Positions 1 through 64,000 of a DNA stretch of 64,000 nt are shown piece after piece. Position 1 is the first letter of the stretch. Every line of letters begins with the position of its first letter. Both the position numbers and the translations under genes were made by a program. Under the pieces are notes generated by a model. It saw only the letters and a list, made by a program, of their open reading frames with translations, made no database searches and was not told where the DNA came from. Source of the DNA: Lutjanus erythropterus (lineage: Eukaryota > Chordata > Actinopteri > Lutjaniformes > Lutjanidae); contig CM034603.1 in assembly GCA_020091685.1 (NCBI GenBank), positions 10,336,683 to 10,400,682 of the forward strand. The letters are read 5' to 3'.

Positions 1-1039
1 TAATTCATGGGTTCCCACTTGTGGCATCCAACAGCTTTGTGGGGTTCATAACTTTAAAGGGCAGTTTGAGGGTTAAGACTTGGTTTTAGGGTTAGGATTA
101 GTTGTGCTGGTTGGTGTTAGGGTAAAGGGCTAGGGAAAGCATTATGTCAATGACAGGTCCTACGAAACATTTCAGACTGAAGACCAGTTAATTGGGGACG
201 GCTTGTCCAATGGGGGATAAAAGCTGTATGCTCAGTTGGCCTTTCACTAAGACCCTATCACGAACAGGACAGGACACGAACTGTCCAATCCAATCAGCCA
301 AATTTGTGTCAGATAGCAGAGCATTTGACAGGCTTGTGTCTTATTCCTCGGGGTTTTATTGGGATTATGTTGTGGGTTTGAGGTGGAGGATCTGGACAGG
401 TGCGGAATCAAAGTGGGCTGATTATGGTCTAAGCTGGTTAGCTTCACTCTTATCCAGGCTCTTTGTCTGAGGTGATTATGATCCAGTTGGTCTGGTTATG
501 CTATATTTCACCATCTGACTAATTTTTGATGTGATGTAGCTTTAGCCCATAATAGTTATATTATGTATGTAGCTGTTAAATATTGAAAAGTCAGCTGGAG
601 ACAAACTTCTCAGCTGAGTCACTGAGTTGAAGCATAGGCTTTATCTATGAATCTGCCAGCGAGAGTCATCATCTCAGCCAAGAAAATCCATGGGTGTTGG
701 CTAGAAATGAAAAGCTGCTTTTGTTTACTTCTCTGTGGAATCCAAGACCATGTGTAAATATTGCCAGTTTTGAAGTTAAATCTGCCACTGTTCTCACTGT
801 AAATGCCATACAGTGCAGGGTGAGAATGGAAAGCTTGACAGGCATAGCAACAGTAGCTAAAGAGGGTGAGGCTTTATGAAGGATCCCTTAAGAAAAAGGT
901 GATTTTTGGGTCAGGGTATGGTTAAGGTTAGGGTTAGTCCCTAGGAAATGAATAGAGGTCTATGCAATTTCCCCAAAAATAAGTAATTGTATTTTTGTGT
1001 GTGTGTGTGTGTGTCCGTGTGTGAAACCTCTAGGTTGCT
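1..1039. other. 5' flank of the cytokine receptor gene, no exon seen
   Basis: No exon or recognised repeat can be supported here. The only clear structure is a short TG tract at about 996-1014, immediately upstream of the receptor start codon. The promoter and any 5' untranslated exon of the receptor should lie here, but I see no convincing TATA box. Short GGGTTAGG-like words near 65-120 and 920-940 are scattered, not a telomeric array. Confidence 0.4.
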
Positions 1040-1145
1040 ATGAAGCTGGTTCCTGTCCATTCACTGCTTTGGTCCTGTTTGCTGGTCTTGTGGGCTTCAC
1101 AAAATGGTGGGTTATGTTTGGCATTACACACTACTCACACGCACG

Positions 1146-1188
<43 letters not shown>

Positions 1189-4100
1189 CTTGGGAACACA
1201 TTGCTTAATTCGTCAAACATTTTTGGCTATCTTGCTTTCATCTGGGTGGTGTTGCACTTTGTTTCTGTTTTCCTTCCTTATGAGGAAACCAGCTTTGTCC
1301 ACTACCCCGATTAAAGAAAAATCCCCTAAATTCTGATAAGTTAAGCGTGGTGTGCTGATTATGATGGACTCTGACGATGATTTTCCTTGTGTTATAACTC
1401 TCGATATATGTTCTCTTTTAACAGAGGCAGAGGCCAACAATCCAGATGTCTGTTCGGATGAAAAGTATACTGATGAAGTGAGAGTCACTATGTTCTATTA
1501 AAGGGAAATTTGGCACTTTTCATGTGGATGTCCAGCCAGTATTGATTGTAAATGCAGTTAGTGGAAGTAATAGATTCCTCAGGGCATGCTATACTGACCA
1601 AGACAAGTTCTCTTACTGTCTGAGCCTACATGTATTAGTATGCATTGCATGCCAGCTTCTGACACCCACACCCATGTTGCTCTGTATTGTCACCCTAGTC
1701 TATAGCTGTTATTTTAATGGCCAGAACATTAGGTTAGGTAAATACAAATGTATTATGTAGTATGCCATCTGGCTGCCCAGAGGCAAAGGATTGAAATCCA
1801 AGCTGAAATACCCTGGATTCAAGGAGAACAGCAGATTTGTCAGCATTAGAACTCAGTTTTCTGGGTCAGTACAGCACCCACTGATAAATGTATTGCCTCA
1901 GTTAATTACATTTACCATTTAACACTGACTGGACATCCACACAGGAGAGTGCCACATTTTCTCTTAAACTTCCAAAAATCCACACAGACACAATAAAGGC
2001 AGACGTACTTATCTTGATAACTATACTCTAGTCTTTATGTTTGTGAAACTCTTTCAGATAATACCAACTTCATCAGTGAAGGGGCATAATGTACAGGACA
2101 AAGCAGTGATTGATAACTTTCTCTGTCGCCTTTACCCTACAAATATACTCAACTGCTCCTGGTCACTCCACGCTTTACCGAGAGATGCTCAGCTCTTTGT
2201 CTGTATCAGGTATTTTTAATGATTATTTCTCATGAATATCAGTGCATATTTACATTACAGGCACATTGGAATGCATGCATTGTTTTTAACGTTTGTCTCT
2301 TTCTCTGTCTGTTCATCCAGTATTTGTGACGACAAAATGACAGTTCACTCTAATTCTTCTGTGGAAAGAGTCGGATCAAGCGTTTTCAGTCAGGAGGCAC
2401 ATGACGACTTACATGTTGTCCTCCAATTCAACATAACCCTACATGACGAGTGGACAGTCTACGCCTACATATACGACATGGACATGCTAGGTAAACATGC
2501 TACTGAGTATGTACAAATAATAATACTACAGATGGTCTTCAGTGGCATCCAGTGGCATTGAATAATGCTCCTGGTAGTACCCAATTTTGATTCTATCCAC
2601 TTAGGTGTTGACAGTGGATGAGTAGATATTTAACATCTGTTTGTCAGCAGTAATTTTTTAACCACAAGCTATGACTAACAAATGTACAACATACTGTCTG
2701 CAGGCTGTGTCAGCAGAACAAAATGTGATTCACATGGTTGAAAAAATTGTGCGAGCATGGTAGTTTGGAAAGTGGATTAGTACATTAAGGTGTAATGTGT
2801 TTAGAGACAAAGAGTCAAGATCCTTTTACAACTGCAGAGGATCAGACACGGTAGCTGGTTGTTTTTTTGTTTTGTTTTTTTGCAACTGTCAGTTACGATG
2901 TACGCACAAATTTTATGTCTCTTCCCAGCCTGTACTTCATCCTCACATTCATTTAAGTTACTTCCATTGATTTAGTTTAGTTTTAGTTAAAAATAATTGG
3001 GCCACATTTATTCATTTACCTACCCCAGCTGCCTGTTCAGACTGCTGCTGTCTGGAAAGAGTTATAGAAGTATCCACTGCTGTACCACCAAAGTAAAGAG
3101 CAGCTGTGAGACTGCTTAATTCATCCTCAGCACTTACTGTATATACATTTAAAGGACAAATATGTGATAAATTTACTGTAATAAATCTAAAAATGGCCAC
3201 GATATGTCATCAGAGCTTAAGGAAACATGCCTAGTTGAAATACTTCTCTGACACCAACACTGCAGCTGAGACGCCCCCCCAATTCACTTTAACCATAAGA
3301 TCAATAGGATGTCAACCTATTCAATATAGGGTCTATGGCTCCAACTCGCTATTTGGACTGAAGTACTAAATTTTGCACATCCGATTGTTACACATTGCTC
3401 CTTTAATGCTGTATTTGTGAGCAGCAAAAAAGGGACTGCAAGTGCAATCTTACTATACAACCCAGTGTTGTATATGGTATGTGGCGAATACATCTACCAT
3501 GTACCTTAAATAGTTAACAAGTCTACAGCCAGGCTATAACAGCTCTACAAGGCTGTACTTAGCCACAGTGGTGCTTTGAGCTAATGTTAGCATGGCAGCA
3601 TGCTCACAGTGACAATGCTAACATATGCAAACATTATGTTTAGCAGGTATGTTTACCGTGTTCATTATCTTAGTTCAGCATGTTAGCAAGCTGTATTAAA
3701 CAGATTTAACTGGACTTAATGTTGATGCTAGAGGAACACTTAGGATCACCAAAGTTGTTATGATTAATCCTGAGAAATGGATTAACATCTGTACAAAATG
3801 TCATGGCAATCCATCCAACAGTTCGCTCAAAATTACAAAATATAAGTCTGATAGTGGCATTGTCTCATAATGCCCTGTTTGTTTTGAAAAATATGCATTA
3901 CTGATGTGATTTCACTTGTCTATCATACTGATTAGGCTATCAGGAGTCATGGGTTGTCGATCTCATTCGACCTCTTTAAACCAGATGAAGGAGAGTGCAG
4001 CTGCCACTGTGAGAGGAACCTGTGATAAAAAAAATATCTAAAAAATATGTTTGGTTCCTACAGTGACTGTAACAAACCTGTTCTCATCTGATCACCCTCC

Positions 4101-6898
4101 TTCTGACTGAATTGCTATCTGACAAATTTTGTGGTTGTGTGTGCTACAGAGACCCCGTCTCCACCTCCAAACATTTCTGCATCGGTCAAAGACGGAGACC
4201 TGTTGGTGACATGGGATCTGCCCCATAGTCGAGTAAGCAATAAGCCTTCATGCTTTGACTACCAGCTGGACATCGGTGACGAGGTACAGTATGTCTTTGT
4301 GTATGGATATGGATGTTGATTATTGCAGACATAATAAACCAGTTAGTATAGAGTGTTTTCATGGTGTGCTATTGATTTGGATTGGTCATTGGTGATTTGC
4401 TGCCTTCAAATGGGGGCATTTACTGTGTTCAAGAGAACAGTTCATGTGAACACTTCCTGCTTGTGGTATTTACAACCTTATATGTGGAAATTGTCAAATT
4501 CCACATACAAGGTTGTAAATACCACAAGCTCCAAGTTCATGTGTCATGAGCACATCTTCCCACGCAATCAAAAGTTCCATTTGAAGGCAGCATTTTTGCT
4601 GAAAATGGTGAATTTTAGTCAGCCAAATATAAGCTTGTAAGAATAACAAACAAGTTTCTCATCAACTGATTTCTTTAATATATTGGTTTAAGGCATTTTA
4701 ATTGTTAATATGTTTATGACAGATCTGCATTTTAATCCAGAAAGTTGTAGACTGTCAAAAACCTAAAAGTTTTAGATGTTTAGTTAAATGTCCAAAATGT
4801 AAAGATCAGTTCATCACCTCTCTTGGCTTCACAATAGACATCATTGACATCATCATTATTTTCTGTTGCACGTAAACAGGACAAAACTTAACACATCTTT
4901 TTAAATAATTCTATGTAATTCTATTCTTCTTGTGAATCTTTATTTTTTAAAAATAGGGAGCACACAAAAATTTCAAAGACAAGCTGTCTTATACAGAAAA
5001 GAATGCAGATCCCAGCTTCACCTACAGAGTCAGGATGAGGACGAGGATAGAGGACCGCTGCTTTGAGAAATCTCAATGGAGTGACTGGAGCCACACTGTC
5101 AGTAAGTTCTGGTTGTTACAGTCATCTCAAACACCAAACTTTCATCATGTCCATCCATTAGCTGACTGGTTGATGTCTGAAAGCCTGAATAGGCTATTTT
5201 CTATTTTATGAACATAAAAACATCAGTACAATGATAAGTACATGTATATGTTTCTGCTTGTAGCGGTGGAACCGGTAACTCAGCTCAGCACTCTGGTGAT
5301 CATCTCAATTTCACTTGGAATACCCATGATCCTCCTGGCTGTACTGCTGCTGCTGCGCTATCAGAGGTACTGTTTCTGACTGAATGACTAATCTGTGGAC
5401 TGATACATGACTTACACACACGCACACGCAGTCATTCATAGATGCACTGAGAACTGCTTTTTTTTAATCCACTTCTGTGAGCTGCTGCCAATCCGAAAAC
5501 ATAAACTCTGTCCTCTCTTCTAAAAGTCGACTCCAACGGCGGCAGTAGCTGTTAAGTTTAGCAAGAAAACACAATGCAAAAAAAGGAGAAGTGAGAGGGA
5601 TGAATGTGTGATGGTGTTTCTCTGAAAAGCCACCACAAAACATGCACCCTAAACTTCCTTAAGATGTAGACAGAAATTCCCCTTTCTGAGATCTGAGATA
5701 GCCCAACAGGAAAAACACAAAATGAAAAAGAAAAAAAAAAAAACATGCAAAAGAAGGTGAGGGGAGGATGCGCTCCACTTGGTCATCGGCATGTCAAAAT
5801 TATTACTGTACCCGATGCAAATGTCAGCAGAAGTCTAAGCCAAACTCCACACACTGCATAATCTTGACCTAGAAATACCTCATTGTAGTTGTATGCTTTC
5901 ACCATACAGTCAAGTTCTAGTTTACATCCAGGTTTGCATAATATGTTGTTTGTAATAAAGACTTTGAGGGAATTTAATGAAAGGTATTACGTGTATTTGT
6001 TATCACTAGATGAACATGTATGATTCTGTTGAAACATTTTCAGTGAGAGGGCTGATAGAAAGCTGAACATTATGATGTCACAGAGAAGTTGAGCTTTGAC
6101 CTTTGGGAAATAAAATGCCATCACCTCATCATTTTATCCTAGTAGACATATGTGTGAAATTTTGTTAAAATTCGTGTATGAATAGTGGAGTTATGGCCAA
6201 AAACATGTTTTGTGGGGTCACAGTGACTTCAATCTTTGACCCACAAAATCTGATCCGTTCATCCTTGAATCCAATGTGTTTGAAGAAATTCAAAGTGTAC
6301 TTAACACGTCATGTTCACAAGAATGGGACTGATGGATCGACGGACAAGCCGAAAAACATAACACGTGTCTGGCTAACGTTGACGTCATATTGGTGGGACA
6401 CATGCCTCTGCGGTGTGACAAGCTCAGAACACACATTTATTGTAGCTTTACAAGATCTTTAAACCAATGAAAAGCAGATTTTTATAAATTTATTAGAAAT
6501 GTCAATATCGACACGTTTTCAGCACAGTACACAAATATAATTTAGTTTACTGCCATTCTTGCTCAGGCTAATTTTGCGTGTTTGTGTTTCAGGGTGACTA
6601 AAGTTTTGTTCCCTCCAATTCCTCGGCCCCCGCAAAAGTACATATATATCCTGGAAAAGAATGACACATCCAATGTAAGTACAACCCCATACTGGCCGAA
6701 CACACCCCTTTAACACTCAACCCAACCACAAACATTTCCTGTTTATAAATAGTTACAAAGTTTTTTTGTGTGTGTGTGTGTGTGTGTGTGCGTGTGTGTG
6801 TTTGTTTTCAGCTCTTCCACCCTGCCCCGAAGCCTGAGCCTGTGGAGGAGATCACAGAGGTGGAGGACACAGAGCAAGTCCCTGGACAGACATCCTGA
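1040..6898 (+). CDS. Type I cytokine receptor alpha chain (IL-13RA1 / IL-5RA / CSF2RA group), complete
   Basis: This is a single-pass membrane receptor subunit for a four-helix cytokine that would pair with a signalling chain. Exons are 1040-1106, 1425-1477, 2058-2209, 2321-2490, 4150-4283, 4957-5101, 5264-5366, 6593-6674 and 6812-6898. All junctions are GT/AG, phases agree throughout, and the sum is 993 nt (330 aa plus stop). Exon 1 gives a signal peptide (MKLVPVHSLLWSCLLVLWAS). Exons 3-4 give the first cytokine-receptor domain with the NCSW motif and paired cysteines. Exons 5-6 give the membrane-proximal fibronectin III domain ending in WSDWS. Exon 7 is the transmembrane helix. Exons 8-9 encode a short tail with a box-1 motif (LFPPIPRPP) and an acidic C-terminus. 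The CF-x4-WSDWS context and box 1 resemble IL-13RA1, while tail length resembles IL-5RA, so I do not assign a symbol. There is no extra N-terminal D1 domain. The start has G at -3. Confidence 0.88.
1134..1187. repeat. (CA)n microsatellite in receptor intron 1
   Basis: Alternating CA with a few GCAC interruptions at its left end. Threonine-histidine frames crossing it are repeat artefacts. Confidence 0.95.
3540..3840 (+). repeat. Interspersed repeat rich in GCTAACATG-type words
   Basis: This stretch in receptor intron 4 contains repeated 'gctaatgttagcatg' words. Its right part contains the phrase 'catggcaatccatccaac'. Closely related wording recurs at 50180-50660 and 60520-61090, so this is a dispersed family. 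The orientation here appears opposite to the copy at 60520. No terminal repeats or target-site duplication could be delimited. Confidence 0.6.
4397..4592. repeat. About 196-bp imperfect palindrome (foldback/MITE-like) in receptor intron 5
   Basis: The inner arms, about 4460-4490 and 4498-4528, are inverted copies over about 30 bases with one mismatch around a short loop. Outer arms continue the symmetry: the 15-base word gctgccttcaaatgg near 4398 is mirrored near 4577-4591. The structure could fold as one long hairpin in the receptor pre-mRNA. A non-autonomous DNA element is the simplest explanation. No target duplication was identified. Confidence 0.65.
6040..6440 (+). repeat. Interspersed repeat in receptor intron 7
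   Basis: The wording (loss-of-frame text around 'tttgaagaaattc', 'caagaatgggactgatgga') matches a dispersed non-coding family that I recall from many teleost genomes. It carries an incidental 94-codon open frame at 6178-6462, which I do not regard as a gene. Boundaries are approximate. Confidence 0.45.
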
Positions 6899-6926
6899 GA
6901 ACAATATGGGAAAGACACCTTCAAAG

Positions 6927-7354
6927 AATAAAATCTGCCTGTGGTTACATCTGACTTCATGCACTGTTAGATGCATTTCCATGCAAAATTAGACAAATGT
7001 AGTGTGTTTGTGTGTGTGTGTGTGTATTTGTGTGGAAACTATGGTTTTACATTTCTAATGTTTTACGCTTCATGACACTTTAATACATTTTAGCACATGT
7101 AAAAGTCCACCAGCATGATAGCGAAACATATGCTATGGATATCACGCGATAATTCTGCACTGCTTGGTAACTCAAATGACTTGTGACCTTTTTTGGTTAT
7201 TTATTTAAAAGGTTTGGGAACGTGTCGATTGCTGAGTTTTGATGAAAAATACTTGCTCTGCCTGAACTAGCTGGTTAGCTGGCCTTGAAATGTAGATCTG
7301 TTTATGATCTCATACTTCTACAAAATGTGTATACCTTTTTGCATGTGAAATAAA
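6927..7354 (+). promoter_or_regulatory. Poly(A) signals of the cytokine receptor gene
   Basis: Two AATAAA hexamers follow the stop codon, at 6927-6932 (29 nt after the stop) and 7349-7354. The first is close enough to yield a very short 3' UTR. The second would give a UTR of roughly 470 nt. Use is inferred from position only. Confidence 0.5.
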
Positions 7355-7512
7355 GTTGAGTGATACAGTATATTATAAAAATGCTCATTTTAAATGATTC
7401 TATTTATCTAAGCTTTATTTATAGTCGGTGGTCCAATAAAAGCAGTTCACAGTCTTTAGGAGAGCTCTGTGCACAGAACAATAAGAGCATAAGTATTTTA
7501 ACTTTTTGACAA

Positions 7513-7514
<2 letters not shown>

Positions 7515-7581
<67 letters not shown>

Positions 7582-7591
7582 GAATAATAAT
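7515..7591. repeat. (TAA)n microsatellite
   Basis: About 25 near-perfect TAA/ATA trinucleotides. Confidence 0.95.
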
Positions 7592-7599
7592 CAAACCAG

Positions 7600-10500
7600 C
7601 ATTATGTGAACACAACAATATGAGATAAAGGCTAACCTTCGGTACTTTAGGAAGTATGCTTTATCAGTTAGTCAGATAATAAGATTGATACCACTGTCAT
7701 ATTTATGAAATATGGAGTAAATATTCTAAAGAGTTTGGTCTAGACATGCTCTATATGAAAAAAGCCCTGAATTCACTTTGGTTTCGATTCGGTGCGATAT
7801 AAATAAAACTGAAGTTACTGTTAGCAGCTAGTTAGCTTTTATTAGAAGGGAAAAGGAAGCAGGGGAAACAACAACTAGCCTGGCTAAGTCCATCACTGGA
7901 CAAAACTACCAATTAAAACTTTTATACTGCCTTCTTTTGTGTAGATGAAACCAATGAGATATAAGGCTGGTTGCATAGATGAAGCTTAAGCCTAGTCCAA
8001 AATACCCAATTAAGCTGTCTCAACTCAAAGTGACTTGCAGAGGCCTATCTTAAAATATTTGTAGATTTATTGCATTCCAGATTAAATTGATGAAGATGAT
8101 TGCAAGAGGAAGGAGTAGAGCTGCTGACTAAATTGAGTCTCAGAAGCAGGTTTAACTTGTGCTTAGCACTGTTTGTGAGGGAACATGGACTGTTTGGAAT
8201 ATCTAAATCAGGGGTGGCCACTGTTCTTTTCTCTTGGAGGGTCCAAATAGTGGATCATGGGCCAAAAACACAAATTTGTAAGATGTAATGTATTGCATTG
8301 TTAAGATGCAAAATGGTGCCATGATTCCATGTTCCCTTAATTAACTGACTTCCTGTGCAAAGTGTCACTCTGCCCACCTGCTCAGATTATGATAAATAAT
8401 TAGGGATCCTACCTATTGAAAGACTTTCCAGATGTTTTTTTTTTTTACTTCTTGCCTTCATTGGACAAGACAGGCAAGGACAAACAGAGAAAGACAGGAG
8501 TGTGAGAGAGAGAGCAACATGCAGCAGGGGACATAGGCTGGACTGAGGACTAGCCTCAGTACATGGGTCACACTGTACTAAATGATTCATTCAATAAAGA
8601 GCATTTTAGCCTCTCAAAAATAAAACAGAATAAAGATTATATTCAGATTTTCTTTCATTAATTATTTTTTCTTTTTAGTTAGAAATATCTGATGGGCCAA
8701 ATCAAACGTTAAGACAGGCCATCTTGGCCCGCTGCCCCCACTTTGCGCAATAGAAGCAATACGAGTCTGTTTTTACTCTCAATAACTAGACGGTTTAACA
8801 CAATTTGTTTTAGTAGCATGTTTTCATACTCACAAAAGTTTTTTAAATTATTTCTTTTTGCCTTTGCTGTTCTGTCTGAAGTTTTTTTTTAAAATCCCAT
8901 TCTGTTCCACTTTTTTGTGAGTGACATTAGTAACTTACTTACCTTACTCCAGGACTCCATAGTCTGTGACTAACCAAGCCAAATGTAAGTCATATTCAAG
9001 CCTTGTCTGTGCATATTGTGTCTCAAGTACTGTAGTAAGATTTCATGGTGCTAATAGGTGTCCACCTTTGTCTAGTGCGATGGACATACAGGGCTAAGAC
9101 TCTTGAACAAGTCACACTGATGAGTTCTGAAGCATCCTCAAATATGAATCCCAGAGCTGTCAACACACACACAAAATATACATGCAAAGACTGAAGTCCA
9201 GATGTTGCTTCTTGCATTTAACAGTACCACATGGGCCACTTAGTCTTATGGGATAAGACTGTAGGCTGAGCCACTTGTTGCCTCTAACTGTACAAGAGAG
9301 AGAGAAAAAATGATTTGTGGTTTTTTTATGTGTGATTGGAAAGATAGACAATCATTGACAGACAGAAGTATCTGACGAATCCTTCATCTGAGGGATGTTT
9401 CGTTAGCATGGCTCAGAGAAACAGGGCTTATTGTAAAAATCCTGGCTTGAGTGAGTCTAACCAGATTTAAGCTCTTTCATAAAGCCAGTTCACAGCTAAT
9501 CAAATCAGACTAAATCAAAACTGGTTTTAGAGGTGACTGAAATACAGACCAGAGATATCAAGGACAGATCACATCAGTTCACAATGAAATAAACTGGCAT
9601 GTTAAAGGGATAGTTTGGATTAATTTAAGTGGGGCTGTATGAGGTACTTATCCACAGCCAGTGTATTAGATGGTGGTCAGTGTGCCCCCAGTTAGAAGAA
9701 GCAGAGAGGAGCACCAGCATGAAGCTAAGCAGTGTGCTGATGCAACCAGGGTCAACAACAAGAGGTATTGTAGCTGATTAAAAAAGTCCAACTTAAAAGC
9801 CAATAACAGTTTATGTGTGTTCTGTATTTAAAATATTTCTTTACTTTGCTGTCAGAGAGCCTTTTCTCACAGGAAATGTTATATAAACAAAATTTCATCC
9901 TCTCCAAAGCAACCAGGCTCCTTTGTCCAAATCAATAAATTTTACCTTGCAGAAACACAGGAGTTAGCGGTCTACTGCTTTCTCGTTCTCTTAGTTTGGT
10001 TGTGTAACTGTGTGGCTTTGGTTTATTAAAAGGTCAGTTAGGATGAAAGTCACACAATAATGCAAACAAACTAACCAACCGAGGCAGTAGTAGACCAGCA
10101 ACTTCTGTGTTCTCTGAAGTAAAATCACTGATTTCACCTGTGGAGTTCGGTTGGTTTAGCTAGAGCAATATTTGGCTCATATGACAGCAATTTCCTGTCA
10201 GAAAAGTTTGACTGATGGCAAAGTAGAGCTGTAAAAATATTCTAAATATACCCTACACTTAAAATTATATATATATATATGTATACATATATATATTAAG
10301 GTGGGCTTTTTTAAGTGGCTAAAATGTCTTTTATTGCTGACCCTGTCCACAGCAGTACATTACTTAGATTCCATGAGTGTAAAATATACTGACATTGTGA
10401 CAATAATCACATCACTGTGGGCCATGTGAGTAATGGTACAAATGGCACTTCCTATGCGCCTACAGTTGTGGGCCAAAGTTCTTCCGCAGCTTAATTACAG

Positions 10501-10819
10501 TGAATTTTGCACATTTATGCTGACTGGAATCCAGATACTTTAGACTGACAAAAATACAAGCTGGGATTTCCAGTAAGACTATGCAACTGTGACAAATTTG
10601 ACATTTACCTTATGTGGACAATTGAGCAGTGAAGACAAACTGAAAGAAGAAACACTGTTTCCGTCTGACACATTGACAGTAATACTGCTTAAGGTCAAAC
10701 AAAACTTAGCCTGAACCGTCCAAGACATTTATGTTGGGACACACACGTATCTTTTTTTGCATTACATACTAGATTGAGACTAATAGAAGTTTGTTGTGAC
10801 CTGAGAATTGTCTTGAAGG
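7600..10819. other. Intergenic stretch with degraded repeats, no gene seen
   Basis: Between the receptor and the first hAT element I find no exon with supporting splice sites and family resemblance. About 8200-8730 begins with 'aggggtggcca' and ends near 'cccgctgccccc', like degraded DNA-transposon termini known in fish. About 9603-10420 begins 'ttaaagggatagtttgga', which I recall as the head of a common teleost dispersed repeat. A TA tract lies at 10265-10300. Confidence 0.4.
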
Positions 10820-11755
10820 CAGTGGTGGACAGTAACGAAGTACATTTACTTGAGTGCTGTGCTTACATACATTTTTAGAGTATCTGCACTTTACTTGAGT
10901 ATTTGTTTTTTGGAAACTTATGACTTTCACTTCACTACATTTCTAGGAAGGTTGTTGTTATTTGTTAGTTTTAGGCGAAGCACAGCTTTGAGGTCAGCTG
11001 TTGCTGTTTTTTCTTGTCTAAAATGCAATTGGCCACATGCTGTGCTGGTCACAGGAGGAAACCAATCACAGTTTATACTCTCAGCTGGGACTGATGTAAA
11101 AGCAGAAATATGCCATCAAGGTGCTCTGTAACAAACACAAGCAAGCTCTCCCTCTTTTATTCAAACAAAACTCGGTAATGGTGACGGCAGGAGAAAGACA
11201 AAATTAAGTCTCAAGATTATTATAATCAGAAAGTATATACTATATATAATTTAACATGTAATTAGAAGAAGAGAAATAACTTCACATAGGCTTTTAATGT
11301 TGGATTGTTTTTGTTTTTACTGGGGTGAAAAATACCACATAATTCATGTATTTACTGCCCCTGAAGCCAGAAAGAAATCCCAGTTATTTAACAGACTTTG
11401 AGAACTTCTTACGGTTGGCTTCAATCTAATTTTATGCGGTGATTTTAATACAGTTACATCAGAAAATGACAATAGCTGTCCTTTTTGTTTTGATTGTATT
11501 TCTATGCTGAAGTTTTTATAGGTTTTTCTATAGGCTTTATGTAGCAGAGTGGTTCTACAAGCAGGTCAGTGCATCATTAGATGGTTTCAGAGTTACAAGG
11601 TTCTTAAAATGCATCATGAAAACAATACAGCAATGTATTGATATTAGAAAATGTACTTTGTAATTTGTACTTTTGAATACTTAAGTATTTTTAAAAGTAT
11701 ATATTTGACCAGGAGTATCTGTACTTAATGTGGTTGAGTACTTTGTCCACCACTG
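10820..11755 (+). mobile_element. Non-autonomous hAT-type DNA transposon, 936 bp
   Basis: The element starts CAGTGGTGGACA and ends with its inverted complement (GTCCACCACTG). It is flanked by an 8-bp target duplication, CTTGAAGG at 10812-10819 and CTTGTAGG at 11756-11763, matching 7 of 8. Eight-base duplications are characteristic of the hAT superfamily. Subterminal regions are rich in AAGTAC/GTACTT words. There is no transposase frame. Two relatives lie at 15136-17031. Confidence 0.85.
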
Positions 11756-11763
11756 CTTGTAGG

Positions 11764-12539
11764 TTTAATACCGCAAGTGGCTGAGAAGCACCTTGTCTTA
11801 CTAAAAACCAAAAATAAAAAAGTTACATGGTGAAATGAGTGTGCCCACAAAAGACCGAGCCACCTTTCCTGCACTGCTATATTTCCTGTGTTGTGACAGT
11901 GGCTTCAGATAAGATCAAAGATAAGCAGACAAAACCACACAGATCACACAGATCATTGTGTTCAAGTGTGACTTCCCCAAGCAGACATAAAACCTAAAAA
12001 TGCATCTACGCAGAGTCTGTGTGTTTTTAGATAAAAATCTCACAAACAGTCTAACAAAAGATAACCACAAGTATGTATTTTGTGGCACAAAACATGTTAA
12101 TACAGACAGACAACCACTTACTTCAGATTGAGGCAAACACAGCCTTCCTCACACACAATGACAGACTGCAAATGAAGGACATGGGTCCACCCAAAATGAA
12201 ACCACAGCAACAGAGATAGTGTGTGATATGCATGTATATTTACACAGCTTCTATTTTTTTTTGCACAAAAAACAATGTTCCCACACTTGCTCAGACAGAA
12301 CATTAAAATATTTCGATGAAAGGTCTCTTGAGTACACAGTGAAAAATGAATCTACTTGAAACTAGCAAGATTTGTAAACCTATGGAAGTCAATTTCCACC
12401 AATGTGATGAAAAAAAAGGTCCTGCAAGTCATTATAATTGAAGATTTTTTTTGGTCCCAACACTGTAATTTAAATATATTATATTACAAATATATCAGTA
12501 CTATTACTATACTATACAGTGGTATTCTACTAACCCTGA
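11764..12539. other. Spacer, no feature seen
   Basis: AT-rich intergenic DNA between the hAT element and the LINE remnant. Small open frames (11915-12136, 12118-12303) have no splice context or recognisable protein features. Confidence 0.4.
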
Positions 12540-13010
12540 ATGGATGTGATACGATAGCTATCATTGTTATACTAAATCAATACAAACCCATATCAGACCT
12601 GTCATTTATTAATAAAGTCTTTGAGAAAATTGTCTTGCCTCAGCTCAGGAACTTTTTAGCGGTAAATAACTGCCTCGACATTTTTCATTCTGGATTTAGT
12701 ACAGTGAGGGCTCATGTCGAGGCTCTGAATGACATTAATCTCAACATCCATTCTTGTAGAGTCTCTGTCTTGTGTTATTAGACCTTGCTGCAGGATTTCA
12801 TACAATTGATCACAATATATTAATAGACAGGCTTCAGCACTGGTCTGGTCTCTCCAACAAGGTCATGAATTGTCAAAGTCAAGACTATTTTGCATCAATT
12901 GGTAGCGTCAGACAATTTCCCAATAATGTGTGGAGTTCCCCAGGGATCAATGCTCGGACCTCTGTTGTTTAACCTTTACAGACTCCCATTAGCAGATATT
13001 ATTCTAAATT
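12540..13010 (+). pseudogene. L2/CR1-type LINE reverse-transcriptase remnant
   Basis: Three broken frames retain the order of a non-LTR reverse transcriptase. 'YKPISDLSFINKVFEKIV' corresponds to the NYRPIS-type block. 'LDLAAGFHTIDHNILIDRL' corresponds to the catalytic LDLSAAFDTVDH block, with the first catalytic Asp region altered. A frame change then leads to GVPQGSMLGPLLFNLY at about 12930-12977. The 5' part, endonuclease and 3' tail are missing. It is inactive. Confidence 0.85.
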
Positions 13011-13844
13011 CTTTCTTATCACATGTATGAATATATAAATAAATTTCCCTTGCCCTGCCTTGCTGTACCCATGGACCAGCTCAGGTTAAACCCTTCATTA
13101 AATATGAACAAATACATGTAAAAAATTAATGCCACAGAGCATGACTTTGCCATCCTGGGGAAAAAAAAGTGTGTGGAGAAACGGGACACTGCTGGGGAGC
13201 AGTAGGGTCTTGGGTTTGGGTTAATAAATGACATGGTATTGGACTGATGCAGCAAACTCACAGACATTGATACCAACATTTTAGCATCAGAGGCATTTTC
13301 CGGTACTAGTATCGATATTGCAACAACCCTAATCATAATGAGAAAGTTTCCCTCTGTAGTGACTCAGCTGGTGTGGCATCCCTGTCAGCAGTCACATCTC
13401 ATGTCCATGTTTTTTTTTTCCTCCTTTTGCTCTGCCCACACACTTACTGTGGAAAATAAAATCTCTGGTCCTCATATGATCCTCAAAAATCGAAACAAGG
13501 TTGGAGTGGACGTGTCAAAGCAATTTTATACGCCTCAAGACACTTTAAAACAATGGGTGACACTTTCAGTGGTTTTGGGCATTCAGGTTCTAACAAATAT
13601 TTTTGAGCAAGTTTCTCATTATTTTGAGATACAAACCAGTTATTCTGAGAAAACTTATTTCGAGAAATTTTCTCATTTCAGTGATTTCAGGATCTCCTTT
13701 TTTTTCATTGCAGTGCTGCCAATTGGCCTTCATTTGAAACACTACAGTGGTTCAACAGACTTGATGTCCCGTGTGCTGCTGTTTCTCTCATCTTGTTTGT
13801 CCACCTGATTGGTGGCGTTGGTCTGCCGGGCTGACGGCTCGGCC

Positions 13845-14090
13845 TCAACAAACAGAGCTGCTGCCGCTACACGTCTCCATGTAGATAAACTCTGTGGAGG
13901 ACACCAGCGAAACTGTGTTGAAGTTGAGTAAACAGGTCATGAGCCACAACAGACATTTCATAGCTGAGAAGGGACTGTTTGATACACCACAAACATCAAA
14001 ACACACACTGTGTGTCTGTGCCTGTGTGAATGTGTGTACCAGATTTGACTCAAAGGAAAGTCTGTCATATCATAACATCTAAAGTAGCAC

Positions 14091-14141
<51 letters not shown>

Positions 14142-17100
14142 ATACCCTGTGTGGGGCAGAGGTATTGTATCTGTGTTTTGTCCAGTGGATCTGTGAGGGG
14201 GGCTAGACTGACATCGGAAGCTGCAAGCCTTCTGTAGCTCTCTATCAGTGTTTCCAGAGTCCTGAAACTCCGCAGTCTGACTCCTGAACCCTGCAAACCA
14301 CACACACAGGAAACCATAAATAACATCTGTGTGTGTGTGTGTGAGATTACGGACGCGTGTGATCTGCCTAGGTTCACTCACCTGAAGGGACCAGCCGTCA
14401 GTGGAGTGTACGAGCCTGTAGGTATGCACAAACGGTGCTTTCCTGCAAAACACAAAGTTGAGGAATTTGAATAATTCGCTGCGAATGTGTCAAATCTGAA
14501 ACCGCACGTGTGCACTCATGTTCCGATGTGATGATTAAATGTGACAGACGGGATGACTGATTTCAGTTTTGTGTTTGACACACTGGATACACTTCACACA
14601 GAGAGGTTAGAGAACTGATTTTATTCTGTTTGAGTGATCTACATATTGTCTAAAGATACACAGGGAGGATTTGAAATTTCTGCACAATTTTCTGCTATCC
14701 TTCATTTTCTTTTTTTCACAAGCTATTCATTCATTTAAAGATTCATATATGGATTTATTATGAAAATCCCACACTCAACAATTTAGCCAGGATAGCCTAA
14801 TATTGCTGTTTTCCATAACTTCACACTGCAGAAATATATTAAAAGGTTCTGTTCAAAGGCATTTATTAATTTCTGACTCTGGGAAAGTGTGAAAAACAGT
14901 ACATTTCCCAAAACTCCTGCATCTCTGAATTCCAGGGCAAACACATGGAACCATTCCACAGGACGGCCTGGAGCCTTGAAAGACAGGCAAGGCCACTTAG
15001 GAGAATGGCCTAGGGACTGGACAGGGGTGGAGCTGGAGACCTCAGGCGGAGAGTCTGGGGTCAAGACAGCTGAACAGAGCAGGTCTGGAACCAGCAGGCA
15101 CGCAAAAGCGGTGGAACCCCTCTGAAGGCCGGCAGCAGTGGTGGACAAAGTACTCAACCCCAGTATTTGAATCAAAGTATAATCACTCCTGGTCAAATAT
15201 TACTCAACTACAAGTGAAAGTTGCTCAGTCAAAATTTTACTCGAGTTAAAGTACCAGAGTACTTGCTTTTCAAAATACTTAAGTATTCAAATGTATATCC
15301 TTTTAAAAATACTTAAGTATTCAAATGTACAAAGTACAAAGTACATTATCTAATATCAATACATTGTTGTATTTTTCTCACAGTGCATTTACAGAAGCTT
15401 GTAACTCTCTGAAACCATCTAATGATGCACTGACCTGCTTGTAGAACCACTCTGCTACACAAAGTCTATAGAAACACCTATAAAAAATTTAGCATAGAAA
15501 TACAATCAAAAACAAAAAGGACAGTTATTGTCTACATTAATTATATGGTATTTTTCACCCTGGTAAAAACAATCCAACATTAAAAGCCTACCTGGAATTA
15601 TTTCTCTTTTTCTAATTATAATAACATCTTGAGATTAAATTTTGTCTTTCTCCTGCCGTTGCCATTACCAAGTTTAGTTAGAATGAAAGAGGGAGAGTTT
15701 GCTTGTTCTCGTTACAGAGAGCGCCTGGATGATGTATTTCTGGTTTTACATCAGTCCCAGTTGAGAGTTTGTACTGTGATTGGTTTCCTTCTGTGAGGAA
15801 CACAGTGTGTGGCCAACTGCATTTTAGAAAAGAAAAAACAACAACAGCTGACTTCAAAGCTGTGCTTCGCCTAAAAGTAACAACAACCTTCCTAGAAATG
15901 TAGTGGAATCAAAAGTACAATATTTGTCTTTGAAATGTAGAAGAGTGAAAGTCAGAAGTTTCCAAAAAACAAATACTCAAGTAAAGTACAGATACTCAAA
16001 AAATGTACTTAAGTACAGTACTCAAGCAGTGGTAGACAGTAGTGAAGTACATTTACTTGAGTACCATACTTAAGTACATTTTTTGAGTATCTGTACTTTA
16101 CTTGAGTATCTGGTTTTTTTGGAAACATTACTTTCACTCCACTACATTTCAAAGACAAATATTGTACTTTTGACTCCACTACATTTCTAGGAAGGTTTGT
16201 GTTACTTTTCGATTGAGCTTTGAAGTCAGCTGTTGGTGTTTTTTCTTTTCTAAAATGCAGTTGGTCACATGCTGTGTTCCTCACAGAAGGAAACCAATCA
16301 CAGTAGCTCCTCTCATACGGGACTGATGTAAAAGCAGAAATACGTCCAGGCGCACTAACAAGCACAAGCAAGCTCTCCCTCTGTCATTCAAACAAAAAGC
16401 GGTAATAGTGACGGCAGGAGAAAGACAAAATTAAATCTCAAGATGTTATTATAATTATTAATTATTCCAGGTAGCTTTTAAAGTTGGATTGTTTGAAAAA
16501 TACCACATAATTCATGTATAAACTGCTCCTGAAGACAGAAAGAATCTCAGTTATTTAACAGACTTTGAGAACTTCTTACAGTTGACTTCAATCTAATTTT
16601 ATGATGTGATTTTAATACAGTTACATCAGAAAATGACAACAGCTGTTCTTTTTGTTTTTGATTGTATTTCTATGCTGAAGTTTTTATAGGTGTTTCTATA
16701 GACTTTGTGTAGCAGAGTGGTTCTACAAGCAGGTCAGTGCATCATTAGATGGTTTCAGAGTTACAAGCTTCTGTAAATGCATCATGAAAACAATACAGCA
16801 TGTATTGATATTAGAAAATGTACTTTGTAATTTGTACTTTTGAATACTTAAGTATTTTTAAAAGCAAGAACTCTAGTACTTTAACTCAAGTAAGATTTTG
16901 ACTGATCAACTTTCACTTGTAGTTGAGTAATATTTGACCAGAAGTATCTATTCTTTGACTCAAGTACTGGGGTTGAGTACTTTGTCCACCACTGTACTCA
17001 AGTAAATGTACTTCGTTACTGTCCACTACTGGCCGGCAGTGAAGACGAAGACGGAACCCTTTCAGAGGTCGGCAGTGAAGACGATAGTGAAACCCCTCAG

Positions 17101-19113
17101 GATGCTGGCGGTGAAAATGAAGGTGATGGCAGGGCAGCAGAATTATATTATTAGAGAGGGGAGGAGAGATGAAACTACCCAACAGTTTGTACAGTTGTTA
17201 AAATAGGCTTAACAACATTAAGATGCTGCTTACAGACAGTAAGGAACCAGTATTACAATTACAATAATATATATAATAAATATAAATACTTTGAATGCAG
17301 TTATTTTACATGAGTACTTTTACTTGTGATATTTAATAAGTTCAATTTGCTGTTTTACTTCGGTAAGATTTTGAATGTAAGACTATTTTTTAAATTTCAT
17401 TCTGTTGTATTTACTGTCTGAAATTGTTGTTTAATTGATGCAATGACCATTGAATGTGTGTGTTTTTACATCAAAATGTGTATTCACATGAGTAGTGAGT
17501 CTTCAGTACGCCACAACACAACACTACATATTTCCCAGCGAGGCAAACCGCAGCCTCTCTACCAAACGTAGCAGCATGCAGAAAACTGCTGTAGAAATGA
17601 AATGGTGTTCATAGACTATAATTACACAGAGGGGCACTTAACTCATGGTTACCAGTTAAATAATATAAATAAAATAATGTGTGTTATTTCCTTAAATTAA
17701 CCCTCTCAGAGTTCATTGATTTTTGTCTTATTTAACACATTTTAAACTGTCCTTACGCCACAAGCATGGTGTCATTTTTCAAACTCAGCTGTAAGTCTGA
17801 CTTCTCTTTTTGTCAGTTTAACAAAGAATGAAGCTGTCAGGAACCAAAAATACCAGAAAAATGACACAAACACCTATAAAACAAGTGTGTAGTCATATTC
17901 ACTCAAAATATATAAATAAGATTATTATAAACATAATAAATAAGTTCAAGGTTGTAAAACATGTTGTTTTCCTATTTATACACACAAATACGGCAGACAC
18001 ACATAAACCATACTACAAACCATAATACAGTCTGTTCACATTTTAAGTGATTTTTTTTTTATCCTAACAGTTTTTGTGCCTTTTTCACTTAAAGTCTATG
18101 TGTGCCTATCAATCATTGCAAATATTAAGAATTCAGTTTTACAAATTTCTTTCAAAAATGTTTTTGTTTTATTTTAGAGTACACTAATCATATTAGACAA
18201 AAAACTTGAAATATCTTTTTTAATAAACAGTTTTAAACTATTTATTAGCCCATTTATTAGAGGTTAATTAGACATATCACAACAGAACTGAAATCACATA
18301 CCTGCTACTTCCTCATTTAAAAGCAATATGTGAACCAGATCTACCAGTAAAGGCCAAAATGAGAGAGGCAGAGGAATATTTTGTCTGACATCCGGAAATA
18401 ATACACTTCCGTTTACAGTACAGTTCTGTTGTGATGTGTCCCTCATTACACTCTAATAAAGTCTATTAGGATCAAATCAAGGTTTTCATACTGTCGAATA
18501 AAGAACATCATTTCTAGCTTCTGTCTCATTTGATACAAAGTAATGCTTAGTACATCTTGTTTGTGTGCTGTAAAATAAAGAGCGACCAAATGTTGTTTTT
18601 TGTTTTTATGGTGTACTGATTTAGATGAGATACTGTGTAGAAGGCCCACATCTGCTTCAGTCTCTGGTCTTATGATCTGTATATTTAAAGTTGTTGAATG
18701 TTTGAACGTATGCGCTGACAGGGTTAGTTGGCCTGACAGGTCCTTACTGTCATTCACACTTATTCACATATAATAATATGAATAAATTCAAACATTGCCT
18801 AAAGATCATAAATTTCCCAAAGTTACTACAAGTAAAATAAGCTCAGAGAATTCAAAAGCGAATAAACAGCTTAAATGAAGAATGATCCAACAAACAAACA
18901 TAGGGGTGCGAAGCCACTGACTGAAAAATGTCACTTTTTGTCACATTTGTGCACAGCTCACCTCACACAGAGACAGTAGGCCCCGCGCACAGTCTCACTG
19001 TCTCTCAGCAGGAAGCTGCCCTCATGTCCAAAACTCTCCAGCAACCTCTCTGTGGCCCCGCTCCCAATTCTGCCGTAATAAATAGAGCGGACCAGCATCC
19101 CCTCCCTGTCCAT
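13845..19113 (-). CDS. sh2d1a-like: SH2D1A (SAP)-like SH2 adaptor, complete, four exons
   Basis: This is a cytosolic single-SH2 adaptor of the SAP/EAT-2 type, expected to bind tyrosine motifs of SLAM-family receptors in lymphocytes. Exons on the minus strand are 19113-18962, 14442-14382, 14290-14146 and 13891-13845. Phases (2, 0, 1) agree and the sum is 405 nt (134 aa plus stop; human SAP is 128, EAT-2 132). Exon 1 carries IYYGRI and the phosphotyrosine pocket FLLRDSE (Arg at residue 37), then GAYCLCV. Exon 2 supplies HTYRLV. Exon 3 supplies the last SH2 helix; its SFRTL aligns the SAP residue Arg78, used for FYN SH3 binding. Exon 4 ends in a short tail with IYMET. The start at 19113 has A at -3 and G at +4; a second in-frame Met lies five codons on. 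Intron 1 (about 4.5 kb) is full of transposons. Confidence 0.87.
14092..14140. repeat. (TG)n microsatellite beside SAP-like exon 3
   Basis: The tract ends five bases before the exon 3 donor in genomic orientation, so in the transcript it is a (CA)n run directly after the 5' splice site. Intronic CA runs at such positions can influence splicing; that effect is inference here. Confidence 0.9.
15031..15135. repeat. GC-rich degenerate minisatellite, left part
   Basis: A G/A-rich stretch with repeated 'ggcagtgaag' and 'ggaacccctc' words. It is interrupted by the hAT insertion at 15136 and resumes at 17032-17150, where units of about 35 bp are visible. The 78-codon frame at 14889-15125 is probably incidental. 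Confidence 0.5.
15136..17031 (-). mobile_element. hAT-type element (host copy, inverted) interrupted by a second copy
   Basis: The outer element begins CAGTGGTGGACAAAGTACTC and ends ...CAGTAACGAAG-type sequence on the other strand. It is flanked by a perfect 8-bp target duplication GCCGGCAG (15128-15135 and 17032-17039). Removing the nested copy and its duplicated target leaves about 920 bp, close to the 936-bp relative at 10820. It lies in intron 1 of the SAP-like gene in the same orientation as that gene. Confidence 0.85.
16027..16994 (+). mobile_element. Nested hAT-type element, 968 bp
   Basis: The second copy of the same family sits inside the first, in opposite orientation. It has its own perfect 8-bp target duplication, TACTCAAG, at 16019-16026 and 16995-17002. 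It starts CAGTGGTAGACAG and ends GTCCACCACTG. It has no transposase frame. The intact duplication shows it arrived after the outer copy. Confidence 0.87.
17032..17150. repeat. Minisatellite, right part
   Basis: About three degenerate units of roughly 35 bp, each with a 'ggcagtgaagacga'-like core. This is the continuation of the array at 15031 after the hAT insertion. Confidence 0.55.
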
Positions 19114-19679
19114 GTTGCCTCTGAGGTAGGCACCTCTGTGTGTGTGCTGTGTGGGTGAGGGTGGAGCAGCTTGTAGCAGCACAAGACTGTGTGAAAGGCT
19201 GCGAGGCAGGAAAAGCTTTTCTGGTTTTCACACTTTTTTCTGTCTTGCAGCTGCAGCTCACATGTTGTGCACGTTTTAAAACCTGAACAATGGCTTTTAT
19301 CTTTCCAAAAGTGAAAGCATATTATTGGCTTTGTTTTTTTTGTGTGTTTTTTGGTTCCTTGTGCAAGTCAGAAAACAGAAAAAAAACCCTACTAATTTAT
19401 CAGTGTTGCTCTACCACCCACTCTGCCATTTTGGTTCTGATAAGCCATGCGTATATAAACATGAACTTTTGACACACAACTTCATGAAATCAAATATTTT
19501 AACTGCAACTGACATATATCAATAGCATGTGAATTTCCACAATCTTTGGTACACAATTATAAACATATGGACTCATCAATTGTATGAGCATGGTCTTTTT
19601 TTGATAAACTCACAACACGTTGAGTTTAAGCAGACAGATTTGTTTTTTTTTATGACATATAAAAAGCAGCAACAGACTG

Positions 19680-20319
19680 ACAACTGACACAGACACTGTT
19701 AAGCGGTATAAATATTAAAACTTTTAAAAGATAATAACAATAAATAAAATAACAATTCTGAAAATCTCAATATTTACTCCACTTGTGTCAGTGTGCCTCC
19801 ACACAGCTGATGGCACTCCAGTGACACCTAGTGGCACACTCATAAAAAGGAGTAAATAGTAAGATTTTTTCAGAATGGTATTTTTTTTAATTTAATATTT
19901 AAATATTTTGCACCATGTCAGTGTCAGTTGTCACTCTGCTGCTGCCTAGATATCACAAAAAATTGAAGAAAATATGAAAAACATACAAGTTTGTGAATAA
20001 AAGTGTGCAGCTAACATGTAATCTAGTTTTATTTATTTTATTTTTTTTCCAGATTTTTATTTATTAAGAAGATTTAACCTTAACCATTTATAATGAGAAG
20101 GACTAGAGACCATCTTGCAATGGGATCACAACAGCCACGGCGCCCATCACACGTCTTAAAACTTGATCATCATTTTGATCTCAGCTACACAGCTGTAAGG
20201 TTTTGGGACTGCATCTTCAGTTGTGAGGCTATAGCGCTGACAAAACCTGCCCACAGACAGACTGACAGACATATAAACACCTGGCAAAGTACTCAAAACT
20301 GCCTCTGTGATAGTTCCAG

Positions 20320-20409
<90 letters not shown>

Positions 20410-22365
20410 ATAAGGTGAAAACAGTAGGAGCATGCTGTCATGGCTGATAATAAAACTAGTCCTGCCACTCACCTGCCTCTGGTGCCACAGAGTGTCACAC
20501 AGTGCCACTAGGAGGATCTCGGTGTCTCTCAGTTGCTCACTCCTCTTCACCAGTCAACAGGGACCACAAGTGATTGTGATCCACAACAGTTAGGATAAAA
20601 ACAAGGCTTACTTTGTCTGTTGCAGGCCACATTTTGGCCTTTGTTGTGGCTCAAAAACTGACACCCACAGAAAATTTTGTATTATCTGCACATTGGGACA
20701 CCAAAGAAAGGTAACTACAAGGTAATTGCAATTAGAAGAAAAAAAGACATAAATAGATTATAGATACTTTTAGTAAAAAATTAGGATTATTAGCAGGATT
20801 ACAATTTTAAAAATATTTGAAATAATGAATGATACACTACCATGCACAGTGTGCACACATTACAACACTTCACAACACCATTCTGATGCCAGTGAAACCC
20901 ACTGATGCCGAGATTTTTTGTTCCTCCACTTTCAGGTGTCATGATAATAAAATGGTAACGTTCTAAGCCAGGTATTAAGGTCATCCATAAGGCTTGTCCA
21001 ACAGCACCTACACATGCCAAAAACAAGATACAGTGTAATGTGGTGATGATCTGAGCTCTCCATCTCCAGCTGTGCAAATGCAGTGACAGTCAGTTACTAC
21101 AGTTACAGTAACGCCATGTGTCTCTGTTACTCTGAAACTTTATCATGATTCACAGAAAAAAGGTTTTTAAGTTAGAATAGTATCCAATACAAAATCATGA
21201 ATGTAACTGTACCTCAGTGCTGAAATCTAGTAATATGAGGTTTTACATTTGGTTAAGATACAGGCTGCAAATACATTCTTTCAGAACAAACTCTAAAATC
21301 TCACAACAGATAAAAGGAAGACTCTGGTTAACAGAAGTAGCAGAGTTTTAAATCACTTTCCTCTTCAGTCTCCCATCTAGCACGTAATAAAATGAAGTGT
21401 TCATAAAAAATACATCACCAATAATATGATCCTAGAGCCTCCCCTGCAGGTGAGAACTAGTTTAAAAATGATTTTAAAATAAAATTAGCAAATCATCATC
21501 CTGCATTGGTATTTATCCTTGCCCGTACTTTGAAGATTGCACCACTGGTTAATAGCTTAACTTGTCTGCCAAGATGTCAGGAGATGAACTGTCTTTGTCG
21601 TCTGATCAGAAAATATGTGTGAAGACACCTGTGACACACAGGTAAGTATTAATGCTAGGTCATCCAAAGCTGGTTGTTCCCCCATTTCAAACACATCCAA
21701 TGCCGCCAGTGAAACCAGCTAATCTTACAGTCAGATCACTATCATGACCTCTAGTAAAGAAACGCCTCACTCGGTGCAAAATTCAACTTTATTTTGTCCT
21801 TAAATAAGTGCTGTTTTCAGCTGTGAAAATATTGTCATCATCCAAGAACTCAACATCTAATTTAAAGAAACATTTCCTGGTTGACAAGTAATGTTAGCAG
21901 TTTGAAGAGATTTCTAATTGGTGATGGCTCTTTCTAGAACCAGAGAACCATTTGAAGAACCATAACTTTGAATTTTCTACTGAGTGTACTCTTGTGGTGA
22001 GTTTTTGCTGAGATAAATCTAACAAGAATTCAGAGTATAAAACAATCTATGTTAGATTAGATAAATATAAAAGCATAAAGATCCAAGACACTTGGATGAC
22101 AAAAAGTTAAAAATCCTTTATTCAGATGGAAATTTCATGGTGTCATTCTACAAATATAGACTTTGCTTTGCACATATTAAAATAGAGCTGGGTTACAACC
22201 CATGCATAGTGGCACAAACAGTGTCCTTGAGGTTGTAACCCTCAGAATAGAATTTCCCCTTTTAATTGATACAAGATGATTGCAAACATTTATTAACTGC
22301 AAGCATGTGAAAAAGAAACCCATGAACCCATTTTCTTCATTCAGATTTATAAGGTGAATTATTCC
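19680..22365. other. Copy-A-specific segment, no confident gene
   Basis: This 2.7-kb segment is missing from the second duplication copy. Apart from the CA tract it holds one exon-like stretch on the minus strand (about 20550-20473), ending at a good GTGAGT donor with an open frame (SEQLRDTEILLVALCDTLWH). No start, acceptor or neighbouring exon could be tied to it. Confidence 0.35.
20322..20407. repeat. (CA)n microsatellite, 43 units
   Basis: A pure CA run in the part of copy A that has no counterpart in copy B. Confidence 0.97.
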
Positions 22366-22502
22366 AGCACATCAGTAGCAGCAGTTGACATACTTTCCAC
22401 TACTTTGTAATTAAAGCTTTTATCCACATACAGAGCAACACCCTCTTCTTAAAAGTGACATCTGTAGAAATCATTTAAGAGACAACGCTTTTTAAGACAT
22501 GA

Positions 22503-24452
22503 TTAGTCTTTGCTGCAATACATAACGTACAGGAATACAAATGCTGAACATACATACACCACCACAGCTTCAAGTTCTGATGTAATTGCCTCGTGCCCAT
22601 ATAGCTGCCTTCCCGAGTTGATGATGATCTGAGCACAGTCATCACAATGTTCCAGAATAGCCTGAGATGTAAACATGCACACATAAACAATTAGGATGAT
22701 TATCAAGAAGAGTAATTTTATAGGTATGTTTACAAAAAAGACTTTAAAAATAGATAAACTCTCTCTATATAAATCTGATACAAACACACAAACTGAACAG
22801 AGAAGCTAATTTCATACCAAAGAAAATAGATGTTACTTAGAACAAAGTTGTTTTGACTAACTCAGAAGCCTTATATAAGCTGCGACTGAAATGGAATTAA
22901 TTTTTACCCAGAACTACTATTGTATATTTTATCCCCGTTTTTAAAGAAGGAAGAGATCACTTCCACTTAACAGCCAGTATGAACAGAAGGAAAATTACAG
23001 CGATCAATGACTCTATAAGTACATATGGGCATCTGAGTATGAGTGCAAAACAGAAAACATGTTAACTGATCCTTTAAATATGTCTTACCAACTGGAATTC
23101 CTCATCTCGTTCAAATCCATCAGTGTCTTTAATGTGCACTTGTCAGGATCCTACAATTGAAGAACACGGACACAAACATACACACATTTAACTGCTTGTG
23201 TGAGCACCTGGCCACAATATGTGTAAAGATTAGAGCTGAGTGAATTCATCCTTCAACCACACTCGCCTTAGGAGTACAATCAGAATTGACACTGAAAATG
23301 AAACAATCACTACCACAAGTCTGAGTGTTGATGGACTTGCCTCTTGCATAAATAGCTTCCATGCCAAGATGAGGTTGAGCCGAGTGTTGCCACCACGCAG
23401 TTTCGGAACAGGCTGCGATGTAAACATGCACACGCATAAACAACTAGGATGATTATCAAGAAGAGTAATTTTATAGGTATTTTAACAAAAAGACTGTAAA
23501 AATAGACACACTATATATAAATCTGATACAAACACACAAACTGAACAGAGAAAAGAATTTCATACCAGAAAAATAGATGTTACTTAGAAAATATGTTAAC
23601 TGATCTTTTAAATATGTCTTACCAACTGGACTTCCTCATTCTCTTCCAAACTGTCCACTAGATCAACCAGGCTCATAAAACTTGTCAGGATCCTACAATT
23701 GAAGAACACGGACACAAACATACACACATTTAACTGCTTGTGTGAGCACCTGGCCACAATATGTGTAAAGATTAGGAGCTGAGTGAATTCATCCTTCAAC
23801 CACACTCCTCTTTAGAGTACAATCAGAATTGACACTGAAAATAGCCTCAAAACAATCACTACCACAAGTCTGAGTGCTGACGGACTTGCTCTTATAAATA
23901 GCTTCCATGCCAAGATGAGGTTGATCTCAAACACGCCATCACGCCGCTTAAGAAGAGCCTGAGATGTAAACATGCACACACATACAATTAGGATGATTAT
24001 CAAGAAGAGTAATTTTATAGGTATGTTAACAAAAAGACTTTAAAAATAGATAAACTCTCTCTATATAAATCTGATACAAACACACAAACTGAACTGAGAA
24101 GAGAATTTCATAACAAAAAATAGATGTTACTTAGAACAAAGTTGTTTTGACTAACTCAGAAGCCTTATATAAGCTGCGACTGAAATGGAATTAATTTTAC
24201 CCAGAACTACTATTGTATATTTTATCCCCATCTTTTACAGAAGGAAGAGATCACTTCCACTTAACAGACAATATGAACAGAAGGAAAAATGACAGCGATC
24301 AATGACTCCTATAAGTACATATGGGCATCTGAGTATGGTGCAAAACAGAAAACATGTTATCTGATCCTTTAAATATGTCTTACCAACTGGAATTCCTCAT
24401 TCATGACAAACTGACCACTAGATCAAACACGCCACAAAAAGTTGTCAGGATC
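22503..24452 (-). repeat. Tandem triplication of a terminal exon pair in copy A
   Basis: In transcript order: X3 24452-24384, Y3 23958-23812, X2 23692-23623, Y2 23412-23230, X1 23150-23089, Y1 22661-22503. Every X has the same acceptor (TTGTAG) and donor (GTAAGA). Every Y has the same TTTACATC-C-CAG-type acceptor and an open frame to a stop (48, 60 and 52 aa for Y3, Y2, Y1). Y2 and Y3 share LNLILAWKLF and a hydrophobic run (LRLVVVIVSFSVSILIVLL in Y2). Y1 has VVVYVCSAFVFLYVMY. Introns are also repeated. Copy B has one X and one Y. Confidence 0.8.
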
Positions 24453-25194
24453 CTACAATTGAAGAACACAGACACAAACATACGAACATTTAACTGCTTG
24501 TGTGAGCACCTGGCCACAATATGTGAAAAGATTAGGAGCTGAGGATTCATCCTTCAACCACACTCCTTGTTAGCTAGGAAGTGGTTGAATGCTAATGTTT
24601 GCTTTTTCTCACTCTCTCATCTTCATCCAGCTTCATCCTGATATGATTGTGTTCAATGTCCTCCTGTACAAAGGAATGAAACATATCAGCATAGTTTAAA
24701 AAGAAAGCACATTTGAAAAGAGAGGATTTTGTAAGTGTTAAGTGTGTCTTAAAACATATATAAGCTCCAGTTCTTTGTCATGCTCTACCTGAATTTCTTG
24801 TTGTGCCTCGATTTTCACTCTGACATCAAGGTATGGAATCTGAAAACAGGAGGTACAAAGCAAACTATAAATCTTCTTATTTCCTCAGGTCCTGGAAGGA
24901 AGCTTTTTTGGTTTTCCCAATAGGTTGCCCCACCAACAAAATTTCCCAAATCGACACGCTCTTTTAATACTCTGTAATTATTCTACTATAATTAACAACA
25001 AAGGTTTTTTTCATCCTACAGGTATGACACTGTGGGCAGCTAAGTCAGTCAGTCTTTTGGTCCACACTAAGTCTGGTGATATGGCAACGGATACTCCAGC
25101 CAGACAGCAGCAGGATGAACAAGCAGTGGCTGGGTGGGTGTTATATTTTAGTATCCTTTGGACCTCCATCACCTCACCTCCTGATGTCACTGAC

Positions 25195-25375
25195 GCTCAG
25201 TAGACAGTTACCTATGATGTGTATACATCTAATGCCAGTTTGTGATGTTTCCAATCACAATGCTTTCTGTTCCTCCTCTATCAAACTCAAAGGTTGTTTT
25301 GTGCCAAACACTCTGAAAGCCTGACTGATGATGGTGGTGTCATCTGTGCCCAAATACCTGCAGCCTCAACTGTAC
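25195..25375 (-). mobile_element. Truncated LINE fragment in copy A
   Basis: This is a short relative of the fragment at 35010-35345 in copy B, with internal deletions. It matches the region before exon 4 in both copies, so it was present before the duplication. Confidence 0.5.
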
Positions 25376-27792
25376 TTTGTGTTTAATGCCAATTATAAAA
25401 TTAGCTCCTGAATAATGTCTCATACGGTGATACAAACCGCAAACATGTGATGGAATTCAGAGTATCATAAAGCACCACAGGAACTTAATTAATTTATTAT
25501 TTGTTTTTACATGATTCCTATAAATTAGACAGGATGAAATACACAGTACAGGAGAAAAACAAATACACACACCTCATCCATGACTTTAGACAGCCTTTTG
25601 AACTGGGGTTCATGTTTTGCCGCCACCAAAAGCTTTGATTTGACGAAGGTAACTGCGCAAATCCTCTTTCTTCAGCTGGTAACTTGAAGAATGCATGATG
25701 TTGTTTCATGCGTGGGAAACCTACACATAGTGGTAAAAACAAAAAACATACAGATGTTTTGAATGAATGAATTGGCTATGTTGGGTTTCTATGCAACCAA
25801 ACATACACAGCTTCACAGCTCATAAATGCTTCACGTTAACCAGGGCTGACGTTAAGTTCTCTACTGCCGCACAAATATTTCAATCCTGCAAGTTAGTCTC
25901 TGTCAATTTACAAACAGGTATCTACATATGAATGCAGATGCACTTATTAAAAAAAGTAATTAAAAGCTAAATTGTCATATGGACTCCAAGATTACATTTT
26001 GTCCATATGCATTCTGCCTCTTTTGCTCTCCACATGGGCTCCATGAGGCTGTTCAGTCAGATGATGACAGATCACAGCCAATAATCTATTCAGCTGGAGC
26101 GGTCAAGCTGCTGTGCAGGTTATGGTCATTCTAAAGCTGAATAAAATAAATGTTGTACTTCTGCCTCAACAATTGTTAATACCACTAAATAACACACTGA
26201 AGATCAGGTTGGGAACCACATTTCTCCTGGCTGCATTTAGTGTTGCTCGAACTATGACCAGTGTGTCTGACTGTAGCTGAGATTTTATCTAAAGGTGTGC
26301 CTCTGTTCACAGGTAGAAAATGTCTGATTTTCATGAAGAATATTAACCCTAGCTTGTAGCCCTCTACCAGCATGCCACAGTAAAGCACATCAATTTTAAG
26401 ATGCTAAAACATTTATCACAGTAATGACAGTATAGCAAAAGTGTTGAGGGCGAATGTGGCGCCTGTGGCAGTGACCACCCACTGCTACTTTTAAGATGAG
26501 TGAACATCCCATGACATATTTATTTCTATATGAAGGTTCATTTCATTTATTGTATGTATGTGTGTAAAATAAGCTTTTACCTCTTTGACACAATCCACCA
26601 ATCTCAAACCTCTTGAAGTGCTTGCATTGAGTCATGAGAGACAGAAATGCAGCAATGTCAAAGTCATCAAGTGATTTATGTCTCTTGTGACCGTCCGCAT
26701 GAACACCTGAAAACAGAACAAAGTATCATTAGTGTGACACAACCAGACCAAAACAACTGTCATTGTCAGAGATGTTATTTACTGCTCAAACAAAAGTGCA
26801 AAACTGTAAACTTACCTTAGCCACTTCCCATTTATCTTCAGACCACAGGTGAGGTTCACTGTTCTCCAATACACCCTTCCACGAGGACTGGTGTGGTTGT
26901 CCCGTATCTCCTTGATCCAACGAGAACACACCGCACAGTCTAAAGGAGGAATCTTTAAACAGACGCAGAAAAATTAGAATCACGTAAAGAAAAAGAAACA
27001 AGTAAAAAAGAAAAAGGCATATTTCAAGACTTAGGCTGCCCTGTAAAAACATATTGTTATAGTAATTCATGGAGATAATGGTTATACAGCTCATACTGTT
27101 GAAGCCCCAAAATGTATTCTAGATTTATTGTTACTTCACTTGGACATTTGGGCCAAAGATGGTACAATCCGATCCAATCAGGGCTTGATAATGACGTAAA
27201 GCCCGATAGTGACATAGCCATCATTAGGTATTGACTCACACTCCTGTGTTCACTGCGATCTCTAATGCCACATGTTTGACACGCACTTCCTGTTTGTAAA
27301 CAGCACTGAGTTCAACAGCGCTTCCCACAACTACTGTGCATTTGCAGTACTAGAGTAATGCTGTACATGCTTTGTAGTGTCATGTACAGATAATAAAATA
27401 AACACAGTTACATGATAAGATGTGATATGTGTTGCTGTCAGCACAAGCAGTAGTTTGTCTATTTTCTTTAATTTCACATAAAATCGACACACATTCTACA
27501 CAGCTGTGTGTGTATGATTGTGCAGGTGACAATAATGCAGTAAATAGCCCAAGTAAAACAAATAACACTGACCCATAGACACTATAAATTAGAAGATTTA
27601 AAAGGAATGCTAGATAATGATTAAAATCAACATCAGGAGAAATATTACTAATAATCATCTATTTTTAACACTTTACAGATCTAAAGCGAATGGTGTCAGG
27701 TGTTGAAATTGTTCTTAAATAAGTGATTGTGTGATGTATGAGTCAGTTTGACAGCAGATACAGCTGTTATCAGCTCTCATTAGTAATTGATG

Positions 27793-28730
27793 TCTAGGTA
27801 TAATATACCCATAACCCCAAAATAATTTTCTGTAGTTTTGATGCTGTTCCATCTGGTATGTACATGTTATTCAGGAATATTGAATAGCCTCAGCCCCTGT
27901 CGATGCTGCCCTGACCCAACTCTGTCTCCATTAGGAAAGTTTGTTTCTCCTCGAATCAAGGTATAAACTCCAGAATTTGGGCTTTGTTTCAGGATGACCT
28001 GGTCTTTATTCCTTCAGCAACATTTTATTGGGGTTTTTGAGCAATGTAGCTTGGAAGAAGGTTTGGTCTCCTTCTAACCATTTAAATTGATTCATAAGAT
28101 TTTATCCAGTGAAGCATTTCATGCAAAAGTTGATATAAAATACTCTTTCAGTGAATTACATCCTGAAACCTGCTCTCATTTATTCTGGTCTTGTAAATTT
28201 ACACATGAATTCTGAAAGATGTTAATAGCTACGTAGTAGACAAGGTTTTCACAGATTTTGCTCTTTACAATGGGGATATTGTATTAGGATGTTTCAAGTA
28301 TTAAGAAATTGATGCAAAATTTTTTCTTATTAATCTAATATTACTAGTTTGTAAATTTCATGTTAATAATGTAAATTTACAAGTAAAAACTAATTCATTG
28401 TTTTAATGAAAGAAATGAAACTTTAATTGAGTCCTCAAAAACAAAAACAAAAAAACATCAAAACTGCCAACATTTGCAAGCACTTTAGTGTTTTAAAATG
28501 AATGTTCTGTCACACTCTTGCATGCTTTATCTATTTATTCTATTTTTATTTATATATACTTTCCTCTTTTTAATTTACTTAAGCTGATTTGTGTTCTCAT
28601 TATGCTTTATATGTGATTCTCCCCATACTGTTATTTCTTCCTCATTGCTTCTTTGCGGTTTGTCTGTTGCTGTCTGTACTTTTACACCGTTTGCAATGTT
28701 ATTGAAATAAACAAATTGTTTTGAAGAAAG
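27793..28730 (+). mobile_element. 5'-truncated L1-type LINE, 3' end, copy A only
   Basis: The interval encodes remnants of an L1 ORF2 C-terminus around 28090-28200 (a His/Cys block such as ETCSHLFWSCKFTH), and then INLILLVCKFHVN around 28335. It ends in an A/T-rich tail with AATAAA near 28705. The same place in copy B (after 'cagtaattggtg', 40216) is uninterrupted. Flanking words 'agtaattgatg' (before) and 'agtagttggcg' (after) look like a worn target duplication. Confidence 0.75.
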
Positions 28731-28801
28731 TAGTTGGCGTTGCTTCAGACTGACGCTAAAGGAACAGATTTATTTATTTCGGAGTTTGGTGTTCGGCGAG
28801 G

Positions 28802-28916
28802 TAGAGGAGAGGAGAGGAGAGGAGAGAGGAGAAGAGAGGAGAGGAGAGGAGAGGAGAGGAGAGGAGAGGAGAGAGGAGAGGTAGAGGAGAGAGAGAGAGG
28901 AGAGGAGAGGAGAGGA
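28802..28916. repeat. (GGAGA)n purine tract
   Basis: A GA-rich pentanucleotide-like repeat just upstream in the plus sense of copy-A exon 1. The equivalent place in copy B is ordinary sequence. Confidence 0.9.
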
Positions 28917-29725
28917 AGCGAGCGGAGGAGACAGTTTATCAAATGAAAAGCACCCTAAAGGTCGAGAGATGATCTAGACACCTCACTTTTGATGCAACAA
29001 CAACAAGAACAAACAGTCATGACACGCCAAACAAACCCTAAAAACCTTTTGTCTGTGTTGGAGAATGTTAAAGTGGCATGTTAACATTATTTCACTGTTG
29101 AATCAACGTCACGGATCATATTGAATCACCACAGAATTTGTCAACGTTGAATTAACAGTGAATTATATTTTGATTTTGAAAGATGAATCAACGTTGAAAC
29201 TGCGACCTTTTTCAACATCTCAAATCAATACAAAGCACATTTCTTACACAGCGGCGATTTAGTGCGCTTCAAACAGAAATAACATCCATATAATAAAAAC
29301 AATTAACAAGAATGAGAAAATACATAAAATAGTAAATAAAAGGGTGTCATTAAAGATAAAATACTGACTTTAAGGCACTTCCGCATTGGTTCGTCTTGTT
29401 CTTCTGACAATAGTTGAGTTACTCTTGTTGGATATTTCACTGGTTAATCACATACACGACAGTCAAGTTTAAGTTCGTACCTGGTTTGGTTGTGGCTTCC
29501 AGTCTTGGAAATGGCATTTCTTGACACACTGATGCGGACCGCATTTACTGCGCAATTCCTGGTGGAAAATGTCAATCTGCTCATCGAGGAAAGGCTCGAG
29601 CAGTCTTAGTGCACCGCAAACTTAAAATGGCTTTTAACCAGTTGTTTGTTTCTTCTGCTTTACCAAATCCCCACACGATGTCCATGTCCTCTTCCTACTC
29701 CAAGTAGGAGAAGACACGCTGTGAT

Positions 29726-31960
29726 GTAAGCTTCATCCAATCAAGAGGGTTAAATATGTTTTGATTTCCGTTTTATGATGCAATAAGTATCACCAGACAT
29801 GGACAGGCCATCTAGCGTAACAGGAATGCACGGTGGACCGGACTGGGGGCTGTCGTAATTTAACCAAAAAAGTATTATTTTTATCGACCGCGACGGCCCA
29901 TTGGTTTATTTTTCTTGAAGGAGATTGGGCTAATCCAATGAAATCTCTCAGCCCTCCTCGGCCCGCCCTCCTCCCCCTTGAACAAGGTTATCACATTTTC
30001 GGAGTCGGAGAGAAATGAGTCGAATGGGAAGGAGGGGGTAGGGCAGGGGCAGAAAAGCTACGAGAGAAAAAGGCTAAAAAGCCTGTGCCCTTGCTGCTTT
30101 CAGTTGTTCAAGTTCGTAGTCAATCAGTGTCATTGCCTTGCTATATTCGTTCTTGAGGATTATAGGAGGACCATTCAACATTTTCTCAACCAGTATGTAC
30201 AGTATATCAGACTGTTGTCTAACTCTATTTCTTTATTTTAGTCATTAGTCCTGTTATAATGAAATTGGTGTGTATCACTCACTTTTGTTTTGTCTGTCAA
30301 ACTCTTCCTCTTTAAGGCTGCTCTGTCCCCAGGGATGATCCGGGATGGGCCTTTCATTGGTGTGGACTTCACAGGTATTCTTCACATTTGTAAGTTTACT
30401 ATACTGTATACTGTTGTTATGTGTTCTTGCTGACATCCACCTGGATGGTCATAAAGCCTACTACTTTTACAGAGTGACTGTAATGAATGCAACCATCTAT
30501 TATTGCATTATTTTAAAGACACAATTCTGTCAATGTAAATTTTGAATCAGTCTCATTCTCACTGTTCTCTTGACCCACCTGGCCTCTCTTCTCCCCTTAG
30601 GGCATATTTGGAGTGAAGGTTTGCCTTTCCCTGATGTGGAGTTTACATCTGTTCCTAGTCTTTCATTATGAGTTTACTAAATAGCTCTTATTTTAATTCT
30701 AGAAGAGACAGTATCAGATGACTTTTAGCATATCTGACCTCACCTCTGTCTCCTCAGAGCACCAAGGTCCATGCAACCTTTTGTCTCAGCATATGTAAGT
30801 ACAAAATAAGTTATTATCTCACTGTTCACCTAAACATTATTTAAACTGTACCTTAACTGATCCCTGCTCTCTTTCTTCCCTTTGTCTGCCTGTCTCTGCA
30901 TCTCTCTATCTTTCTCTCATTCTCTCTCTGTTTTTCATACTTTAAGGTGCCACTTTGGTGAGGAGCTTTATTTTACATGGATATATGGTCTTACTGTGGG
31001 CATAGTTGTGTATTTGTATAAACAGTATATTTCATTAAACACTGAAAAGACATCTCTAGCAGTGTTTCTTTGACATCCACTTTCACTTCAAGATGGGAAT
31101 TGTGACACTGTGGCCATCTCTCCCAGGATGAAAGCAACACAATGTGCACATATATCCTCTGGTATGTCCTGTGCCTTCGCATATCGTATAAATAATCATG
31201 GTGGGCCACCATGGCCAAAATGCCAGGGCCATTTTTGTCCCAGTCCAGCCCTGTGGGACCCAGGTCAGCTTTGTCTTAGCTCTCTTAGCATTGACCAGCC
31301 GGAGGAAAACCAGAGAATTGGAACAAAAATGCAAACTAGGGTACTGAGCTTGTGGTTCAAATGATTAAATGACAATGGTCAATCAACAAAAACTTACAGA
31401 GCAGTCCAACAAAATGTAAGGCAAATCTAAAGGAAGTAAGGGAAATCTAAGTCCTGAAAATGCAATAATTAAAAACACTAGAAATAGATCCACAAGAAAA
31501 CACAAGGACACTTGACATTCAGACAAGACAAACTGGCAACTAAAATGGGAGCAGACACAGGTTTAAATGCACTGGGAAGTTGATTAGGGGCAGGTGAAAA
31601 CAACCAGAACTAAAACAGCAACTGACAAATCCTACTGATTCCACCTTTGACAATTTCTATTCCTATTTTCCATTTAAAATAAATAATTTAAGGAAGATGC
31701 TCCATCTGTCTCATTTAGGAGCATTTGGCAGACGTTATAATGCAGACTTTGTAAATCCTGTAGGGATGGGATGTTTGATTTGAATTTGAGAGAAAACGTT
31801 TTCACTTTTCCTCTTAGAGTGCACCACCTTAGAGAGCAACTATAATGTCATAAAGTAGGGCCCCCAACAGCAATTTAAATCAGGCCCTCAAAAGCTAGAA
31901 ATGGCCCTGCAACTGTACTTATTATCATTATTATGATCAGTTTATACAGTATGTATTGTC
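29726..31960. other. Unique segment between the two duplication copies, no confident gene
   Basis: The GC-rich start (29830-30020) has CCAAT-like words in both senses and could be a promoter. At about 30032-30075 one frame reads GAEKLREKKAKK, which resembles the N-terminal basic segment of hAT-derived or ZMYM-like fish proteins, but a stop precedes it. Short exon-like pieces follow pyrimidine tracts at about 30319-30391, 30600 and 30947. None can be linked or named. They may be remains of a transposon-derived gene. Confidence 0.3.
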
Positions 31961-34900
31961 AGAGATGAAACTACCCAACAGTATGTACAGTTGTTAAAAT
32001 AGGCTTAACAACATTAAGATGCTGCTTATAGACAGTAAGGAACCAGTATTACAATTACAATAATATATATAATAAATATAAATACTTTGAATGCAGTTAT
32101 TTTACATGAGTACTTTTACTTGTGATATTTAATAAGTTCAATTTGCTGTTTTACTTCAGTAAGATTTTGAATGTAAGACTATTTTTAAATTTCATTCTGT
32201 CGTATTTACTGTCTGAAATTGTTGTTTAATTGATGCAATGACCATTGAATGTGTGTGTTTTTACATCAAAATGTGTATTCACATGAGTAGTGAGTCTTCA
32301 GTACGCCACAACACAACACTACATATTTCCCAGCGAGGCAAACCGCAGCCTCTCTACCAAGCGTAGCAGCATGCAGAAAACTGCTGCAGAAATGAACTGT
32401 TGTTCATAGACTATAATTACACAGAGGGGCACTTAACTCATGGTTACCAGTTAAATAATATAAATAAAATAATGTGTGTTATTTCCTTAAATTAACCCTC
32501 TCAGAGTTCATTGATTTTTGTCTTATTTAACACATTTTAAACTGTCCTTATGCCACAAGCATGGTGTCATTTTCTCAGCACAAACTCCGCTGTTTTGTCA
32601 ATTTAAAAAGAATAAAGCTGCCAGGAACAAAAATACCAGAAAATGACACAAACACCTATAAAACAAGTGCGTAGTCATATTCTCAAAATATACTGAGAAA
32701 TTCAAGGTTGTAAAACATGTTGTTTTCCTATTTATACACACAAATACAGCAGACACATGTAGGGAATAAAACCATAATACAGTCTGTTCACATTTGAAGT
32801 GTTTTTTTGTTTTTTGTTTTTAATCCCAACAGTTTTGTGCCTTTTTCACTTAAAGTCTATGTGTGCCTATCAATCATTTAAAATATCAAGAATTCACAAT
32901 TTTACAAATTTCTTTCAAAAATGTTTTTGTTTTATTTTAGAGTACACTAATCATATTAGACAAAAACTTGAAATATCTTTTTAATAAACAGTTTTAAACT
33001 ATTTATTAGCCCATTTATTAGAGGTTAATTAGACATATTACAACAGAACTGAAATCACATACCTGCTACTTCCTCATTTAAAAGCAATATGTGAACCAGA
33101 TCTACCAGTAAAGGCCAAAATGAGAGAGGCAGAGGAATATTTTGTCTGACATCCGGAAATAATACACTTCTCGTTTACAGTACAGTTCTGTTGTGATGTG
33201 TCCTCATTACACTCTTATAAAGTCTATTAGGTCAAATTAAGGTTTTAATACTGTCGAATAAAGAACATCATTTCTAGCTTCTGTCTCATTTAATACAAGG
33301 TAATGCTTAATACATCTCGTTTGTGTGCTGTAACATAAAGAGCGACCAAATGTTGTTTTTGTTTTATGGTGTACTGATTTAGATGAGATACTGTGTAGAA
33401 GGCCCACATCTGCTTCAGTCTCTGGTCTTGTGATCTGTATATTTAAAGTTATTGAATGTTTGAACGTATGTGCTGACATGGCTAGTTGGCCTGACAGGTC
33501 CTTACTGTCATTCACACCTATTCACATATATTAATATGAATAGATCCAAACATTGCCTAAAGATCATACATACACAACTTTATGAAATCAAATATTTTAA
33601 CTGCAACTGACATATGTCAATAGCATGTGAATTTCCACAATCTTTGGTACACAGTTATAAACATATGGACTCATCAATTGTATGAGCATGGTCTTTTTGA
33701 TAAACTCACAACACGTTGAGTTTAAGCAGACAGATTTGTTTTTTATGACATATAAAAGCAGCAACAGACTGACAGCACATCAGCAGCAGCTGTCATACTA
33801 CACTACTTGGTAATTAAAGCTTTTATCCACATACAGAGCAACACCCTCTTCTTAAAATTAACATCTTTAAAATCATATTCAAGATACAATGCTTCATAAT
33901 GCACAGGAGTAAAATCAACCAGAGGCTAACTTCATACTGTCTAAAGCATTCTTACATTCTATTTATTGAAAATAGACTCAAAACAACTGTTGCCACAGCT
34001 CCAGTACTGATGGAATTCCCTCACAAGTTGATGGAGGTCTGATCACTGTTGCGCTGATTCTGAAGAGCCTGAGATGTAAACATGCACACATAAACAATTA
34101 GGATTAACGAGAAGAGTAATTTTATAGGTATGTTTACAAAAAGACTCTTGAAAAATAGATACTCTCTATATAAATCTGATACAAACACACAAACTGAACA
34201 GAGAAGAGAATTTCATACCAAAAAAATAGATGTTACTTAGAACAACAGTCATTTGTTTTGACTAACTTAGAAACCTTATATAAGCTTCAACTGAACTGGA
34301 ATCCATGTTTACCCAGAACTACAACTGTATATTTTATCCCCATCTTTTACAGAAGGAAGAGATCACTTCCACTTAACAGCCAGTATGAACAGAAGGAAAA
34401 ATTACAGCGATCAATGACTTCTATAAGTACATATGGGCATCTGAGTATGGTGCAAAACAGAAAACATGTTAACTGATCCTTTAAATATGTCTTACCAACT
34501 GGTATTCCTCATCCAGTTTTTCTCCTTCAGCTGCTAGTAACTTTGACAACTGAAGCACAAGATCCTACAATTGAAGAACACAGACACAAACATACACACA
34601 TTAACTTGCTTGTGTGAGCACCTGGCCACATTTGTGAAAAGATTAGGAGTTCATTCATCCTTCAACCACACTCCTTGTTAGCTAGGAAGTGGTTGAATGC
34701 TAATGTTGCGTTTTTCTCACTCTGTGATGTTCATCCAGCTCCATGCTGGTATGATTGTGTCCAATATCCTCCTTTACAACAGTCTAAGACAAAGAAACAA
34801 AGCATATTAGCATAGTTAAAAGAAAGCACATTTGAAAAGAGAGGATTTTGTAAGTGTTAAGTGTGTCTTACAACACATAAAAGTTCCAGTTCTTTGTCAT

Positions 34901-35009
34901 GCTCTACCTGAATTTCTTGTTGTGCCTCGATTTCACTTACGATAAGTCTGACATCAAGGTTTGGAATCTGAAAACAGGGAGGTACAAAGCAAACTATGTT
35001 TTTTTATTT

Positions 35010-35345
35010 CCTCAGGTCCTGACGCAGTAGACAGGTACCTATGATGTTCTGAGTCGCTTTAATGACCCTCTTTAGAATCCTCCTGTCATAAGTTGTATAC
35101 ATCTAACGCCAGTTTGTGATGTTTCCTGTCAGGATGCTTTCTGTTACTCCTCTGTAAAACTGACAAGCCTGCTCCACCTCAGCTCCAGTGATGTAGACAT
35201 GGTCATGTCTTTGCCTCCTTTTTCCAAAGATCAACAATCAGCTCCTTGGTGTTGCTGATGTTGAGCAGTAGGTTGTTTTGTGCCAAACACTCTGGAAGCC
35301 TGACTGATGATGGTGGTGTCATCTGTGCCTGAATACCTGCAGCCT
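35010..35345 (-). mobile_element. LINE reverse-transcriptase C-terminal fragment in copy B
   Basis: On the minus strand a frame reads LLLNISNTKELIVDLWKK, like the NTxKTKEMVVDFRR block found near the C-terminus of fish Rex1/CR1-like elements. Further on, ILTGNITNW and DRRILKRVIKATQNIIG match the ESILTxxIxxWYG...RVVKTAQ end. Stops and frame changes make it inactive. Confidence 0.7.
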
Positions 35346-38240
35346 CAACTGTACTTTGTGTTTAATGTTAATTAAAAATTAGCTCCTGAATAATGTCTCA
35401 TATGGTGAGACAAAGAAAATGAAGTTCCCACTAACGGAACTGAGTTCAGAATATGATAAAGTACCACAGGAACTTATTAATTTATTACTTGTTTTTACAT
35501 TCCTATAAATTATTCCTATAAACTAAACAGGATGAAATACACAGTACAGGAGAAAAATGAAAAACACACACACACCTCATCCATGTCTTTAGACAGCCTT
35601 TTGAACTGAGGTTCATGTTTTGCCAGCGCCTCACCAAGAGCTTTGATTTGATGAAGGTAACTGTGCAAATCCTCTTTCTTCAGCAGGTAACTTGGAGAAT
35701 GCATGATGTTGTTTCGTACATATGAAACCTACACACAGTGGTTAGGAAAAAGACCTTATAGATGTTAGTAAATGTAGGGATGAGATTCAAGAATTGGCTA
35801 CATTGTGTTTCAATGCAACCAAACAAACACAGCTTCACATTTATAAATGCTTCATGTTAATGGGGCTGACATTAAATCCTCTACTGCCATACTAGTATTT
35901 CAAGCTGAAATGCACTAATCCTACAAGCTAATCTCCATCAAACTTTATAAACAGATATGAATGCAGATGCACTTTTAAAAAGATAATGAAAGTTAAATTG
36001 TCATATGGGCTCCAAGATTGCATTTTGCCCATATGCATTCCACCTCTTTTGCTCTTGGCATGAAAATACAACCAAAGCTTGCTTAAACATGATTGATCAA
36101 TACTGAGTACATAAACCAGAACACGTCTGACACCAAAATCTTGTCCCTTACCTGCATATTCTGCATATGCACACATCTATTTATAGAGATTAATGGTTGT
36201 GAAACAGGGTTGACTTTAAGTAGGGGTGGGTGATAAGACTAACATATGCTCAAAATATGATTTTATCTAATAAAAACATGTGTTTATTGGCTCCAAATAG
36301 GAATGAAACTGAGGTGTAGTCCTTTTTGAGGAGCAGTCTGCCCCATAATGTAGGTTTATTAGTACATGTAATGTGATTCATTCTCAGAGGTAGACAAGGG
36401 CTGGATTAGGCATCTCAACTGCATTTATTTGATAGAAACCCAAAGTTTATAAATATAAGTACATTAGTCAGTGTACCATGGGGCAGCTGTCAGTACATTT
36501 ACATAGGGCAGCAGCAGACATACAGAACCGGCACAACAGAGGAGCTTTAATTTAACAACAAAACCAGCTGAGCTGCGCTGTAGTTTTAAGTTCCACAAAA
36601 GTAATGCGATGTCCCACATCAACCAACTACTGTCGCTATTTATCAGGCTTCAAATTAGGCTCAGTGTTCACAGGATTTCACTTGACTGTCCCCAAATAGC
36701 CTGTTACAACAATGTGTCTGTATAGTCCCAGTGCCGTGTACAGGAGGGATAATTTTGCCGCTTTTCAACAAGTTGTTTGCTGCCACATTTAAAATCTCAG
36801 ATAAAATTCCAAATAAAAGCCCAAAGCATGCAAGAACACAGAAATTATATTTTATCTGAAACACTTCTGGGTCTACTGGCAGAAGAAGCTGCATACGATT
36901 TACCTTCAACAGTAGGCTGTGGCAAATCTACCCCCAAGATTCCATCCAAAACTAACATCAAGAGAGTGAAAACTATTTTATAGCTCCTCTTTTTAACTTT
37001 GTGATCACTTATTAGGCCGCCTGTATCTGATGCGCAAAGTGCCGGCCTTCTGCTGGACTTGCACACTGTCAGCTCTGAGGGCGAAAATGGAATCTGTCTC
37101 AGCTTAATGGAATGACTTTGAAAACACCAAATGACTTGCTTTAATGAACTTTGTTAGTTTGTAATACTAAACTTAAATATCACTTCCATGATGCTGTTCA
37201 GTCAGATGATGACAGATCACAGCCAATAAACTTTGCAGCTGAAGCAAAGCTGCTGTGCAGGTTATGGTCATTCTAAAGTTGAATAAAATAAATGGCATAC
37301 TTCTGCCTCAACAATTGTTAATACCACCAAATAACACACTGAAGATCAGGTTGGGAACCCACATTTCTCCTGGCTGCATTTAGTGTTGCTCGAACTATGA
37401 CCAGTGTGTCTGACTGTAGCTGAGATTTTATCTAAAGGTGTGCCTCTGTTCACAGGTAGAAAATGTCTGGTTTTCATGAAGAATATTAACCTCTAGCATG
37501 TAGCCCTCTACCAGCATGCCACAGTGAAACATGTCAATTTTAAGATGTTAAAACATTTATGACAGTATAGCAAAAGTGTTGAGGGAATGTGGCGCCTGTG
37601 GCAGTGACCACCCACTGCTACTTTTAAGATGAGTGAACATCCCATGACATATTTATTTCTATGTGAAGGTTCATTTCATTTATTGTATGTATGTGTGTAA
37701 ATAAGCTTTACCTTTTCACACAATCCACCAATCTCAAACCTCTTGAAGTGCTTGCATTGAGTCATGAGAGACAGAAATGCAGCAATGTCAAAGTCATCAA
37801 GTGATTTATGATTCTTGTGACCATCTGCCATGAACACCTGAAAACAGAACAAAGTATCATTAGTGTGACACAACCAGACCAAAACAACCGTCATTGTCAG
37901 AGCAGTTATTTACTGCTCAAACAAAAAGCAAAACTGTAAACTTACTTAGCCACTTCCCATTTATCTTCAGACCACAGGTGAGGTTCACTGTTCTTCCAAT
38001 ACACCCTTCCACGAGGACTGGTGTGGTTGGCCCGTATCTCCTCGATCCAACGAGGACACACTGCACAGTCTAAAGGAGGAATCTTTAAACAGACGCAGAA
38101 AAATTAGAATTCCGGTAGGGTTTGGACGAACATATTGTCTATTGATGTTGGGCTGAATCCATTGCCGATTGCTTTTTGGCTGATTTTAGGCGATATGTGT
38201 CATTTTAATCAGGGCTTGATAATGACATAAAGCCATAGAT

Positions 38241-38446
38241 CAGTTTCCCAACCCTGGTTCCAGGGCCACTGTCCTGCATGTTTTAGATGTTTCCTGCCAA
38301 CACACCTGATTCAAATGATCAGGTTGTTGTCAGGCTTCTGCAGAGGCTTGATGACGAGCTGATCATGTGAATCAGGTGTGTTGGAGCAGGGAAACATCTA
38401 AAACATGCAGGACAGTGGGCCCTGAGGACCAGGGTTGGGAACACTG
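38241..38446. mobile_element. hAT-type MITE, 206 bp, near-palindromic, copy B only
   Basis: The ends CAGTTTCCCAACCCTGG and CCAGGGTTGGGAACACTG are inverted repeats. The whole element folds on itself (for example 'tgcatgttttagatgtttcc' is mirrored). A perfect 8-bp target duplication CCATAGAT lies at 38233-38240 and 38447-38454. The matching site in copy A (near 27200) has no insertion. Confidence 0.88.
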
Positions 38447-39444
38447 CCATAGATGTCTAACGCCACATGTTCGACACATACTTCCTGTTTGTAAATAGCA
38501 CTGACGTCAACAGTGCTTCCCACAGCTACTGTACATTTGCAGTACTACAACAATAACACCTGCTTTTCAATAATAGAAATTTGAGGTGCATTTCATTGCG
38601 CTAAATTTGCTCTCCTTCTCTCTCCTCCGTTGAGCCAGAAGTCGTTTCCCATGATGAAGGATCTTTCAATTGCTTAAATGCACCTGGAAGAGACAAGGAG
38701 GCCTCTGGAGGAGTTCAGAGTGAGGATACACCGGTGTATCCTATGCATTAAAAGGAGAAATGTTGATTGGACAGTTTTGCGACTATCATTCTGGTCATCA
38801 GGACACAAGCAGGAAATCAAATGTGACTGACAGAAGTTTCTGCAGCACTTTAAGGATTATAATAGAATATTTATGTCCTTTGGTGTTACAAAGAGCTCAT
38901 GAAGAAATAACTGATTATGAGCGTTATTAGACTGCAAATCACCACATGTTCTGAAAAATGACAAAAACAGGTAGAAATAAGATTAAAAGGTGTCTGGTAC
39001 AATAATGATTCAGAGATTATAACTGTGGAATCACTGTCACACACATTTTAATGGACTAATCAGGAAAATACCTGTGGCAGTGTGCTTACTTTGTACTGTC
39101 ATGTACAGGATCTACAGATGATAAAACAGAACAGTTACATGATAAGATGTGCTATAATGTCATCATGCGTCAGTATCTAACACTGTATGTTAATTTCACT
39201 GCAAAGAGTCATGGCATCATACAAAGCAGCAGTTTGTCTGTGTTTTTTTGTTTCACAATGAAATCAACACACATTCTTACACAGCTGTGTGTGTATTGTG
39301 TAGATAAATATAATGCAAGTAACTAAATAGCAAATACACTCATCTGTAGCAGATATAAATTAAGAGATTTAAAATGATTATCAAATGATGATTAAAATCA
39401 ACATTAGGAAAATACTCATCTATTTTAAACAGTTTACAGATCTA

Positions 39445-40105
39445 CCGTATTTTCCGCACTATAAGGCGCATCGGATTATAAGGCGCACCTTCAATGAATG
39501 GCCTATTTTAAAACGGTTTTCATATATAGGCGCACCGCATTATAAGGCGCATAGAATAGAAACTACTGTAGTGGCTGGGGTTGCATTATGCATCCACTAG
39601 ATGGAGCTGCGCTAAAGGAATGTCAACAAAACAGTCAGGGTCCCGTTTCCCAGAGCTTCGTAGGCTACGTGCGTCAAGTTGTATTTTAAGGTCTCCTTAA
39701 GGTTACGGGCTGTTTCAGAGTTGGGACAACCCAAGGAGACCTTAAATACAACTTACGACGCATGTACGCTGAAGCTCTGAAAACCCCAGATAAGTCAGTC
39801 AGTTGTTGAATTCTTCCGCGCTGCTCTATTCCCATGTTCTTCTGCATGACTGATAGCCTTGAGTTTGAACTCTGCGTCGTAAGCGTGTCTCTTGAAAGGT
39901 GCCATTCTGGGGTCTTTATATACACACAAGTGGTGTGGGACTGAATTCCTTTACTTTTTACCGCTGTTACTTCAGCGACGCCCTGACTACGGTAGCCATA
40001 ATTAACAATATTGATATATATAAGGCGCATCGGATTATAAGGCGCACTGTCGGTTTTGAGAAAATTAAAGGCTTTTAGGTGCGCCTTATAGTGCGGAAAA
40101 TACGG
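39445..40105. mobile_element. Mariner-like non-autonomous element, 661 bp, copy B only
   Basis: Terminal inverted repeats start CCGTATTTTCCGCACTATA, continue through GGCGCA-type words, and close with the exact complement before position 40105. TA lies on both sides (39443-39444, 40106-40107). Copy A shows the empty site 'cagatctaaagcg' near 27680 with a single TA. Sub-repeats 'ataaggcgca' recur inside. It has no transposase. Confidence 0.85.
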
Positions 40106-40803
40106 TAGTCAAATGCTGTCAGGTGTTGAAATTGTTCTTAACAAGTGTTTCTGTGGAGATTCGTATCAGTCATTTTGACAGCTGATACAGCTGTTATCAG
40201 CTCTCATCAGTAATTGGTGTGGTTTCAGACTGACGATGAATGGAACCAAGATTTTTTCCCATTCATTTCAGTTTCTGTTTCTCCGTCCTCGCGTCTCTAC
40301 CTTTCATCCCTCTTTCACGTGCTCGCAATTTACAGAATGAAAAGCACCCTCACTCTTGATGCAACAGTAACAATATTTAAGGACAACAAGGACAAATAGT
40401 CATGACTTGCCAAACAAACCTAAACAAACTTTTGCCTGTGTTGACAATGTTACATCAGTGGCTTTAAGGCACTTCCGCTTTGGCTTAGCTGAGTTCTTCT
40501 TGTCTATTTCACTGGTTAATCACATGCGTACGACAGTCAAGTTTAAGTTCGTACCTGGTTTGGTTGTGGTTTCAGTTTTGGAAATGGCATTTGACACACT
40601 GATGCGGACCGCATTTGCTGCGCAATTCATGGTGGAAAATGTCAATCTGCTCATCGAGGAAAGGCTCGATTTTCTTAGTGCACCAAACTTACAGTGGCTT
40701 TAAACCAGTTGTTTCGTTCTTCTCCTTCGGCAAATTCCTGACGATGTCCATATCCTCCTCACAGACTAACAAAGTAGACTTTAAGGAGAAGACGCGCTGT
40801 GAT

Positions 40804-42985
40804 AAACGGTGACGTGCTTTCTAGTCAGGCGGATTCAATGTTTCAGGAGTCAGTGGGAGCGTTTAAACTAGGCGCGGCTGCAATTCGCGGCCATTCTAGT
40901 CCTGCGCAGAATCGATCACAATGCATGCCGGTTAGATTTGTAACTTCATCCCGACTCGCTCTGACGCCATGCACATGTGAGCAACGATAACCTCAGAGAA
41001 CTGGGCGGCCGAAGTGCGCTGCACTTGCTCTCCGCCAACTGCAAATGTTGGCTGTCAACTGATCACTGAGCCAACAGGCTCTGATTGGCTCTTAATTTTG
41101 CCAACAACATTATGTGTTATGTAAAATACAAATTTTCTGTGTGATTGGAATATTTGGATATATTAGTCTTCTGTTGTGCAATTAAGTTGACATAATTTGT
41201 GTACGATAATAATAAAGGTTACATTACCTATCAAACGTATAGCAAAGTGCTTTACAAGGCAAATAAAACAGATGTCACATGCAACAGAGGCAATCTTTTC
41301 TATTTCAACTTCAATCAGCGACCAAGCACACATTTCATCTCTTAAGTTATTAACGTGGTCTGCAAACTACAGGTAACCTACAGATGATCTAACAGGATGT
41401 TAGTGTCTCTTCCTCTACACTCTTTTAAGTCTGTTGGAAACTGTTGGACTTGACTGCAGCGTTTTGTCTCCACCTCATCCTGTGGCCGCCTGATGGCGTC
41501 TACTCTTCGTAGTTCTTCTGGAACTAGCCTAGTTTTATTATGCAAATCCATCTGCTACAGAGGAAATAGCGTACTTTATCACAAATAGTTCATTATTACT
41601 GCAGTGTGTAGCTTAATATTTTATCCACAAAACATGTGATCAGCTTATAAAATGTGGTGTATTTTAATAAATGAAGTTACACAGGATACAAAACAGGTAA
41701 AATTAACTCCACTTGGCTCAGCTACAACTTTCAATTCCTGCTTTCCACACGGAAGTACCCCATGTCCAGTATAGCCTGACACTTTGAAAGGCAGTGCTTA
41801 GAAATCATAACCCTCATCTAACACGATAAGAAATTACAGTATTTAAGATTAGATTTAATTTCGAACATGTTAAAAATGAAAATAAAATATGCAAGTCAGA
41901 AAAAGAAGCAGAACAAATAACAAATGAACGTTGCAACATACAATCAGTTTAAATAAATAATTCATGTCCAAAAAAGGAGCAGGATGAAGTCATTACTTAT
42001 CAAGTTTTATCCCTTTTCAAATTTCATCAATACACTTTTGTTAAATGCTTCAATAATCCTGCTTTCTGGCCCAATTCCACCACACACAACTAAATCAAAT
42101 CAAGAAACGTAAATATTCATAACACAACAACAGCTAATGAGCAGGAGAAAGCAAACAAAGCAGCACAAATCAAAATCAAGCTACACATCCTGTCTTTAAT
42201 GCTAGTTCCTCCTCCGATCATCCATTTCATATGCATTCAGCATATCATTTTGAAACATTCATTTAAAGTTATTTATGTTGAGCACATTTTAATTTTGTAA
42301 TTAGTTATTTCAGAGTAACTCTCTGAATGAAATGCTATGACTTTTATCATCAGTCCTCACTGATCTTCTTGCACATTCAATTCCTCTCAAATTGTGATGA
42401 ATTCTCTCATTTAAAACAGCTTCAGGATGCTGCTGGGTGATAACTGATTTTCTGCTTTATACATTGTTTGACCCATTCTGAAGTCTTTTAAGTTTTAGTG
42501 CTTTTGTTTTCATAAAGATTGGGCTGGTTGGTTCTCTGTAGGTGGTTTTGTTTACAATTTATAGCATCATTGGGAACACCGTCTTATTCAGACAGTAAAG
42601 CACTATTCATTACTGGAAAGATTTTGGGCTAATTTACATAATTTCATGAAAGTATCATAGGTTTCAACTGAGTCATTACTGTGTACACACATAATTAACA
42701 CTTACTTACTGTGTAGATCCTAGCTTTATCATAAAGTTTGTCATTTTTGTATTATGAGTTTTTAACATTGATTCATTATTTTATGGATGTAACAGCAACT
42801 ACATTTTGACTTTCTGTCAGTATTATTTTAACTCAACAATCAAATTAAATGTCTTCAAATCAGACAGTCAGAAACAAGACAGTGGATTTTGTCAGTTTTT
42901 AATTGACATTTTCCATGAAATACTGTGTACCTGACACCTGTTACAAACCCCTTGACATGCTTAAATCCTGACCTTCTCACATTTT
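40804..42985. other. Intergenic, no gene seen
   Basis: The first 250 bases (40830-41080) are comparatively GC/CpG-rich ('aggcgcggctgcaattcgcgg') and lie directly upstream of copy B exon 1 on the minus strand, so they may contain its former promoter. The rest, 41090-42985, is AT-rich without recognised exons or repeats. Confidence 0.4.
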
Positions 42986-43735
42986 GAATACTATAAACCC
43001 CATTTCCAAAAACGTTGGGACACTATAAAATGAGTAGAATGCAGGACTTGCTAATCCTCGGCTCGTAAGATATTTAATATTGAAACTGATAACCTTAATT
43101 TGTTTTTTTCTAAATATAAACTCACTCTGAATTTGATGCCTGCAACACATCATGTTCTCCAGGCTAAAGAGGAGAAGGACCATCCAGCTTGTTACCAGCT
43201 CAAAGTTCAAAAGTCATCATCTGTGATGGTATGGGGTTGTGTTAGTGTCCATGGCATCATGGGTAACTGTCACATCATCCCAATGTGAAGGCCATCCAGA
43301 CAATGTCTTTTCAGAGACCCTTTTCAGTGAGACAATGCCGAGACACATTCTGCTGGCCTTACAACAGCATGGCCTCGTAGTAAAATAGTTCAGGTTCTAG
43401 ACTGACCCGCCTCAGTCCAGACCCATCTGTGACTGTAAATATGTGATGCATTGGAAGTGCAAAATATGAGATCCTGGACTTTTCAGCACCTTCAGTTGTA
43501 TATCAAGCAAGAATGAGAAAGAAGTTAACTTTTAAAAGCCTCAACAATTAGTGTCTTCAGTTCCCAAACACTCACTGTTGTTAAAAGGACAGCTGATATA
43601 ACATGAGTGTATATTTACAAAAAAATGATTAAATTTATCAGTTTCAACATTAAATGTTGTCTTTGAGATTTAATTCCAAATTGTAGTCTATTTTTATTTA
43701 TGTTTTACACAGGGTTCAAACTTTTTTGAGATTTA
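42986..43735 (+). mobile_element. Degraded DNA transposon with Tc1-like transposase fragment
   Basis: The left end reads 'accccatttccaaaaacgttgggacac', a terminus I associate with an abundant fish DNA transposon. The frame at 43100-43288 includes HHVLQAKEEKDHPACYQ and then SVMVWGCVSVHGIMG, close to the VMVWGCIS block of Tc1-like transposases. Stops follow, and the right end near 43720 is eroded. It lies just downstream of the CXorf38 homologue. Confidence 0.55.
43693..43698 (-). promoter_or_regulatory. Poly(A) signal of the CXorf38 homologue
   Basis: AATAAA on the minus strand (TTTATT on plus), about 90 nt after the stop codon at 43787-43789. It falls within transposon-derived sequence, so the 3' end of this transcript may be transposon-supplied. 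Confidence 0.5.
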
Positions 43736-43786
43736 AATGTGTAACTGTAAATGTGTAATGTTCTTTGTTTTCTGTGTTGCTTCTTC

Positions 43787-44298
43787 TTATTCTTTGGCCT
43801 CCAGTGAGTTGATGGCTTGGAGCTCTGAGGAAAACCTCTCGGCCAGATCTCTGTTGGCCTGCAGGAAACCACTCAGCCTCTTCAACTGCTCAGTGTCCTA
43901 AGGAGGAGGCAGAGGGTCAGCTGAAATCATGTGGCATCTTTATTTCTATGTACTGTGTCTAAACATGTATCATGTAACATCTGTATTTGTTCATCGCACC
44001 TGTGTCTTTGCATCATCATCATCATCAGCAGCAGTAGCATCATGCAGTAGCTCCTGCAGCCTCTCCTGTAGCAACTCAGCCTCCCATTGGCTGATTAAGT
44101 CAGCGCTGATCTCCCACTGACTTATAGAATCATGCTCTAATCTACCCGGGTCAGCAGAATCCATTCGGTCCAAACCAGAGACACATATTGACAAATCAAC
44201 AGTCAGCATCTGGACAAACAAAACACAGACTGTGACACAAAACAACATTAATGCAACTGAGAGCTTCCAAACACAGGACACATTTCAGCAGCGGTGGT

Positions 44299-44371
<73 letters not shown>

Positions 44372-47300
44372 CACGCTCACCTCCTCTATCTGTCGGCCAA
44401 CTGCTGCCATCTGTGGCACGTGCCTAAACTGCTGCACAACGTTCTTCAGAGCGATCTGGTAGTGCCTCATCCATTCATCCTTCACACGGAACTCACAAGA
44501 ATGCATCAACTCATTCCTGAAATGGATCACCTGGAACCACACAAACACACACACACGTTACAAAACATCATCATCAAATTCCAGCATCCTTCTCTGGACC
44601 ACCCTTACAAACACAAAGCACTTCAGAAATCACTCCAGTGTTTGGCTGAATGGAAATGAAATCAATTTTATTGACTGAATTTTATCTGTGAGAAATAATA
44701 ATAGACCAATCAGTTTTCTAATCACTGTTGTATTTGCGGTACCTTCATTATTCTTGAAGTGTGTAACATTTAGTGTGTCAATATTACCTGAAGCAAACAT
44801 GAAAAATAGATTTTCTGTGTCACCAGCTGAATGCATGTACAAAAAAACCTACAACACGATGCATACAGTTTCAAAATTAATACAGAATCCATAAGGACCG
44901 AAGTGTCTTCCCAAACTTTCAACAGCTGTCTCAACTACGGTAACTACTGACGCATTTAGCTGATGGTCGCAGTTCAACAGGGTCACTCGATAATCTGAAA
45001 CACCGGGTTTTAAAGGTAGCATAGCATGTCCATTTGAAATGTGGCTGTTTACCTCTCTCACACTTTTTAGATCCACAGACTGGAAATAATCACAGTAGTT
45101 GATTAGGTTGAGCAGAGCAGAGGCATCACACTGATCTGCCCCCGTCTTTTTCCCCTGACCCCGTGGCATGTAGGCCTACAGAAAGACAGACACAGAGAAG
45201 AGAACTTCATTAGGCTCACACATTCGGGTGAAATCAGATTCTTCAGAGGACTTTTCAGTAGGGGTGCAACTAACGATTATTTTCATTGTTGATCAATCCG
45301 TTGATTATTTTCTCAATTAGCTGATTAGCTGTTTGATCTATATTTGTGAAAAATGTTGATCAGTGTTTCCAAAAGCCTGAGAAGACGTCCTCAAATGTCA
45401 TGTTTTTCTCATAGCCCAAATCGTCATGAGTTAACAGACAGATCTCAACATTTGAACAGCTGAAATCAGAGATTACTGACAGTTTTTCACCATCCAGCGG
45501 CGTTGAGCTAGCTGCTACATAACTCACAGCCACATTTCCCACAAACCTCATGGCTTTTGATTTACTGTTTTGTGGCATAACACATTTAAGCATATTTGCT
45601 GTGAAATAAAAAATGAAAAGTAACTGTCAGTGGTTGAGTGTGTTCATGGCAACCATCCTACTGTAACATGTAGAGTTGTCACAATACCAGAAGTTTAAAC
45701 TTTGATACAATATGATTATAAAAAACTATACCTGATACCTCCTCTGACGCCACAGCAAAAAGAAAAAAAAAGCTCCTCAGCACAAACGAAAAAGGAAACA
45801 CCGAAAGAACACTTGCATCTTTTATATTAACTTTAGTACTTTCCACACTATAATTAACAGATATTGTATCGTATTAGACTCAAAGTATCAAAAAAGTATC
45901 TAAGTATCAATATTTCTGATTACCTTAATGTCATACGTGATGTCATAATGACCTGATGATATTAATACTTGTCATAGTTAGTAAAAGTTCAGAGAGTGTG
46001 TGTGGAGTGGTGTGTGAACTACCTTGGCCAGTTCCCAGTGGTCTGTTCTCCAGTGGGGAGGAAAACAGTTGTCCCAGTTCACCGTGGCGTCTGGCTGTCT
46101 GTGGTGTCTCAGGATCACTGTCTGCCACTCTGAACACGCCCTGCATGGTGAGGAAAGCTACACACACAAACACACACTTTTGGTTGGTTGGTTAAAAAAA
46201 CACAATATGAACAAACTATGAACTGAACTATATCGGTGTTGTAGGCATCCAAAATTGATTCATGGCTGTAAGATCAACTGCCCCTGAGTCACACTGCCCA
46301 ATGCAAACACCTTGTTTGTCTGTGTTGATCAACTTTTCTGTTGAACATAAACATATTTAACTAAATTTACATGTGAAATTACTTTAAACTTATTTCAAAT
46401 AATTAAAATCTAGATACCACTTGAGTACTTTCCTAGTCTTATACAAAACAGAACTAGATCAGCTGCTCCTCAGTGTACCAAAAACTAAGCTCAGAGGTGA
46501 CGATCTGGAACGATCTGCCTCTCCACATCTCTGTCTGTTTTTAAATCCCATCTTAAAACCCATGTATTCTCCTTGGCTTTTAACACCATGTGAGATGTTG
46601 AATGTATTGTTATTTTTATTTTATTGTTTATTTTATTCATATATATTTATTTTTATTTGGTTATTGTTCTACTTTTATTGTTTCAAATTGTATAGCTGTT
46701 TTATGTCTTTTAATCTATTCTTGTATTTTATTTCTGTACAGCACTTTGGCCCACTGTGGTTGTTTTAAAGTGCTTTACAAATAAAGTTGGATTTGATTGG
46801 AATATAAATATAAATTACAAATTGAACATGGATGAAAAAGGGATGTAATAAATAAAATACTGCATGTAAAAATCAATCAATCAATAAAAAATTCAAACAA
46901 TCTGCATTATATTCTATAAACAGCATAAATGGCAATACTGATGTAGACCTCAATATAGGTGTGCAGGCCAATATCAGACCCATAATAATGACTTGCTCAA
47001 ATATTGGTTGGGCTCTAATAGTACAGCAGTAATGTGATTTCTTCCAGGTGTCTTTTATAGATTCCTTGGGTTGATATGTGTTCTTTTCAGTGTTACAACT
47101 GCCCCTAATTACTCCAAATTCCCCCATCAATGGGGTGTGACTTATTGTATTACAATTAATATGACAGTCTTGTCCTTAGTGAAATATATCAATTATCTTA
47201 TTAACTAGTGCACATACACGTTATTTGTATCAAAAGAGGAGTTGTGTTTAAGTACTCAGTGAGTTATGAGGGGAAACACAAACAATGTTACAAATGCTCC

Positions 47301-47605
47301 TGGTCTCCCCTATCTCAGTCGCTCTGTAGGAGCTTCACGGCCACATTAAGTGCCATAAAGAAAAAACTTAAATAAAGACTAAACTGAATTTACAGACTAA
47401 CCTTAGTCCCTCTCGGTCTGCATGAAGCCTGACACGGTTTCCTGAGCAGAGTGTTTCTGTTGAGCAGGTCTCCGTGGAAAGCTCTCATGTGGTGGTTGAT
47501 GAAGGGATGCAGACCCTCCCTCAGTATCTGCAGACACCGAGCCGCTTTCAGCCAGTTCTTGTACTCTCTGTCGTTCAGACGGACCGCCAGCTCCTCCAGA
47601 ACCAT
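43787..47605 (-). CDS. cxorf38: CXorf38 homologue (DUF4559) with HEPN-type RNxxxH motif, complete
   Basis: Exons on the minus strand are 47605-47402, 46157-46023, 45175-45053, 44530-44381, 44209-44000 and 43897-43787. All are phase 0, totalling 933 nt (310 aa plus stop; human CXorf38 is about 319 aa). The protein starts [20 protein letters not shown], closely matching the human start. Exon 2 has a CxxC-plus-HH set (CRACSEW...LRHH) and HWELAK. Exon 3 has YMPRG and [16 protein letters not shown]. Exon 4 has FRNELMH, the R-N-x-x-x-H signature of HEPN domains. Exon 5 is acidic with a predicted coiled-coil ([15 protein letters not shown]) and an Asp run, and exon 6 ends [11 protein letters not shown]. 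The cellular role is not known to me; a HEPN RNase or RNA-binding function is inferred from the motif only. The start has G at -3 and +4. There is no membrane segment. Confidence 0.93.
44300..44368. repeat. (CA)n microsatellite in CXorf38 intron 4
   Basis: A pure run beginning 12 bases past the exon 4 boundary. In transcript sense it is (TG)n close to the donor site. Confidence 0.95.
45260..45450 (+). repeat. Interspersed repeat in CXorf38 intron 2
   Basis: It starts 'ggggtgcaactaacgatt' and includes 'gacgtcctcaaatgtc', wording of a dispersed fish family that I recognise. The right boundary is uncertain. It is not coding. Confidence 0.5.
46430..46805 (+). mobile_element. L2-type LINE 3' end in CXorf38 intron 1
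   Basis: A frame here holds a worn RxWNDLPLxxRSxxSLxxFKxxLKTHLF-like end. It is followed by an AT-rich tail with 'aaagtgctttacaaataaag', the usual L2-type 3' terminus in fish. The 115-codon open frame at 46421-46768 is part of this remnant. Confidence 0.7.
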
Positions 47606-47725
47606 GTCGACTCGTTTCCTGCTGGAAAACAAAACAAAGAAGCTCAACTTCAGACAGAGTCCCTCTGTTTAGCCCCGCCCTGTCTGTGCTGTTCGATAAA
47701 GAGACCACAAGATGGCGCTGTCTGC
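47606..47725 (-). promoter_or_regulatory. Probable CXorf38 promoter with GC box and YY1-like site
   Basis: Within 120 bases upstream of the start codon lie a CCCCGCCC box (about 47673-47680) and, on the plus strand, CAAGATGGCGCTG (47708-47720), which fits the AAGATGGCG core bound by YY1 near many vertebrate start sites. The transcription start is not defined by sequence alone. Confidence 0.4.
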
Positions 47726-50180
47726 TTTAGAAACGCTCGGCTGTTTTTCTTGCTGTTGGTTTGAGGACGAAGGAAGTGTGCTGATGGTGGCAGAAAGCTT
47801 TAAATAAACTAATTCATCTCACACAGCCTGCAGAGCCATGAGACATGAGTGTAAATTGCTCTGCTTACACCTGGCTCCAGAGGGATGTTTCCACATTTTC
47901 AGGCTAGTCTCTCTGTACTGAGGTGGCTGCTTTCAGCTGTCCACAAGAAGCCTGTGGGCTTCAGCACGTATTTGGATGAAGCCTGCTGTCCTACACCTGC
48001 TTGTCCACAAGGCATGTGGTTGCAGCTCAAAGCAGCAAAGCAACTGCTGCATGGTACCAGCTCTTCAGGATGACCTACCACCTTTTTTTCTTGGGAAACT
48101 GTAGGAACAGATTAATGCATTCTCTATGGAATCTGTAGAGCTGAGGATGTGGGTGTGTTGGAGGGAACCTCTCAGTGGCATACAGGGGCAGAGGTAATGA
48201 TTTTGAGGGCAAATGAAAAGGCAGTTGTTGGCCCCCAGAACTCTGCTGATATAGCTGCAAACATTTAATGCTGACAGAGAAACGCTGCAGCTGATGCCTC
48301 ATGACTAAAAAAGGAAGTCTGTGACTTGATTAAAAAATGGAGGGGTGGAAGATGGGAGACGTTAGGGTTACAGTTGTGACACTATTGCGCTGACAAAATC
48401 TCACACAGACACACACACGCACTCACAAGATAAAACAATACCAGCCATGCTGCACACTCAATTAAAACAGCCCCGTTTCATAGCAAATAACGCGTCATCA
48501 TGGCAATGACATTACATGAAAACACATAAGCTTCACTACTTAACATTAGTAAGGTCTTAAGTTTTTGTCGACTACATATGAGGTGGATCTGGTCAACCTC
48601 CCTGGAGCAATTTGTAAAAGTATGGAGCCTGTAATTTCCTGGGTTAGGATTTGTCACTTTGACTGGTCGCCTTTACATTACACACTGTCCTTTGTTGCTA
48701 ATATAAAAATATTGATTATTGCTACTTTGTTATTGTTTTTTAATAATGAAACGTTTATAATTATTGATATGTTATTGTTAAGAGGTGCCTAGCTGCTGGG
48801 GTCTAAGCAGGTGAGATTGTCTACATCCCCGTTCACCATATCTGATTTCACTGGAGTCGGTGCATTGTGCCACCCTGAGGCAGCCCCTTATGAGAGGTGG
48901 CATCACCAAGCTGCTACATCAGCTGTCTGCTGTGAAGACGAGGGTAGGAAAACCCAGAAGAGCCGGGCCAGCAGCTGCATGCGCTGACGTCCCCGAGGCT
49001 GCTGCTGGAGGTGTTCATCAGGGAGGAGCTGGAGTTTCTGACATATTCCATGTATCATCTGAGACTAGGTGCTTGCAGGGGAAGGGAGGCTAGACTAACC
49101 TCCACCTATTTCTAGCCTGAGCAGTATATGAACACACTTGCAGAAACTGCAGAAAGAAAATACACCCTAAAACACTTCAACTTAAAAAAAAAACTATCAA
49201 CATTGCACCATCCATTTCTGGGTCTGATGTAGCTGGTGGAGTATTTTCTCATTGCTGCAGATAACTGTCCAAACATCAAGTTATTTCCAACCCAGCTACA
49301 GTTTCACAGCACAGTAACTCCAGAGCTATTTACAACTTCTACAATATCAACAGTAAATGTCAGGTGATGGTATCAGATGTAATGCCCTTCAAGAATAGTG
49401 CTATTTTTCCCTTGGTGGAGCACATCAGTGTGAGAGGACAGACTGCACACCAGGGGAAGTAAACATGTTTATTGTGCAAGCCTTTATTTAAACAAGGAAT
49501 TACAAAAAAAGGATTAAAAAGCAATTTGCACAGTTTCACAAGTAAAACAAACCTAGTATGTCATGATCCAATATATTCTTTTGCCCAGGACTACAAAACC
49601 ACACAAAAAAATGTGCAGCCTTGCTGTGGTGTTCAACACTGGAAGCACCGACAGACTTTTGTCTGAGACGCTGTCTTGTCCTCTGATCTTCTGATTAGTC
49701 CAGTCCATCACAGCTGTGGAGTTCGCTTCAAGCGGCTGGCCAGCAGACCCAGGAGGAAGCAGGGAGACAGAGAGCAGGTGATCAGTGGAAGCACAGGAGG
49801 AGCTCACAAAAAAAATAAAACCTTATCCAGCTGTGCCCCTTACACAGAATCAAGAGAGAAAACAGACGCTTTCCAGGGCTGCCAATTTATAATAAATTGT
49901 AATTATACAAGAATGAAACGTAGAAGAGTCTGAGATACCAGTTTATCAAACAAGGAATTATACATATACTGTATATAATTGGCAGTTAACAGCTGGATTT
50001 TATCCAAGTTCACAATGAACGTGTAAGAGATTAATAACTGAAAAATAGAAGTGGACAACCAAAATAGGACTACCATAAACTACTGTCATTTTCAAGATGT
50101 TCAAAATATCATAAACTGAAGATATGAAACAGTAGACATACTGGGTGAGTAGAGCTGTGTCTTAAAATCTAATTCTTTTA
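47726..50180. other. Intergenic, no gene seen
   Basis: Several open frames on both strands (for example 47885-48073, 48075-48302, 48860-49093) lack splice context and family resemblance. No clear repeat termini were found. Confidence 0.35.
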
Positions 50181-50660
50181 GCAATGTCAGCAGCATGGCT
50201 CTAGGGATAGATGCTTTAACACCACTTTGGTCCAGACTGAAATATGTCCAAAACTGTTGGGCAGACTGACATTAAACTTTGAAATAAAAACGTCACAGCT
50301 AACTTTATTTGTTGGATCGTCAAGAAAACTTTATTTGGCAGCTCTAAAGGTTGCGCCAGTGTCCTGGGAAATTCTTCATTCCTTTGTAGTTTTAGTGAAA
50401 TGTCTCAGCGTTGCTATGACGTGTGGCACTCGCATTACATTTTCATCTAGTGCCATCATCAAAATTTTGATTTGTCAAACACCTTATGCCATTCCCATCA
50501 GCCTCAGCTGTATTTTATCTGTGATGCTAACAGTCAAATATTAATGCGCTAACACTATAAACTAACATCGTGAATGTGGTAAACAAAATCCTGTTTGCAT
50601 GTTAGCCTTTCCTCTCTGATAGTGTTAGCATGTTGACGTTAGATTTAGTAAGTCATGAGT
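50180..50660 (+). repeat. Interspersed repeat, second copy of the GCTAACATG family
   Basis: It begins 'gcagcatggctctaggga' and ends in 'gatagtgttagcatgttgac', parallel to the copy at 60520-61090. The 105-codon frame at 50227-50544 is incidental. Confidence 0.55.
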
Positions 50661-50989
50661 GGGTACATATTAAAGGGTAATGACCCTGCTCAACCACTTG
50701 TAGCTGTGATTATGATTAAGTTCAAATTCTTTTTTTTTTACTGTTTTTATATTATTTTGTATCATGCTATCTCCTCTTGAACCACTGTCTGAAACATGTA
50801 CTCTCTCTGGCCTAAATAATACAGTTTCTTCTTTCCTTTTCAAGATAATGGACATACAAGACAAGCAATTCAGGAGGACATAAAAAATTCAATTTTAACA
50901 CACAATATGTAAATTCTGCCATTAGGGATCCATTACACATTAAAGCAATAACAAAAGGAGAAGTTTGATGTCATTGTGAATTGGCATGT

Positions 50990-51100
50990 AAGATAAGATA
51001 AAACTTTATTAATCCCTGGAGGGAAAGTCAGTCATAGCAGCAACAGCAATAGACCTGAACACAGATAATAAACAATTAAAGAATAGAAGTACAGGCAAAA
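50990..51100 (-). mobile_element. Truncated LINE 3' tail
   Basis: Plus-strand 'gataagataaaactttattaatccc' is the reverse of a retroposon 3' end (AATAAAGTTTTATC then ATCTT units). I associate it with fish Rex1-type LINEs. Only the tail is visible. Confidence 0.5.
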
Positions 51101-52277
51101 CCATGCTAGTAAGAATAATAGTAAGAAAAAGAATATAAATAATAAATAGAACAAGGTAAAACTGTGAGTAGCAGGCCATGACCTGTCAGCAGCAATATGT
51201 ACAAGCAGGCAATAAATAGAGTATAAACATATGTACAGTCTTTCAATAAACAGTATACAGTATATATTTGCATGTGATCATGGGATTTGTTGTCTGCACT
51301 TTTAAAGAACAACCATAGCTGCTGAAAATTTATCAGACATGACTCAGACGATGTTCATGGAGGAGGCAATATTAAACTTTGATTCCCGTTACGTTTTGCC
51401 CATGTGCAGTGACCTCCTTCCTCACTCTTGTACGTAAGAACAAAACACACTGTTGCCTTGAATAATGTGGATTTCTCTGTGTTTGACCATTGCTGAAAAG
51501 TGCACAACTCAACAACACACATAATATATGTATAGCGTTTTTAGACATTTTAATGTAGTGAGTATTTTGCCTGTGTTCTTTCTTTGCCCTTTGATTGATT
51601 GCCTGCACTTCTGCCCAGTGCATTCTGGGATACGCTGTAGCCCCCGTGACCCTGACTTGGAATAATGATGGAATGATACAAGAAAGAAAGGTGAATAAAG
51701 TGTGTCAGCATGTTGTTTTTGTGACTGATTTAACCATCGTACAGGATAAAAGGGCCCAGAGAAGCAGCTGCAATAAGTGGGAATAGTCACAGGATCCCCA
51801 ATTAAAACATATTACATTACAATTATGAAAATGAAAAGACGTTTGTGTTGTATCAAATAATTTCATCTTTACATGAAAATTTAATTAGTCTTTTAGGATG
51901 CACAGAGAAAAACAAATATCCCTCTATCTTTGTAATTGGATCTCTATGGATTTGATGATAGTTAAAGTAGATTAGACGCCCTGGAGTATGTGAGTGTGTG
52001 TGCATAAATGAGCCCTGCTCAGCAGTCAGTTGAGGGGACACAACAATATTAATGTGGGTGTGTGTGTGCTCGCAGGTACATATGGGTGCAAGTGTGTATA
52101 AATACATATATGCATTTGTGTGCATGTGTTGGAGTGTGTGTGTGTGAGCGTGTGTGAGTGCCCACAATCCCAGCAGGGTGTTTTTTTTAAGCAGAGGAGA
52201 TCAAAGAGACATTAGTATTCTGAAATAAATCACATGCTCAGGCCTCACTGTGTGGGTCCCCAAACACATACACAGGA

Positions 52278-52340
<63 letters not shown>

Positions 52341-52760
52341 TGTCTCATTCTCTCCATCTCCTCCTTTCTCTTTCCCCTACCATCTCTCTCTTCAAAAGAC
52401 ACCACCACCGCCGCCCCTTCCCTCCACCCTCCCGCCCCCTCCTCTTCCCCCGGCCCCTAGCGGCCTTCAGAGCTATCTGCTTACTGGCTCTGAATCCTTT
52501 GTTACATCCTTTCAGTTTCTCACGTTCCAACTTGAGCCCCGTCTCCTCCCTCCGTCTGCAAATAAGCAGGAAAATGCTTTGTCAGAGGAAACTGTTGTTC
52601 CTCGCTGAAAAAGTCAGAAACGCAAAGTAGGGGGTTTTGACAAGTATATCCTTAGGGAGAGACCTCCATCTCCCTCCATCTTTCTCCTCTTCTTCCTCTT
52701 GCACCCTCTCTTTCACACCTTTTCGTTCACTCCGTTTCTCTTCCTCCAACTCTCTTCTAT
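52278..52760. repeat. (CA)n tract followed by a C/T-rich stretch
   Basis: A CA run at 52278-52339 is followed by strongly pyrimidine-rich sequence to about 52760. The 124-126 codon frames across it are composition artefacts (Thr-His then Pro/Ser-rich). Confidence 0.8.
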
Positions 52761-53744
52761 AGGCTCGGCAGCAGCAGAATGATTCCTGGTGATGGTGATT
52801 TTTTTCTGTTTTTGGTGCGTGAATATCTTTTTGGGGGAGTGTGAGCGCTTCTTAGACTTTTGACAATGTTGTGACTCACTCTCAACTTCTGAAGTAATGG
52901 GAACTGTTCTGCTGGGCAGCCAGCGTCAGCCGGACTTCACTTTTTCTTTGAAAGATGGTCGCTGCTTTTGCCGGCGGGAGTAAGACGGGAATAGAGGAAG
53001 AGAGGTGAAAGGAAAAGGGGAAAAATGATTGACATGGTACAACCAGTAGAGGAAGAAGCTCATTTTTAGCCACAGAATTAGAATGAGTAGAACATAAATG
53101 CCCCCTGTGGCTCCCTGACAGTTGCAATATCCATGAGATTCAGGGTTTTTCTTTGTGCTTTGTTGTCTGAGTGTGTGTGCATTTGCATGTATGTGAGCAT
53201 GTGGGCACGTGTGTGGGATGGATAAGTTTAGGCCAACGTGTACATGTACTTATTTATGTGAGTGCATGTATCTGTGCGTGTCTACTTGTGTGTGTGTCAT
53301 TTTGATAGCCACCCACATGAATATGCAGATCAGTTTTAGAGAGCGTATGTGCTCAGCATTAAAGCCCACTCTCCACTGCTGACCCAATTTCACACACTGC
53401 AGTGTGTGTGTGTGTGTGTGTGTGTATGCATACAATTGCTTATCAATGCATTTCGCCAAGCTTGGAAAAATTGTGCGGTTAAGACGGAGGTGTGTAAGTG
53501 GGTGTGTGAGCGTGTGTGAGTTGGCCTATGAGTGTTTATAGGGTTTATGAGGCAAAAAACACATGCGATAAGTCTCCTCCAACACAAACACATTCACAGT
53601 TGGCTGTGAATAAAAAATATTCACATTAATACACGCTGACCGAACCATATGCCTCTACAAACTCAATCACATGCTCGCTCAGTCTCTTTATTTCTCACAC
53701 ACATTGGTTTCTGAATAGAGCCCACCTCCCTTTAGCCTACGTCT

Positions 53745-54780
53745 TTTAAAGCTATAATATGTAACATTTCTGCACAAAAAATGCTAGAGATATATTATAT
53801 TTGTTGATTAGCTGTGTAGTTACATTATTCTAGATGTTTCCAACATTGTTCAAATGCAGAGAAAACCATAATGAATTCAGTGTAACTGTGTGTTTCCTGT
53901 TAGCTATTTCTACCTAGTCGCTATAACTTGCAGGAAAACAGGATATGTTGGATATGCCAGAGAGTGAGGGCTAAAGTCAGTGAACATGACTAAATGTAAC
54001 GTAAATAAAATTCTTACCTTGTCCGTGAACATGCTTTCTGCCTGAGTTTTGTCAGACAGACAGACAGTGGTGGTTGTTTGAAAGTGAAGAAATCCACTCC
54101 CAAGATCTTTAAATATAATATTGTACTGTTTAACTCTATAAATTAAAGATTAACATAATAATTTGACACATTTTCTTGTCAAGAATTAGTTGAGAAGATT
54201 GATGCCACTCTCTTGTCTATGGTAAATTTGAAGTTGCAGCCAGCAGCCAGCTATTTTAGCTTAGTGTAATGACTGAAAACAGGGGTAAACAGAAATGCTC
54301 AAACTCACAAAATAGCATGTTATATCTTTGCACAGTGTGAAAGCAAAGACTTGTAGTTTACAGGGCTTTATGTTCTGGACTATTTGTACTGGGAACCCCC
54401 CACCCACCCCCCATCCCCACAGACATACAACTATTCTAGTATTTATGCTAAGCTAACTGTCTCCTTGCTGTGACACCATATCTAAAGGAATGTTTTGACA
54501 TTTTGCGAGAGCTTATTTACTTTCTTGTCCAGAGTTAGAAGAGAAGATTGATACCATTGATACCACAATCATGTCTGTATGCTAGGGCTACTATGAACTG
54601 CAGCTAGTTAGCTTAGCATAAAGACTGAAAGGAGGATCTCATTGTTTAAATTCATACAAAATGATGAATTGTAGTTTTGTCTGGGGTTTATGTGCTGGAC
54701 TATTTCCCTTACAGATGAGAGAGTGATATCACTCTCACTAGTGGCAATTAAGCAAGTAAACATATTCTGCAAATTGTCGA
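53745..54780. repeat. Degraded interspersed repeats
   Basis: About 54170-54480 and 54490-54780 are two related copies of a unit containing 'gttagcttagcataaagactgaaa' and 'tgctggactattt'-like words. About 53745-53990 carries another dispersed non-coding motif ('agctataatatgtaac'). The paired units suggest a local tandem copy of the same repeat. Confidence 0.5.
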
Positions 54781-56447
54781 ATTTTTCCTTTAAAGGTTCT
54801 GCGTGGAGGCTTTAGTGACATCTAGGAGTGAGCTTGCTGACTGCAAGCACTTTGAGGCACTGTCCATTGCCAAAGGTGGTGGCCATGAAACTTCTGCAAA
54901 ACTCTGAAGACCATACCTAGAACCAGTGTTTTCTTTGTTCTGGGATTCTGGGTTTGTTCTGGTGCAACATGGCAGAGGACTCACACCCTCTATAGATATA
55001 CAGCCCACTCTAAGTCAACAACAACAATTCTTATTTTCAGGTGCTTATACGCTTATGAAAACACAGATCTGATTTAGGACTAATTTTCGGTCCAATATGT
55101 GTAGATTTGGTGACCCTTGTGTTATAACATATCACACTGACTAAACAACAACCTTGCCATTTATCAGCAGCTGCTCTAATTGTCCCTAGAAATATGTTTG
55201 CATTGGCTAAATCTTTTTGGTGTTCAGTGATGTGAAATACAACTTCTTAATCTTTTTTTAATCCAGGTGTTTATTGAGTCACAACAGACATCATATCAAC
55301 AGACTTCCATGTTGTCAACTCAGCAGTGCCAGTCAGCAGAACCATCCAGGACGAGCCGGGAGTTCATTGAGCCGCCAGTAGATGGAGACTTTGAGTGGAG
55401 GGAGGCCGAGTGGCAGTGCTGAGGTAATGGCTCTCTGGTCTATTGTTCCCTGAATTCATCCTCACCCTCCACCCTCTCTTTCTGCCTTCCAGTCTAAACT
55501 TCCCCCTCATGGACTTCAAAGGAAAGGAAGGAACTAAAGAATAAGGTGAATTCATTTGCCCCCCTATCCAATGCCTACATGTTGCAGCGGATGTGCTTTT
55601 TAATTGCTTGTGCTAAATACATAACCTATTTTTGTATCCTTTACAAAAGCCTAAATGATGATCTTTGTAGAATATATGCAAATGCCAGAAGCCCCCATAA
55701 AACATTAACAATACCTCGTATAAGCAAAGCACCTTGACAACAAGTTGCAAGAAAAAAAGGACACTGTAAAGCACCGATGGGCCGGCGTATGGCTTAATAA
55801 GATCTGGCACCCAATGCTGCAAACTCTGACAGACATTCCTCGGCATCTTTAACCCTCAACCCAGAAGCCTCAGTGCAGACTGAACTCTGTGAAGTAGATC
55901 AATGGGAGGATTATCGCAGGACCAAGATGCCAGTTATAGAGCAGCTCTGTGCTGCCTCAGTGAGGGGAGAAGATTGAGAGGCTTTCCTTTGATCTTGTGC
56001 TGGCGCATCTGAGAGGGCCCGCTGCTGATGATAATGATGCTGAGGCCCATTGCAGAGAGCCAGGCTGGGGCTCGGCCCCGCTCATGCTCCCATTCCTATA
56101 CTGGTGATATAAAAGGCTGGCCTGTGGAGGCTTGAACGGGACAAACGGATTTAGTCGGACGGATTGTGGATTCATGTGAATTTATCCCAACAAATGTTTT
56201 TTTTTCCTGGAAAGGAATGTTATTGATGCAACAGTGGTGTGTACACGCGTGCGTGTGTGTGTGTGTGTGTGTGCAAGTGTGAGTGTATATGCTCCAGTTG
56301 TTTCCTCCGTCACATTAGATCCAGCTGAACACCTCTGTCCTCTTCCTCTTTCAAGGACACCCCTCCCTCCCGCACGTCTCCGTCCCTCAGCCTCTGTCTC
56401 TCTTTCTCTCTCTCTCTGTCTCACACACACACTTCACATATACACAC

Positions 56448-56491
<44 letters not shown>

Positions 56492-57217
56492 TACTTTCTC
56501 TCTCTCACTCTGTGTGACAGGCCACGGTGCTGGAGATGGCTGCTGACATTCTGGACAGTAAAAAGCTTAAGGTGGAATGTGTGTGAGTGTGTGTGTGTGT
56601 GTGTGGGTGTGTGTCTCAAAGGCAGATGGAGGAACCTCACAATTCTTCCTTCAGTGTATCTCTGCATCTTATCTGAGCGAGCGCTGTTGTCACACATACA
56701 GAATCTCGAACAGCACACCGGTGCTGCCGTCTGACTCTGGTCGTTTTATTGACTCTTTTTTGTTTCTGTTTGACCGTTTGCCAAAACTCAATGATTATGA
56801 TAATAGGATGTGCGGTCAATAATCTCTTAATTAGTGCTAAGTGGGAATTAGATTAGGCTTTTGTTCATTTCTGAAACAGCTCTAGTTAACCAGATTAGTG
56901 CAGTGTGGATTAGGCCTGGGAGGAGGACAGACCAGACTGAAGGTTAGAGAGTGAAAGGTTGACATGTTCAACCTCAGGTCATAGCCATGCTGACCAGGAA
57001 CACTTTATCTGATTGGCTGTCTGTCAGGTTTGAGGGAAGGCTTCAGGACAGCCTATTGGTTACTGAGCGAGGCAACAGCGCTAGTTGCTGGAGCATAAAA
57101 AGTATATTAGTAGACAGAGCCATCATGACATCACCCACTGGTTTGTGGACTACCTTACCAAAGCCTTGAGTTTAGCATTAGGGGCTTGCCATCTTGTCTT
57201 TTTGCAACCAGACCAAG

Positions 57218-57512
57218 TTTTGTCCACTGGAAACGCACCCCAGAGTACATTTTATCATGTTTTGTGCACTGGGGCATCTCAAACAGCACTTTACTACATT
57301 TTGTCCACTAGAAGGGCACTCAGTTATGTTTTGTACACTGGAAGGGTACCCTAGCAGGCACATTACCACTTCTTGTCCAATAGAGGGGAACTGCAAAGGA
57401 CACTTTGCCACATTTTATCCACTAGAAGGGAACCCCGGAGGGCATCGTATGATGTTTTGTCAACTAGAAGGCACCCTAGAGTACACTTCACCATCTTTTG
57501 TCCACTTTAACA
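57218..57512. repeat. 42-bp minisatellite, about eight units
   Basis: Units start with variants of TTTTGTCCACTAGAAGGG and run 42, 39, 30, 42, 42, 42 and 41 bases before a partial last unit. Because most units are multiples of three, a 113-codon frame (57194-57535) stays open, with a recurring FCPLEG motif in a 14-residue period. There is no start context, homology or splicing to support coding. Confidence 0.75.
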
Positions 57513-57989
57513 CAACAGTACCTGGTTGTGTCTAGAATGGAACCACAGACCCATTAAAAGATCTTGCAATAGTGATCATTCCCCAACCATAACAGAGTGT
57601 TTTTATCCCTAAATCTGCCCAGATCTTAATGACATCATTATTACATTATAAAACAGAATTAGTCTGTGCAATGTGCACAATGAAGAAACAACAAGTACAA
57701 ATCTTGCAAGAGTTTTGCAAATCTTGGGTTCCCTTCTAGACACGACCCAGCTGCCTAGTTGTGATTGGTTTTGTATAACAACTAAACTTTCTGAAAACAT
57801 ACACATTTAAGTGATATATAGGCAATGTAGTAAGAGGCCCGTATTTGATCAATACTGTCAAGTTTGACAGTTTGATCTGAGTTTTGAGAGCCCTGTGTGT
57901 TGCACTGGATGGGGACCATAATTTACAAAATGATCATGCTGTATTGAAGAAGATTTGATACTAGTGATTGAGACCACATACTCAAAACA

Positions 57990-58215
57990 AAGGAAACTGT
58001 TCACTGAGGTCATAAATAAAGTGAGAAGTTGGGTCATTTTCTCATAAGACCCTATACAATCGGACTCCTTTTTGCAACCAGAGGACTTGCCCCCTGCTGG
58101 CCATTAGAAAGAACACAGGTTGAAGGCACTTCCAGTGTGGCTTAACTTTTCAGACCCACAAGCTCTGTCCACTTCTTCTACTGTCAATGGGCTAGAGGCA
58201 AGACAGTTTGACGAT
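57990..58215 (+). repeat. Interspersed repeat
   Basis: It contains 'gccccctgctggccatta' and 'aaggcacttcc', phrases of a dispersed fish repeat. The second phrase also appears upstream of exon 1 of both CXorf38-like copies (29372 and 40467), so fragments of one family may have seeded several places. Confidence 0.45.
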
Positions 58216-58289
58216 ACAGCATGATACAAGACAAAATGTTAGTCACCTCACCGTCTCTGCACCAGCACAGCCTATCTAACACCATTCTC

Positions 58290-58735
58290 ACACACAGTCA
58301 TGCTCTCCTCTCTCCTCCAGTGTTGTGTTATTTCTTTACTCCCCTCTCTTTCTCATCTCTCTGCTCCTAAAGAGCTTTTCTTTTTGACTGACCTCCTATC
58401 CACTTCATTTGATGGGCCCCCGCTAAGAGGACTCCATCCTCTTTCTCTTTCTCCCTTCCCCTCGTCTTCCTCCCTCTCACTCGCTCTTTTTCTCACCGTC
58501 TTTGCGCTCTCTTTTTCTCTCATCATCATCCTCCCCACCTTCCTTCCCTCGCCACCCCCGTCTATTCTGTGGCCCAGCGTGGGTGGCTGAGTTTAATGAA
58601 TTCTCTTTTCTCTCTGCAGCCAGCCGCTGATTTCTGATTGTGAAGAGGTGTGTGTGTGTGTGTGTGTCTGTGTGTGTGTGTGTTTTGAGTGTGTGTCTGT
58701 GAGTGAGTGAAGCACATGCACACACATATTTTACT
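58290..58735. repeat. Pyrimidine-rich tract and (TG)n microsatellite
   Basis: C/T-rich from about 58290 to 58560, then TG/TCTG repeats at 58648-58700. Open frames on both strands are compositional. Confidence 0.8.
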
Positions 58736-60519
58736 TACTCACTTTCACTGCCATGACTGTGATCATTTTATCAGTCTAAATAAATCTCGGCCTTTATCCC
58801 GATCAAGGCTTCAGGTTGCACTTCCTCTTTATTAAAGCGGGAAGTTGCCGACTGTCAGCTTTAAAATAGATTTGCCCCGGGACGTGTCTGTTGTTGTTGT
58901 GAACACTACCTGCTGTCTCCTGCAGCCAGAAACATGAGTCAAGAGTCTGTTTTGTCCTCTGCCTGTGATGTCTTATTAATGCACAGGAAAATAGAAAAAC
59001 AGTCATCGACAGCAGAAGGCATCTCAGACTAGACCCCGGATGATTTTTAGCTGACCAGATGCTGTTTTGTTGGACAAAAGCAATAAATGTATAGGTTGTT
59101 TGGTTTCATGCAGGCATCTTACATGTAAACAAAGTCAGCCGTGAAGTATCCATAGCAGCCTTTATGTCAGTATGAAGGTGGTGGAGAATTGTTCTGAGGC
59201 AATGTGAAACATGTATGTTAGGTCACATCTCCAGTCAGTACACCTGGCCAAGGTCCTAAGTAGAAACTGGTTAGTCTCCAAGTGCTGCACTGCTGCTTGA
59301 TACGAGGATGGGTTAAATGCAGAGACTGAATCTCACTGTATGTTGTATGATTGTATATGTGACAATAAAGTTAAACTTTTTGATTGGCAGTGTGAAATAG
59401 CATGTTATCATGCTGCAGTGATCTGCCATACTTGTAGTTAGAGCTGCAACTGTACTGTACATGATATATTTTCACAGGGAGGGCAAAGTCATCAGTGCTC
59501 AACTCTGACTGGTTTATCCTGATGTTCTTACCTTAACTTTAAGCAATCTCACTCCTCGTGCCTAAACCTAACCAACTCAACCAATAAAGGCAACGAGCAC
59601 TAGCCAATCAGGGTTAGAGTTGGACAGGTCATGCCTTCATCATCCTCGAAAAAAAATGGGAAATTGTACTGGGGTCACCTTATATGGCTCTGCCTGTAGC
59701 AGGGTTGCTAATGCTAGTTTGTATGCTTCAACCCCCTAAGAAGTGTGCTGGGCTTTGAAGCAAATTTGACATAATGGCCAAACTGCGTAATGACCAGGAG
59801 CATAATGGAAAGTAAACCCAAGTAAACTCAGTTTATCCACTTCTTTGAAGCAGCTATGAAACAGTGAATACACTGAACATCACAGCCCCCTGCGAAACGA
59901 CTCGTTTCACTATCAGGAGATCCGTTCTATCCAATTATATTTGGAAAGTCTAGAGGATCTGCATGATTAAACCATGTTATCCAATTCAAGGGAGAGGAAG
60001 GCCAAACTGGAAGATAGGTGGCTCAGCTGGTGTAAGTCTCTGGTGCTCTGTGAGCCGGAGATGATATAGAGAAGTTCTGGGTAATTTTATACCTTAAAGT
60101 TGGCCTTGTGTGCCACTGTGCTGCTTTCATAAGAACGAATGGAGGGACCTCCAGCACTGTATCCAGGTCTCCTTGATACATCCATGGTGTGGGCTGATCT
60201 GCTGTATAAACGTATCTTGACTTGTGGGCTTTAGCTAAATTTGATGGTCAAAACACAAAGGTATCTAACATGTAGGTGACATATCTGTCACAAACCCACA
60301 TATGTGGTTAGGTAAAGCCACATCTTCCTTTTCAGAATAAAGTTTAAAGTTTTCTACCCAATTTAAAACTGTTATAATTAAATTCATATGGAGCCAGTTT
60401 TGATCATTTAGTCGTACTGTTTTCTAAATGAGTAGCTAATTATGTAATTATCTAGCTTGAAACCATGGTGGGTTTAAATGACCGAGGTTAAATGATTTAA
60501 CATGAGGTGTTTTAAGCCA
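58736..60519. other. Intergenic or intronic, no exon seen
   Basis: There is no repeat array and no exon-like frame. About 58770-58930 has ordinary base composition without low complexity, and could be a conserved non-coding element if alignments show it. Confidence 0.3.
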
Positions 60520-61090
60520 TGCCAGCGGCATGGCTCAAGGGATGGGGCTGTCAGGTTGTTGGCTAGTCCACCACCTTGGGTGAGACTGAAATACTGGATG
60601 GATTGCCATGAAAGTTTGCAAAGACATTTGTGACATTTTGTAGATATGGTGATTAACTGACTTTTTTCTTTGACACCACGATGAAGTTGACATTTTTGGA
60701 TATTATCAAAATATCTTGACATCTTTCTGATGGACTGTTGTACAGATATCTGGGGTGCTCAGAGCATGAATTGTATTGACTTTGGTGAACCCCTGACTCT
60801 TTCTCTAGCACCACCATGAGGTTCATGTCTGGGGTTTTCAGTTAAATGTCTCAACAACTACTGGATGGATTGCCATGAAATTTTGTACACATTCATGTTC
60901 CCCTCACTTTCATTGGGTCAAACCTACAGTTTGTCCAATACTTTGGTTTACAAGGCTGTGCTTTAGTGCTAATTAGCAAATGTTAACATGCTAATATGCA
61001 AAACAAAGATGGTAAATGTGGACAACACTATACCTGCATAGCATCACATTGTTAGCATTGCCGTTGTGAGCATGTCATTCATACTGATGG
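60520..61090 (-). repeat. Interspersed repeat, third copy of the GCTAACATG family
   Basis: This is the longest copy in the window. It includes 'tggattgccatgaaa' twice and 'gttaacatgctaatatgc', in parallel with 50180-50660 and inverted relative to 3540-3840. No terminal structure could be fixed. Confidence 0.6.
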
Positions 61091-62700
61091 CGCACTTAAC
61101 CATAATTTCCTGTACCTGTGTCACAGGTATTTCACCGCTGCCCCACCCCTTTAGGACACACTGAGCTATAAGAGTCTAAATAAAGCCCTGCTAGCAGTTC
61201 TGTGAGGCCGCACTTACATGCAGTGGTACTTTCAGATAAATGCTATCACCAGTATGCTAAAAATATTGAACATATTAAGCTAGAATATGAAAAAATAAAT
61301 AAAAATACAGTGGGAAATTTGCACTATATCTAGTGTACTGTATCTGTTTTCTTCCATCCACATGACATTTTCAATTCTTTCAATAGGTCTGACCACACCC
61401 ACATAACAGACAGGAAGTGTATACCGTTTCATACCACTGGCAGAGTTCATAATGTGTCGTTATATACTGTAGAGCATCGTTGTTTAAGTAGAGCCTCACA
61501 GACCTGTTAGCATGGCTTTCAACTATTACAACCAACCTGAGAGCTAGCATAATTGGATTTGGATTTAGTGCAGATACTGGACTTATGTCTGCAGTGAACA
61601 AAAGATCATGATATGTACATTTTGTTCAGCAAGATAATATTCACAAATGAGCAACACTTTTATTTTTTTTTTTAAACATAAATGCAGTTGCCAGAAGTAA
61701 AAATCTAACACTAGGCTATAAATGAACTAAGTGACTAGTGTTTGGTGTGATGATGTTTAATGTCTATGACAACCACTGTAGTCTCATTCAGCCACTTGTT
61801 AGCAGCCAGCTTTTTAAAGGCCCATAAAAATTTCAAAATTCCAGGGTACTTACTGACACATCTTATGTCGTAGAGCAGAAGGTTCTTGTGTTAACCACTG
61901 ACTTTATATCAGGCAAATTATGAAAAAAACTCACTGACTTTGAAACAAGGGTACTAGAAGTGCTTATATGATAACTCATTTCTGGGTTTTAGGACTCATT
62001 CCTGCAGTCCTCTATAACCAAAGTGTCAAGTGCTCAAGTGACATGTATGAAAACTGTCTATCTTTTCGGGAACAGCAGGCAAAATACCCAAGTGACCCAA
62101 ACTGTGGTTTAATTACTGCACCGAAAAGTGAATCTACTCTGTGAAAATGAGAACAGAACTTTGCTTGAAAAGTGTGTGAGGCTCAATCAACTTTCCAAAT
62201 AAACGTGAAAAGTAGAATTTGTAAACTGGGTTGCATTCCCCTTTTTCATGCCAAAACGCGAGACTTCAAAAGGATGAAACAATCCTCCCTCGAATCCGAG
62301 CAGCAGCGGCTCCGAAAGTGGATCATCTCCTCATCTCCACATCTCCACATCTGTCTGAGGTCACCGCCGGGGAGCAGGTGTTGCTGCCTCTGTCCTGCCC
62401 GCTGATTGGACGGATGGATTAGCTGCTTAACGAGGGGAATTTGTTTAATCCGATAATTGTCTCGGCGATGAAAACATATTCAGTAATTCTCTGTGGCCTG
62501 TGTTTTTCTGTCCTCCTGATTAAAGACACTTTCATTCTGGCACACACACACACACACACAAATAATGGAACAGTTGTTGTTATGACCAGAAGACAATGCT
62601 CTGAGGTGCGCTGGCACACACACTCACACAACACACTCACACATACACACACAGTCCCCTGTGTGTAGCCCCCCTGTGGTATGGTAATGAGCTGCTAATC
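61091..62700. other. Intergenic or intronic, no exon seen
   Basis: No supported gene. The stretch 62260-62480 is of moderate GC content and free of simple repeats, unlike its surroundings. Small overlapping frames at 62172-62422 have no splice context. Confidence 0.3.
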
Positions 62701-62717
62701 TCTCTGGTTTACACAGC

Positions 62718-62719
<2 letters not shown>

Positions 62720-62758
<39 letters not shown>

Positions 62759-63960
62759 TGTGTTTGTGTGTGCGCATTAAGGTGCAGTGTGGAAAAGCCT
62801 GAGGAATTCTCTTAGGCCATCAACCTTCTGCTCTCACTTGGGCGCAGGCTGTCAACACATTAAATAGTGGAATCTGTGTGTGTGTGTGTGTGTGACGGAG
62901 GGAGAGAAATAGAAAGTGAAAGCTCGACAATAATACACTGTAAAGGCGAAAAAGAGGGAAAAAGGAAGAAATTAGGGTCGAGGCAGAGCAGCAACAGTGT
63001 GGATCAGGCGGCATCGGCGCATTTGTTTACTTCCCTTGTAAATGTACGCTTTCTTCATCTGATCTGTAAATCCTGACTCTCCGCTACAACTCTCTCTTCT
63101 GTGTTCTTTTTTTTTTGTGTTTTGATGCTGCGTCGCTGTGTGTGTGTGTGTGTATGCGCGTGTTTATTTATTATGCCGAAGTCACATCACTAATTAGTCC
63201 CTGGGAGAAGCCCGAGGCCATTTGCAAAATCCCACTGATTAAAAACAAGTCCAAATCCAACCTTGTGTTGCATACGCACACACACATGCACACACTCAGT
63301 CGCACATATACAATTTGCATCCATGCACTGACACATCCATGCATGTACGCTGAGGAAAGCTACTTACTGTCAAGGCAGGAACACGTGTGGGCGAGAGTGT
63401 TTGCGACACGGAGCCCGCGCACGCATGTTGAACGGCTGTTGAACGGGTGTTAGAGAGCTGTCAGTCGCCGAGGCCAGTTTAATATTTAAACTCGCCCGTC
63501 TAAAGTTATCATACCCCGAGGTGGCTCCTGTCACGCAGGAAACACAGGCGCACACACTCGGACGCACACACGCTCAAAGCCTTCAGGAGCTCCAGCTTGT
63601 CACAAATCACACTCAAGATGTCAAGGGCATCGTGCATTAGCAAGTGTGACAGACAGAGGCAGAGAGAGGCTGAGAGACAGACATGTACAAGACAGAACAA
63701 GAGAGACACAGAGAGTCTGCACAATATTTACGTTTTGCACCTTGTGCAACCTGCTTTAGCCCCCCAAAAAATTAAGTCCTACCGATTAATCCTATTTGAA
63801 TTTTAATTCAAGCAAAAGAGGGATGGATGTGATGGATGGAGACAGAGGAGTGAGACTGGAAGGAGGAGAGGAGAAGGAGGAGATAGTGACAGCATGGGGA
63901 GAGAGGGAGGAGGGAGTGAGGGATGATGGGAGACATAGAGAGGAGGCGGAGGGAGATAGT
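62720..63960. repeat. Cluster of TG/CA tracts and purine-rich sequence
   Basis: TG runs at 62720-62775, 62874-62894 and 63138-63155, CA runs near 63276-63300, and a GGGAGGA-rich purine stretch at 63835-63960. Between them, 63160-63260 is unique sequence containing CTAATTAG and similar AT words. No exon was identified before the window ends. Confidence 0.7.
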
Positions 63961-64000
63961 GATAAATTGCTTTGAACTTTAATGGACGTCTCAGATGCTC

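What the first reader, a model, noticed from the sequence alone, without database searches (positions are those of the whole stretch)
22503..24452. Terminal exon pair triplicated in tandem, each with its own membrane-anchor-like tail
Copy A has three X-Y exon pairs where copy B has one. All six exons keep the same splice signals. Each Y exon has an open frame, but the tails differ (52, 60 and 48 aa) with distinct hydrophobic segments. This layout would allow mutually exclusive C-termini. The X exons now carry length changes or stops, so the array may be a fossil of an alternative-tail system.
Basis: seen in the sequence. Interest (0 to 1): 0.75.

Follow-up and report, generated by a model that had tools for sequence, protein, structure and literature searches.

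The report
Triplicated tail exons, dead fish gene
In a fish genome, a broken copy of a CXorf38-type gene carries its last two exons three times in a row; the exons differ far more than the introns between them, so they look like once-diversifying protein tails that are now a fossil rather than a working switch.

Summary
On the minus strand, 24452-22503, copy A of a CXorf38/DUF4559 gene has three X-Y exon pairs where copy B (34564-34021) has one. Nine of nine splice sites are kept, and the Y frames run 48, 60 and 52 aa with hydrophobic stretches. A and B are paralogs of an intact CXorf38 gene C in the same window. Both carry frame lesions upstream, so "fossil" is well supported. Synonymous sites differ too, so amino-acid selection alone does not explain it. 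I favour old tail-coding exons with introns homogenised by gene conversion, then gene death. Closest patterns: tandem-duplicated 3' exons and exon segment switching in snake venom genes. No cross-species or RNA test was possible.

The parts
24384..24452 (-). exon X1 of copy A (69 nt, stop in frame 0)
23812..23958 (-). exon Y1 of copy A, 48-aa open frame plus stop, hydrophobic tail
23623..23692 (-). exon X2 (70 nt, stop in frame 0, open only in frame 1)
23230..23412 (-). exon Y2, 60-aa open frame plus stop; its last residues lie in sequence homologous to intron 6
23089..23150 (-). exon X3 (62 nt, length not a multiple of 3)
22503..22661 (-). exon Y3, 52-aa open frame plus stop, hydrophobic tail
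22503..29685 (-). copy A, CXorf38/DUF4559 paralog (exons predicted by homology), frame lesions in exons 1-4
24613..24663 (-). exon 6 of copy A, last constant exon before the array
22289..22294 (-). first AATAAA downstream of Y3 (another at 22122; variants TATAAA 22351, ATTAAA 22266)
34021..40751 (-). copy B, single X-Y pair, lesions in exon 1 and at the end of exon 2
34496..34564 (-). exon X of copy B (69 nt, open in frame 0)
34021..34068 (-). exon Y of copy B, TGA after 15 codons, in-frame hydrophobic remnant behind it
43787..47605 (-). gene C, intact CXorf38 gene, six exons, 310 aa

Best explanation
The array is the 3' end of a dead tandem paralog (A) of the fish CXorf38 gene, a predicted HEPN-type nuclease. 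A segment from intron 6 to the end of the last exon was duplicated in tandem, giving three X-Y pairs (shown by the alignments; B could instead have lost units). The Y exons probably once encoded short hydrophobic, tail-anchor-like C-termini that stayed open while their sequence diversified (inferred). Introns between units, and between A and B, were kept alike by gene conversion, while the strongly diverged exons resisted it (inferred). A and B then lost their reading frames upstream, and the X exons lost theirs (shown for predicted exons), so the array is now a fossil. If several tails were ever used, the simplest way is choice of the 3' splice site with one shared distal poly(A) site (inferred).
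For: Units and B aligned. Introns differ at 4-9% and exons X plus Y at 25-46% of sites, odds ratios 4.5-13.3, p 1e-8 to 1e-27 in 6 of 6 pairs (sites are not independent, so p is overstated). Exons 1-6 of A and B are 84-97% identical, so the excess is at the tail. A/B noncoding divergence is patchy, 0-19% per window, and B against A3 intron 7 has a 143-site identical run (p 0.0012), as conversion would give. The three A-unit Y frames are open in phase 0. B keeps an in-frame hydrophobic remnant after its TGA. A and B carry lesions that differ while C is intact.
Against: No RNA or related species could be examined. pN/pS in Y is only modestly above 1 (0.49/0.38, 0.47/0.27, 0.18/0.14, hand codon alignment), so positive selection is not demonstrated. 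The run-length signal of conversion is significant in 1 of 6 pairs. In 6 of 6 pairs exon divergence exceeds the most diverged A/B noncoding window (19%), and synonymous sites are diverged too, which conversion explains only if the exon variants are older than the A/B split or exons evolved faster. X exons show no retained frame in A.
Confidence: 0.58

Rival explanations
1. Neutral fossil only: the triplication arose in or just before a dying gene; the Y frames are open and hydrophobic by inheritance and chance, and exon divergence is old age seen against introns homogenised by conversion.
For: X1 and X2 have stops and X3 shifts the frame; pN/pS is near 1; hydrophobic open stretches are common here; A and B are broken upstream.
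Against: Neutral simulation gives an open and hydrophobic (KD 2 or more) descendant in 0.5-3.6% of runs (substitutions only); exon divergence exceeds every A/B noncoding window in 6 of 6 pairs.
Confidence: 0.24
2. Recent exon-limited segment switching: units are as young as their introns, and short blocks inside exons were replaced by unrelated or copied sequence, as reported for snake venom genes (ASSET).
For: Differences are block-like in A1-A2: Y head 15/36 against rest 8/102, p 1.5e-5, the rest matching the intron rate. Synonymous sites are diverged. X1 and Y1 share a 12-mer; 151 of 20000 sets with shuffled X exons hold any X-Y 12-mer.
Against: Exact 13-mers of the variable blocks occur elsewhere in the window once (21056), and the whole-unit DNA search found no further unit. 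No mechanism is known. The 12-mer alone is modest evidence, and the cut of 36 bases was chosen after looking.
Confidence: 0.12
3. Live alternative-tail gene: A is expressed and chooses between tails, skipping the X exons.
For: Exon 6 to Y1, Y2 or Y3 directly is in frame for all three; poly(A) hexamers lie at 22294 and 22122.
Against: A has frame lesions in exons 1-4 and a stop at the RNxxxH arginine; no poly(A) hexamer after Y1 or Y2 before the next X.
Confidence: 0.04
4. Assembly or sequencing artefact.
For: Some lesions are single-base losses in short runs of one base.
Against: Gene C beside it is intact over 310 codons; multi-base exon differences with similar introns are not a sequencing-error profile.
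Confidence: 0.02

Closest known systems
Tandem-duplicated exon substitution events with alternative C-termini (PMC9741552, passages seen: 77 of 236 human events swap C-terminal regions; TPM1 has three tandem 3' exons)
   Same: Tandem copies of terminal coding exons; terminal events often coincide with transmembrane helices
   Different: Those are mostly ancient and expressed, with mostly conservative changes; here a two-exon unit in a gene with broken frames, exons changed drastically
ASSET, exon segment switching in snake venom three-finger toxin genes (PMC2474615: abstract and one section; PMC2711939: passages)
   Same: Introns highly alike, exon blocks very different, mechanism said to be unknown
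   Different: Here within one gene's exon array, outside venom, in broken copies, with frames lost in X
Drosophila Dscam exon 17 array (start of abstracts in the listing; that exon 17 carries the membrane segment is recalled)
   Same: Tandem alternative exons with membrane segments
   Different: Internal and mutually exclusively spliced; not terminal exons with stops
CXorf38 / DUF4559 family, HEPN superfamily (PMC3710099, passages)
   Same: B and C match the Pfam model; A is homologous to B by BLAST
   Different: Gene C ends without a hydrophobic tail as read from its sequence (the Pfam model was not examined for this); A and B are broken

Membership tests
CXorf38 / DUF4559 (PF15112) | match to the Pfam model | tested here: met
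   B exons 2-Y E 7.2e-45 (read across one lesion); gene C E 7.5e-72, model positions 1-287 of 305. A itself was not scanned; it matches B by the protein search and blastn
CXorf38 / DUF4559 (PF15112) | HEPN RNxxxH motif (recalled) | tested here: inconclusive
   present in B (RNNIMH) and C (RNELMH); in A the arginine codon is TGA
Tandem-duplicated alternative terminal exons | tandem homologous exons with kept splice sites | tested here: met
Tandem-duplicated alternative terminal exons | each copy gives an in-frame product with the upstream exons | tested here: not met
   5 of 6 exon 6-X-Y paths stop in X, 1 of 6 enters Y3 in another frame; upstream exons broken
Tandem-duplicated alternative terminal exons | expressed, mutually exclusive isoforms | not testable with these tools
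   no RNA data
ASSET-like exon segment switching | exon blocks far more diverged than conserved introns | tested here: met
ASSET-like exon segment switching | functional protein fold kept | tested here: not met
   A and B frames are broken; Y hydrophobicity kept
Tail-anchored membrane protein | single C-terminal hydrophobic helix | tested here: inconclusive
   KD 2.08-2.82 over 19 residues, but no intact protein and no topology test

The most novel reading that the evidence does not exclude
Exon-limited rewriting outside venom genes: short blocks in the last exons of a fish HEPN-nuclease paralog were replaced, partly by copying between exons X1 and Y1, while introns a few bases away stayed nearly unchanged, giving a tandem cassette of diversified membrane tails.
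Probability: 0.1. Interest if true: 0.8.

Novelty: new variant of a known kind. Interest (0 to 1): 0.42.

Why it matters
A three-unit array with similar introns and very different exons is a compact natural record of how terminal exons diversify. It could separate amino-acid selection, intron conversion and exon-limited block change within one 2-kb locus, and it hints that a predicted antiviral RNase family may have gained membrane tails in a fish lineage. If exon-limited change were confirmed in living relatives, it would extend a still unexplained venom-gene phenomenon to an ordinary vertebrate gene.

Tried and rejected
Homology of exons X and Y to the last exon of gene C: not supported, 1470 of 2000 shuffles score as well for X+Y, 990 of 2000 for X alone, 1141 of 2000 for exons 5-Y against C's last two exons. 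Donors for the variable exon blocks elsewhere in the window: one exact 13-mer, at 21056, outside the two arrays. Other X-Y units in the genome: the 2101-base array gave 20 matches: itself, B, 4 weak matches to intron 7 and 14 short matches to intron 6; the tool scores best candidates only. Solved structures for B at E up to 1: 0. Rfam at gathering scores: 0; ARAGORN: 0. Y tails in Pfam at E up to 1: 0 families for 3 of 3. Amino-acid selection alone as the cause of exon divergence: rejected because synonymous sites are also diverged (14.2 of 37.5 for A1-A3, 10.0 of 36.4 for A2-A3, 5.3 of 37.6 for A1-A2; shared fourfold sites 4/10, 3/8, 1/20). Of 26 papers naming CXorf38 and 2 naming DUF4559 in the held library, no title in the listings concerns fish or tail exons; I read passages of one of them (PMC3710099). 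Structure prediction was not run because no intact protein carries the tails.

Full report
Setting. The window is C13:10336683-10400682 of a 938-Mb genome in 444 contigs. Three minus-strand genes of the CXorf38/DUF4559 family lie in tandem. Gene C (47605-43787) is intact: six exons, each a multiple of 3 in length, 310 aa, matching PF15112 at E 7.5e-72. Copies B (40751-34021) and A (29685-22503) are a diverged pair whose exons I predicted by homology and splice signals; B exons 2-Y match PF15112 at 7.2e-45. Whole-genome searches with B exons 2-4 (7 matches, all in A and B), with the A array, and with C (6 matches, all in C) found no further copy. This is weak evidence of absence: the B query did not return C and the C query did not return A or B, so a paralog as distant as that could be missed. 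Passages of PMC3710099 assign CXorf38 to the HEPN superfamily, call it active and suggest a role against RNA viruses.

The array. Copy A has X1-Y1, X2-Y2 and X3-Y3 where B has one X-Y. Nine of nine splice sites are kept, which the intron similarity would largely predict. The Y frames are open for 48, 60 and 52 codons in the phase set by exon 6. The unit runs from intron 6 to the end of Y: Y1's stop and the last residues of Y2's frame fall in sequence that aligns with intron 6 of the next unit. A2 lacks about 220 bases of intron 7.

Exons against introns. In all six pairwise comparisons of B, A1, A2 and A3, introns differ at 4-9% of aligned sites and exons X plus Y at 25-46%; Fisher p runs from 1.2e-8 to 1e-27, overstated because neighbouring sites are not independent (by region). 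Exons 1-6 of A and B, by contrast, are 84-97% identical, exon 6 the lowest. In X the change starts about 8 bases after the acceptor and stops about 17 before the donor; in Y it starts in the first bases. In B against A3 it ends some 40-50 alignment columns beyond the A3 stop, so it is not strictly limited to coding sequence. In the closest pair, A1-A2, the first 36 bases of Y differ at 15 sites and the remaining 102 aligned bases at 8, the latter being the intron rate (the cut at 36 was chosen after looking).

What this does and does not show. Synonymous divergence in Y is also high: pS 0.38 for A1-A3 and 0.27 for A2-A3, against intron 7 differences of 13/422 and 14/208; for A1-A2 it is 0.14 against 16/207. 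Selection on amino acids alone would leave synonymous sites at the intron level, so either the exons are older than the introns look, or exons changed in blocks. A/B noncoding divergence is patchy, 0-19% in windows of 53-150 sites. B against A3 intron 7 has an identical run of 143 sites (p 0.0012); the other five pairs show no significant run (p 0.20-0.62). I favour conversion of introns with diverged exons acting as barriers, and keep block switching as a rival. X1 and Y1 share a 12-mer; 151 of 20000 sets in which the four X exons were shuffled hold any X-Y 12-mer on either strand.

Were the tails coding? For: the three frames are open in one phase. The only gap that MAFFT puts in the Y region compared among A units is 3 nt; a further 6-nt gap appears only in my hand alignment, which was made in whole codons and so cannot show it independently. 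All three tails keep a hydrophobic stretch although Y3 differs from Y1 and Y2 by 37-39% up to the B stop. B keeps a frame-0 hydrophobic remnant (22 aa, KD 1.41) behind a TGA; its gaps against A2 and A3 are 3, 20 and 1 nt, 24 in sum. Neutral simulation, substitutions only and starting from an open frame, gives 0.01-0.07 for three open frames at 20-25% change per branch, 0.003-0.01 at 40%, and 0.5-3.6% for one open and hydrophobic descendant at 40-43% change. Against: pN/pS is only 1.2-1.7, and hydrophobic open stretches are common in this window. I put a former coding role at roughly two in three (judgement).

Is it alive? A carries frame lesions in exons 1, 2, 3 and 4; the arginine codon of the RNxxxH motif (motif recalled) is TGA. 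B has several length changes in exon 1 against A, a stop in its exon 1 frame, and a one-base loss at the end of exon 2. None of these lesions was shown to be shared, so separate deaths are likely, but an older shared lesion in exon 1 is not excluded. Exon 6-X1 and exon 6-X2 stop after 9 residues. Exon 6-X3-Y3 is open for 82 residues, in a frame other than the hydrophobic one. Only exon 6 joined directly to a Y reads the tails. None of five poly(A) hexamers lies between Y1 and X2 or between Y2 and X3; B has AATAAA at 33967, and A has AATAAA at 22294 and 22122. Mutually exclusive terminal exons, each with its own 3' end, are therefore not supported.

Known kinds. Tandem duplication of 3' coding exons is well described: passages of PMC9741552 report 77 of 236 human events at the C-terminus and three tandem 3' exons in TPM1. 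Conserved introns with switched exon blocks are described for snake venom three-finger toxin genes (PMC2474615 abstract and one section; PMC2711939 passages), whose authors call the mechanism unknown. What is unusual here is the combination: a repeated two-exon unit, exon-limited divergence inside one gene, hydrophobic tails on an HEPN-family paralog, and both copies broken.

Limits. No related species, no RNA and no population data could be examined; the genome search for the Y2 tail did not complete.

Noticed in passing
18961-19227: SH2 exon (Pfam SH2, E 2.5e-7; SH2D1A-like is recalled) in a 660-bp stretch (18814-19473) absent from the B-side duplicate, where 33571 and 33572 are contiguous in the alignment.
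   Followed up: partly
15136-16994: About 1.86-kb inverted-repeat element; eight arm pairs, 86-96% complementary.
   Followed up: no
24567-24599: About 32 nt of intron 6 found at 93-100% identity at 14 other listed places in the genome; 2 of them looked at (L014, L015) match the window over 39 nt at 95%; probably part of an interspersed element.
   Followed up: partly
22967-23040 and 24270-24336: Piece of intron 7 that matches four other places in the genome at 79-82%; an old interspersed repeat.
   Followed up: partly
38297-38384: Small palindromic element in intron 1 of copy B, 44-nt arms, 84% complementary.
   Followed up: no
4107-5208: Open stretches resembling a cytokine receptor (a WSxWS-like motif, recalled); no Pfam match at E up to 1 for the two stretches scanned.
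   Followed up: no
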